Assembly (NCBI GenBank): GCA_028686425.1 | Contig: JAQUBZ010000018.1 | Location: forward strand, 1-45,639 | DNA: 45,639 bases | Reading direction: 5' to 3' | DNA from: Bacteroidales bacterium | Lineage (GTDB): Bacteria > Bacteroidota > Bacteroidia > Bacteroidales > UBA932 | Shown here: positions 1 through 45,639 of the stretch, in pieces | Layout: each line of letters opens with the position of its first letter | Numbering within the stretch: position 1 is the first letter of the stretch | The notes under the pieces: generated by a model | Databases searched by the model: none | What the model saw: only the letters and a program-made list of their open reading frames with translations | Told to the model about the DNA's origin: nothing | Position numbers and translations under genes: made by a program

Positions 1-95
<95 letters not shown>

Positions 96-148
96 TTGGA
101 GCAAGTCAATTACGAGGGCTTTACTCTATTGTCTTCCATTTATTATAT

Positions 149-225
149 AGTCTCTTAGCTCAGTTGGTTAGAGCGCTACACTGATAATGTAGAGGTCCGC
201 GGTTCAACTCCGCGAGGGACTACCA
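149..225 (+). tRNA. tRNA-Ile (anticodon GAT)
   Basis: A full cloverleaf can be folded. The acceptor strand AGTCTCT pairs with AGGGACT, and the anticodon stem CTACA/TGTAG encloses a 7-nt loop with GAT. The T arm carries GGTTCAACTCC, and the discriminator A is followed by an encoded CCA at 223-225. It sits 53 nt after the 16S 3' end, the usual spacer tRNA position in Bacteroidetes rrn operons. Confidence 0.96.
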
Positions 226-241
226 ATTTGCTTCATGCAAT

Positions 242-315
242 GGGGGACTAGCTCAGTTGGCTAGAGCACCTGCTTTGCAAGCAGGGGGTCAAGGGTTCGA
301 CTCCCTTGTTCTCCA
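242..315 (+). tRNA. tRNA-Ala (anticodon TGC), copy 1
   Basis: The cloverleaf has acceptor GGGGGAC paired with GTTCTCC, giving the G3-U70 pair that marks alanine tRNAs. The anticodon stem CTGCT/AGCAG holds TGC. CCA is not encoded, unlike the neighbouring tRNA-Ile. It is the second spacer tRNA after 16S, but a terminator follows at once instead of a 23S gene. All 74 bases are identical to the copy at 1951-2024. Confidence 0.96.
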
Positions 316-320
316 CAAAA

Positions 321-352
321 AAGCCTTCAGGATTATTTCTGAAGGCTTTTTT
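321..352 (+). terminator. Rho-independent terminator after 16S-tRNA-Ile-tRNA-Ala
   Basis: A perfect 10-bp stem, AAGCCTTCAG (321-330) with CTGAAGGCTT (339-348), encloses an 8-nt loop and ends in a run of six T (347-352). The A-run on the left side gives a U-run on the opposite strand, so it can also end menA transcription arriving from the right. Confidence 0.85.
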
Positions 353-372
353 GTTATAGTTATTTCTCTTAA

Positions 373-1242
373 TCAGGCATACATAATCAGCGCAATCGAA
401 CAAAGCACGGCATAGAGCAATACGTTTCTGGAAGTATGCCCTAAAACTGTATTTAAAGCAGGTCCGTCATTCTTTTTCAATTCAAACCATGTGATGATCA
501 TTTCAATCAGCAATACAACTATCATCCAAGTTTTTAGAGGAATATAATTGACAAATATTGCAATGGCGGCAGCGGCAGCCACATTGAGAAGATAGACCGC
601 CAGACCTGCTTTTCTTCCGAAGAGGACAATGGTTGTACTCTTTCCGGTTGCCCTGTCTTGAACCACATCGCGATAGTTGTTGACAATCAGAATATTGACA
701 GAAAGCAATCCAATTCCTATCGCATACCAAAGACTGTCTGTCGAAAAATGTCCTGTCATTACAAAATATGTGAAACATACCGGAACCAATCCATAGAACA
801 ATAGCACGGCTATATCTCCAAGGGCATGATGTGAAAGAGGAAATGGACCTGCCGAGTAGCCGAATACGCATAACGCAATGACGACACCTATAGGAATTAT
901 CCACCATGGAGCATAAAACAAAAGTCCGAGTCCGCAAAGGCATGACAAGGTCAGAAATATCAATGCTCCAATAAGAACAGGCTTTGCCTCAGTCTTCCCG
1001 GAAGCGACAATCCTTTCAGGACCGAGCCTCCCGTCACCATCCATACCATTTTTGAAATCAAAATAATCATTTGCATAATTGCTGGCAATTTGTGCAAAAA
1101 GTGCCACTCCGAGGCACAACAATGCCGGAATAAGATTAAAAACTTTATCGTAATAAGCCAAGGCACTTGCAAGGATAACCGGACTTGAAGATGCAGCAAG
1201 GGTTTTTGGTCTTGCAACGGAGATAATATCTGAACATTTCAT
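373..1242 (-). CDS. menA: 1,4-dihydroxy-2-naphthoate polyprenyltransferase
   Basis: MenA attaches the polyprenyl chain to 1,4-dihydroxy-2-naphthoate in the inner membrane, the prenylation step of menaquinone synthesis. The 289-residue protein is of usual length and nearly all membrane segments. Both UbiA-family Asp motifs are visible: an NDYFDF...D motif around residues 58-68, followed by RLGPERIVASG, and a second NNYRDVVQDRATGKST around residues 188-203. These bind Mg2+ and prenyl diphosphate in the family. The ATG at 1240-1242 gives the expected short N-terminus ending in ARPKTL. The small Ig-like gene lies 40 bp upstream and the shared terminator at 321-352 lies downstream. UbiA homologues for other quinones are the alternative, but the motif set and the phylum favour MenA. 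Confidence 0.92.
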   Translation of the reverse strand: MKCSDIISVARPKTLAASSSPVILASALAYYDKVFNLIPALLCLGVALFAQIASNYANDYFDFKNGMDGDGRLGPERIVASGKTEAKPVLIGALIFLTLSCLCGLGLLFYAPWWIIPIGVVIALCVFGYSAGPFPLSHHALGDIAVLLFYGLVPVCFTYFVMTGHFSTDSLWYAIGIGLLSVNILIVNNYRDVVQDRATGKSTTIVLFGRKAGLAVYLLNVAAAAAIAIFVNYIPLKTWMIVVLLIEMIITWFELKKNDGPALNTVLGHTSRNVLLYAVLCSIALIMYA

Positions 1243-1282
1243 GTTATTTCAGTTTTGAAATAACAAAAATACAAATTTTATC

Positions 1283-1798
1283 CTATTTTTTATAAATCAC
1301 CCACATAAGATAAACCAGTAAGGCCATCATACCAAAAAATAGAAATTTAGGTACGAACGATGTCACAATCATGACAGCCAACAAGATAAATGAAACGGTG
1401 ATTGCAAGCTTCTTTTTTTCGGGAATGACACTCCATGAATATTTTAACCTGCTCTTCAACAAATTGAATTTTTCCCTTGCTTTTCCTGCTGATGCAGATG
1501 TACTGCCATTAAATCCATTTCTATTCACTTTCGCTTTGATTGGCTTCAGTTTTTTAACGCGGACTGCAGCTTTTTTTGAAACTGTTTTTCCATTTTCCTG
1601 GGCAGTTATGGTAAATACCGTTTTCCCTTTGGATCTGTTTAATTTGAATTTTTTGCTTCCCTGCCCGGAAACGTTATCGATGGCAGTTTTATAGCCATTA
1701 TCTATGGAAATTTGGGCATTTTGACCTTCTGGACAGCTCCATTGAACCTCTACAATATCTCCCTCTGTGACTTTGGCATTGTTGACTTTAATATCCAT
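1283..1798 (-). CDS. Small Ig-like protein with C-terminal membrane hairpin (unknown function)
   Basis: I do not recognise a named family. From the ATG at 1796-1798 the product has 171 residues; a TTG three codons earlier is the only alternative start. Residues 1 to about 85 alternate in a beta pattern like a single Ig or bacterial Ig-like domain (for example VEVQWSCPEG and FTITAQENGKTV). A basic linker rich in Lys, Ser and Ala covers about 85-125, and two hydrophobic segments fill about 128-168 before a YKK end. There is no signal peptide, so the Ig-like part may face the cytoplasm with a C-terminal hairpin anchor. It lies 40 bp upstream of menA on the same strand and may share its transcript. 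Function is unknown. Confidence 0.7.
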   Translation of the reverse strand: MDIKVNNAKVTEGDIVEVQWSCPEGQNAQISIDNGYKTAIDNVSGQGSKKFKLNRSKGKTVFTITAQENGKTVSKKAAVRVKKLKPIKAKVNRNGFNGSTSASAGKAREKFNLLKSRLKYSWSVIPEKKKLAITVSFILLAVMIVTSFVPKFLFFGMMALLVYLMWVIYKK

Positions 1799-1908
1799 GT
1801 TGTACAATTTTATATGAGATTACAGTTTACAAATATGGTTCCATGCATAATCAGACTGCCATAATTGCAGATAATAACATATTTTGGCAATTTGTACCCC
1901 TGAAAATA

Positions 1909-1938
1909 TTTGAGTTTTAAGAAAAATGACTATCTTTG
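1909..1938 (+). promoter_or_regulatory. Bacteroidetes-type promoter of tRNA-Ala copy 2
   Basis: A -33 TTTG (1909-1912) and a perfect -7 TATCTTTG (1931-1938) are spaced by 18 nt. This matches the Bacteroidetes TTTG/TAnnTTTG consensus and would start transcription a few bases before the tRNA at 1951. It indicates that the second tRNA-Ala is an independent unit. Confidence 0.75.
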
Positions 1939-1950
1939 CGATTGCGATTG

Positions 1951-2024
1951 GGGGGACTAGCTCAGTTGGCTAGAGCACCTGCTTTGCAAGCAGGGGGTCA
2001 AGGGTTCGACTCCCTTGTTCTCCA
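1951..2024 (+). tRNA. tRNA-Ala (anticodon TGC), copy 2
   Basis: It is identical over all 74 nt to the copy at 242-315, including G3-U70, the TGC anticodon and the lack of an encoded CCA. The flanks differ completely from copy 1: it has its own promoter at 1909-1938 and its own terminator at 2031-2057. No rRNA gene is attached. A free-standing tRNA-Ala(TGC) in addition to the rrn spacer copy is notable. Confidence 0.96.
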
Positions 2025-2030
2025 CCGAGA

Positions 2031-2057
2031 GCCATCGGAATTTTCCGGTGGCTTTTT
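2031..2057 (+). terminator. Rho-independent terminator after tRNA-Ala copy 2
   Basis: The stem GCCATCGGAA (2031-2040) pairs with TTCCGGTGGC (2043-2052), with one T-G pair, and is followed by five T. It lies 10 bp before the stop codon of the convergent DUF819 gene. Confidence 0.8.
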
Positions 2058-2066
2058 CAATATTCC

Positions 2067-3266
2067 CTACCCAAGCAGTCCGGAGATTAGTACTCCAAGA
2101 TAATTGCCTATTGCATAGCCTATTATACCTATAGTTACACCGGTGATGATGATTTTCTTGTTCTTCATGCTGTCGGCAATCATCGGGACGAATAAGGGTG
2201 AATTTATAAGGGCTACAGATGTTATAACAGTGGTATCGGCGTCAATTTTGAATATTTTTCCAAGAATGGTCTGAAGTACAAGAGAACCGAGTATTGCAAA
2301 TACAATGTAAAGGAATAAATACAGACCCTCGTGAAAGTTAATACTTTTAATATCCACCATTGAGGCTACTACAAGGCTGAAAACAAGCACCAGATACATT
2401 CCTATATCGTAACTTTTGACCATTTTGCGCACGGTGGGAATGAACGAACAGGCAATGGCGAGTGTGGTCAGGGTGAGAATCAATATGGTCATATCAACTC
2501 TTCCGGTTGCCGCAAATGAAACGGCTATTCCGATTCCTGCAATAATAATCGATAGAATAATGGCAATAACAGACCATTTTCTGTTATTTTTAGAAAAAAT
2601 GTATCTGTATGATTCATCTTCCGGAATAATAGTCTGCTCTTCCGCAGAAAATGGCTCATTATCGGTAAGATACTCACTTTTCTCATTCACACTCTTATCC
2701 ACAGGCAGCACCCATCTGAAAAACTTTATTCCAACCGCCATGAGCATGGCAAGATAGAAGAAACTGACAATCATGTCAAAGGAGTTCATTAAGAGAAAAG
2801 TGGCCTCATCCACATTAAGCATCATTTTCAAGGCGGCAAGATTAGGTGTGCCTCCCGTATATACTCCGATAATCATACCTGAAATCTTGTTGAAATCTTT
2901 GTACCCCGACTCGTTCTTGAATAGGAAGTAGCCGATAATTGCGACTGTGACAACTGAAAATACTCCGATTAGCAACGATGCTAAAGACTTTTTGACAGAC
3001 CACTTCTTGAAATTGCAGGAAAACAATATCAATGGCATGGCGAGAGGAATTGTGGCAGAAGTCAGAGCATCCTGTATGGGAAAGAGCATTTCAGACAGGT
3101 TATTTACCCTGAAAATAACCAAATTGCCCACAATTACTCCTATAAAGTAGAGAAGCAGAATGGCCCCTATCTTTCCTAAAAATTTGATTTTTCGGCACAG
3201 ATAAACAACTAATGCGGGGAAGCATAAATAGAAAACAACCCACAATAAGATAATGAAGTAATCCAT
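2067..3266 (-). CDS. DUF819 family integral membrane protein
   Basis: This 399-residue, highly hydrophobic protein matches the DUF819 (YjcL-like) family of bacterial inner-membrane proteins. About ten membrane segments are visible. A conserved half-motif IGVYTGGTPNLAALKMM lies around residue 130, and a related motif, VALINSPLFVPMIADS, lies in the second half around 350; such paired motifs in an inverted-repeat layout are transporter-like. A hydrophilic loop of about 40 residues (near 190-230) separates the halves. The substrate is unknown for the family. It is a single gene, convergent with tRNA-Ala copy 2 and divergent from the GT2 gene. A good -7 box lies just upstream. Confidence 0.82.
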   Translation of the reverse strand: MDYFIILLWVVFYLCFPALVVYLCRKIKFLGKIGAILLLYFIGVIVGNLVIFRVNNLSEMLFPIQDALTSATIPLAMPLILFSCNFKKWSVKKSLASLLIGVFSVVTVAIIGYFLFKNESGYKDFNKISGMIIGVYTGGTPNLAALKMMLNVDEATFLLMNSFDMIVSFFYLAMLMAVGIKFFRWVLPVDKSVNEKSEYLTDNEPFSAEEQTIIPEDESYRYIFSKNNRKWSVIAIILSIIIAGIGIAVSFAATGRVDMTILILTLTTLAIACSFIPTVRKMVKSYDIGMYLVLVFSLVVASMVDIKSINFHEGLYLFLYIVFAILGSLVLQTILGKIFKIDADTTVITSVALINSPLFVPMIADSMKNKKIIITGVTIGIIGYAIGNYLGVLISGLLG

Positions 3267-3282
3267 ATTTCTAAATTTGATA

Positions 3283-3290
3283 CAAAGTTA
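3283..3290 (-). promoter_or_regulatory. Predicted -7 box for the DUF819 gene
   Basis: On the minus strand these bases read TAACTTTG, a perfect TAnnTTTG box, about 17 bp upstream of the DUF819 ATG. No clear TTTG -33 element sits at the right distance. On the plus strand TATCTTTA at 3313-3320 could serve the divergent GT2 gene but is one base off consensus. Confidence 0.5.
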
Positions 3291-3345
3291 AAAATAATAG
3301 ATATTTTTTCATTATCTTTACGAATTATTTAATTCAAATACTATT

Positions 3346-4812
3346 ATGGCAAGGAAGATTAATTGCTTTATCCCTTTCAGGGATGAAAATCAGGTAAAAG
3401 TAACAGTAGAGAATCTCAAGAAGAATGAAGAAGTAAATAAAATCTATTTGCTCAGGACAGAAGATGCATCTAAGGTTTCCGGCACCGTATTGGGCTGTGA
3501 CATTATTGAAGTACAGTCACTTAAGTGTACAGCTGCTATTAAAAAGATAGCAGAGAAAGCTGATACGTGTTTCACGTTGATTTATACCAAATATACCGAA
3601 TTGAGTTTCGGACTTTTTGCTTTGGAACGTATGATCAATATAGCTGACGACACTGACGCAGCCATGATTTATGCCGATCATTTCAATGAAACAGACGGTG
3701 TCAGGGCATTTGCTCCGGTTATCGATTATCAGATGGGCTCGTTAAGGGACGATTTCGACTTCGGTTCGGTATTATTGTACAGAACCGATGCTCTTAAAGA
3801 AGCTGTATCAAGAATGAACATTGACTACAAGTTTGCAGCCATATACGACTTACGTCTGAAAGTATCTCAAAAGGGGGCTTTGGAACACATCAACGAGTAT
3901 TTATATTATGAAGTTGAGACTGATACACGCAAGTCCGGAGAAAAATTGTTTGACTATGTCGATCCTAAGAACAGAGCTGTTCAGATTGAAATGGAACAGG
4001 CTTGCACCGAACACCTTAAAGCTATCGGTGGATTCTTGAAGCCAGAATTTAAACACATAGAGTTCAGTAACGATCCGTTTGAGTATGAGGCTTCGGTTGT
4101 AATACCTTGCAAGAACCGTGTACGCACCATCAATGATGCCATCACATCTGCTCTCAACCAAAAAACAAGTTTTAAATATAACGTTATAGTTGTAGATGAC
4201 AATTCAGATGATGGGACTGTCGATATTATCAAAAAGCATAGTGATGATCCCAAGTTGATTTATGTCGCTCAGGACAAGTCTTATCATGCTATCGGAGGAA
4301 ACTGGAATGTGGCTTTGCACCATCCTAAATGTGGTAAATTTGCCATTCAGCTTGATTCGGATGATGTCTATTTCGATGAAAGTACCGTTCAGAAATTTGT
4401 AGATGCATTTTATGCTCAAAATTGCGCCATGGTAGTAGGTACATACAGAATGACCAATTTCAAGATGGAGACCATCCCTCCAGGAATCATTGATCATAAA
4501 GAGTGGACACCGGATAACGGTCGTAATAATGCATTACGTATCAATGGATTGGGTGCTCCACGCGGATTTTATACCCCGATGTTGCGCACAATCAATTTCC
4601 CTACCACCAAATATGGTGAAGATTATGCAGTCGGTTTGAGAGTTTGCAGAGAATACCAGATAGGTCGTATCTATGATGTGGTTTACAATTGTCGCAGATG
4701 GGATGACAATTCCGATGCTTCTTTGGATATTGAGAAGGTAAATGCAAATAATCTGTACAAAGACAGAATTCGTACATGGGAATTGAAGGCTCGTATTGCA
4801 ATGAATAAATAG
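3346..4812 (+). CDS. Glycosyltransferase family 2 with two GT-A-like modules
   Basis: The C-terminal half (about residues 245-460) is a clear GT2 domain: VVIPCKNR at the nucleotide-binding strand, [11 protein letters not shown], the metal-binding QLDSDD, and an acidic GEDY near the acceptor site. The N-terminal half (1-240) looks like a second, degenerate GT-A module starting [11 protein letters not shown], with YADHFN where the DxD motif would be. No membrane segment or signal peptide is seen, so it should be cytoplasmic. It is the first gene of the 3346-9713 set, and the next start codon is only 2 bp past its stop. Sharing an operon with a SpoIID-domain protein, an AmpG-like permease and NamZ suggests a role in handling cell-wall sugars, but acceptor and donor are unknown. 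Confidence 0.85.
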
Positions 4813-4814
4813 CA

Positions 4815-7073
4815 ATGCAATTGCAAGGAGTAATCAGGCAGATGTTCTCTCGTGAAATTGAGCTTCATGGGAGAGCATTTGTCAATAATAAGGCACTTGC
4901 CGAAGTTGAAAAAAAAGCGATGTGCATCGATGGGTTTGAAGCGGTTCTGCATTTCAATCCCGCACGTGTTGCATCGGTTATGGCTAAAGTGGATGAAGAG
5001 ACTCTTCGCCATCGGCAGTGTTTTCTCTGTCCTGAAGGATTGTCTGCCGAACAGTTGACTACCGTTTGGGATGCTCCGAGTGGTGAAAGATACCTTATCA
5101 GGGTCAATCCGTTCCCTATATTTGACAGTCATTTTACAATATCTTATTCAATCCACAAGAGACAACAAATTGAAGGACACTATCCGGATATGCTCGCCTT
5201 AACGCAGGAAATACATGATTATGTGGTGTTTTACAATGGACCGATGTGCGGGGCTTCTGCTCCCGACCACATGCACTTTCAATGTTTTCCGAAGGGTAAT
5301 CTGCCAATGGAGAGGATGGTACGGAAGGGAGAGAATCTCGAATTGCTGTATGCAAACGACAAAGTGAAGATATACAAACCTCTTAAATATGTGGAGGGGA
5401 CATTTGTAATATGTTCGGATTCAATCCAATCTGCTGCCGATAAATTTAACTATATTGTTTCTCTGGGGCAAATCAAGACCGCAGTGGAGTGGGAGCCGCG
5501 AATGAATATTGTATCGTGGTGTGACGGAGGAAGATTCACTACAATTGTCTATTTCAGGGAAGAATCGAGGCCTGAGTGTTTTTGGAATGACAATCCTGCA
5601 GACAGATTGCTTATAAGTCCGGCCTCAGTAGAGATGAGCGGTATAGCCATAGTTTCATCCAAGTCTTCATTTGACAATCTCTCAGCAGACAGACTTGCCG
5701 GCATTATTAAAGAAGTATCACTGAACAAGCTAAAATCAACACAAATGGAAAAAAATATAAAAAGACCGCAGGCATTATTGTCTGTAGGGATTTTCTCTCA
5801 AAGAGAGATAAAATTTCGTTTTAACAAACCATACTCTTTCAATGGCGGGAATTATTGCGGCGACCAATCGGCTGCTATTCACAACGGTAAAATCTCATTT
5901 GATGGGGCAGTGTATGACAATATATTGTTTACACGAGAGAGCGATGAGTCGAGCTTTGAGCTCAAAGATGTAACAATAGGGGTTAATTTCCATTGGGAAA
6001 GAAAAGAGAATCAGATATTTGCAGGAGACTTGAAACTTATAGTCGAAAATGACATGATTACTGCAATCAATGTAATCGGGATTGAAGATTATCTGCTTAG
6101 CGTAATATCGTCCGAAATGAGCGCAACCGCTTCAAAACAGCTGTTGAAAGCCCATGCTGTGATTTCACGTTCATGGATTCTGGCTCAAATTCAAAAAAAT
6201 AAAGATATAACTGCCTCACAGGAGCATTATTCGGCATGTACGGATAATGAAGATGAATTGATTAAGTGGTACGACAGAGAAGACCATATCAAATTTGATG
6301 TATGTGCCGATGATCATTGCCAGCGCTATCAGGGGCTTACAAGGGCTTCAACACAGGCTGTGAGAGAGGTGATTGACGAGACTTGGGGAGAAGTCCTCAC
6401 ATATGACGGCAAGATTTGTGATGCCCGTTTCTCAAAATGTTGCGGTGGCGTATTTGAAGAGTTTCAGTATTGCTGGGAGGATATAAAATATCCGTATCTT
6501 GTGAAAAGACGTGACAGTGAGGAAGAGGACAATATACCGGACTTAACGATTGAAGATAATGCAAGAAAGTGGATACTATCATCTCCCAAAGCATTTTGCA
6601 ATACTACCGACAAACAGATATTGTCTCAGGTACTGAACAACTATGATCAGGAAACCACCAATTTCTATCGATGGAGACAGGATTATACTCAACGGGAGTT
6701 GTCGGAATTGATAATGAAACGCTCAGGTGTGGATTATGGAGATATTTTAGACCTTGTCCCCATTGCACGCGGAACTTCGGGCCGTCTGTGGAAACTGAAA
6801 ATAGTTGGTACCAAAAAGACCAAAATCATCGGCAAGGAGCTCGAAATACGCAGAACACTCTCAACATCACATCTTTACAGCTCTGCTTTTGTTGTGGAGA
6901 AAGAAGATGACAAGAATGGTGTTCCCGAACGGTTTCATATTATCGGTGCAGGTTGGGGACATGGTGCAGGATTGTGCCAGATAGGGGCAGCCGTGATGGG
7001 TGAAAAGGGGTATCAATATGATAAGATACTACTTCATTACTATGTGGGAGCTAAAATTGAAAAACAATATTAA
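4815..7073 (+). CDS. DUF4922 (HIT-like phosphorylase/nucleotidyltransferase) - SpoIID/LytB fusion
   Basis: This 752-residue protein has two parts. The N-terminal ~300 residues are DUF4922 and look like the HIT superfamily in its GalT/Ap4A-phosphorylase style: a CxxC pair at C69/C72 and the HxHxQ motif at H152-H154-Q156 in SAPDHMHFQ. The C-terminal ~430 residues are a SpoIID/LytB (amidase enhancer) domain: SSEMSATA with the conserved Glu at 434, LLKAHAVISRSW, and GWGHGAGLCQIGA from 713. SpoIID enzymes are lytic transglycosylases acting on denuded glycan strands. No signal peptide or membrane segment is visible, so the SpoIID domain appears cytoplasmic, opposite to the classic members. The gene follows the GT2 by 2 bp and precedes the AmpG-like permease by 11 bp. 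It may process imported wall fragments (inference). Confidence 0.85.
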   Translation: MQLQGVIRQMFSREIELHGRAFVNNKALAEVEKKAMCIDGFEAVLHFNPARVASVMAKVDEETLRHRQCFLCPEGLSAEQLTTVWDAPSGERYLIRVNPFPIFDSHFTISYSIHKRQQIEGHYPDMLALTQEIHDYVVFYNGPMCGASAPDHMHFQCFPKGNLPMERMVRKGENLELLYANDKVKIYKPLKYVEGTFVICSDSIQSAADKFNYIVSLGQIKTAVEWEPRMNIVSWCDGGRFTTIVYFREESRPECFWNDNPADRLLISPASVEMSGIAIVSSKSSFDNLSADRLAGIIKEVSLNKLKSTQMEKNIKRPQALLSVGIFSQREIKFRFNKPYSFNGGNYCGDQSAAIHNGKISFDGAVYDNILFTRESDESSFELKDVTIGVNFHWERKENQIFAGDLKLIVENDMITAINVIGIEDYLLSVISSEMSATASKQLLKAHAVISRSWILAQIQKNKDITASQEHYSACTDNEDELIKWYDREDHIKFDVCADDHCQRYQGLTRASTQAVREVIDETWGEVLTYDGKICDARFSKCCGGVFEEFQYCWEDIKYPYLVKRRDSEEEDNIPDLTIEDNARKWILSSPKAFCNTTDKQILSQVLNNYDQETTNFYRWRQDYTQRELSELIMKRSGVDYGDILDLVPIARGTSGRLWKLKIVGTKKTKIIGKELEIRRTLSTSHLYSSAFVVEKEDDKNGVPERFHIIGAGWGHGAGLCQIGAAVMGEKGYQYDKILLHYYVGAKIEKQY

Positions 7074-7084
7074 AATCTTAAGAT

Positions 7085-8404
7085 ATGAAAAATAAAGCAA
7101 GATCACCTTGGCTGTGGATTCCCACTCTCTATTTTGCAGAGGGTATTCCGTATTTCATTGTCAACAATATTTCGGTGATGATGTTTGCCAAAATGGGTGT
7201 TCCAAATGGGCAGATGGCCCTTTTTACAAGTTTGCTGTATCTGCCGTGGACAATCAAGCCGTTCTGGAGTCCGTTTGTGGATATTATAAAGACCAAAAGG
7301 TGGTGGATTATAGCTATGCAGGCTCTTATGTCGGCAGCCTTTGTTCTACTGACTTTATCGATTCCAAGGCCGAGTGCCGAAATGATAGGAGCTACTCAGA
7401 CTCCTATAAGCATGTTTACGATAACATTGGTTTTGTTTATCATAACTGCTTTTGCTTCAGCTACTCATGATATTGCAGCCGATGGATTTTACATGCTTGC
7501 TCTTACACAGAAGAATCAGGCTGCATTTGTCGGTATCAGAAGTACATTTTATAGATTGTCATCAATATTCGGACAGGGTGTGCTTGTATTCATAGCAGGT
7601 ATGATTGAACGCAAATCGGGCAATATTCCGTTGTCATGGACTATTACAATGCTGGTTACGGCAGTAATGTTCAGTTTGGTTACTCTTTACCACACGTTCT
7701 TCATTCCCAAGCCGGATGCGGATACTCCCCATCTTACCGGTGAAACCAAATCGGCAAAGGCCATTTTCAGAGAATTCGGACGTACCTTTGCTACCTATTT
7801 TACCAAACCGGGAGTTTGGCTCGCAATCATCTTTATGCTGTTGTATCGTCTGCCTGAGGCGTTTCTCATCAAGATGTGTACTCCATTTCTTGTTGCAGCC
7901 AAAGATGTCGGAGGTCTGGGGCTTTCGACGGCAGAAGTGGGTATTGTATATGGTACGATAGGTGTTCTGTTTCTGACGATAGGTGGTATTCTCGGAGGTA
8001 TTTACGCTTCGCGTGTAGGACTTAAAAAATCTATCTGGGTAATGGCTGCCTGTATGACCCTTCCTTGTCTGACATTTGTCTATCTGGCAATGGCTCAACC
8101 AGTCAATCTTGTGATAATAAGTGCAGCGGTTGCCATTGAACAATTCGGTTACGGATTTGGTTTTACGGCATATATGCTTTATATGATGTACTTCTCTGAA
8201 GGTGAGTTTAAAACATCTCATTATGCAATTTGTACCGCATTTATGGCCCTAAGTATGATGATACCGGGTATGTTTGCGGGTTATATTCAGGAAGCTCTCG
8301 GCTACTCTAATTTCTTCTGGATGGTAATAGGCTGCTGTATAGCTACTTTGGCTATTACTTTCTTCGCTGACAAAAAGATTGATCCGGAGTATGGTAGAAA
8401 ATAA
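7085..8404 (+). CDS. AmpG/MurT-like MFS permease (muropeptide or MurNAc importer)
   Basis: This 439-residue major facilitator protein has about 12 membrane segments. AmpG-type features include the N-terminal PWLWIPTLYFAEGIPY, LPWTIKPFWSPFVD in the first half, and the charged ATHDIAADGFY segment around residue 140. AmpG imports anhydro-muropeptides across the inner membrane. Bacteroidetes also use AmpG-like permeases for MurNAc uptake (MurT of Tannerella forsythia). Because the next gene encodes a secreted exo-N-acetylmuramidase, free MurNAc is a likely cargo; this is inference. It lies 11 bp after the DUF4922-SpoIID gene and 13 bp before namZ, so cotranscription is likely. Confidence 0.8.
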   Translation: MKNKARSPWLWIPTLYFAEGIPYFIVNNISVMMFAKMGVPNGQMALFTSLLYLPWTIKPFWSPFVDIIKTKRWWIIAMQALMSAAFVLLTLSIPRPSAEMIGATQTPISMFTITLVLFIITAFASATHDIAADGFYMLALTQKNQAAFVGIRSTFYRLSSIFGQGVLVFIAGMIERKSGNIPLSWTITMLVTAVMFSLVTLYHTFFIPKPDADTPHLTGETKSAKAIFREFGRTFATYFTKPGVWLAIIFMLLYRLPEAFLIKMCTPFLVAAKDVGGLGLSTAEVGIVYGTIGVLFLTIGGILGGIYASRVGLKKSIWVMAACMTLPCLTFVYLAMAQPVNLVIISAAVAIEQFGYGFGFTAYMLYMMYFSEGEFKTSHYAICTAFMALSMMIPGMFAGYIQEALGYSNFFWMVIGCCIATLAITFFADKKIDPEYGRK

Positions 8405-8417
8405 AAATATTAAAAGT

Positions 8418-9713
8418 ATGAAAAGAATTGTTTTATGTGCTGCGACAGTTATCATCGCAGCGACTTGTTATATTAATGCAAATGCTCAAGATAAGGAGTG
8501 TTGCAATGATGCCGTCGTTAAAACGGGTATAGAAGTGTTGCGTGATAATAATTTCAAACAATTGGAGGGGAAAAGGATAGGTTTGGTGACCAACCCTACA
8601 GGAATTGACCGTAATCTTGTTTCAACTGTGGATATTCTTCACAATGCCAAAAATGTGAAACTTGTCGCATTATATGGCCCAGAACACGGAGTAAGAGGCG
8701 ATATTCACGCAGGTGCCACTGTTGATGATTATAAAGATCCGGCTACGGGGATTCAGGTTTTTTCAATTTACGGCAAGACTCGCAAACCTACTCCGGAAAT
8801 GCTTAAGGGATTAGATGCAGTCGTTTATGATATTCAGGATAACGGTTGTCGTTCCTATACTTTTATCAGCACTCTCGGATTGTTGATGGAAGCGTGTGCG
8901 GAACAGAATATTGAGGTAATTGTGCTGGATCGTCCGAATCCGCTTGGTGGGCTGAAAGTTGAGGGAAACATCGTCGAACCAGGCTGTTTCTCTTTTGTCA
9001 GTATGTTTGAAATCCCTTATATTTACGGACTTACTGTTGGAGAGCTTGCAATAATGCTCAATGAAGAAGGGATGTTAAAAGGTGAAAGGGGTACAAACAA
9101 TGTTGCTCCAAAATGTAAGTTGACGGTGATTCCGATGGAGGGATGGAAGCGTGATATGGTCTTTGGAGATACCGGTCAGCCTTGGGTGCTACCGTCACCA
9201 CATGTTCCACAGGCCGAAAGTGCCTATTACTATCCTGCTTCAGGGATAATGGGCGAATTCAGCAATTATATGTCGATAGGGGTAGGATATACACTTCCTT
9301 TCCAACTGTTTGCTGCTGAGTGGATTACTGACGCAGAGGCATTTGCAGAGAGATTGAATGATTTGAATCTGCCGGGAGTGAGATTCCGCTCTATTTATTT
9401 CAGGCCGTTTTATGCTGTCGGGGCAGGTAAACAATTGCAGGGAGTGCAATTTTATTTTACGGAGTACAGAAAAGCAGCTATTACAGAGGTGCAGTTTTAT
9501 GTGATGCAGGTTGTTGCGGAGATGTATCCCGAATACGCCGCTTTTGTTTACAATAACAACAGCCGCCTCAGGATGTTTGATATGGTTACAGGTTCGACAT
9601 ATATTCGTGAGAATCTTGCCAAGAGGCATAAATTTGAGGACATAAAGGAATATTGGTACAAAGATGTACCGGAATTTCTTGAAAAATCGAAAAAGTACTA
9701 CCTGTATAAGTAG
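8418..9713 (+). CDS. namZ: Exo-beta-N-acetylmuramidase NamZ family (DUF1343, GH171)
   Basis: DUF1343 proteins include NamZ, which removes terminal MurNAc from the non-reducing ends of peptidoglycan chains. The ATG at 8418 gives 431 residues starting with a clean signal peptide, MKRIVLCAATVIIAATCYI, with a likely cut after ANA. An in-frame TTG upstream at 8379 would bury the signal and is rejected. Family blocks visible are GLVTNPTGID, LYGPEHGVRGDIHAGA (Glu 89 a plausible catalytic residue), DIQDNGCRSYT, VLDRPNPLGG and the late AESAYYYPASGIMGE. It should act in the periplasm or outside the cell. Last gene of the set; a hairpin overlaps its stop codon. Assignment to the family is firm; the exact substrate is inferred. 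Confidence 0.88.
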   Translation: MKRIVLCAATVIIAATCYINANAQDKECCNDAVVKTGIEVLRDNNFKQLEGKRIGLVTNPTGIDRNLVSTVDILHNAKNVKLVALYGPEHGVRGDIHAGATVDDYKDPATGIQVFSIYGKTRKPTPEMLKGLDAVVYDIQDNGCRSYTFISTLGLLMEACAEQNIEVIVLDRPNPLGGLKVEGNIVEPGCFSFVSMFEIPYIYGLTVGELAIMLNEEGMLKGERGTNNVAPKCKLTVIPMEGWKRDMVFGDTGQPWVLPSPHVPQAESAYYYPASGIMGEFSNYMSIGVGYTLPFQLFAAEWITDAEAFAERLNDLNLPGVRFRSIYFRPFYAVGAGKQLQGVQFYFTEYRKAAITEVQFYVMQVVAEMYPEYAAFVYNNNSRLRMFDMVTGSTYIRENLAKRHKFEDIKEYWYKDVPEFLEKSKKYYLYK

Positions 9714-9719
9714 TACTTT
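9692..9719 (-). terminator. Terminator hairpin inside the 3' end of namZ, for the galE-uxs transcript
   Basis: A perfect 10-bp inverted repeat, AAAGTACTAC (9692-9701) with GTAGTACTTT (9710-9719), encloses an 8-nt loop. Read on the minus strand it is followed by a T-rich stretch, so it suits termination of the galE-uxs transcript. It overlaps the namZ stop codon at 9711-9713. A second, weaker 9-bp hairpin (9720-9741) lies right next to it and may help end namZ transcription on the plus strand. Confidence 0.65.
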
Positions 9720-9742
9720 AAGGTATTTGTAAAAATGCCTTG

Positions 9743-10687
9743 TTATTGTCCTGCAATAATTTTCTGAAAATACTCAATGGTTTTGGACAATCCTTCTCTA
9801 AGTTGGATTTTAGGCTCCCAACCGTTGAGTTTTTCTTTTGCAAGGGTAATATCGGGGCGCCTTTGCTTTGGATCGTCTTGAGGTATATCCTTGAAAATCA
9901 ATTTAGATTTGGAGTTTGTCAATTCGATTACAAGGGTTGCAAGTTCCAATATCGTAAATTCCATCGGGTTTCCGATATTGACAGGGCCGGTAAAATCGTT
10001 ACTTGTCCCCATCATTCTGAGCATTCCGTCAATCAAGTCATCAACATATTGGAAACTTCGTGTCTGGCTGCCGTTTCCATATATTGTGATATTTTCATTT
10101 TTCAGAGCCTGAACTATGAAATTTGAGACTACCCTACCGTCATTCATGCTCATTCGTGTCCCATAAGTGTTAAAAATACGGATGAGTTTGATAACTATAT
10201 TATATTGACGGTGGTAATCCATAAATAATGTTTCTGCACATCTTTTCCCCTCATCGTAGCATGAACGCAGTCCGATGGGATTGACATTACCCCAATAACT
10301 TTCCACCTGGGGATGAACAATAGGGTCACCATATACTTCAGAAGTGGAAGCCTGCAATACTTTTGCATTTGTATCCTTAGCCAAGTCCAATACATTTATG
10401 GCTCCCATAACGGATGTTCTTATAGTTTTTAAAGCATCATATTGATAGTGGATGGGCGATGCGGGACACGCAAGATTGTAGATTTCATCAACTTCGGCAT
10501 AATAGGGGATGGTTACATCATGCCTTACCACTTCAAAATTGTGATAGTCGAGGAGATGCTTGATATTATCCCGGCTTCCTGTAAAGAAGTTGTCGAGACA
10601 GATAATATCATTCCCCATACCGAGTAATTTTTCGCAAAGGTGTGAGCCGATGAAACCGGCGCCTCCGGTAATTAGTATTCGTTTCAT
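9743..10687 (-). CDS. uxs: UDP-glucuronate decarboxylase (UDP-xylose synthase)
   Basis: This enzyme converts UDP-GlcA to UDP-xylose with bound NAD+. The 314-residue extended-SDR protein starts with the Rossmann motif [14 protein letters not shown]. It has the UXS hallmarks [40 protein letters not shown], and the catalytic YDEGK in [11 protein letters not shown], followed by [10 protein letters not shown]. Its ATG directly abuts the galE stop codon (10688-10690), so translation is coupled. Its substrate would be made by the Ugd encoded at 31217-32533. Together they predict xylose or glucuronate in the local polysaccharide. Confidence 0.92.
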
Positions 10688-11713
10688 CTATTTAATATTT
10701 CTGATGTGTTTTTCCCAATTCCAGGCAGAAACGAGTGTATCTTCCAGAGTTTGTTGTGCTTTCCATCCCAATTCCGTGTTGGCAAAAGTGGGGTCGGCCC
10801 ATACAGCCTCGATGTCTCCGGCCCTGCGACCTGCAATCTTATAGTTGAGTTTAAGTTTGTTGACTTTTTCAAATGTCTTTACAATTTCGAGAGTTGACAC
10901 CCCGCGGCCTGTTCCGATATTGAATATTTCGTATCTTTTTTTACACTTGTCTTCAACCATTCGTTTTACTGCAACTACATGAGCCTTGGCCAAATCGGTT
11001 ACATCTATGTAGTCTCTTATACAAGAACCGTCGGGCGTATTGTAATCATCTCCGAAAATGCTCAGGACAGGGCGGAGGCCTGCTGCTGTCTGAGTGATAT
11101 ATGGCACCAGATTATTGGGCACGCCACGGGGCAACTCTCCAATCAGTGATGACGGATGTGCTCCAATCGGATTGAAATATCTCAAGGCAATTCCTTTTAT
11201 TCCATCGTATGCAGCGATACTGTCTCTTATTATATCTTCACTTATCTGCTTGGTATTTCCATACGGAGATGCAGCTTCTCGCCTTGGGGTCTGTTCGGTG
11301 GCAGGCAGCACTTCCGGCTGCCCATAAACAGTGCATGATGAAGAAAATACGAGATTTTCAACTTTATACTGTCTCATTAAATCAAGAATGTTGATAAGAG
11401 AACCGATATTGTTTCCATAATACAAGAGAGGCTCTGATACAGATTCGCCTACTGCTTTGGATGCGGCAAAATGTATAATTGAGCTGAATTTGTACTTTTT
11501 GAAAATATTTTCCAATTGAGATTTGTCTCGACAATCCACTTGTTCAAAAGGGACTTGTGTACCTGTTATCTGTTCAATTCCTTCAACCGAACTTTTTTCG
11601 GAATTGGATAAGTTGTCAACGATAATCACTTGATACCCTGCTTCAATGAGCTCAACGCATGTATGAGACCCTATGTAACCGGAACCACCGGTTACAAGTA
11701 CAATTTTATTCAT
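10688..11713 (-). CDS. galE: UDP-glucose 4-epimerase
   Basis: GalE interconverts UDP-Glc and UDP-Gal. The 341-residue protein has the NAD-binding GGSGYIGSHT, HFAASKAVGESV, the SSSCTVYG motif, the catalytic YxxxK in SPYGNTKQISED, RYFNPIGAHPSS, and the C-terminal RRAGDIEAVWADP, all typical for GalE. Length is normal. It is the first gene of a two-gene minus-strand unit with uxs, zero bases apart. The divergent neighbour is the EEP-family gene; the 64-bp gap holds a 16-bp palindrome. It probably feeds the exopolysaccharide glycosyltransferases as well as central metabolism. Confidence 0.94.
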   Translation of the reverse strand: MNKIVLVTGGSGYIGSHTCVELIEAGYQVIIVDNLSNSEKSSVEGIEQITGTQVPFEQVDCRDKSQLENIFKKYKFSSIIHFAASKAVGESVSEPLLYYGNNIGSLINILDLMRQYKVENLVFSSSCTVYGQPEVLPATEQTPRREAASPYGNTKQISEDIIRDSIAAYDGIKGIALRYFNPIGAHPSSLIGELPRGVPNNLVPYITQTAAGLRPVLSIFGDDYNTPDGSCIRDYIDVTDLAKAHVVAVKRMVEDKCKKRYEIFNIGTGRGVSTLEIVKTFEKVNKLKLNYKIAGRRAGDIEAVWADPTFANTELGWKAQQTLEDTLVSAWNWEKHIRNIK

Positions 11714-11728
11714 ATAAATTATATCTTA

Positions 11729-11744
11729 ACGCAATTAATTGCGT
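11729..11744. repeat. 16-bp perfect palindrome between divergent galE and EEP genes
   Basis: ACGCAATTAATTGCGT is its own reverse complement. A second, overlapping 12-bp palindrome, CGTAAATTTACG, follows at 11742-11753. Both lie in the 64-bp gap between the galE ATG and the EEP ATG. They could be an operator for divergent promoters, but A/T-rich palindromes also occur by chance in such gaps. Confidence 0.45.
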
Positions 11745-11777
11745 AAATTTACGAAAAAATATGAAAACATATTGATT

Positions 11778-12839
11778 ATGTGCAATAATAAACGTAAAAA
11801 AAGTTATTTTTGGTGGGGCGTCATAACCTTTTTGTTGCTGCTGTGCTCTATCGCCGGAGCTTTGGCGAAATATATCAATCCGATAGATAGTGTCATTTGT
11901 CACTATTTCGGACTTGGTTTGCCTATTATACTGATTTTGGATGTGGTTATAATCATTATATGGATAATACTCCGAAAACCGGGGGCAGCAATATGTCCGT
12001 TAATAGCCATTTTAATCAATTTCGGATTTATTTATAATATGTTCGGATTTGATTCCGTCAATGAGACTCCGAAAGATTTGAGAGTTGCCACATATAATGT
12101 TCACGGATTTTACGGAGCGAGTACGGAGAGTGCATATCGTGTATCAAGTTTGCTCTCTGAGGCAAAAGTGGATATTGTAAGTATGCAGGAATATGAGGCC
12201 GGTAATGACTCAATTGTCAATAGCTGCTTCAATTTTTTTACTTATGGGATTAGAGAGGGAGAACATGCCATTTACAGTAAGTATCCCATAATAAGACATT
12301 ACTATTCCAAATTTGAAGGGAGCGGATTCAGTTATTTATGGGCTGATATAGACTGCTACGATACGGTTTTGAGAGTAATTTCCGCCCATTTACAGACAAC
12401 AGGGGTTACTTCTTCCATTTCCGACTATCAAAAATACGGCAGCTCGGTATTGCAGTGGATAAACAACAATTTTGCTTATAATGTTCAGGTGAGGACACTT
12501 CAGATGCAGAAGATTTTGAGTATTGCCGATACAACAAAGATACCGTTGTTAGTGTGTATGGACATGAACGACACACCCGCATCTTATATTTACAAGTCAT
12601 TGAAAAAAGAGATGAATGATGACTTTACAAGCTGCGGAACAGGATATGCTTCAACTTATTATGGTGCCAAGAATATGATGAGGATAGATTACATATTCTT
12701 CAGTCGGGATTTTATCGGGTTGAGAAGGAACACATCTTCTGTCAGATGCAGCGACCACAAGGCAGTTATTTTGGATCTGAAGATGGAAAAGCAGGAGAAT
12801 CGGGAGAGTCAGGAACAGGCTGCTCTTTTGGTACCGTAA
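11778..12839 (+). CDS. Membrane-anchored endonuclease/exonuclease/phosphatase (EEP) family protein
   Basis: From the ATG at 11778 the protein has 353 residues; an upstream in-frame TTG at 11739 lies inside the palindrome and is less likely. Three membrane segments fill about residues 10-100. An EEP-fold domain follows with its usual signatures: RVATYNVHGFY, DIVSMQEYE with the metal-binding Glu, a central HLQTTG, VCMDMND, and the terminal CSDHKAVIL with the catalytic Asp-His. Family members cleave phosphodiester bonds in nucleic acids, lipids or sugars, so the substrate cannot be told. The catalytic domain probably faces the periplasm. Its last 74 bp overlap the 3' end of the convergent REC-HK gene. 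It looks like a single-gene unit. Confidence 0.83.
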   Translation: MCNNKRKKSYFWWGVITFLLLLCSIAGALAKYINPIDSVICHYFGLGLPIILILDVVIIIIWIILRKPGAAICPLIAILINFGFIYNMFGFDSVNETPKDLRVATYNVHGFYGASTESAYRVSSLLSEAKVDIVSMQEYEAGNDSIVNSCFNFFTYGIREGEHAIYSKYPIIRHYYSKFEGSGFSYLWADIDCYDTVLRVISAHLQTTGVTSSISDYQKYGSSVLQWINNNFAYNVQVRTLQMQKILSIADTTKIPLLVCMDMNDTPASYIYKSLKKEMNDDFTSCGTGYASTYYGAKNMMRIDYIFFSRDFIGLRRNTSSVRCSDHKAVILDLKMEKQENRESQEQAALLVP

Positions 12840-13953
12840 AGAAGAAAGTGGATCCGTCTCCCTCTTTTGAAGTGAAACCTATTTCTCCTCTGTTTTTGGC
12901 AATAAATTCTCTGCAAATTACAAGGCCAAGCCCCGAACCCTCTTCATTACGTACACCATAAGTTGTGTGATTTGAGTCATTGTCGAATATCTTGGATTGG
13001 TCTTCCTCCTTGATGCCTCTGCCGAAATCGCGGACACTTACAAGGGCGAAATCACCTCTGTCTTCAATAGTAACAATAACTCTGCTGCCATCCTGACTAT
13101 ATTTGATGGCATTATTGATGAGGTTACGCAGGACAGTCTTAATCATGTCTATATCTATCGTAACTTCAATCGAAGCAGGAGCCTCTATGGAAATATTAAT
13201 CTTTCTTATTGCAGAAATTGTTGAGTATAAGTCTGTTATAGAGTGCGCAAGTTCGGAAATATTGAATTTCTGAAAAACGGGAATCAGAATACCTCTCTGC
13301 CATTTAGCCCACTTGAGAAGATTGTCAAGCATTTCGAACATCTCTTCTGCCGTCTGATTGGCCATATTGATAATCTCAAACATCTCTTTGCCGATTTCTG
13401 CTTCTTGTATTCCGGTCAGAATATTGAGGGACATTTTCAGGATTCCCATAGGAGAACGGAGGTCGTGAGCAATCAGCGAATAGAATTTGTCTCGTTCATT
13501 AATCAGATGCTTCAACTCTTCATTCTGCTTAATCAACTTTCTCTTTGCACCAATGAGGGATATATGGTGAGATATACGAGTAATGAGTTCGTCTTTGTTG
13601 AAAGGTTTTGTGACATAGTCGTCGGCACCTATTTTGAATCCTTTGACTATATCTTCAATGCTGTTGAGAGCAGACAAAAACAAAATAGGAATATCCTTAT
13701 ATTTATCATTGGATTTGAGCTTTTCCGCAACGTCATATCCGCTTATGTCAGGCATCATGATGTCGAGCAATATCAAATCCGGGTTTTCCTGTTCGACTTT
13801 GAGCAAGGCTTCATTGCCTGAGTTGGCTGTTGTGAGCCGGTACATGCTTTTACCGAGCATTATGACCAAAAGTTGGACATTAAAAACATTATCGTCAACA
13901 ATAAGGATTTTGTAATCCGCAGGATTGATATCAATATTCATCTTATTTTCCAT
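12766..13953 (-). CDS. REC-histidine kinase (receiver domain followed by HisKA-HATPase)
   Basis: This 395-residue soluble protein has a receiver domain first (about 14-130: ILIVDDN, phospho-acceptor Asp 64 in LLDIMMPD, LSAL, KPF). A short coiled coil and a kinase core follow: HisKA with His 163 in LIAHDLRSPMG, an N-box LRNLINNAIKYS, DFGRGI, and GSGLGLVICREF. There is no sensor or membrane segment, so it takes its signal from an upstream kinase or partner and may pass phosphate on. It is the last gene of the minus-strand exopolysaccharide run, 2 bp after the GT2 at 13956-15131. Its roughly 20-residue Pro/Ser-rich tail is antisense to the end of the EEP gene. No DNA-binding output is present. 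Confidence 0.9.
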   Translation of the reverse strand: MENKMNIDINPADYKILIVDDNVFNVQLLVIMLGKSMYRLTTANSGNEALLKVEQENPDLILLDIMMPDISGYDVAEKLKSNDKYKDIPILFLSALNSIEDIVKGFKIGADDYVTKPFNKDELITRISHHISLIGAKRKLIKQNEELKHLINERDKFYSLIAHDLRSPMGILKMSLNILTGIQEAEIGKEMFEIINMANQTAEEMFEMLDNLLKWAKWQRGILIPVFQKFNISELAHSITDLYSTISAIRKINISIEAPASIEVTIDIDMIKTVLRNLINNAIKYSQDGSRVIVTIEDRGDFALVSVRDFGRGIKEEDQSKIFDNDSNHTTYGVRNEEGSGLGLVICREFIAKNRGEIGFTSKEGDGSTFFFTVPKEQPVPDSPDSPAFPSSDPK

Positions 13954-13955
13954 GG

Positions 13956-15131
13956 TCAGTTGCGTTTAGCTTTTTCCCAAGTGCCTCTGCCTTTGTTTTT
14001 GCACAAATAACCGATACCCTTGAATACATTAATATTCATAAACACAAAATAATAGGATATATAGAGCAATTTGCTTTTTATACCCTTCAGGGCTCCGTAA
14101 TATCCGAGCAAAGCGGACAAATAAAACAACACTTGCAGCGCAAATATAGTAAAATAAAGAACACTATGCGGTTCAAATATACAAAGAATGATGTTTAAGG
14201 GGAATAAAAGGAACAGAAAGAGTGGAGTAACCGACCATCTCAGCACCCTGTGAGATGTGTATTGCCAGCTTAAAGTACCATATCTGAAAATATTCAGCAG
14301 TGGTTTGAGCCTGATGATCGACTGCAATCCGCCCGCTGCTATTCTTACCTTTCTCTTTCCTTCCTCTTTCATGCCTGCAGATGCTTCCTCAATGGCGTAT
14401 GCATCTTTACAGTAGGCGATGACATGCCCGTTCATGGCTATTTTCATAGATAGCACAAAATCATCAAGCAAAGTGTCGTCAGGGAGTGGTTCAAACAACT
14501 CTCTTCTAAGTGCAAATAACTCTCCGGCCGCACCTACTGCCGAGTAGAGCCGATAATCCAATTCTTTCAGTTTGGACTCGTATTTCCAATAAATACCTTC
14601 AGTAGAACTTGCCTCGTCTGCTTTGTTTCCTACAACCCTTTTTTCTCCGGCGACACATCCCACTTTTTTGTTTTCAAACATCCTTACAATTTCCAGAACG
14701 GACTCTTTGTTAAGCATGGTGTTTGCATCAGTGAACACAACAATTGGAGAGGTTACAAATGACATGGCTCTTGTCACGGCTGCCGATTTTCCCATCCGCT
14801 CGGGCTTAAAATAAAGGATTACGTCTTTATATCCGGATAGCAATTCATTGGTGTTGTCATTGGAGCCGTCTGTAACCCATGTGATTTTTAGTTTATGGGA
14901 AGGATACGTCAATTGAAGGCAGTTGTTCATTTTTTGTTCAATTACATCCTGTTCGTTGTAGGCGGCAATCAACAAAGTCACTTCAGGCAGCTCTTCAGGC
15001 AATTCAAATGTTATTCGGTGGTGGAATAACTCCTTGATTTTTACAAGAACATATAAAATCACCCCATAACCTAAATAGGTGTAGAATACAATGAAGGCAA
15101 ATATCCAGAATATGATGGCAGCGGCATTCAT
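13956..15131 (-). CDS. Membrane-embedded glycosyltransferase family 2
   Basis: This 391-residue GT2 resembles synthase-type enzymes with membrane segments at both ends (about 5-27, and three or four after residue 300). Motifs: TLLIAAYNEQD, WVTDGSNDNT, FTDANT as the DxD-like site, AAGELFALRRE, LLDDFVLSM as the acidic base region, and KRKVRIAAGG in the place of the QxxRW motif of processive enzymes. It should act at the cytoplasmic face of the inner membrane on a lipid-linked acceptor. Its start overlaps the stop of the upstream GT2 by 4 bp (ATGA), which shows tight coupling in the exopolysaccharide operon. The sugar is not predictable. Confidence 0.87.
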   Translation of the reverse strand: MNAAAIIFWIFAFIVFYTYLGYGVILYVLVKIKELFHHRITFELPEELPEVTLLIAAYNEQDVIEQKMNNCLQLTYPSHKLKITWVTDGSNDNTNELLSGYKDVILYFKPERMGKSAAVTRAMSFVTSPIVVFTDANTMLNKESVLEIVRMFENKKVGCVAGEKRVVGNKADEASSTEGIYWKYESKLKELDYRLYSAVGAAGELFALRRELFEPLPDDTLLDDFVLSMKIAMNGHVIAYCKDAYAIEEASAGMKEEGKRKVRIAAGGLQSIIRLKPLLNIFRYGTLSWQYTSHRVLRWSVTPLFLFLLFPLNIILCIFEPHSVLYFTIFALQVLFYLSALLGYYGALKGIKSKLLYISYYFVFMNINVFKGIGYLCKNKGRGTWEKAKRN

Positions 15132-15982
15132 TTTTTTTCTATTAAATTAGAATCTTCATCTTCATATTTTGTCTTTTTTGAGAAGATTGAAAAAAAGTTG
15201 AAAAAGGCCAGCTTCGCCCTCTTTTTGAAACTATTGAAAAATGATCCGTCAGCTCCTACTGTCCCATAACCTGTCACAGCACGGGCTTTTCTTGTCCGCA
15301 CGAATTTGATTTTTCCGTATTTTTTGAGGTCAAAGGCCATGGAACCGTCTTCTCCTCTGATGATTTCGACACGGTATCTCTCCTTTCTCCCATATTCGAT
15401 ATTATAGGCAAAAACAAGTCCTCTCACACTTAATTCGGGACGTTTGAAAGATTGCAGAAACAGGAAAATATCCCTGAAAAGTTCGTAAAATTTGAGCCCG
15501 ATCCAAGAGTGATCCTTGTCGGGGATGTAGCTCCAAAGTGACGAGACGGCTACGACCGAAGGCTTTTTAAGGGCATCGACCATAATTTCCACATATTTGG
15601 GAGGGTACATCGTATCTGAATCTATGCAGATATAATATTTTCCTTTTGCATGCTCAAGCCCGCATCTTCTTGCATATCCGCAACTGTGTTGGTATTCGGT
15701 GTATAGCGGTACTTGCAAATCCTTGAATATCTGTGCTGTTTTGTCTTTAGAGTCATTATCGACACCGATGATTTCTACCGGATATTTGCACTGCATGTCA
15801 CTTAAAGACCAAAGATTGGCGAGCAGATGTTGCTCTTCGTTGTACCCTATGACAACAACCGACACTAAAGGATTATCGCTTTGCAGTCCTCTTATTCTCT
15901 CTCTGACAGAGTCAATCAACTCCGTATCAGTGGAATCGTAGGGCTTGTTATAAACAGACAAATACTTCTTGTACCAGGTCAT
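15128..15982 (-). CDS. Glycosyltransferase family 2
   Basis: This 284-residue cytoplasmic GT-A protein has VSVVVIGYNEEQ at the first strand, IIGVDNDSKDKT, the DxD-type ICIDSDTMYPP around residue 117, and RGEDGSM near the acceptor side. It has a short Lys-rich C-terminus and no clear membrane segment; a PGL-type nucleotide-sugar donor is typical for the family. It overlaps the following GT2 by 4 bp and lies 1 bp after the GT4 stop. It is probably one of the transferases that extends the repeat unit. Confidence 0.87.
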   Translation of the reverse strand: MTWYKKYLSVYNKPYDSTDTELIDSVRERIRGLQSDNPLVSVVVIGYNEEQHLLANLWSLSDMQCKYPVEIIGVDNDSKDKTAQIFKDLQVPLYTEYQHSCGYARRCGLEHAKGKYYICIDSDTMYPPKYVEIMVDALKKPSVVAVSSLWSYIPDKDHSWIGLKFYELFRDIFLFLQSFKRPELSVRGLVFAYNIEYGRKERYRVEIIRGEDGSMAFDLKKYGKIKFVRTRKARAVTGYGTVGADGSFFNSFKKRAKLAFFNFFSIFSKKTKYEDEDSNLIEKK

Positions 15983-15983
15983 A

Positions 15984-17144
15984 TTATTCCTCCTTAAGAC
16001 ATTCGTTAATAAGTTTCTTCCATTGTAAAGCTATATTATCCATATCAAAACGTTGAACATTGACTATGGCTTTTTTACCCATTTCTTTGCGAATATAGTC
16101 ATTTTCAATGAGATAACAAATTTTATCGGCTAAATCGTCAATATTTCCGTTTTTGACTATGAGGCCATCCTCCCCATTTCTGATTATATCTTTAGGTCCG
16201 CACGGACAGTCAAATGAAACAGGAGGTACCCCGCAACTCATTGCTTCGGTGATAACCATTCCGAATCCTTCGTATCTTGAAGAGAGGACAAAAATGGAAC
16301 TTTCGCAATATTTTCCGATAATATCGGATGTGGAAGGTTCCAAAATACAGCTTTCGGATATTCCGAGTCGGTCCACCTGTGCCTGAAGCTCTTCTCTGTT
16401 GCCTCCCCCATATATTTTAAGCACCCATTCCGGATGTCTCCGATTTACGATTTCCCATGCGGGGACAAGTCGGTCAAATCCTTTCTGGTAGGTATATCTT
16501 CCAACGGCAATCACTTGTTTGGAGTTGCAGTCGGAAAAGCGGTCAGTGGTGAAAGAAAGCGGATTATAGATTACCTCCACGTTGTCCAATTCGTGCCAGC
16601 ACTCTTTATCTTCGTATGTGAGAACGATAAATCTTTTTAACTTATGTAATTGTCTTACAAGCTGTTTCATCCAGAAAAATTTAACAGTCTTTTGGATAAA
16701 ACATGGCAGTTTGTTGTCTGAAAAATCTCTGTAATTGGATTTATTGAAATGAATTTCGCCAATCTTTACACTTCCGTCTTTCATCTTGTTGATGAAATTG
16801 ATTTCCCGCCTCAGCGTGGAAATTGTGATGTCGGGCTTAATACGGCACAGACATTCGTTCAGCTTCTTTTTGTACTGACGTTGCTTCCACAGATATTTAA
16901 GGGCTCTCTTGTAAACAGGTTGCCCGTACAAACTCTCAAAATTGATGTCAAGCTGGTGAATCTGTACGGCGGGGTTGAGAGGGTATGATGGCTCTTTCCC
17001 TTTGCCGTCTGTCAGTATGATGTGCACCTTGTATCCAAAATGCTCCGTAAAATAATTGGCTTTCAGAATTACCACTCTTTCCATTCCGCTCGGATAGTAC
17101 AGGGCAGGGATAATATATGCTACGGATATGTTGTTATTTTCCAT
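15984..17144 (-). CDS. Glycosyltransferase family 4 (GT-B fold)
   Basis: The ATG at 17142-17144 gives 386 residues. The longer reading from 17171 starts at TTG and would overlap the upstream gene more, so it was rejected. The N-terminal half has IIPALYYPSGMERV, the glycine-containing loop for the acceptor side. The C-terminal Rossmann half carries VGRYTYQKGFDRLV and the donor-binding SSRYEGFGMVITEAMSCGVPPVSFDCPCGP, with the EX7E pattern of retaining GT4 enzymes. It is cytoplasmic. It overlaps the upstream glycosyltransferase gene by 11 bp and lies 1 bp before the next GT2. A role in repeat-unit assembly is likely. Confidence 0.9.
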   Translation of the reverse strand: MENNNISVAYIIPALYYPSGMERVVILKANYFTEHFGYKVHIILTDGKGKEPSYPLNPAVQIHQLDINFESLYGQPVYKRALKYLWKQRQYKKKLNECLCRIKPDITISTLRREINFINKMKDGSVKIGEIHFNKSNYRDFSDNKLPCFIQKTVKFFWMKQLVRQLHKLKRFIVLTYEDKECWHELDNVEVIYNPLSFTTDRFSDCNSKQVIAVGRYTYQKGFDRLVPAWEIVNRRHPEWVLKIYGGGNREELQAQVDRLGISESCILEPSTSDIIGKYCESSIFVLSSRYEGFGMVITEAMSCGVPPVSFDCPCGPKDIIRNGEDGLIVKNGNIDDLADKICYLIENDYIRKEMGKKAIVNVQRFDMDNIALQWKKLINECLKEE

Positions 17145-18270
17145 TGTCGTCTTTATTGAAAAGTTTGTCAAGCACTATTTGCATCTGATGTCTCCAAGAT
17201 AAGTCTGATATGGAATTTCTGATTTGTGCGGGTGACATATTGACCGATTTGTAGAAATTAATCAAATCGGGAATATGGATTGGAGAGTCGTCGGCGGCAG
17301 CCTTCATCACGAAAGGCATATTTTCAAAGTCCTCATCCGTTTCTGAGAATATAAAAGGGATGCCGCGGGCGGTATATTCTCTGTTTTTCAAAGGTTTAAT
17401 GTATTTGATACCACTCCTGTGCCTGCCGAGACTTCCCACTCCGAAATCGGCATTTTCAAATACTTCATCCAATTCTGCCCCGTATAATGGGCCATGCAGA
17501 GTAACATACTCCTCCAAGTAGTGTTCTGCAATCGGGACCAATATTTCCTGTTTTTCTCTTTCACCTGTCAGGTTGCCTATTATATGAAAATAGACTTTGT
17601 AATCGGGGTTGCTCTTGTAATAATCCACCATTCCCCTGATAATCCGATCAAAGCCGTGCCAATAATGGACCTCTGCTACTCCGATGAGAGATATACTTGA
17701 AGAAGTATCGTTCAAGTGTTCTTTAATCTTGATGGCCGAAAAATCTATGCCATTGGAAATACGTATGGTCTTCTGTCCGAATATAGTGTCATCGTTGGAA
17801 AAAGTAACTATATAGTCGAACATCCCTGCAAGCTTGTGCCTGAAACACCGATCGACAAAGAGGTCGCATTTCATCCTGAAAGTTATATATTCGCTGTCAT
17901 ACGGGTATGTCGGAATCTCCATTGCCGATTTGATTCCGGCCTTTTTTATCCCTCTGAACAATGAAATGGTGAAAGGGTTGGCATTATGGTAAGATCTGCA
18001 ATAGACAAAGTCGTAATTACCCTCCCTGAGACATCTCAGAATAGGCTTGTAACATATTCTTTTGCGAATGGCGCCCAATTTCCCACGTCCTAAATCGGCG
18101 AGCACTGCTTCATCGAAAATTATCTTTCGGTGATTATTTTCGTCAACAATGTAATAGCAGGATGACATCTCTGCTCCGCATTCTTTCAGAGCGGCAATCT
18201 GGTATCGTATTTTTTTGCTTATACCGTTGTATTCTTCAAATCCGTGGAATATTATAAACAGACCTTTCAT
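17134..18270 (-). CDS. Glycosyltransferase, GT-B type (GT1/GT4-like, divergent)
   Basis: The 378-residue protein has the layout of a GT-B enzyme, with an opening LFIIFHGFEEYNGISKK loop, a second-domain start at SISLIGVAEVHYWHGFDRII, and YVTLHGPLYGAELDEVFENADFGVGSLG. The donor motif is weak: REYTARGIPFIFSETDEDFE replaces the classic EX7E block. Such divergent transferases are common in Bacteroidetes capsule loci. It overlaps the flippase stop by 4 bp (18267-18270) and the following GT4 start by 11 bp. No membrane segment is seen. Acceptor and donor are unknown. Confidence 0.78.
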   Translation of the reverse strand: MKGLFIIFHGFEEYNGISKKIRYQIAALKECGAEMSSCYYIVDENNHRKIIFDEAVLADLGRGKLGAIRKRICYKPILRCLREGNYDFVYCRSYHNANPFTISLFRGIKKAGIKSAMEIPTYPYDSEYITFRMKCDLFVDRCFRHKLAGMFDYIVTFSNDDTIFGQKTIRISNGIDFSAIKIKEHLNDTSSSISLIGVAEVHYWHGFDRIIRGMVDYYKSNPDYKVYFHIIGNLTGEREKQEILVPIAEHYLEEYVTLHGPLYGAELDEVFENADFGVGSLGRHRSGIKYIKPLKNREYTARGIPFIFSETDEDFENMPFVMKAAADDSPIHIPDLINFYKSVNMSPAQIRNSISDLSWRHQMQIVLDKLFNKDDNGK

Positions 18271-19730
18271 AACATATTTTTAGCTTTGTTGATAAGTATT
18301 AAAAATCCTTTTTTCAAATCATAAATGCCTGTGAATTTCAAGAAGCAGAAATAAACCGTAAAAGCTGCAACAATCTTGATTATAAATGACAGTATTATAT
18401 TGAAATCTTCAGGCAAAAAATACGATATGGGCAGCATTACGGCCAACATTATAATCGACAAAAGCACAGGACTTCCAAGCTCTTTCCAAAATGGTCTCCA
18501 TGGCAATCTGAATACCTTATAATACATTATATAATAAGTGATTATAAAGTTAAGTGTAAAAGATGTCGAAATACACCATGCTATGGCGTCTATGGTCTCG
18601 AACCCCCAGACACCTATGCAGATGGCGATGATGTTGATTGCAGCGGTAATGCCACCGCACCAGAAAAGGGCTTTGGTAGAGTTTGATGCCTGAAATATTG
18701 CTCCGGAAGTGGATAGAATAATCTGAAGCGAAACGGTGATGGACAGAATTTGAAATACCGAAACAGATGGTTCCCACTGATTTCCAAACAGCAGAAGAAT
18801 CAGTTCGGAAGAGGTGCATACAAGAAAAACCGACAAAGGGAACCCGATAAATGCCAATATTTTGACAATTTCAAGATAAGAATCGGACAGCTTCTTCAAA
18901 TCGTCCTGCATTTCCGAAAATATCGGATGCATTACAGGCGATACCACATTTGGAATGAGTTGAAGTGGATACATCATCAGTCTGTACGATTTCTCGTAAT
19001 AGCCCAATTCGGACATTCCCAAATGTCTTCCCATCAGCAATTTGTCCAGATTACGCGAGAAATAGTTAATAACATTGAATCCGAGTTGATAAGCAGAATA
19101 ACCGAATATTTTTTTAAGTGAAGTCCATCCGAATGTAAACTTTGCTCTCATTTTATATTGGCTGTAATTGATAAAGAAAAGAGAAATGCTTGAAAATACG
19201 GGATTAATCAACAGGGCATACAGTCCTGCACCGCTGAGGGCGGCGACAACGGCTGCAGTTCCGCCTGCAATTTGTACCGAGAGGCTCCTGATTCCGATAA
19301 ATTTGAATCTCTTGTTTTTTTGAAGAAGGGCATTAGGCACAATGTTGGCAGACGAGAAAAACAGATTGACAGAGAGGATATGGCAAATCGGAATAAGGAT
19401 TTCCGATTTGTAATATGATGCTATCCCCCATGCCGATGCAATGAATATTAACATGAAAGCTATTCCCGACCAAATGGTAAATGAGAAAATATTGTTCAGG
19501 TCTTCATTGTCAAGCTGCTTGTTCTGAATGATTGCAGGGGCTATTCCCATGTCGCTGATCATCGAAAAAAAGGCAATTATGATGGTGGCGACAGCAACAA
19601 TTCCGAAATCTTCCGAAGTAAGAATACGCGCAAGAATGGCAGTGACCACGAGAGAGACAACAACTCCTGAATACTTGGCAATCGCAGTGTAAAAGATGCC
19701 GGACACCATATTTTCACGAGCGGTACTCAT
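18267..19730 (-). CDS. wzx: Wzx-type polysaccharide flippase (MOP superfamily)
   Basis: Wzx flips undecaprenyl-PP-linked repeat units from the cytoplasmic to the periplasmic side of the inner membrane. The 487-residue protein is of normal length, with 12-14 hydrophobic segments. The N-terminus REN...GIFYTAIAKYSGVVVSLVVTA, then LTSEDFGIVAVATII and later GYYEKSYRLMMYPLQLIPNVVSPVMHPIFSEMQ, is characteristic of the polysaccharide-specific transport (PST) branch. It shares 1 bp with the upstream GT2 and 4 bp with the downstream transferase. With the Wzy-like protein at 27667-29136 it marks the locus as Wzx/Wzy-dependent. Confidence 0.92.
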   Translation of the reverse strand: MSTARENMVSGIFYTAIAKYSGVVVSLVVTAILARILTSEDFGIVAVATIIIAFFSMISDMGIAPAIIQNKQLDNEDLNNIFSFTIWSGIAFMLIFIASAWGIASYYKSEILIPICHILSVNLFFSSANIVPNALLQKNKRFKFIGIRSLSVQIAGGTAAVVAALSGAGLYALLINPVFSSISLFFINYSQYKMRAKFTFGWTSLKKIFGYSAYQLGFNVINYFSRNLDKLLMGRHLGMSELGYYEKSYRLMMYPLQLIPNVVSPVMHPIFSEMQDDLKKLSDSYLEIVKILAFIGFPLSVFLVCTSSELILLLFGNQWEPSVSVFQILSITVSLQIILSTSGAIFQASNSTKALFWCGGITAAINIIAICIGVWGFETIDAIAWCISTSFTLNFIITYYIMYYKVFRLPWRPFWKELGSPVLLSIIMLAVMLPISYFLPEDFNIILSFIIKIVAAFTVYFCFLKFTGIYDLKKGFLILINKAKNML

Positions 19731-20677
19731 TATTTTACGAGTTTGGACAAAGGTGATTTGAATAGCAGTACAATGATATTTTTAGGCTGTATCAGACACG
19801 GGTAATGTGTCAGGACTATCCATAAAATACTGCACCTCTTTGAGAATGAGAGCCTCCATGAATTATATATGGCAGGATTGATAAAATAATTTATTACACG
19901 ACGGACAGTGTGCCGATACTCTTTACCATTTTTTCTGCCGTATTTGTCCAACTCTCCGGCCACTTTAAGGTAACTATCTATATTTTTGTCCGAAAAAGGC
20001 TTGGTCATAATGGAATTATCTCTTATTCTTCTCTTGAAAAATGCCCTGTCTATCTTGCCTACCCTTGAAGCCTCCATATACATGAGTGCCGTGCACAACT
20101 CATCCTCATGCAGTATGCCGGGGTAAAAAGAGAGGGAGGCATTGCGATAAAAAGAACTCTTTATGAAATTAAGCCACGCCGATGCTCTGTATTTTTTGAT
20201 AGATATCAGATATTCAAGTAATTGCCTGCCATTGTAAGCCTTTTCTTCCATATATCCCGCTCTGTGATAATCCATCCGGAAATCAGTACAGACATTGTTG
20301 TCCATGAAACTTTCGGCATCGAACAGTACAAAATCGAGATTGTCTGCGACACATTTATTGTAGCACAACTCAAGTGTGTCTTCGTCAAGCAGGTCATCAC
20401 TATCCATAAAGTAAAGATAATCTCCGCAAGATTGCTCTGCTCCGGCATTTCTGGCCGCAGATAATCCTTGATTTGACTGCGAAATCAGCTTAATGCGAGA
20501 ATCTGTGTCTGCAATTTGTTGAACTATGTCGGGGCCATTGTCTGTTGAGCCGTCATTTACCACAATTATCTCTATTTCATGTAAGGTCTGATGTGTAATG
20601 GACAACAGGGTCTGCTCTATATAATCCTCGGTATTGTACAGAGAAATCACCACACTTGTCTTTATGCTGTTAATCAT
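19730..20677 (-). CDS. Glycosyltransferase family 2
   Basis: This 315-residue protein is a standard GT2: TSVVISLYNTEDYIEQTLLS at the first strand, IIVVNDGSTDNGPDIV, LSAARNAGAEQS, the metal-binding YFMDSDD, and LHEDELCT at the acceptor side. The C-terminal ~80 residues are amphipathic and may touch the membrane. It is the first gene of the minus-strand exopolysaccharide operon. A perfect -7 box (20705-20712, minus strand) lies upstream, next to the divergent promoter of the hybrid kinase. The sugar it adds is not predictable. Confidence 0.9.
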   Translation of the reverse strand: MINSIKTSVVISLYNTEDYIEQTLLSITHQTLHEIEIIVVNDGSTDNGPDIVQQIADTDSRIKLISQSNQGLSAARNAGAEQSCGDYLYFMDSDDLLDEDTLELCYNKCVADNLDFVLFDAESFMDNNVCTDFRMDYHRAGYMEEKAYNGRQLLEYLISIKKYRASAWLNFIKSSFYRNASLSFYPGILHEDELCTALMYMEASRVGKIDRAFFKRRIRDNSIMTKPFSDKNIDSYLKVAGELDKYGRKNGKEYRHTVRRVINYFINPAIYNSWRLSFSKRCSILWIVLTHYPCLIQPKNIIVLLFKSPLSKLVK

Positions 20678-20697
20678 TGCGGTAATGTTAGAAATAA

Positions 20698-20729
20698 TTT
20701 GCTACAAAGATAAAATTTTTATACATTTG
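20698..20729 (+). promoter_or_regulatory. Bacteroidetes-type promoter of the hybrid kinase operon
   Basis: A -33 TTTG (20698-20701) and a -7 TACATTTG (20722-20729) are separated by 20 nt, a full match to the Bacteroidetes consensus. Transcription would begin about 30 bp before the ATG at 20768. It overlaps the minus-strand -7 box at 20705-20712. Confidence 0.7.
20705..20712 (-). promoter_or_regulatory. Predicted -7 box of the minus-strand exopolysaccharide operon
   Basis: Read on the minus strand these bases are TATCTTTG, a perfect -7 element 27 bp upstream of the GT2 ATG at 20677. No TTTG is found at the -33 distance. It lies inside the spacer of the divergent plus-strand promoter, so the two promoters would compete for polymerase or share a regulator. 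Confidence 0.55.
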
Positions 20730-20767
20730 GCAGAATTATTTTTTAAACAATTGTAAACAGACTTGTT

Positions 20768-23125
20768 ATGGAGAAGGTCGGTTACATGTCTTTGTGCATT
20801 ATTCTTTTGATAATGTGCGCATTGGCTGCATTATCGCTTGTTGTTCGCAAGAGACATCACAAGTATGTTGATGAAAAGGCGAAATTCGTAAAGGGGGTTA
20901 TTTCCGCCATTGATGGCGTTGTTGCTATTCTTGACGGTAGTGGCACTTTTCTCGAAATATTAAATAATACCCTTTGGGACAGTGTAATAGACAGGTCCAA
21001 ACGATACGAACTCAAATATTTTGTATCCGATGAAGAAGAGCTCCGTAAATGTTTGGAGATTGTTAAAAGAGTTTTGTCTTCCGGTGTTACCGAGAGGACA
21101 AAGGTCAAAGTCAATATCAGGGGGAGAGAGATGCACTTCAAGGTATCTGTCGTCAAATATGAGGAAGGGAGATTACTTGTATCCATGATTGACGATACGG
21201 CCGCTGAGAAGAGCAGATTGGAAGAGACAAGGCATCGTCTGGCTATTGAAACCATCTTGAACGAAATCCCTGTTTCCATTACTGTCAAGAATCTTTCTTC
21301 GGGGCAATATCTGATTTGGAACAAGAAAGCATCACTTCTATGGCATGTAGATGGGAAACAGATGGTTGGCAAATTTATTGACTGGTATCCCGTTCAACAG
21401 GTGGGGAAAGCAGTTGCGCTACTTGAAGAAAAAGCTTGTAAGAGCGGGGCTGTCGTGTCTGAAGTTATTGACTGTACGCTTGAGAATGAAGAGCATCAGA
21501 TATTTGTCAACAAATTGGTTCTTCCGTTTTTAGATGAAGAACAATGGGTGGTATCCACAGCTGTTGATGTTACCGATTTGGTGGAAAAAGAGAGGATAAT
21601 CTCCGAATTGAATAAGAAGATGATGATGGTTCATAAGTCTTTGAAGCTCGCATCTTTCAGTATAGATGTCAGGGAATCGCTGTTGGACGTTAATTTATCC
21701 ATGTTTTTAGATGATGACGGAAAATCCGTCCGACAGGTCTCCCTGTCTCTTGAGCAGTTCTTTAATTGCATCTCCGAGAATTACAGATCGGAGGTCAGGT
21801 ACTCCTTGAAGCAATTGATCACCGGAGAAAAAGAGAATTTAAGTGAAGAGTACAAGATAAGGAGTATTACAGGCAGAGGTACCGAGATATGGATTGCATC
21901 CTATGCAATAGCCACCGAAAGGGACAAAAACGGTGTTGCTTTGTATATAGTCGGAGGCGCAAATGATATAACCAAACGTAAAAAGCTTGAAATAGAGTTG
22001 GAAAGAGATAAAATACTTGCTCAGCAGGCGAGTAAGCAGAAGTCTGCATATCTCGCAAACATGAGCCATGATATACGTACTCCGCTAAATGCCATTATCG
22101 GTTTTTCGGGAATAATGGCTGAGATGGATGACAGGAAGGAGAGAGACTCTCTTATATCGATTATTAAAAGCAACAGTGATATATTGCTCAGGCTTATAGA
22201 CGATATTCTGGATATTTCCAAGATAGAGGCCGGCACATTGGCCTTTTCTTACACAAATGTGAATATCAATCAATTGTTTGATGAACTTCAACCCGTATAT
22301 CAAATGAAGATGGCAGGGAACGTAAGTCTGGTATTTGAAAAACCTCTCGAAGAGTGTATAATAAGTACGGACAGAAGCAGGCTGACACAAGTACTTACCA
22401 ATTTTGTAACCAATGCTGTTAAATTTACATCAAAGGGGACAATAACAGTTGGATATGACGTTCAAAATGACAAAAAAGAGATATTGCTATATGTAAAAGA
22501 TACGGGATGCGGTATATCTCAGGATAATCTTAAGGTGGTGTTCGACAGGTTTGTGAGACTGAACACAACGGCGGCCGGGACAGGGCTGGGATTATCCATT
22601 TCTTCATTGATTGTTGAGGCGATGGGTGGACGAATAGGTGCCGAGTCTAAGGAAAATGAAGGTTCGACTTTCTGGTTTACACTGCCGTATAAAAAGGATG
22701 ATACGGAAACAACAGAGTCTTTTCAGGTAGCAGCCCCGCAATTATCCAATATCAAGACGGATATAACTATACTCATTGCGGAGGATAATGAAAGCAATTA
22801 TCTGCTTGTAAGTTCTATCCTTAAACAATTCAAACTGATTCACGCATGGAATGGAGAAGAAGCAGTCAATATGACCAAGGCCTACAATCCGGACGTAATA
22901 CTGATGGACATAATGATGCCGATTATGGATGGATATCAGGCAATGGCGGCTATCAGGGAGTTTTCTCCGGAGATTCCGATTATTGCCGTTACAGCATACG
23001 CTTCATCAGAGGATAAGAAAAAAATAGAGGACGCGAAATTCTCGGGATTTGTCGCAAAACCGGTGAATTCAAAAGTTTTAATTAATACCATAATTATGGC
23101 ATTAAAATTGGGGGGGGGCGACTAA
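20768..23125 (+). CDS. Hybrid sensor histidine kinase (TM-PAS-HisKA-HATPase-REC)
   Basis: This 785-residue hybrid kinase has one N-terminal membrane segment (about 6-26) and no large periplasmic part. Two or three PAS-like regions follow (about 40-150, 155-275, 290-405). HisKA has His 434 in LANMSHDIRTPLNAIIGF. The ATPase part shows TNFVTNAVKFTS, DTGCGIS and GTGLGLSIS. A C-terminal receiver (about 667-780) has phospho-acceptor Asp 714 in ILMDIMMPIMDG and a KPV motif. It should sense a cytoplasmic or membrane signal and relay phosphate to partners, most obviously the single-domain regulator 32 bp downstream. The coding sequence ends in a run of nine G (23110-23118), out of keeping with the AT-rich surroundings. 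Confidence 0.92.
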   Translation: MEKVGYMSLCIILLIMCALAALSLVVRKRHHKYVDEKAKFVKGVISAIDGVVAILDGSGTFLEILNNTLWDSVIDRSKRYELKYFVSDEEELRKCLEIVKRVLSSGVTERTKVKVNIRGREMHFKVSVVKYEEGRLLVSMIDDTAAEKSRLEETRHRLAIETILNEIPVSITVKNLSSGQYLIWNKKASLLWHVDGKQMVGKFIDWYPVQQVGKAVALLEEKACKSGAVVSEVIDCTLENEEHQIFVNKLVLPFLDEEQWVVSTAVDVTDLVEKERIISELNKKMMMVHKSLKLASFSIDVRESLLDVNLSMFLDDDGKSVRQVSLSLEQFFNCISENYRSEVRYSLKQLITGEKENLSEEYKIRSITGRGTEIWIASYAIATERDKNGVALYIVGGANDITKRKKLEIELERDKILAQQASKQKSAYLANMSHDIRTPLNAIIGFSGIMAEMDDRKERDSLISIIKSNSDILLRLIDDILDISKIEAGTLAFSYTNVNINQLFDELQPVYQMKMAGNVSLVFEKPLEECIISTDRSRLTQVLTNFVTNAVKFTSKGTITVGYDVQNDKKEILLYVKDTGCGISQDNLKVVFDRFVRLNTTAAGTGLGLSISSLIVEAMGGRIGAESKENEGSTFWFTLPYKKDDTETTESFQVAAPQLSNIKTDITILIAEDNESNYLLVSSILKQFKLIHAWNGEEAVNMTKAYNPDVILMDIMMPIMDGYQAMAAIREFSPEIPIIAVTAYASSEDKKKIEDAKFSGFVAKPVNSKVLINTIIMALKLGGGD

Positions 23126-23157
23126 TCTCTTCAAAAAAATTTTAGATTTAAAACATA

Positions 23158-23520
23158 ATGAAAAAAATTTTAATAATTGACGATAAGGAGGCGATAGCAA
23201 AGGTACTTTCGATTTACCTTGCTTCCGAATATGAGTGTATTCATTTTGATAATCCCATAAAAGCTCTGAAATGGTTGCAGGAGGACAATATTCCCGATTT
23301 GATAGTATTGGATATCAGAATGCCCGAAATGAGAGGGGATGATTTCCTGATTTATTTAAAGCAAAACGAATTATATAAGGCAATACCTGTAATAATGCTT
23401 TCAAGTGAGGATAGTAGTTCCGACCGAATAAGGCTTTTGTCGGAAGGAGCGGAGGATTTTATTGTCAAGCCGTTTAATCCTTTGGAATTGAAAATCAGAG
23501 TGAAAAAAATAATAGGTTGA
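23158..23520 (+). CDS. Single-domain response regulator
   Basis: The 120 residues are just a receiver domain: acidic pair D8/D9 in LIIDDKEA, phospho-acceptor Asp 52 in IVLDIRMPEM, the Ser in MLSSED, and KPF near 105. No output domain is present, so it acts by binding a partner or as a phosphorelay intermediate. Its stop codon overlaps the TTG start of the sugar transferase (TTGA at 23517-23520). The natural reading is that hybrid kinase, regulator and transferase form one signalling-to-synthesis chain; that link is inference. Confidence 0.92.
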   Translation: MKKILIIDDKEAIAKVLSIYLASEYECIHFDNPIKALKWLQEDNIPDLIVLDIRMPEMRGDDFLIYLKQNELYKAIPVIMLSSEDSSSDRIRLLSEGAEDFIVKPFNPLELKIRVKKIIG

Positions 23521-24689
23521 GTTATTGCGTAGTTTACATAGGGAAAAATAGTGAGGACATAGATAAGTTTTCACGCATTACTGAGCAGAGATTAGTAGTT
23601 CTGCCTGACGTCATTGCTGCAATTGACCTTGACAAAGTTCAAAAGAAGGGAATGAAAATGGTGTTGCTATTTGAAAAGACCGATGACAAGGAGGCCGATT
23701 ATATATGGATTGATTTTTTAAAGACCAAAGTAGCCTCCTACAAAATACTTGTTACCAATGATATTTTGACAAAAGAAGAAAGAAGTCTGTATTTACAGGC
23801 AGGTATCAATAATGTTATCAATTCAGACATATCGAGTGATGCTTTCTGGAAAATAATCAAATATGTACCAAATGATTTGTTTGAGAAAGATATTAGTGAT
23901 ATAGATCACAAAGTTCACTATTTCAAAATGCCTCTGTATAAAAGAATTTTTGATATTTTTGTCTCGTTTATTGCGCTTGTCGTTTTGTCTCCCTTGTTGA
24001 TAGTTGTCGCTCTTGCCATCAGAATAGAGAGCCCCGGACCGATAATATACAAGTCCAAGAGGGCGGGGTGCAATTGGAAGGTGTTTGACTTTCTAAAATT
24101 CAGATCCATGTATATGGATGCGGACAAGAGGCTGAAAGAATTTTTGGAACTGAATCAGTACGATATGGATGGTGAAGGAAATATTATAAAAGATGCAGGC
24201 AATAGGACTAAACCCTCTGCAACAGTTGAAAATGGTGCGGATGAGGAGGTAATGCTCGTTTCCGATGATAGTGTGGTCCTTGAAAATACATATTTGTCTC
24301 GAGTGAATGAAGAGCAGAGAAAGGCTTTTATGAAATTTGAAAATGACCCACGTATTACAAAAGTGGGGAAATTTATCAGAAAATACAGTATAGATGAATT
24401 GCCTCAATTGATAAATATATTGAAGGGGGATATGTCGATAGTGGGCAACAGGCCGCTTCCGTTGTATGAAGCGGAAAAGTTGACGGGAGATGATTATATT
24501 GCAAGATTTATGTGCCCTGCCGGGCTGACAGGCCTATGGCAGGTCGAAAAACGTGGTGACTCCGGAGCCTTATCTCCGGAAGAACGAAAGCAACTTGATA
24601 TTAAATATGCTCGTAATATGTCTGTTTTTTTGGATTTAAAGATTATTTTAAAGACATTTACGGCTTTTATACAAAAAGATAATGTATAG
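23517..24689 (+). CDS. Polyprenyl glycosyl-1-phosphate transferase with receiver-like N-terminal domain
   Basis: The C-terminal ~260 residues are a bacterial sugar transferase (WbaP/WcaJ-like) that puts the first sugar-1-phosphate on undecaprenyl phosphate. They show one membrane helix (RIFDIFVSFIALVVLSPL), PGPIIYKSKRAG, FLKFRSMYMDAD, DPRITKVGKF, SIDELPQLINILKGDMSIVG and GLTGLWQVEKRGD. About 60 extra residues lie between FRSM and DPRITKVG. The first ~125 residues lack membrane helices and instead show a receiver-like alternation (YCVVYIG, KMVLLFEK, YKILVTND, AGINNVI) without a convincing phospho-acceptor. The start is TTG, coupled to the regulator stop; the next Met would cut the domain. It probably begins repeat-unit synthesis for this locus. 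Confidence 0.85.
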   Translation: MSYCVVYIGKNSEDIDKFSRITEQRLVVLPDVIAAIDLDKVQKKGMKMVLLFEKTDDKEADYIWIDFLKTKVASYKILVTNDILTKEERSLYLQAGINNVINSDISSDAFWKIIKYVPNDLFEKDISDIDHKVHYFKMPLYKRIFDIFVSFIALVVLSPLLIVVALAIRIESPGPIIYKSKRAGCNWKVFDFLKFRSMYMDADKRLKEFLELNQYDMDGEGNIIKDAGNRTKPSATVENGADEEVMLVSDDSVVLENTYLSRVNEEQRKAFMKFENDPRITKVGKFIRKYSIDELPQLINILKGDMSIVGNRPLPLYEAEKLTGDDYIARFMCPAGLTGLWQVEKRGDSGALSPEERKQLDIKYARNMSVFLDLKIILKTFTAFIQKDNV

Positions 24690-24692
24690 GAT

Positions 24693-25490
24693 ATGAAGAG
24701 TTATAATTTTTTACCTTTTATATTTTTGCTATTGTGCCCATTGGCATTAATGGCCCAGATTGACACTACGGTCAATCATAATCATAATATAAAACCCGTA
24801 GAGCAAGTTTCCGACTCCCTGAAGCCGATAGACAAATTTTCCACTATGACGGCGGCGGATTTGATGTCCATTGAGCTTCCACCGTTGTCCGTATTATTGG
24901 AAAATGCGAAACAAAGTCCCGTTACGGCCGCTTTGATGGCTCAGATGGAGCAATATCAGCAAGAGCTGAAAATACAGAAGAAATCATGGCTTCAACATAT
25001 CCGTGTGTATTCTACATACCAATATGGAACCATGACGATGTTCTCTTTTGAATATCCTTCACCTTCAGGCATATACGTAGGCAATGACCAGAGCATGTAT
25101 AGTGTGGGGGCGTCATTGTCCATTCCTCTCGATGAATTTTTTACAAGAGGAAATAAAATAAAGAAACAGCAGATAGCCGTTAAACAGGCTGAATATGAAG
25201 TTGAAAGATGGTTTGAAGAGTTGAGCCTCAATATAATTGAAGAATATACCAATGTCTTGCAGTTTCTCAGCCAGCTGAAGGTTCAGACAGAAGATGCTGC
25301 CATGGCAAGGGCGCAATATACAATTTCCGAATCCAATTTTATCAATGGTAAAATGGATATTCAGACATTGAGCCGTTTTAAAACGGATGTCAGCACTGCT
25401 GTTACACGTTACGAAAACACATACAACAACTTGCTGAAAGCTGTATTGAGACTTGAAATTCTATCACAAACCAAAATAATTAGTAAATAA
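24693..25490 (+). CDS. Half-length TolC-like outer membrane protein
   Basis: The 265-residue protein begins with a signal peptide (MKSYNFLPFIFLLLCPLALM, likely cut after MAQ or nearby). After a linker it shows one TolC-type unit: helices around 75-105, an amphipathic beta hairpin around 108-148 (HIRVYSTYQYG and YSVGASLSIPL), then long helices with FFTRGNKIKKQQIAVKQAEYEVE and a final helix rich in Lys and Leu. Classic TolC has two such units in 430-490 residues; this has one, so more protomers would be needed for a barrel. It lies 3 bp after the sugar transferase and 2 bp before the Wzc-like gene. A role as the outer-membrane exit for the polymer is inferred. Confidence 0.75.
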   Translation: MKSYNFLPFIFLLLCPLALMAQIDTTVNHNHNIKPVEQVSDSLKPIDKFSTMTAADLMSIELPPLSVLLENAKQSPVTAALMAQMEQYQQELKIQKKSWLQHIRVYSTYQYGTMTMFSFEYPSPSGIYVGNDQSMYSVGASLSIPLDEFFTRGNKIKKQQIAVKQAEYEVERWFEELSLNIIEEYTNVLQFLSQLKVQTEDAAMARAQYTISESNFINGKMDIQTLSRFKTDVSTAVTRYENTYNNLLKAVLRLEILSQTKIISK

Positions 25491-25492
25491 CC

Positions 25493-27661
25493 ATGAATTA
25501 TGTAGCTTATATTATCAAATTTCTGTATAGAAACAGATTCTGGTTGATATTCTGTCCGGTAATAGTGACACTGATTGTCATCTTTTACACGAGGGATTTG
25601 ACCAAATTATATGAATCAAAAACTACCATCTATACAGGTATTATATCGGGATATGATATAGAATCAAGTGATGGCACCGTAGTTCATGATTGGAATCTTG
25701 TCAATAGCACCATGAGTAATCTTTTGGAAATCATCAAATCCAAGACTACTCTCAACAGGGTATCCATGAGGCTGTTCGCTCAGCACATGATGTATGGCGA
25801 CCCAAATCACGACAATACATATCTGAGAGCAAAGACTTACAGGGAGTTGCTCGCAATAACTCCGCCGAGTGTCCAGGCTCTGATAGACAAGTCGTCTGAA
25901 GATACGACACTTGCAAGGCTGTATGCTTATCAGGAGGCTACTCCTGACAATTTTGTCTATGGTTTGTTTAACTGGTATCACAGGCATTACAGCTATTCGG
26001 CTTTGAATACAATCAACGTCAGAAGGATAGGTGGCAGCGACATGATTGAAATATCATATATTGCGGATGACCCGGGGGTTGCATATCACACATTGTTGTT
26101 GCTTAATGAAGAATTTGTGGAACAATACAGATTGTTGAGATTCGGTGAAACCAACAACGTAATTGCATATTTTGAGAGAGAGCTTGCAAGAGTGGGGGCG
26201 GAATTACGACGAAAAGAGGACTCTCTGACCAGATATAATGTAAGACACAAGGTTATCAATTATGATGAACAGACCAAGCAGATAGCTGCCATGGACAGGG
26301 ACTATCAGCTGAAATACGAATCTATTCTGCTCGACTATAATAGTGCTCAGGAAATCATTTATTCCATGGAACAAAAGATGGACGAACAGGTTAAGAGTCT
26401 CAAAAGCAATCCTCAATTTATTAATAAAGTTTCCGAAATATCCGAGCTTACCAATAAGATTGCCCTTGCAAGTCTTATGAGAGAAGATACTATCGTTGCC
26501 AACGTGGAAACAGCTTCGTTAAAGAAACAATTGGAAGATGTCAATAATGATTTGACGGGGATTTCCAACAGAATTGTCGCACAGAAATATACGAAAGAGG
26601 GTGTTGCTACTGAAGATATTGTAACTCAATGGCTTGAGGCGCTTGTCAGGTATGAGCAGGCCAAGTCGGATCTGGAAGTAATGAAGGACAGAAGGAAACG
26701 ACTGGATGGTGAGTTTGTATTCTACTCTCCAATCGGTTCTACAATCAAGAGACAGGAAAGGGATATCGATTTTACGGAACAATCATATCAGGCCATTCTG
26801 AATAGTTTGAATGCTGCAAGATTAAGACAGAAAAACCTTCAGATGTCATCTGCAACGTTGAAAGTACTCAATCCGCCTAATTTTCCGATTGGTTCAATCA
26901 ATACAAAGAGAAGGATGATTGTTCTGCTCGCTTTTTTTGCAAGTTTCTTCTTTGTTTTGGGATTTCTGGTTCTTAAAGAATTGTTTGATAGAAAGTTGAG
27001 AGATAAATATAAAGCAGAGAGAATTACCGGAGGAAAGGTTATTTGTGCTTTTCCGATGCCATACGGATTTTTGAGGAAGCGCTTTAATAAGAAAATCTAT
27101 GTGATTACCACCAAATTTCTCGGTAATAGCTTGATGCCATATTGGAAGCGAGATAAGCCAAATGTCATCAACTTGATAGGATTTGATGGCGGTGCCGGTA
27201 AGACATTCATTGCTACTATGTTGTGTAAATTTTATCATAGCATGGGCATGACTGTCAGGTATATAACTTACAAAAATGATTTCTCCGACAAGAGCAGATA
27301 TTTCGCAGTGGCCGAGCGACTGCAGGATTTTGTGGTTGATGGAGAAGACGATATTCCTATTGATGAGGCAGATGTTGTTGTGGTTGTATATCCTACTCTC
27401 GATGATATGTCCATACCTAAACCTTTGCTTGATGATGCTGCAGTTAATCTGGTAATTGCAAGGGCAGACCAGACGTGGAAAGATACATATCAAATTAGAT
27501 TTAACAGATTGGTGAAAGAAGTGGAAGGCTCTCCGATATTCCTATGCCTGAATATGGCTAAACCTGAAGCTGTCGAAACATTTACGGGGCAGCTCCCTCC
27601 ATATACTTTCTCAAGAAATCTTGCATATAGAATATACCAACAAGGTGTTAATGCTGATTAG
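25493..27661 (+). CDS. Wzc-like polysaccharide co-polymerase with degenerate ATPase domain
   Basis: This 722-residue protein has the Wzz/Wzc layout: a membrane helix at about 15-35, a long periplasmic coiled-coil region with a GNVR-type section (RLGETNNVIAYFERELARV and later QAILNSLNAAR), and a second helix near 475-495. A cytoplasmic domain of about 200 residues follows. It keeps a Walker A, GGAGKT with Lys 570, but the Walker A' region (RYITYKNDF) lacks the usual DxD and the Walker B strand reads ADVVVVVYPT without its Asp. The C-terminus has only three Tyr. It probably controls chain length and couples to export; kinase activity is doubtful. It follows the half-TolC gene by 2 bp. Confidence 0.86.
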   Translation: MNYVAYIIKFLYRNRFWLIFCPVIVTLIVIFYTRDLTKLYESKTTIYTGIISGYDIESSDGTVVHDWNLVNSTMSNLLEIIKSKTTLNRVSMRLFAQHMMYGDPNHDNTYLRAKTYRELLAITPPSVQALIDKSSEDTTLARLYAYQEATPDNFVYGLFNWYHRHYSYSALNTINVRRIGGSDMIEISYIADDPGVAYHTLLLLNEEFVEQYRLLRFGETNNVIAYFERELARVGAELRRKEDSLTRYNVRHKVINYDEQTKQIAAMDRDYQLKYESILLDYNSAQEIIYSMEQKMDEQVKSLKSNPQFINKVSEISELTNKIALASLMREDTIVANVETASLKKQLEDVNNDLTGISNRIVAQKYTKEGVATEDIVTQWLEALVRYEQAKSDLEVMKDRRKRLDGEFVFYSPIGSTIKRQERDIDFTEQSYQAILNSLNAARLRQKNLQMSSATLKVLNPPNFPIGSINTKRRMIVLLAFFASFFFVLGFLVLKELFDRKLRDKYKAERITGGKVICAFPMPYGFLRKRFNKKIYVITTKFLGNSLMPYWKRDKPNVINLIGFDGGAGKTFIATMLCKFYHSMGMTVRYITYKNDFSDKSRYFAVAERLQDFVVDGEDDIPIDEADVVVVVYPTLDDMSIPKPLLDDAAVNLVIARADQTWKDTYQIRFNRLVKEVEGSPIFLCLNMAKPEAVETFTGQLPPYTFSRNLAYRIYQQGVNAD

Positions 27662-27666
27662 TAATA

Positions 27667-29136
27667 ATGCGTGCAGATGATAGATCCAAGATAGAAGGAA
27701 CAATACTTACGTTTCTATTATTGATACTCGGATTGGCTGTGGTGACATACGCTTTTGTCAAGTACGGGTATCTTGTGGGTTCCGTCATTGCCGTTCTGCC
27801 GTTGTTGGCTGCTTTTATTGTAATCGGAATCAAGCGGCCGGTATGGGTATTTATCTTTCTTCTGGTTGTAAACTACTTCATCCCCGTATTTATGAGGAGG
27901 TTGCCTGATGCACCATTGAGCCTTGTGCTGGACTCGATAATGTTGTTTAATGTTGTTGCAGTCCTCATAATGTCATATCACAAAAAAGTTGAGTGGAAGA
28001 GAGCTATCAACGGGTTTACAATAACAATCATGATATGGATGCTGTATTGTATGATGGAATTGTTTAATCCCCAATCAGTATCTTTTATAGCCGGACTGTC
28101 TGCAACAAGAACATACTTTATATATCCTTTGGTCATAGCAATCATAGTTGCTCTTTCCTGTGAGAATTATAAAGATTTGTTCCTGATATTTAACGTGTGG
28201 GCCGTACTTACCATTATTTCTGCCATTAAGGCCATGATTCAGAAATATATAGGATTTACTCCTGTTGAGGCCGAGTGGGTCTATACCGTGGGAAAGACAA
28301 CACATATAATATGGTCGGGCATCCGATATTTTTCAATCTTTACCGATGCGGCAAGTTTCGGCTCCGCGATGAGTCTGGCATTGGTGGTTTTCTCTATTTC
28401 CGCTATTTATGTCAAAAGTAAATTCCAAAAAATATTTTTTATCATAACTGCATTCTTCGCACTATATGGTATGTTAATTTCCGGAACAAGAAGCTCTTTG
28501 GTTATCCCCTTAGTGGGATATACGGCTTTTACTGTGTTGACTAAAAATGCAAAACTTGCAGTGGTCACAGTGCTTGGAGTGCTGTTTCTGATTGTATTTT
28601 TGAAATTTTCAAATATCGGACAGGGAAATTCCGTAATAAGACGTGCAAGAAGTGTGTTTGACACAAATGACCCATCATACCTTGCAAGACGTTCCAATCA
28701 GAAATTGATTGGAGCGTATATGGCAGACAAGCCGTTTGGCGTGGGTATGGGACTTGGTGGCGGAAAGGCAAAAGTATATGCCCCATACGCATACGCATCA
28801 CAGATCCCTACAGATTCATGGTTTGTGATGATGTGGGTGGAAGTGGGTATAATAGGTTTGATTTTACGATTGTTGTTTTATCTTTACGTGGTGGGGTATG
28901 GCGCATCTATAGTATTGTTTAAATTGCAGAATAAGGAATTGAGGTGTATCACTGCTTCATTGACTGTCGGACTGCTTGGTCTGTTTGTGAATCTGTATGC
29001 AAATGAGGTGTTACAGTTCCCGAATATTACGACGTTCTATATGATTCAGGCGCTGATATTTCTTGCACCGTTTTTTGATAAGGAAATTACGGAGTTGCAG
29101 AAATCCGTGGCACAATCAGAATCTCTGACGAAATGA
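27667..29136 (+). CDS. O-antigen ligase/Wzy-type polymerase
   Basis: The 489-residue protein has 10-12 membrane segments and the O-antigen ligase/polymerase pattern: a conserved ISGTRSSLVIPLVGY around residue 275, a periplasmic loop with PFGVGMGLGGGK, and DSWFVMMWVEVGIIGLI toward the C-terminus. Such proteins polymerise lipid-linked repeats (Wzy) or ligate them to a lipid acceptor (WaaL) in the periplasm. Its position in a locus with Wzx, a Wzc-like protein and an initiating transferase favours Wzy. It starts 5 bp after the Wzc-like gene and overlaps the next GT2 by 4 bp (ATGA). Confidence 0.83.
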   Translation: MRADDRSKIEGTILTFLLLILGLAVVTYAFVKYGYLVGSVIAVLPLLAAFIVIGIKRPVWVFIFLLVVNYFIPVFMRRLPDAPLSLVLDSIMLFNVVAVLIMSYHKKVEWKRAINGFTITIMIWMLYCMMELFNPQSVSFIAGLSATRTYFIYPLVIAIIVALSCENYKDLFLIFNVWAVLTIISAIKAMIQKYIGFTPVEAEWVYTVGKTTHIIWSGIRYFSIFTDAASFGSAMSLALVVFSISAIYVKSKFQKIFFIITAFFALYGMLISGTRSSLVIPLVGYTAFTVLTKNAKLAVVTVLGVLFLIVFLKFSNIGQGNSVIRRARSVFDTNDPSYLARRSNQKLIGAYMADKPFGVGMGLGGGKAKVYAPYAYASQIPTDSWFVMMWVEVGIIGLILRLLFYLYVVGYGASIVLFKLQNKELRCITASLTVGLLGLFVNLYANEVLQFPNITTFYMIQALIFLAPFFDKEITELQKSVAQSESLTK

Positions 29137-30017
29137 TATCGATAATATCAATTACTTATAATGGTCTTGAAGATACTTTGGAGATGATACAATCTCTAAA
29201 AGCAAATCTTCGGTCGGGAAGTTATGAGATAATAATAATTGATAACGGTTCAAGAATAAACGAGGCTGAGGCCGTCTCTTTAAAATATAAAGATGTGATA
29301 ACGGTACGGAGTGAGAAAAACCTCGGTTTTGCGGGAGGCAATAATTTGGGTATGCCTATAGCTAAAGGCAAATATATTTTATTGCTGAATAATGATACGG
29401 AAGTAAAAGACGATTCTGTCAGATTTCTTTCCGATTTTCTCGATGCTAATCCAGAATATGGGGCTGTCTCTCCAAAAATCCTCTATTATTCTCATCCTGA
29501 CACCATTCAGTATGGAGGATATACATCTTTGTCGGAGATTACCGTCAGAAATAAAACCATTGGGATGGGAGAGAAAGATAAAGGACAATGTGATTCCACT
29601 GCCGAGACTGCATACGCTCATGGAGCTGCCATGATGGTCAGAAGAGAGATTATTGACAAAATAGGGATGATTCCGGAGATGTTTTTTCTATATTATGAAG
29701 AGTACGATTGGTGTGAATCTATAAAAAGGGCAGGTATGAAGATTGGCTATGAACCTAAATGTTCGGTTTACCACAAGGAGAGTGCCGCTATTGGCATTGA
29801 CAGTCCCCTGAAATCTTTTTATATGACTCGTAACAGGCTGTTGTTCAGTTGGCGAAATAGGAGAGGCATTGTCAGACTGTTGTCTGTATGTTATCAATTA
29901 ATGATTGTCGTGCCGAAGGAATTCATGCTGCATCTGGCAAAAGGGCAGAGACAGCAATCGGTATCTATACTTAAAGGATTGTTTTCATTTTTCGGAATTA
30001 ACAATAAAATGGGCTGA
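29133..30017 (+). CDS. Glycosyltransferase family 2 (rhamnosyltransferase-like)
   Basis: The 294-residue GT2 opens with MISIISITYNGLEDTLEMI, then IIIIDNGS, KNLGFAGGNNLG, the metal-binding LLLNNDTEV, HGAAMMVRREII and LYYEEYDWCESIKRAGM. This set is typical of WbbL/RfbF-like rhamnosyltransferases, but the donor cannot be told from motif alone. It should be cytoplasmic and membrane-associated through a basic C-terminus. The ATG overlaps the stop of the Wzy-like gene (ATGA), and 2 bp separate it from the next GT2. Confidence 0.88.
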   Translation: MISIISITYNGLEDTLEMIQSLKANLRSGSYEIIIIDNGSRINEAEAVSLKYKDVITVRSEKNLGFAGGNNLGMPIAKGKYILLLNNDTEVKDDSVRFLSDFLDANPEYGAVSPKILYYSHPDTIQYGGYTSLSEITVRNKTIGMGEKDKGQCDSTAETAYAHGAAMMVRREIIDKIGMIPEMFFLYYEEYDWCESIKRAGMKIGYEPKCSVYHKESAAIGIDSPLKSFYMTRNRLLFSWRNRRGIVRLLSVCYQLMIVVPKEFMLHLAKGQRQQSVSILKGLFSFFGINNKMG

Positions 30018-30019
30018 TT

Positions 30020-31168
30020 ATGGTAATAACAATTATTGAATGGGTGATTTTTGGCCTGCTGTGTATGCCTGTGGCTTATCTGCTGTTTTTTGCGATAGCA
30101 TCCAAATTGCCGCTTCACAAAAAAAGAAACGAGGCGACAGAAAAAAATATTCTGGTGCTTTTTCCTGCCTATAAGGAGGATTTGGTAATAGAGGACTCGG
30201 TCAAATCTGTGTTGAATCAACAATACAGTCGCAGTATGTACGAGATAGTTGTGATTGCAGACAAATTGTCCCAATCTACAGTGGAAAAGTTGCGTGAGGT
30301 TGGAGCTGCTGTACTTGATGTTAATTTTGAAAACAGCTCAAAAGCCAAAGCGCTCAACTTTGCAATGTCTCAAATAGCAGGTCCGTTTGATATAGTTGTC
30401 ATTTTAGATGCAGACAATATTGTAAAACCGGACTTCTTGCGCAGGATAAATAACTCATTTTCAGGAGGTATTAAGGCTGTTCAGGCGCATAGAACGGCTA
30501 AAAATATGAATACCGATATTGCCGTGCTTGATGCAATCAGTGAAGAGATGAGCAACTCCATGTTGAGGAAGGGGCATAATGTTGCAGGGCTCTCGTCAGC
30601 TCTTATTGGATCGGGAATGGCATTTGACTATCAGTGGTTTAAAGATAATGTCGGATCTTTGACCTCAGCCGGTGAAGACAAGGAGCTTGAAAAGTTGCTT
30701 CTTAAACAAAATATATTTATAGAATACCTGCCTGATGTTGATGTACTTGATGAAAAAATTCAGAGCGGAAAGGGGTTTTACAGCCAGCGGAGAAGGTGGA
30801 TTTCGGCTCAATTTTATTCAATGATCGAATCCGTCAGAGATTTTCCGTCGGCGGTCAGACAACGGAACATCAATTATTGCGACAAGCTCTTTCAGTGGAT
30901 GATGCTTCCCCGTGTCCTTCTGCTTGGGATAATCATTGTGATTACCGCTGCTTCTTTCTGTACGATATATATCGGTTCGATTAAATGGTGCATTCTGCTG
31001 TTTTCCATTATTACTGCCTTCTTTTTAGCAATACCGAACTATCTTCTTAATTTTAAATTGCTTAAAGCTTTTTTGAAACTTCCGGTTGTATTTTTTATGA
31101 TGGCCCTCAATCTTCTCAGAATAAAAGGTTCGAGAAATAAATTTTATCATACGGACCACAAAATGTAG
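30020..31168 (+). CDS. Membrane glycosyltransferase family 2 with QRRRW-type motif
   Basis: This 382-residue GT2 has one N-terminal membrane helix (about 3-27) and three or four near the C-terminus (about 295-365). Motifs: VLFPAYKEDLVIEDSV, IVVIADKLS, ILDADNIV as the DxD site, GSGMAFDYQWF, GEDKELEKLLL as the catalytic acidic region, and YSQRRRWISAQ, matching the Q(Q/R)xRW signature of synthase-like GT2 enzymes. It is therefore a candidate processive or polymer-forming transferase facing the cytoplasm. It is the last transferase of the plus-strand run; ugd follows after 48 bp with a possible own promoter. Confidence 0.88.
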   Translation: MVITIIEWVIFGLLCMPVAYLLFFAIASKLPLHKKRNEATEKNILVLFPAYKEDLVIEDSVKSVLNQQYSRSMYEIVVIADKLSQSTVEKLREVGAAVLDVNFENSSKAKALNFAMSQIAGPFDIVVILDADNIVKPDFLRRINNSFSGGIKAVQAHRTAKNMNTDIAVLDAISEEMSNSMLRKGHNVAGLSSALIGSGMAFDYQWFKDNVGSLTSAGEDKELEKLLLKQNIFIEYLPDVDVLDEKIQSGKGFYSQRRRWISAQFYSMIESVRDFPSAVRQRNINYCDKLFQWMMLPRVLLLGIIIVITAASFCTIYIGSIKWCILLFSIITAFFLAIPNYLLNFKLLKAFLKLPVVFFMMALNLLRIKGSRNKFYHTDHKM

Positions 31169-31186
31169 TTTTTTCTTTTTTTTAGT

Positions 31187-31194
31187 TAAATTTG
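31187..31194 (+). promoter_or_regulatory. Possible -7 box upstream of ugd
   Basis: TAAATTTG matches the TAnnTTTG consensus 22 bp before the ugd ATG. The base composition around it is extremely A/T-rich and no TTTG stands at the -33 distance, so it may be chance. If real, ugd has an internal promoter. Confidence 0.35.
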
Positions 31195-31216
31195 TAAAAT
31201 TTGAAATAATAAAAAT

Positions 31217-32533
31217 ATGAAAGTTCTAATTGTAGGCACGGGCTATGTCGGACTTGTAACCGGTGCATGTTTTTCGGAAATGGGCATTGATGTAAGATGT
31301 GTGGATGTAAATAAACAGAAAATAGAGGATTTGAATAATGGCATTATGCCAATCTATGAAAGGGGATTGGAGGAGTTGGTTATCAGAAATCATGCTGCCG
31401 GCAGACTCGGATTTTCAACTGATATAGATGCTTCTGTAAAGATTGCCGACATTATTTTCAGCGCAGTGGGTACTCCTCCCGACGAAGATGGAAGTGCCGA
31501 TTTGTCATACGTATTGGATGTAGCCCGTACTATCGGACGCAATATTTCAAAATATACCCTGGTTGTGACTAAAAGCACGGTTCCTGTGGGAACGGCTGAA
31601 AAAGTTCGCAGGGCCATACAGGAAGAGTTGGACAAACGTGGAGCAAAAGTCACCTTTGATGTCGCTTCAAACCCGGAATTTCTGAAAGAGGGGAATGCTA
31701 TCGAAGACTTCATGAAGCCGGACAGAATAGTTGTCGGAGTTGGAAGTGAGAAGGCTAAAAAAATCATGGAAAGGCTCTACAAGCCCTTTATGATTAACAA
31801 TTATAGAATTATTTTTACCGATGTGCCTTCAGCCGAGATGATTAAATATGCGGCAAATGCAATGCTTGCGACACGTATCTCTTTTATCAACGATATAGCA
31901 AACTTGTGCGAAATAGTTGGCGCAGACGTCAATATGGTTCGCAAAGGCATAGGAACCGACAACAGAATCGGAAGCAAATTTCTATATCCCGGCTGTGGAT
32001 ACGGAGGAAGCTGTTTTCCGAAGGATGTAAAGGCATTAATTAAAACAGCACAGCAGAATGGTTACAAGATGAAAGTTCTACAGGCGGTCGAGAGTGTGAA
32101 TGAGCGTCAGAAGTCGATTGTTTTCGACAAGATAAGCCGACATTTTGATGGAAATCTGAAAGGTAAAAAGATTGCAGTATGGGGGCTTGCATTCAAACCT
32201 GAGACCGATGATATGAGAGAAGCGCCTGCAGTAGTAGTGATTGACCTGCTGCTTAAAGCTGGCTGTTCCGTAGTTGCTTACGACCCGATTGCCATGCCTG
32301 AGGCAAAACGCAGAATGGGTGATGCCATAACATATTGCAAAGATAAATATCAGGCTTTGGAAGGGGCTGACGCCATGTTGCTTATGACTGAATGGAAGGA
32401 GTTCAGAATTTTGAATTTTCAGGAAATGAAGTCTAAAATGAATCAATGCGTAATTGTCGATGGGAGAAATATTTACGACAAAGAAGAAATGAAAGATAAC
32501 GGATTTGTGTACCACGCGATAGGCATAAATTAA
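31217..32533 (+). CDS. ugd: UDP-glucose 6-dehydrogenase
   Basis: Ugd oxidises UDP-Glc to UDP-GlcA with two NAD+. The 438-residue protein has normal length and all three domains: the NAD-binding KVLIVGTGYVGLVTGACF, the middle KSTVPVGTAEKVR and NPEFLKEGNAI, the catalytic cysteine C266 in GYGGSCFPKD, and the UDP-binding C-terminus with WGLAFKPETDDMREAP. It closes the plus-strand exopolysaccharide run. Its product is the substrate of the UXS encoded at 9743-10687, so UDP-GlcA and UDP-Xyl can both be made from this region. Confidence 0.95.
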   Translation: MKVLIVGTGYVGLVTGACFSEMGIDVRCVDVNKQKIEDLNNGIMPIYERGLEELVIRNHAAGRLGFSTDIDASVKIADIIFSAVGTPPDEDGSADLSYVLDVARTIGRNISKYTLVVTKSTVPVGTAEKVRRAIQEELDKRGAKVTFDVASNPEFLKEGNAIEDFMKPDRIVVGVGSEKAKKIMERLYKPFMINNYRIIFTDVPSAEMIKYAANAMLATRISFINDIANLCEIVGADVNMVRKGIGTDNRIGSKFLYPGCGYGGSCFPKDVKALIKTAQQNGYKMKVLQAVESVNERQKSIVFDKISRHFDGNLKGKKIAVWGLAFKPETDDMREAPAVVVIDLLLKAGCSVVAYDPIAMPEAKRRMGDAITYCKDKYQALEGADAMLLMTEWKEFRILNFQEMKSKMNQCVIVDGRNIYDKEEMKDNGFVYHAIGIN

Positions 32534-32587
32534 AATTGGTTTAATTTTTGAATAGTATTAATTGAATTCATTAATTGTTGAAATAAA

Positions 32588-33880
32588 ATGAAAAGGTTTA
32601 CACAAGTAGCACTGGTCCTTGGCATCATAATGATGTGTGCTAGCCCAATAGAGGTGTGGGGACAAAATAGAAGAACTGGTAATTCAAGCGAAAGTAAAAC
32701 CGAACAAAGAAGCAGCAACTCTTCTTCAAGAAGTTCAAGCCAAAGGTCTGCAAGCGTAAAGAAATCTGACGACAATCAGATGAAAGCAGCACCTCAGACA
32801 AGGAACTCTTCAGAATCAAGACGTGTGACCTCACCTTCAAGGTCTTCTTCTACACCGGCACGTCAGGTGCAGGATTATAGGAAGTCAACTACCTCACGAA
32901 CAAGCAGAAGTGTTTCGACTGCACCAAGCCGCAATGCCGACAGAAGCGGTGTTTCGACTGCACCGAGCCGCAATGCCGACAGAAGGGGTGTTTCGACCGC
33001 ACCGAGCCGCAGCACAGATAGAAATGTTTCGACCGCGCCAAGTCGCAGTGCCAACAGAACGGGAGTAAACAGTGGCAGACCAAATAATTCGTCTGACAGG
33101 AATGCCGTTACTCCAAGTCGGAGCGCAGGTAACAATAGGACCGACAGACCGGATGCCAACACTTCTTCTTCGCGCAGACCGGCAAATGTTCCTAATAAAG
33201 ATGTGAGCCACAGACCTTCCAATGATGGAAGACCTAATGCTTTGCAATATCACAATTCGGCACCTGCTCCAAGGGAGAATTGGAAAAGACCTTATTTACA
33301 GGATCATCACAAACCGGCTCCACCTCACAGATACGGGGACCATAATTTCGGATACAGATGTAATTACCTGCCTCACGGGGCAAGAATGAGAATGTATAAC
33401 AATATTCGTTATTATTATTACGATGGCATATATTACCGTCCGTACTATATGGGAGGTTATGTAGTATGCCGTCCGCCTATCGGAACATACTACTCAAATA
33501 CAATGTTGAATATTGCACTGACAGCAGCCGTAATCAATGCATATAATGATGCGGCAAGGAGAGCAGAGCAGGCTGTCGCTATAGCAAGAGCATATTCCGA
33601 TTATGATAATCGCTATCAGGTTAGAAATATTGACGATTATGTGACCAATATAGCAAGTCAGAATGATCAATATTATTATCAGGATGGAGTATTCTATACC
33701 CTTAGGAATGGGCAATATTACGTTATTGAACCTCCTGTGGGTGCACTGATTACCCAGTTGCCTGAAGATTATGAAGAGATAGAACTCAATGGAGATACTT
33801 ACTATCAGGTTGAGAATGCACTATATAAGGTTACGGTAATTGACGGAGCTTTGTACTTTGAAGTTGTCTGCGCGTTATAG
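32588..33880 (+). CDS. Secreted DUF6515 protein with Ser/Arg-rich tandem repeats
   Basis: The 430-residue protein starts with a signal peptide (MKRFTQVALVLGIIMMCASP, likely cut after VWGQ or nearby). Residues ~25-240 are low complexity, rich in Ser, Arg, Asn, Pro and Thr, and include a block of four 12-13-residue repeats of the type VSTAPSRNADRxG. The C-terminal ~180 residues match DUF6515: a Tyr-rich IRYYYYDGIYYRPY, GYVVCRPPIGTYY, and later QYYYQDGVFYTL, VIEPPVGALITQLPEDYE. The family is exported and uncharacterised. The basic, flexible stretch could bind acidic polysaccharide (inference). It lies 54 bp after ugd. Only 2 bp separate its stop from that of the convergent MBOAT gene. Confidence 0.82.
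   Translation: MKRFTQVALVLGIIMMCASPIEVWGQNRRTGNSSESKTEQRSSNSSSRSSSQRSASVKKSDDNQMKAAPQTRNSSESRRVTSPSRSSSTPARQVQDYRKSTTSRTSRSVSTAPSRNADRSGVSTAPSRNADRRGVSTAPSRSTDRNVSTAPSRSANRTGVNSGRPNNSSDRNAVTPSRSAGNNRTDRPDANTSSSRRPANVPNKDVSHRPSNDGRPNALQYHNSAPAPRENWKRPYLQDHHKPAPPHRYGDHNFGYRCNYLPHGARMRMYNNIRYYYYDGIYYRPYYMGGYVVCRPPIGTYYSNTMLNIALTAAVINAYNDAARRAEQAVAIARAYSDYDNRYQVRNIDDYVTNIASQNDQYYYQDGVFYTLRNGQYYVIEPPVGALITQLPEDYEEIELNGDTYYQVENALYKVTVIDGALYFEVVCAL
32911..33060 (+). repeat. Tandem 36-39-bp coding repeat
   Basis: Four head-to-tail units begin with TGTTTCGACT or TGTTTCGACC at 32911, 32950, 32989 and 33025, with periods of 39, 39 and 36 bp. The first two units are nearly identical, which suggests recent duplication. 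All changes keep the reading frame. The copy number is a likely site of variation between strains. Confidence 0.85.
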
Positions 33881-33882
33881 AA

Positions 33883-35253
33883 TTAGAACTGAAAATATAT
33901 AAACGGCAGAAATTCTTTAGATCCGATCCAGACGGTCAATGCGATGAGAATGCAGTAAGATATTATTCTCAGGCAACAGTTGGGATTGTCTAATAAGTTG
34001 AATTGTTGAGGGTAGTATTCGCGCCTTATCTCGAATATAAGCAGCAGAAGAGTCGCTGCAAGGGCTGAGACAAATGATGGAGATAAAGAATATACCACTT
34101 CCGGAGAAGTGACACCGATAAACAAGTTTTCTATCATGCCGATTGCATCATGCAGGGAGGCTGATCTGAAAAATATAAAAGAAAAACAGACAATAAGGTA
34201 TGTTGTAACAATTCTGATTGCGCAATATATCTTATTGTTTTTTAATGAATGTTGCTTCTCAAATTTCTTTCTTCTTTTCTGAAAAATGATAGACAAACTG
34301 ATTGCAATACTGTGTATTACTCCGAATATAAGGTAGTTAATTGTACCTCCGTGCCATACTCCGACAAGAATAAAGATAAAGCCGCTCGCGAGAGCAAGTC
34401 CGTATATTCCCCAATCTCTCAAAATAATGGACAGAGGACTGAATACATAGTCCGTCATCCAGTTTGTGAGAGAGATATGCCACCTTCTCCAAAAAGCAGG
34501 GATATTTTCCGAGAAAAAAGGCCTGTTGAAATTGTCGGCTATTTTGAATCCAAGTAAATTGGCACACCCGACGGCCATAAGAGAGTATCCCAAAAAGTCG
34601 GTGTAGATTTGCACAGGGTAGAGGAGTGCGGTAATCCATGCAGTCCCGACCCCTAACTCTCCGGCATTTGAAAAGGATGGAGAGAGGACAGCCGAGAGAT
34701 TATCGGCAATCACAAGTTTCAGAAACAATCCTGTAATCAGCTTTCTGATACCACTCTCAACCATTAATCGCGAGACCTTTGTCCCCGAATTTAACTGAGG
34801 CAGTAATTCCGATCCTTTTTGGATGGGCCCTGACAAAATGGTAGGAAAAAATGAAACGAACAAGGCGTATTTAGCAAAGTCGCTTTCACTTTTCAGTAAT
34901 GTTTTATTGTAAATATCAAGCATATAACCGATAGATTGGAACATATAGAAAGACATTCCTATCGGCAGGATGACGGCAGGATGGTTTGGTATTATATGAA
35001 AGATAGTTTGAAATTTAAAAAAGAACAAAATCCCGAAATTAAGCACGAGGCAGGAGTAAAGCGCCCACCTCTTTTTGCTTTTAGATTCGGCCGATTCAAT
35101 AAGTTTTGCTGCGAAAAATGTAGTGATGGTCGATAACAAAAGAAAAACTGCATATCCCCCTGCAATATAACAGTAGAAAGCATAACTGATAATAAGCAAC
35201 AGATAAATCCTGATTTTAGACGGATTCAAGTAACTTGATATTGGCATAATCAT
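33883..35253 (-). CDS. MBOAT family membrane-bound O-acyltransferase
   Basis: The 456-residue, multi-pass protein belongs to the AlgI/DltB-type MBOAT family, which moves acyl groups to extracytoplasmic glycans. Visible features are FFKFQTIFHIIP, the conserved SFYMFQSIGYMLDIYN segment, SGPIQKGSELLPQL, RRWHISLTNWMTDYVFSPL, and the catalytic-region His in LVGVWHGGTINYLIFGVIHS. An overlap of 4 bp with the SDR gene (ATGA) makes it the last gene of the acyl-carrier cassette. DltB takes its acyl group from the carrier protein DltC, so here an ACP-bound acyl group is the likely donor (inference). No periplasmic AlgJ/AlgX-like partner is found nearby. Confidence 0.9.
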   Translation of the reverse strand: MIMPISSYLNPSKIRIYLLLIISYAFYCYIAGGYAVFLLLSTITTFFAAKLIESAESKSKKRWALYSCLVLNFGILFFFKFQTIFHIIPNHPAVILPIGMSFYMFQSIGYMLDIYNKTLLKSESDFAKYALFVSFFPTILSGPIQKGSELLPQLNSGTKVSRLMVESGIRKLITGLFLKLVIADNLSAVLSPSFSNAGELGVGTAWITALLYPVQIYTDFLGYSLMAVGCANLLGFKIADNFNRPFFSENIPAFWRRWHISLTNWMTDYVFSPLSIILRDWGIYGLALASGFIFILVGVWHGGTINYLIFGVIHSIAISLSIIFQKRRKKFEKQHSLKNNKIYCAIRIVTTYLIVCFSFIFFRSASLHDAIGMIENLFIGVTSPEVVYSLSPSFVSALAATLLLLIFEIRREYYPQQFNLLDNPNCCLRIISYCILIALTVWIGSKEFLPFIYFQF

Positions 35254-35897
35254 TTCATTTTGATCAGATCAATGACTTTTTGAGCCACTTCCTCAGTAGT
35301 AGTCACTTCTCCCATCATCCGTTCATCAATATCGGCAGTCAGGCCGGTCTTCATAAATGGAGGACATATTGTATCGCAATAGATATTGTACTTGGAATTT
35401 TCTTTCTGCCACGATTTGCACATTGATTGCAGGTATGCCTTGTTGGCAAGATATTCTGAGGCTCCGATGATAGGCTCATCATACAGGGCTTTGGTCAGAA
35501 TAGTGATAATCTGTCCCGATTTCTTGTTTCTGAACAGATTTATTACTTGCCGGGTAATATGCAATACCGGAAATATGTTAATGTAAAAGCTTGTTTTATA
35601 GTCTTCTATGTTACTTTTATGAAAATAGTATTTGATAAATCTGCCGGTATAGGCATTATTAATCAAAAGGTCGAGATTCATTTTGTCAATACTTCTTGTA
35701 AGAGAGTTAAGGTCTTCTGTCTGGTTAAAATCACACTTGATGGCATCTGTATTGCTTGGAAACATGGAGAGAATCTCTTTTGCCGATTTCTCGGAATGGG
35801 CATAAGTGAAAAATACCATATTGTCTTTGTTTGAAGCCAATGCCAATGTGATGGATTTGCCTAAACCTGAAGAACCGCCTGTAATTAATACATTCAT
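35250..35897 (-). CDS. Short-chain dehydrogenase/reductase
   Basis: The 215-residue classical SDR has the cofactor motif TGGSSGLGKS (about 6-15), a central NNAY in place of NNAG, and the catalytic YxxxK as YLANK around 166-170. The position usually held by the catalytic Ser reads Thr (ILTKAL), which may still support hydride transfer. With MaoC-like and ACP neighbours the natural role is a keto/hydroxy-acyl reduction on a carrier-bound chain, as in FabG-type steps; this is inference. It overlaps the MaoC gene by 1 bp and the MBOAT gene by 4 bp. Confidence 0.85.
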   Translation of the reverse strand: MNVLITGGSSGLGKSITLALASNKDNMVFFTYAHSEKSAKEILSMFPSNTDAIKCDFNQTEDLNSLTRSIDKMNLDLLINNAYTGRFIKYYFHKSNIEDYKTSFYINIFPVLHITRQVINLFRNKKSGQIITILTKALYDEPIIGASEYLANKAYLQSMCKSWQKENSKYNIYCDTICPPFMKTGLTADIDERMMGEVTTTEEVAQKVIDLIKMK

Positions 35898-36295
35898 TAT
35901 AATACTCCTATTTGGAAGCAGCCTTTTGCCACTTTTTTGTTTAGTTCATTTCTGAATATGAAGTCAAATGTTACCGCATTGACACTTTCGTGAATACTAT
36001 CGACTTTTGCCTCAAATGTAAGAATGTCTCCCATATAGACAGGGCCACTGAAATTTATCTCCTGAGAGTGAATAATTACGTTTTTGGAAGGAAGGCACTC
36101 TCCGATGAAGTACGATATGAATCCATTCAAAATATTACCATGCATGACTATATCCTTAAATCCCATGCTTGTTGCATAATCTTTGTCCGTATGCAACGGA
36201 TTTCTGTCTTCAAATGTCCGGATAAATCCTTGATAAACACTTGAAGTAACAATAAATTTGCGGGTAAATATTTCACCTGTCGAAAATGGCATCAT
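35897..36295 (-). CDS. MaoC-like (R)-specific hydratase/dehydratase
   Basis: The 132-residue hotdog-fold protein has the MaoC hydratase motif FEDRNPLHTDKDYATSMGF, with Asp 30 and His 35 as the expected catalytic pair, followed by IVMHGNIL. Family members hydrate enoyl-CoA/ACP or dehydrate 3-hydroxyacyl thioesters. It shares 4 bp with the upstream ACP gene and 1 bp with the SDR gene, so the three are translated together. It probably acts on the ACP-bound intermediate of this cassette. Confidence 0.88.
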   Translation of the reverse strand: MMPFSTGEIFTRKFIVTSSVYQGFIRTFEDRNPLHTDKDYATSMGFKDIVMHGNILNGFISYFIGECLPSKNVIIHSQEINFSGPVYMGDILTFEAKVDSIHESVNAVTFDFIFRNELNKKVAKGCFQIGVL

Positions 36296-36546
36296 ATTGC
36301 AGTCTTGCTTTTATTGATAATGGCCTCTATCATTTCTCCTACATTTGACCACGAACGTATCTCCTGAGCAGTAAATTTTAATTTAAAATGCTTCTCTATT
36401 GCAACCACAAGCTGTATGTGAGTCAGAGAATCCCAATCTTCAATGTCGTCAGATGTGGTTTCGGTAGTTAATACAATTGCGTCATTATCAAGTACATCGA
36501 TAAAAATTTCATTTATTTCCTTTAAAATAATTTCTGCATCTGTCAT
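36292..36546 (-). CDS. Acyl carrier protein (second ACP of the cassette)
   Basis: The 84-residue acidic protein is an ACP: the phosphopantetheine site is Ser 40 in EDWDSLTHIQLVVAIEKHF, with helices before and after it as in the family. It differs clearly from the second ACP at 38272-38508, so the pair is not a recent duplication. Its 5' end overlaps the FkbH-like gene by 38 bp; its 3' end overlaps MaoC by 4 bp. It should carry the acyl chain on a 4'-phosphopantetheine arm. No PPTase is encoded in the window. Confidence 0.92.
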   Translation of the reverse strand: MTDAEIILKEINEIFIDVLDNDAIVLTTETTSDDIEDWDSLTHIQLVVAIEKHFKLKFTAQEIRSWSNVGEMIEAIINKSKTAI

Positions 36547-38269
36547 AGTAATTCTGATTTATGTAACATTTTCTATTAATATAATTTTTGGTTTCGAGTG
36601 ACCACAATCCATCTTTTTCGACAAATCCCAACTCCTTGTAATGGTCTTTTACAAGGCCGTTTTTGGCTGTCGGAATATATTTTCCCGTCACAACCTTGTA
36701 TTTGTGGGAGGAGGCATACGCCATAATGGTATTTAATACGAAATTTTCCATTCCGCGCTTGAGCACTCTGCAACTCATAATCCATGTTTCAATATACAAT
36801 TCGTCAGTATTTACGGTTTTGAGAATCACCACGGCTATCAATCCATTATCTCCGTATTTGTCATCAAGAGTGAATGTAAATGGTACATACTCACGCGATT
36901 GACTAATCTTTTCAATATCGGACTCACTGTACCTGATGGTTGTGAGATTGAATTGGTTGGAGCGTTGCGAAAGCTGAGCCACCCTTGGTATATTGTATTG
37001 ATTGAAAGGGGCAACTTGAGATACCATTTCAAGACTTGCAAGATAGTCATCTTCATTTGTAAACTTGTCACGATTTTGAACCCTTTGCGCCTCGACTTGA
37101 TATTGTTTTGTCCTTTCTCCATCTTCCGCCGAATGAGATACTGTTTCAAACAGATTCAGTTCATATAGATATTCGAGATAATCAGAAGGATCTTCGGGAA
37201 GTTCCGGCACACATATTTCCGGTATATTGGCTCTGACAATATTTCTTTCAAACGGATTGTCGTCCAAAAATACCATTGAATCAAATCCAATATTCAGAAT
37301 CCGCTGAATATATCTGATATTGTCCGCCTTATTGTTCCAGTTGGCAACAAATACAGCTATATCTTCCATCCTCAATACCATGTCAGGATGAGATATAAAC
37401 GGCTCTTTTGCAATTTCCTCTGTGTTTTTACTGCAAATGGCGACAATGATGCCTCTTTCTTTCAGCTTTTTAATCCAATGCTGAAACTCGGTGAAGGCCT
37501 TGCCTATTCCGAGATGTCCGATTTGAATCTTTTCAATACCGTCATCACCTATAATTCCACCCCACAGAGTGTTGTCTAAGTCGAGAATAATACATTTTTT
37601 GAGCATTCCCTGTGCGGCGCAAATAATGTCAACCGTACACTTGGCAACAAAAGGGAGGGCTTCAATGCTTATGAGCATATCGGCATTTATATATGTCGAA
37701 GTGGAGAAGAAGGTTTTTTTGCCTAAATTATTCTGGATACTTGAAATATCACCTATATAACACCCCTTTCTTTTGGAAATATTCTCCATCAGCATCATAT
37801 TGAGCCGCCTTAACTGAAATATGAAAGAGGATTCTGTAATTGTTGAGTAATTGCCGAATACGTAATCGTTTATCTCGTTGAAGTTATATATGATGATTTT
37901 GGAAAAGATATTGCTTTGCAGGGTGGATATAAGATTGTCAATATAATCAGCCTGCTTCATAACAAACATACTTCTCTCTTCAACTTTCGTATTATTGTAA
38001 AGTTGAAGCAGTTTGTGTGAAGATATATAGATGAGTGTATAATCGGGATTATATTGATATAGTTCGGAGCCGGGATTTAATATCTGGCTATCTATCTGAT
38101 TATAATCGGATTCCCGAATTTCTATGTTCAGGCCTACTTCATATCCGTACCCTCTGACGGCCTGAGTTAAAAATTGCGTAGCACTATCGCCAAGTATTGA
38201 TAATTTGATTTGTTTGTACTTGCCGAAATCTTTTTTCAGATTCTTTTTTAACTGAAGAAATTCAATCAT
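36509..38269 (-). CDS. FkbH-like HAD-IIIC protein with N-terminal SGNH-like region and C-terminal GNAT-like domain
   Basis: FkbH-type enzymes dephosphorylate 1,3-bisphosphoglycerate-derived glyceryl and load it on an ACP. This 586-residue protein keeps the HAD motifs: DLDNTLWGG with D230/D232, CSKN with Ser 280, and FLDDNPFER with D336/D337. A Cys (C226) stands just before motif I. The N-terminal ~210 residues carry a GDS motif (27-29) like an SGNH fold but no clear catalytic His. The C-terminal ~170 residues look like a GNAT fold (TFTLDDKYGDNGLIAVV, HYKELGFVE). ACP genes flank it on both sides (2-bp gap upstream, 38-bp overlap downstream), which supports ACP loading; glyceryl is family knowledge, not shown here. 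Confidence 0.88.
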   Translation of the reverse strand: MIEFLQLKKNLKKDFGKYKQIKLSILGDSATQFLTQAVRGYGYEVGLNIEIRESDYNQIDSQILNPGSELYQYNPDYTLIYISSHKLLQLYNNTKVEERSMFVMKQADYIDNLISTLQSNIFSKIIIYNFNEINDYVFGNYSTITESSFIFQLRRLNMMLMENISKRKGCYIGDISSIQNNLGKKTFFSTSTYINADMLISIEALPFVAKCTVDIICAAQGMLKKCIILDLDNTLWGGIIGDDGIEKIQIGHLGIGKAFTEFQHWIKKLKERGIIVAICSKNTEEIAKEPFISHPDMVLRMEDIAVFVANWNNKADNIRYIQRILNIGFDSMVFLDDNPFERNIVRANIPEICVPELPEDPSDYLEYLYELNLFETVSHSAEDGERTKQYQVEAQRVQNRDKFTNEDDYLASLEMVSQVAPFNQYNIPRVAQLSQRSNQFNLTTIRYSESDIEKISQSREYVPFTFTLDDKYGDNGLIAVVILKTVNTDELYIETWIMSCRVLKRGMENFVLNTIMAYASSHKYKVVTGKYIPTAKNGLVKDHYKELGFVEKDGLWSLETKNYINRKCYINQNYYDRCRNYFKGNK

Positions 38270-38271
38270 TT

Positions 38272-38508
38272 CTATTGTGACCGTTGTTGTATTATTTCAT
38301 ATACTTCACGAATATTTCCGGCTCCCCTCAAATCTCCACCCAGAAGTCTTACCCCGCATTTTTTTCCAATCATATTGATGATAGACACAGCTGTAAGCGA
38401 ATCCCACCCTTCAATATCTTTAAAGTTAGTGTCTGCTTTGAACTGAGATACGTCTGCATCTTCAAACTGATTTGCAAATTCAACTATAAATTCTTCCAAT
38501 GTCATCAT
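38272..38508 (-). CDS. Acyl carrier protein (first ACP of the cassette)
   Basis: This 78-residue protein has the phosphopantetheine attachment site Ser 37 in EGWDSLTAVSIINMI and the typical helix pattern. The GGDLRGAGNIREVYEII ending is ACP-like. It starts with two consecutive Met codons; either is possible. It overlaps the acyltransferase gene by 4 bp and lies 2 bp before the FkbH-like gene, so it is the most likely acceptor of the FkbH-loaded group. An ACP dedicated to this route, separate from the fatty-acid one, is the simplest reading. Confidence 0.92.
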   Translation of the reverse strand: MMTLEEFIVEFANQFEDADVSQFKADTNFKDIEGWDSLTAVSIINMIGKKCGVRLLGGDLRGAGNIREVYEIIQQRSQ

Positions 38509-39113
38509 TTTACCCTTTCTCCTGTTTTTAGATTAAAAATTACCTTTGCCGGATTACCGGCTACAAGCGAGTATGGCGGGATACTTGTCCTTACCACACT
38601 CCCTGCCGAAATAAAACAATGTGTTCCTATTTTTACTCCGGCGCAAATTATGGAATTTGCCCCGATTAGAACATCATCTTCAATAACTATCGGGTCAGAA
38701 TAAGCCCCTTGTAAATCTATGGGGATGTCTATGGCTTCATAATTGTGATTCAGACCCGAAAGGAGGCAATGCTGTCCGGTAGAAACATAATTTCCGATAA
38801 TAGTCTCCCCGAGAACCACCGTTCCTATTCCTATTCTGCTGTGGTCTCCAATAATTATTTGGCCCATCGCATTGTTTAAAGTCGCATTCTGCTCTACTAT
38901 TGATTTATATCCAATAACAAAAGGATGATATGGGTATAAATCCCTTCTTGCCTTTCGCGAAATGTAGGCTCCCTTTTTCTTTTTGATTAAAAACGGCATA
39001 AGCAGATTTCTCACCCACCATCTCGGTCTTGTACGTGGATGTTCTATCAATTTGTGCACCTTTTCTTTCATATCGGGGTGCGCTTTAAGCCATTTGTATA
39101 TCTTATCAATCAT
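38505..39113 (-). CDS. Hexapeptide-repeat (left-handed beta-helix) acyltransferase
   Basis: The 202-residue protein has a basic N-terminal region (about 1-65) and then hexapeptide repeats: IIIGDHSRIGIGTVVLGETIIGNYVS, and later IVIEDDVLIGANSIICAGVKIG followed by SLVAGNPAKVIF. The loop GLNHNYEAID supplies a candidate catalytic His. Family members (WcaF, NeuD and similar) transfer acetyl or other acyl groups from CoA or ACP to sugars. It overlaps the first ACP gene by 4 bp. It may acylate a sugar nucleotide in the cytoplasm while MBOAT works outside (inference). Confidence 0.87.
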   Translation of the reverse strand: MIDKIYKWLKAHPDMKEKVHKLIEHPRTRPRWWVRNLLMPFLIKKKKGAYISRKARRDLYPYHPFVIGYKSIVEQNATLNNAMGQIIIGDHSRIGIGTVVLGETIIGNYVSTGQHCLLSGLNHNYEAIDIPIDLQGAYSDPIVIEDDVLIGANSIICAGVKIGTHCFISAGSVVRTSIPPYSLVAGNPAKVIFNLKTGERVK

Positions 39114-39127
39114 GGTACAATCTCTAT

Positions 39128-39592
39128 TTAAGCAGGAATAATCTTAAACCTGACTCTCCACCTGCCATCGACATAATCGCTCGAAGTGATAGTAAATGCT
39201 CCTATTTCCGAAGTATTGGAGACGTGGTTGCCGATACATGCGCAAGCATCATAATCACCTATTCTGACTATTCTCAGGGTATCAGATACGTTTTCCGGAA
39301 GTTTTCTCAAATCTACATAACCGGAAGCCTCCTCTTTGGTCATAAATGAAATATTGACAGGCAGATGCATCGCAATCACCTCATTTACCCTCGACTCAAT
39401 ATCTTTAATTTGGATGTCATCGGGAGCGCTTTCAAGCAGATAGTCGCATTTGCACTTTTTCTTCTCAATATGAGCATTCATCGAACGCGGACAACCGAAC
39501 ATACGCACCATCGTCTGATTTAAAATATGTTCCGCAGTATGACAAGGAGGATATTCTTCCTTGTTATGGGCATTTAATACAGGATCTTCCAT
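39128..39592 (-). CDS. AlaX-like stand-alone tRNA-editing domain protein
   Basis: The 154-residue protein resembles the second additional domain of alanyl/threonyl-tRNA synthetases, found free-standing as AlaX. The zinc and catalytic motifs are present: HTAEH (His 18, His 22) and CIGNH (Cys 119, His 123) where AlaX has CxxxH. AlaX removes Ser or Gly wrongly attached to tRNA-Ala. It overlaps the histidine kinase stop by 29 bp and precedes the acyltransferase by 14 bp, an odd setting for a quality-control gene. A different hydrolase use within the acyl cassette cannot be excluded. Confidence 0.82.
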   Translation of the reverse strand: MEDPVLNAHNKEEYPPCHTAEHILNQTMVRMFGCPRSMNAHIEKKKCKCDYLLESAPDDIQIKDIESRVNEVIAMHLPVNISFMTKEEASGYVDLRKLPENVSDTLRIVRIGDYDACACIGNHVSNTSEIGAFTITSSDYVDGRWRVRFKIIPA

Positions 39593-41276
39593 AACAATTA
39601 TTATTTACAAGAGGAATGGAGAAGGAGAATGTGCTCCCTTTTCCCACCTCGGATCTTACTTCAATAGTACCGTTCAGTAGTTGCAAAAGTCCCTTTACAA
39701 TACTTAGGCCAAGGCCTACGCCATCTTTTGAACTTGTATAATTAACTTGGGAGAAGCGCTCAAATATCTGCTTTTGTTTCTCATGAGGGATACCGATTCC
39801 GGTATCTGTCACATAAAAATTAAGAATGTCGTCATATACATTTGCATTAAATTCTATATACCCTTTGGCTGTATATTTCAACGCATTTTTAATTAAGTTA
39901 TAGATACAGGAAGTAACCTTGTCCTTGTCCGAATTAATCATAGTTTCGGCAGGCGTATTGTTGAATCTTAATGACAATCCGCGTTCCTCCGCTTCAAGCC
40001 TGAACACATCGTAGCTGTCGCGCATAAGTTCATTGATGTCAAATTCCGAAATGGAAACAGCCATTTGTTTCGACTCAATCTTGGATATGCAGATAATATC
40101 GTTGATCAGTTCGAGCAGTCTGTGCCCGTTTCTTTCCACTATTGTGATATAACTCAAATTATCACTATCATTTTTCTCCTCAAATTCATTCATCATAATA
40201 TCTGAAAATCCTATAATGGCATTGAGGGGAGTTCTGATTTCATGGCTGATATTGGCAAGAAAGGCGGATTTGAGCTTGTCGTTCTCTTCTGCCTTTTCTC
40301 TGGCTGCAATCAACTCTTTCTGATATGTCTTGGAAAGGGTAATATCGTGCAATGTGCCGATTATTTCGTCAGGCTCTCCGTTATGATTGCGGATAAGCGA
40401 GTATGATGCCTTTATCCATTTGATAGTGTTGTCTTTCGTGAGTATTTCGTATTCTGTGGAGATGAAATCATGGCCGGATACTTCCGATTCTAACAGATTG
40501 TTGACAAGATCAAATGAAAACTCTCTATATTGTGGCAACATGATGGACAATTGATCACTGCTGCTCATTTGAAGACATTCGGCTTGAGAATATCCAAGTA
40601 CGCTCGTAATGGTCGGACTCATATATTTGATTCGTCTTGTAACGATGTCCTGGTAAAAGAAAACATCGGAAGAGCGTTCAACTATCTGCCTGAATTGGGT
40701 TTCACTCTTGATAGCCTTCTCTGTCTCCTTCCTCAACTGATTTTCGAGCTTTTTCTGAATAGAGATATCAATAATTGCCAGACGATAGAAATGGGATTGA
40801 GGATGACTTGTCGCGTCAATTCTGACATAAATATCACTTTTTCTGTGAGAACGCATCCTAAGATCAACTTGGGCGAACATTTCTCCCTTTTGCAAAAGTT
40901 TGAAGAAGTGATAATAATTATCCGTAAATAATGGAGAGATAAAATTTTGAATAGGTACTCCTATGATTTCTTCTTTTAATAAGAGCAGCAATTTGGCAAA
41001 AGTATTATTGGTATTGACAATATTTTGGTCTTTGTCGAGAATAATATGCCCAACAGGAGCATTATCAAATAAATCGGCATATTCGTCAGACTTTCTTTGA
41101 ACTTCAGCCTGAGCTCTTTCAAGCTCTTCATTCTGATATTCAAGTTCAATCTGATGAATAGACAATTCCTCAATAAGTTTCTTTATATCGTTCCCCCACT
41201 GTGAAACATTAACCTTTCCTTTTTTTGAAAGAGTTTCGAGAGCTTTTGATCGTAAATCTGAAAAATCCGAATCCAT
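39564..41276 (-). CDS. PAS-PAS sensor histidine kinase
   Basis: The 570-residue protein has no membrane segment. A coiled coil (about 30-65) leads into a first PAS (65-175: DLFDNAPVGHIILDKDQNIV), a second PAS (about 190-320: DVFFYQDIVTRRIKYMSPTITSVLGY), and a kinase core with His 345 in LANISHEIRTPLNAIIGFS, YNLIKNALKYTA, DTGIGIPHEKQ, and GVGLGLSIVKGL. The PAS domains may bind a small ligand or redox cofactor. It lies 21 bp after the CheB-CheR-PAS gene, a common partner for such kinases. It has no receiver domain and no output regulator adjacent. Confidence 0.9.
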   Translation of the reverse strand: MDSDFSDLRSKALETLSKKGKVNVSQWGNDIKKLIEELSIHQIELEYQNEELERAQAEVQRKSDEYADLFDNAPVGHIILDKDQNIVNTNNTFAKLLLLLKEEIIGVPIQNFISPLFTDNYYHFFKLLQKGEMFAQVDLRMRSHRKSDIYVRIDATSHPQSHFYRLAIIDISIQKKLENQLRKETEKAIKSETQFRQIVERSSDVFFYQDIVTRRIKYMSPTITSVLGYSQAECLQMSSSDQLSIMLPQYREFSFDLVNNLLESEVSGHDFISTEYEILTKDNTIKWIKASYSLIRNHNGEPDEIIGTLHDITLSKTYQKELIAAREKAEENDKLKSAFLANISHEIRTPLNAIIGFSDIMMNEFEEKNDSDNLSYITIVERNGHRLLELINDIICISKIESKQMAVSISEFDINELMRDSYDVFRLEAEERGLSLRFNNTPAETMINSDKDKVTSCIYNLIKNALKYTAKGYIEFNANVYDDILNFYVTDTGIGIPHEKQKQIFERFSQVNYTSSKDGVGLGLSIVKGLLQLLNGTIEVRSEVGKGSTFSFSIPLVNNNCYGRSCIKCP

Positions 41277-41297
41277 AAAGTCATTAATTCATCTGGT

Positions 41298-44270
41298 TTA
41301 TCTCTCTTTTTCTCTGCTTATATTCATTATAATACCTGAAAATCTGATGGGTTTGCCAATCTGATTTGTCAAAACTACGCCACCTTTATCTCGGCAATAG
41401 ATATAATTGCCTTTCTTGGTCTTCAGTCGGTATTCACAATTATAGCGCTCCGATTTGCCGGACAGACAATTGCTGATTGCTTCATTTCTTGCATCCCTGT
41501 CGTCAGGATGTACTATCATGTTCCATTTTTCGGAAGTTATGCCGATTTCATTCTCCCTGTAACCAAGGATGGCCATGATAGATTGCCCCGTGGCGATAAT
41601 ATCCTTCTCAATATCCCATTCCCACCAGAAAATTTCACCGAGACTGAAAGTCTTGGAAAGTCGTTCGGATATGGCAAGAACCTCGCTTTGGGCCCTCTTG
41701 AGGCCTGAAATATCTACGAATGTGATAATTATGCCATCAACTGCGTTGTCTTTTGTCCTATAAGGCATTACTCTCATGAAATACCACTTCTGCTCCGTAA
41801 AATGAATTTCTTTTTCAACAGGCTCCAATGTATCTGACACTTTCTCAATATCATTCAAGAATCCCGGATACATTGACTTTAGAGCAAGATGCTGAATAGG
41901 TCTTCCAATATCACTTGCAAGGACATTTGTAATCTGCGTTGCTACCTCACTTACTTTTCTGATAACCAGATTCTTGTCCAAGAATAAGTTGCCGATATAC
42001 GTGTTTTTCAGTAAGTTGTCATAATCGGAATTAAGTTCTGTCAGCTCTTCAATCTTTCGGATGTGCTCAGAGTTTACGGTATAAAGCTCTTCGTTGACGG
42101 ACTGCAACTCTTCATTGGTACTTTGCAACTCTTCGTTTGAGGCAATCAGCTCTTCATTACTTGATTGCAACTCCTCATTACTTGTCTCCAACTCTTCTAC
42201 GGTAGCTTGCAGACTTTCATTCTTGTGCTGTATTTCTCTTTCGAGTTCATCAATTCGTTCCTGATACTGAGTGTTGATATCCAATGAAATATTCTTCGGA
42301 GATTCCTTGTCTCCCTTGATTATGACAGGTCTTTCTTCAAAAGATACGAGATAATAAGGAAAGTCATAGTCATCGCCTGAGAATTTGTGACAAGTCACGG
42401 TGAGTTCGACAGGGGTTCCATCTGAAATATTTGCTGTCGTCAGATCGGCACCTATAACTCCGTCTTCTTTTTTATCCGATCTTCTGATAACGCTGCTGAC
42501 TATTACCGATGCATCTTTTTGCAACATTTTAAGAAGATTGGTGGTAATCTGCCCTTTAGGCAACTGCAGATATTTACCGACATCGTGTATGGTATATAGG
42601 ACATTGCATTGCGCATCAACTATTACAGAAGGAGGCAGAAATGCCTGAGCTACATCTTCAAAAAATGAATTTAATTGTTTGCTCCCCGATTTCAACAGAT
42701 TGGTGGCACTCTGAGCATGCATCATTTCTGATCTGTTGCGATGCAGCGGAGTATTCAGTGAGGAAATAGGGAGAAATTCAGGTTTGTATCTGTTCCTTTT
42801 TCTGAATAGTTTGGATTTGCTGTCGATGATGTCGAAACCTTCGGCAAGCTTGCCGAGAGACTCGCTTGATCCGAGGAACATATATCCGTCATTCTTCAAA
42901 CATACATGGAATGTCCCGAGAATCTTCTGCTGTACATCAATATTTAGATAAATCAACAAGTTACGGCAGGATATAAGATCAAGCTTTGAGAAAGGAGGCT
43001 CATCAATGATGTTGTGTCTTGCAAAAATAATCATTCTGCGGATGTTGTCATTAATCTGATAACCTGCATCTTTCCGTATAAAATGCTTTGCAAGAATATT
43101 GCCTGGGACATCTGCCGTGATATTGCTCGGGTACAATCCCGTACCGGCATAAGCAAGAGACTCTTCATCAATATCTGTCGCAAATATTTTAATATCCTTG
43201 ATGACATTATTTTTTGTCATGTATTCCTTAAACAGAATAGCTAAAGTATATGCTTCTTCACCTGTCGAACATGCAGGACACCAAATTCTGATTTCACTTT
43301 TGTCGGAGTGTTGTTCAAATATATCCGGAATAACTGCGGATGCCAACATCTCAAAGGCTTTTTCATCTCTGAAAAATCTCGTAACTCCAATCAGCATATC
43401 ATTGAACAATGCCGAAATCTCTTTTGGGGTGATGGTCAGATATGAGACGTAGTCCGTTACCTTTTCAAATCTGTTGATACTGATACGTTTCTCAAGTCGC
43501 CTGATAAGAGTATTCTGTTTGTAGTTTGAGAAATCGACATTCTTGGCATCATGTAAGGTGGCAATAATTTTATTAAAAACACTCTGGTTTTGAAGTAATT
43601 GAGACTCTATGGCAATGTTTTTATTGATAAAAGGATGCTTTATATAATTGGCAAGCTCCTCTGCAAGGAGTGAAGGAGAAAGGACCAAATCGACCATTCC
43701 CGTCGAGATGGAACTGCGAGGCATGCCGTCAAATTTGGCAGTCTGGTCATCCTGAACCATTGTCATGCCTCCGTTCTCCTTAATGGCTCTGATACCGAGA
43801 GTACCGTCCGATCCTGTCCCTGAAAGGATAATGCCGATTGCATTATTTTCCTGGTCGGCGGCAAGAGAACGGAAGAATATATCGATAGGCAGGTTGAGCG
43901 CTCTCCCCTCGATTTCTTTCAAATGCAACTTCCCTCCGGCTATCGTCATATTCATTTTTGGAGGAATAAGGTAGATGTGGTCGATTTCGATTGTAACATT
44001 GTCTGTAACAATATCAATTGGAATCGAAGTGTGTCTTGCCAGCAACTCTCCCATAAAACTCTTGTAATCGGGAGAGAGGTGCTGGACAATTACAAAAGCC
44101 GCCCCGGGAGAGGAAGGCATTCCGTCAAAAAATTCCTGAAGTGCTTCCAGACCGCCGGCCGAAGCCCCTATACCCACTATAGGAAAACCATCTTTCTTCG
44201 GTTTCTCGAAAGTAATAGCTTTTTTGGCGGTTTTTGTTGTGCCGGATTTGTCTTTCTTTTGTGTTGCCAT
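41298..44270 (-). CDS. CheB-CheR-PAS fusion protein
   Basis: This 990-residue protein joins a CheB methylesterase domain (about 28-215) with its catalytic triad (Ser 37 in GASAGG, His 64 in VQHLSPD, Asp 155 in GTGSDGTLG), without a receiver, to a CheR methyltransferase (about 225-490) with [10 protein letters not shown] and the SAM-binding [19 protein letters not shown] coiled coil of repeated SNEELQS units (about 665-740) and two PAS-like domains (about 745-860 and 870-985) follow. No chemoreceptor, CheA or flagellar gene is present, so its methylation target is unknown. A perfect -7 box lies upstream, and it heads the minus-strand run to 33883. Confidence 0.92.
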
Positions 44271-44308
44271 AGATATAGTTTTGTTTAGTTATCACAGTAA
44301 TAAGCCAT

Positions 44309-44316
44309 CAAAGATA
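44309..44316 (-). promoter_or_regulatory. Predicted -7 box of the CheBR-led operon
   Basis: On the minus strand the bases read TATCTTTG, matching TAnnTTTG, 38 bp upstream of the ATG at 44270. A TTTG -33 element is not evident. The whole gap 44271-44354 shows no terminator, so read-through from pepT is possible. Confidence 0.5.
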
Positions 44317-44354
44317 ACAATAAAAAAGATACTAATCGTAATTTTTAATCACTA

Positions 44355-45575
44355 TTAATCATTAAATAATTTAATGATATTCAATATTACAGTTACAGCC
44401 TTCTCCATACTTTCCACCGGTACAAATTCGAGCTTTCCATGGAAGTTATGCCCTCCTGCAAAAATATTCGGGCAAGGCAATCCCATGAAAGACAATCTTG
44501 CTCCATCCGTGCCACCTCTGATAGGCTGGATATGCGGAGTTATTCCGGCAAGTTCCATCGCTTTTACCGCTTTGTCCACAATGTGATAATGAGGTTCAAC
44601 TTCCTCTCTCATATTGTAATACTGATCCTTTATTTCAAGTGAGATAATATCTCCGTACTTTTTGTTCAGAAAGTCGATTACACGTTGCATGAGAGCTTTC
44701 TTCTCTTCAAATTTCTTCATATCGTGATCGCGGATTATGTATTGGAACGATGTCTCCTCTACAGTACCGTTAAATCCCGTGATATGAAAAAATCCCTCAT
44801 AATTTTCAGTAAATTCAGGCCTTTGCTCTATAGGAAGCATTGAGTTCAACTCCATCCCGATAATTATCGAATTGACCATTTTGTTTTTGGCATATCCCGG
44901 ATGGATATTGCTTCCCTGAATATGGATTTTAGCACTTGCGGCATTGAAGTTTTCATATTCAAGCTCTCCTATCATACCTCCGTCAAGAGTATAGGCATAT
45001 TTCGCACCGAATTTCTTGACATCAAACGCATCTACACCGCGACCTATCTCCTCGTCGGGAGTAAATCCTATTTTAATCTCGCCATGCTCAAATTCGGGAT
45101 GGTTCACCATATATTCGACTGCACACATTATTTCGGCAACACCTGCTTTATCGTCCGCACCCAAAAGGGTGGTGCCGTCGGTAGTGACGAGGGTCTGTCC
45201 TTTGTACTGAGCCATTTCAGGGAATTCCGATACCTTCAGACTGATTCCCTTACCTTTGTTGAGGAGAATATCCTCTCCGTCGTAATTTTCAATAATTTGA
45301 GGCTTGATATTCGCTCCTGAAGCATCAGGGGCTGTATCAACATGTGCAATAAAACCCAAAGCCGGAATATTCTTTGATGTATTGGACGGAAGAGTAGCCA
45401 TGACATATCCGGCATGGTCGAGTTCCGCATTGGAGACACCGAGATCTCTCAACTCCTTCACGAGCTGCTTTGATAATTCCAATTGTTTAGCACTTGAAGG
45501 CTGACTCTCCGAATCGGGGTCAGACATTGTATCGAATGAGATATATCTCAAAAATTTATCTATAATCCTTTCCAT
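44355..45575 (-). CDS. pepT: Peptidase T (tripeptide aminopeptidase)
   Basis: PepT removes the N-terminal residue from tripeptides in the cytoplasm using two zinc ions. The ATG at 45573-45575 gives 406 residues, close to E. coli PepT (408). The longer reading begins with TTG at 45602 and was rejected. Visible M20 motifs: LGFIAHVDTAPDASG with the first zinc His and Asp, LLGADDKAGVAEIM with the bridging Asp, FTPDEEIGRGVDAFD with the catalytic Glu, LDGGMIGE, and RGGTDGARLSFMGLPCPNIFAGGHNFHG. The sequence is complete. It is unrelated to the polysaccharide genes. Confidence 0.95.
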   Translation of the reverse strand: MERIIDKFLRYISFDTMSDPDSESQPSSAKQLELSKQLVKELRDLGVSNAELDHAGYVMATLPSNTSKNIPALGFIAHVDTAPDASGANIKPQIIENYDGEDILLNKGKGISLKVSEFPEMAQYKGQTLVTTDGTTLLGADDKAGVAEIMCAVEYMVNHPEFEHGEIKIGFTPDEEIGRGVDAFDVKKFGAKYAYTLDGGMIGELEYENFNAASAKIHIQGSNIHPGYAKNKMVNSIIIGMELNSMLPIEQRPEFTENYEGFFHITGFNGTVEETSFQYIIRDHDMKKFEEKKALMQRVIDFLNKKYGDIISLEIKDQYYNMREEVEPHYHIVDKAVKAMELAGITPHIQPIRGGTDGARLSFMGLPCPNIFAGGHNFHGKLEFVPVESMEKAVTVILNIIKLFND

Positions 45576-45639
45576 AATATCATAATTTAAAATAAAAATC
45601 AAATCACACTAATCAACTGCTTTTCTGGCTTTTAAACAA

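Follow-up and report, generated by a model that had tools for sequence, protein, structure and literature searches.

In the Dlt system (DltA-DltC-DltB-DltX-DltD), a dedicated loader, a D-Ala ligase, is combined with a small carrier protein and an MBOAT protein, and the shuttle tyrosine is found on DltX. In PatA and DltX, the motif FXYXXF is described as shuttling the acyl group on its tyrosine, and excerpts of the same 2025 PatA/PatB paper present the MBOAT/SGNH pathways other than Dlt as lacking a carrier protein and evidently using acyl-CoA (PMC12148441). FkbH-like proteins are known from another context: together with an ACP, they are proposed to make or carry glycerate bound to ACP in the pathways to tetronates and methoxymalonyl units (passages of PMC7489565), and the tetronate scheme is given as confirmed by partial reconstitution in part of a review (PMC4979870). 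Such polyketide modules use two dehydrogenases or a FabH-like cyclase. In Campylobacter jejuni, the FkbH-domain gene cj1302 lies in the flagellar glycosylation region, with MBOAT unmentioned in the sections concerned (PMC7099621).

A locus combining elements of these systems was analysed in a 45,639-nucleotide stretch of a Bacteroidales genome (hereafter, the window). Seven intact ORFs occupy positions 33883-39113 of its minus strand, each overlapping the next or at most 2 bp apart, exactly as the initial annotation had described, and all the families that it had named were matched by Pfam/NCBIfam models. In 5' to 3' order, the genes encode a left-handed beta-helix (LbH, hexapeptide) acyltransferase of 202 aa (38505..39113), ACP1 of 78 aa (38272..38508; DSL serine Ser37, 38398-38400), an FkbH (HAD-IIIC) protein of 586 aa (36509..38269) presumed to be the glyceryl loader of ACP2, ACP2 of 84 aa (36292..36546; DSL serine Ser40, 36427-36429), a MaoC hot-dog dehydratase/hydratase of 132 aa (35897..36295), a FabG-like SDR of 215 aa (35250..35897) and an MBOAT protein of 456 aa (33883..35253). 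Overlaps of 4 bp were found for LbH/ACP1, ACP2/MaoC and SDR/MBOAT, of 38 bp for FkbH/ACP2 and of 1 bp for MaoC/SDR, with a 2-bp gap between ACP1 and FkbH. No ketosynthase, ligase or PPTase was matched by Pfam/NCBIfam within the seven genes, in agreement with the initial reading, and the genome has a single PPTase match (PF01648), on contig C34.

Tail to tail with the MBOAT gene lies a plus-strand gene for a repeat-rich DUF6515 protein (32588..33880), and beyond it the end of a plus-strand exopolysaccharide cluster (27667..32533) encoding a Wzy-like protein, two glycosyltransferases and a UDP-sugar dehydrogenase, as named from their translations. This cluster is likely the acceptor pathway. In another species of the genus (G035), FkbH-ACP-MaoC-SDR-MBOAT stand in the same order as in the window, beside an exopolysaccharide cluster of the same gene order, with a DUF6515 homologue in the same place; its FkbH gene is cut by the contig start, and its ACP2, MaoC, SDR and MBOAT genes are open and collinear with those of the window. 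On the upstream side, the co-directional run does not stop at the hexapeptide gene, being continued on the minus strand by an AlaX-like gene after a 14-bp gap (39128-39592), a PAS histidine kinase gene overlapping the latter by 29 bp (39564-41276) and, 21 bp further, a gene for a CheB/CheR-like-PAS protein, also named from its translation (41298-44270). These three genes (39128..44270) possibly belong to the same transcription unit as the cassette.

The FkbH protein matched FkbH_N with 218 bits and TIGR01686 with 298 bits, above the curated cut-off of 147, and contains the DxDxT motif of HAD enzymes, which places it in the family. It keeps D230-x-D232-x-T234, C226, D336-D337 and C500, all conserved in at least 95% of 38 MBOAT-linked FkbH proteins (window included), its residues 3-380 match 3slr (BF1531; E 6e-133), and it is the only FkbH match in this genome. 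Both ACPs matched PP-binding PF00550 (26.5 and 26.1 bits, cut-off 20.8) and both contain the DSL serine. ACP2 scored highest with ACPs that are partners of FkbH (signature xWDSLTHIQLVVAIEKHF), whereas ACP1 was closest to ACPs located beside FabH/SDR in MBOAT-free FkbH loci (L065, L138, L122, L066 and L128), some of which also hold LbH. Therefore, of the single unit initially proposed, the overlapping and abutting run of genes stands, but a division of the seven genes into two modules fits better. The LbH protein matched Hexapep with 59 bits, and across the ORFs of the retrieved loci and the window, 10 of 32 LbH matches directly adjoin an ACP gene; one further case is a true ACP-LbH fusion of 293 aa (L087). 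ACP1 and the hexapeptide transferase would make up the second of these modules, apparently a cytoplasmic one that would acylate a sugar precursor.

The MBOAT protein matched PF03062 with 86 bits (cut-off 27) and is similar to DltB in sequence searches (1e-29); its predicted model (pLDDT 73, below 50 for residues 443-456) has DltB as its best PDB fold (8jem/6bug, E 1e-13). The WHG histidine is kept (His301, 34351-34353) and the C-terminus reads FIYFQF (Tyr453, 33895-33897), which fits the FXYXXF motif, so that fold, catalytic His and C-terminal motif are those of an MBOAT-SGNH system. On the DltB equivalog TIGR04091, the protein reached 197 bits against a cut-off of 375, and four MBOATs with no FkbH linkage scored 161-174, alike to the linked ones. 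As scores on the DltB model do not separate linked from unlinked MBOATs, closeness to DltB is not specific.

The recurrence of the gene set was assessed in 68 FkbH loci (the window among them) that had 3 kb or more of flanking sequence on each side, counting as neighbours genes on the same strand within 4 kb. MBOAT was present in 32 loci, ACP in 54 and SGNH in 33; SGNH accompanied MBOAT in 30 of the 32 MBOAT loci (Fisher p 2e-13), the exceptions being the window and L064. Thus, the FkbH-ACP-MBOAT linkage, which the initial annotation had proposed to search for, is found elsewhere. In the order sample alone, MBOAT lay beside FkbH in 12/26 loci, for a chance level roughly estimated at 1-2% even with 8 MBOATs per genome. 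A later sample, outside profile building, contained FkbH, ACP, MBOAT and SGNH together in 4/16 loci, one of them with MaoC and an SDR-sized gene in between, and MBOAT was absent from two of its five new loci at 50% identity or more. The recurring gene order is FkbH-ACP-MaoC-SDR-MBOAT-SGNH, and the first five genes follow one another in L056, L085, L086, L094 and L099, all from Bacteroidota; because this order recurs in these loci and in G035, the linkage of the cassette is more than chance. Regardless of order, the five genes were found near FkbH on one strand in the window, L048, L053, L056, L064, L085, L086, L087, L094 and L099 among the 68 loci, and also in G035. The set, for which the initial annotation knew of no described pathway, therefore has relatives in other bacteria, and a literature search found no paper describing it. 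In nine of the 68 loci, ACP, MBOAT and SGNH lie beside FkbH and no further tailoring gene was called (in L067, LbH is 1.8 kb away), which implies that the FkbH product can pass straight to MBOAT, and in other loci a methyltransferase and/or a VOC protein replaces MaoC and SDR. On the other hand, 36 of the 68 loci have no MBOAT, so FkbH alone does not imply export.

As the FkbH-ACP-MBOAT linkage recurs, mostly with SGNH, these four components match DltA, DltC, DltB and DltD in role. The cassette shares with Dlt a dedicated loader and a carrier protein (ACP2, with its DSL serine) co-encoded with an MBOAT, plus an SGNH protein in most relatives, but its loader is FkbH instead of a D-Ala ligase, the MBOAT itself carries the shuttle tyrosine, which in Dlt resides on DltX, and tailoring enzymes stand between loader and MBOAT; neither a DltA amino-acid ligase nor a separate DltX (ORFs of at least 60 aa) is among the seven genes. 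The Dlt-like pathway suggested at the outset is thus supported as regards these roles, but not as regards closeness to DltB as such. The C-terminal FXYXXF and the SGNH partner of most relatives are shared with PatA-PatB/AlgI-type acetylation, from which the cassette differs in co-encoding an ACP and a presumed loader. With the polyketide modules it shares an FkbH-family protein and a stand-alone ACP, but it has MaoC and SDR and no PKS, and the consumer appears to be a membrane acyltransferase. The methoxymalonyl-ACP pathway requires two dehydrogenases and an O-methyltransferase, and the seven genes include one SDR, one MaoC and no methyltransferase. The Campylobacter region also has FkbH in a surface-glycan locus. 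We regard it as evenly balanced whether the cassette is a Dlt-like system that acylates the surface by way of a carrier protein and draws on glycolysis, and consider it somewhat probable that ACP2 feeds the MBOAT with a glycerate-derived acyl group.

The MaoC and SDR proteins matched PF01575 (40 bits) and PF00106 (103 bits), respectively. The presumed active-site D30 and H35 of MaoC are intact, this D and H being invariant in 15 aligned sequences (window included), as are TGGxxGLG, NNA and YxxxK of the SDR, whose C-terminus is about 25 aa shorter than in most homologues. In cleaned profiles of the 68 full-flank loci, MaoC occurred with SDR in 11 of 13 MaoC loci (p 1.3e-6) and with MBOAT also in 11 of 13 (p 0.004). 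On the FkbH tree, the MaoC+SDR label was distributed nearly at random (14 rows with 11 changes, compared with a mean of 13.2 after shuffling): the loader changes little and the tailoring pair is exchanged, which would be expected if they act on glyceryl-ACP, a weak point being that all loci were chosen by FkbH. MaoC and SDR probably reduce the glycerate-derived acyl group. FkbH would take the glyceryl group of 1,3-bisphosphoglycerate, remove the phosphate and load the phosphopantetheine of ACP2; MaoC would dehydrate glyceryl-ACP2 through loss of the 3-OH to 2-hydroxyacryloyl-ACP, i.e. pyruvyl-ACP, and SDR would reduce this to lactyl-ACP2. The MBOAT, acting through His301, would then transfer the acyl group over the inner membrane to Tyr453 in its C-terminal FIYFQF, and an SGNH transferase supplied in trans would pass it from this tyrosine to the exopolysaccharide of the neighbouring cluster. 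That the group on ACP2 and MBOAT is lactyl is a possibility short of even, resting on enzyme chemistry; bryostatin is a precedent for it, which our literature look-ups did not confirm. It is somewhat unlikely that glycerate is exported unreduced or otherwise, with MaoC and SDR acting differently (oxidation towards hydroxymalonyl, or as hydratase/epimerase) and a glyceryl, pyruvyl or other C3 acyl decoration: a dehydratase has no role in an oxidation route and the 3-OH of a glyceryl thioester is where a MaoC fold would naturally act, although the nine minimal loci presumably export glyceryl itself and the methoxymalonyl pathway, in the passages concerned, oxidises glyceryl-ACP (PMC7489565).

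Alternatively, the MBOAT could be an ordinary acetyl-CoA O-acetyltransferase of AlgI/PatA type, with FkbH, ACPs, MaoC and SDR supplying the hexapeptide transferase with an acyl group for N- or O-acylation of a cytoplasmic nucleotide sugar. MBOATs are common in the order (167/198 genomes, up to 8 per genome) and score alike on the DltB model whether linked or not, MBOAT-free FkbH loci with ACP and LbH exist (L045, L061, L066, L095, L120 and L128) besides the ACP-LbH fusion, and cj1302 sits in a flagellar glycosylation region (parts of PMC7099621). In contrast, the nine minimal loci offer FkbH only ACP, MBOAT and SGNH among the tailoring classes sought, and FabH-bearing FkbH loci, with their clear second acyl route, have MBOAT in 0/6 cases (p 0.026). 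Moreover, in a tree of 81 MBOATs those beside FkbH cluster strongly (4 label changes vs. 27.2 by shuffling), a comparison biased by the fact that 29 of the 39 unlinked MBOATs were the highest-scoring matches; the window and G035 sequences share a long branch of their own, whose placement within the linked clade is not resolved. None of 29 few-kb MBOAT loci retrieved by the order search contained an ACP. We regard this alternative as unlikely.

Quite unlikely is an acyl group of fatty-acid origin, in which MaoC and SDR would provide a short acyl group of the 3-hydroxyacyl or enoyl kind (such as 3-hydroxybutyryl) for export by the MBOAT. Both enzymes resemble 3-hydroxyacyl dehydratases and FabG, and LbH could use such a group, but the cassette lacks a ketosynthase, and other tailoring genes take the place of MaoC and SDR next to a constant FkbH and ACP, weak as this is for loci chosen by FkbH; FabH and MaoC occurred together in 0/13 MaoC loci, which is not significant (p 0.59).

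The window copy is unusual: SGNH is missing beside it, the N-terminus of its MBOAT falls about 35 aa short of that in G035, and its SDR is short. The 286 window ORFs of 40 aa or more include no member of the usual SGNH partner group, a lack that the initial annotation had overlooked, and the only relatives of this group in the genome (C50:15312-16028 and C32:3-272) lie beside another, split MBOAT. DltD PF04914 had no match in the genome, nor had AlgX PF16822, for which the control was also without a match; the predicted SGNH structure of L094 reached DltD at E 1.1e-3. Other GDSL-type enzymes are encoded on C34 and C16. A decaying remnant that no longer decorates anything, having lost SGNH, the MBOAT N-terminal helix and the SDR C-terminus, would fit these absences and the single other close MBOAT homologue in the genus (G035, 59%; next 38%; 40 genomes, many incomplete), but is improbable, since all seven frames are open and tightly overlapping with catalytic residues kept, and the G035 copy (open and collinear apart from its contig-cut FkbH; dN 0.10-0.38 where dS was saturated and not computable) also lacks adjacent SGNH and has a short SDR (213 aa), so both changes are old and tolerated.

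Returning to carrier-dependent export, we tentatively propose a widespread, undescribed class of carrier-protein-dependent MBOATs that would divert 1,3-bisphosphoglycerate into surface-glycan esters with exchangeable tailoring: glyceryl with none, lactyl with MaoC and SDR, and O-methylated or epimerised glyceryl with a methyltransferase and/or VOC protein, the window version having its shuttle tyrosine on the MBOAT, a further module of ACP and hexapeptide transferase, and SGNH in trans. The loci point to a broad exception to the carrier-free, acyl-CoA-using pathways of the PatA/PatB paper, mostly seen in Bacteroidota, in which a carrier protein and a presumed loader lie beside MBOATs with a fused shuttle tyrosine. 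If this is right, gene content alone would predict which C3 acyl groups (glyceryl, lactyl or methyl-glyceryl) surface glycans bear, and surface decoration would be tied to glycolysis; in the window's host, O-lactylation of the sugar coat would come at a cost to glycolytic flux.

The seven minus-strand ORFs at 33883-39113 form a tight unit in which neighbours overlap or lie at most 2 bp apart, as the initial annotation had proposed, and all the gene families that it had named were recovered with Pfam/NCBIfam. From 5' to 3' the cassette encodes a hexapeptide acyltransferase (LbH), ACP1, an FkbH-like protein, ACP2, MaoC, an SDR and an MBOAT protein. Both ACPs carry an intact DSL serine at the presumed catalytic position, FkbH keeps DxDxT and two conserved cysteines, the presumed catalytic D30/H35 of MaoC and the TGGxxGLG and YxxxK motifs of the SDR are intact, and MBOAT has both WHG and a C-terminal FIYFQF. 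The cassette lacks a ketosynthase, and polyketide or fatty-acid synthesis was rejected. A recent horizontal import was likewise rejected on base composition, as the GC gap (0.379 in the cassette vs. 0.400 in the window) is too small to support more than "slightly A+T-rich".

Upstream on the same strand, genes for an AlaX-like editing-domain protein, a PAS histidine kinase and a CheB/CheR-like-PAS protein (39128-44270; gaps of 14, -29 and 21 bp) nearly abut the cassette, making a regulatory link possible. Downstream, a DUF6515 gene (32588-33880), lying tail to tail with the cassette, separates it from an exopolysaccharide cluster; its product carries tandem SVSTAPSRNADR-like repeats and has a homologue at the equivalent position in G035, a second species of the genus. 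The promoter and terminator scan gave 30 and 6 candidates, respectively, little above the 22.4 (sd 5.2) and 4.3 (sd 1.9) of shuffled sequence, so that the operon boundary could not be drawn.

To place the cassette among related systems, 40 fetched neighbourhoods, 55 named loci and the window were reduced to 87 loci by excluding duplicates (L084, L098 and L100, copies of L058, L062 and L054) and loci with an FkbH below 450 aa (L047, L073, L074, L076, L077 and L106). Of these, 68 had at least 3 kb on each side, the other 19 falling short on one side. Within 4 kb on the same strand of these 68 FkbH genes, ACP was found in 54 loci, SGNH, the usual transferase partner of MBOAT, in 33, MBOAT in 32, VOC in 21, LbH in 14, methyltransferase in 12 and FabH in 6; SDR and MaoC, whose profiles cross-hit, were found in 18 and 13 after profile cleaning (20 and 15 before), which left MBOAT, SGNH and ACP unchanged. 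As the 55 named loci were chosen by resemblance to the FkbH of the window, the sample from the order Bacteroidales (n = 26) gives the less biased figure, with ACP in 20, MBOAT and SGNH in 12 each and MaoC in 5. In a later sample, independent of profile building and comprising 16 of the 30 phylum-search genomes (the source genome, one genome already included and the 12 weakest matches being left out), FkbH, ACP, MBOAT and SGNH occurred together in 4 of 16 (L204, L205, L208 and L209), and in one of these ACP and MBOAT flank MaoC and a gene of SDR size.

SGNH lay beside MBOAT in 30 of the 32 MBOAT loci, the exceptions being L064 and the window. MaoC and SDR accompanied MBOAT in 10 (L048, L053, L056, L064, L085, L086, L087, L094, L099 and the window), with the exact order FkbH-ACP-MaoC-SDR-MBOAT-SGNH in L056, L085, L086, L094 and L099. 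Nine others had a methyltransferase and/or VOC without MaoC, nine had ACP, MBOAT and SGNH alone beside FkbH, one (L132) combined MaoC with a distant methyltransferase, and three had MBOAT and SGNH with no ACP called by the gene caller. The order FkbH-methyltransferase-ACP-VOC-MBOAT-SGNH was seen in L058 and L089 and, with the ACP uncalled, in L119, and in L097, of the methyltransferase/VOC type, MBOAT and SGNH precede FkbH. A possible role for the VOC protein is that of an epimerase at the alpha carbon of glyceryl-ACP. Related gene sets are present in cultivable environmental bacteria such as Mucilaginibacter sp. SG564 (L089) and Algibacter pectinivorans (L107).

FabH-bearing FkbH loci were devoid of MBOAT (0 of 6, p 0.026). 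A second FkbH type (L065, L066, L122, L128, L137, L138, L210 and L211) has FabH, mostly with ACP, SDR and LbH, and no MBOAT; its FkbH proteins are mostly shorter (524-533 aa), those of L210 and L211 being longer. Such loci perhaps make extended acyl groups for N-acylated sugars.

The initial annotation had also assigned all seven genes to one pathway, and this part of the proposal was weakened by the affinities of the two carrier proteins. The best matches of ACP2 among the fetched loci were FkbH-partner ACPs, the first 13 at 99-108 bits, with a signature common to both, whereas ACP1 grouped with ACPs adjoining FabH/SDR (44-68 bits vs. L065, L138, L122, L066 and L128; at most 30 vs. others). 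An LbH gene directly adjoined an ACP in 10 of 32 LbH matches, the window counted; 16 LbH/ACP pairs had been flagged, among them five short "fused" ones (195-236 aa), which stem from a contaminated profile and were excluded as artefacts. From this score pattern and the recurrent adjacency or fusion, LbH and ACP1 are more likely to act as their own cytoplasmic module for acylation than to belong to the export route. Within an FkbH-MaoC-SDR-(ACP-LbH)-MBOAT-SGNH locus, the 293-aa ORF L087:11836-12717 is a fusion of an ACP of the FkbH-partner type with a hexapeptide acyltransferase, which suggests that hexapeptide transferases may draw on carriers of that type as well.

In a tree of 81 MBOATs, the label "beside FkbH" required 4 changes vs. 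27.2 when shuffled, a figure to be read with the bias that PF03062 matches with the highest scores make up 29 of the 39 unlinked rows; L141 (one of 30 loci of the order) and the MBOAT on contig C50 of the source genome (L002) have no ORF above 350 aa and are omitted. The label "MBOAT beside" was clustered as well in a FastTree phylogeny of FkbH with 87 rows (13 changes vs. 28.5 shuffled), whereas the MaoC plus SDR label, carried by 14 rows, was distributed almost at random (11 changes vs. 13.2; 20 of 500 shuffles as low). We therefore read the loading step as apparently constant and the tailoring as exchangeable. Likeness to DltB was discarded as evidence, since unlinked MBOATs match the DltB model equally well; the model of the window MBOAT matches DltB at E 1e-13 with pLDDT 73, its C-terminal motif being below 50.

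Within this family the window copy is an unusual member. Its MBOAT and the G035 homologue stand on their own long branch outside the resolved linked clade, and elsewhere in a set of 40 genomes of the genus MBOATs reach at most 38% identity to the window protein. The G035 locus encodes FkbH (truncated by the contig start), ACP2, MaoC, SDR and MBOAT and, like the window, no SGNH. All nine genes called there are one-to-one and collinear with the window at 55-77% identity, the window MBOAT being some 35 N-terminal residues shorter. For the five cassette genes dN was 0.10-0.38 with dS saturated and not computable, which speaks for a retained function. Across relatives, order and phylum, the distribution of FkbH is patchy: it occurs in 4 of 61 close relatives (source genome counted), the family model matched 39 of 393 genomes of the order at E 1e-3 (31 above the model cut-off), and the window protein matched in 30 of 395 genomes of the phylum.

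No SGNH partner was found within the window and no DltD in the source genome (2.22 Mb in 51 contigs, the window being contig C7); AlgX gave no match there, but neither did the search control. GDSL-type matches were detected on contigs C34 and C16. Two lines of evidence underlie the SGNH label: an alignment of 13 members shows a G-x-S block and an invariant His, motifs from which two small clusters (c12 and c15) were also assigned to it, and the model of the L094 protein (pLDDT 78) had mostly SGNH/GDSL enzymes as best PDB matches (E 1.6e-5), with designed scaffolds also in the top rows and DltD at E 1.1e-3. A second MBOAT of the source genome consists of overlapping ORFs of 205 and 271 aa, broken up by either a frameshift or a misassembly. 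The SGNH gene that follows it (both within C50:13865-16090) runs off the contig end, and its C-terminal part opens C32 (C32:3-275), beside SDR-like sugar-nucleotide genes; C50 and C32 (L172 and L173 among the loci) are probably neighbouring contigs.

As regards the chemistry, MaoC would remove the 3-OH of glyceryl-ACP to give pyruvyl-ACP in its enol form, which the FabG-like SDR would reduce to lactyl-ACP, a route that we infer from enzyme chemistry. A similar proposal has reportedly been made for the bryostatin loading module. Neither a precedent for this route, bryostatin included, nor a described FkbH-MBOAT system was found in PMC, and gellan glyceryl genes and a paper for the locus tag BF1531 were likewise sought there without success; as most subscription papers are missing from PMC, these absences weigh little. 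The solved structure PDB 3slr ("uncharacterized protein BF1531") is closely homologous to the window FkbH over its N-terminal two thirds (E 6e-133). The MBOAT step would follow PatA and DltB/DltX, for which a catalytic His and an acyl-tyrosine within FXYXXF are described (PMC12148441).

Judged by architecture, the predicted Dlt-like function is well supported. According to the same paper, non-Dlt MBOAT/SGNH pathways have no carrier protein and evidently use acyl-CoA (PMC12148441), whereas the FkbH loci described here are candidate exceptions to this carrier-free rule. The predicted system is best filed as a variant of carrier-dependent MBOAT acylation.
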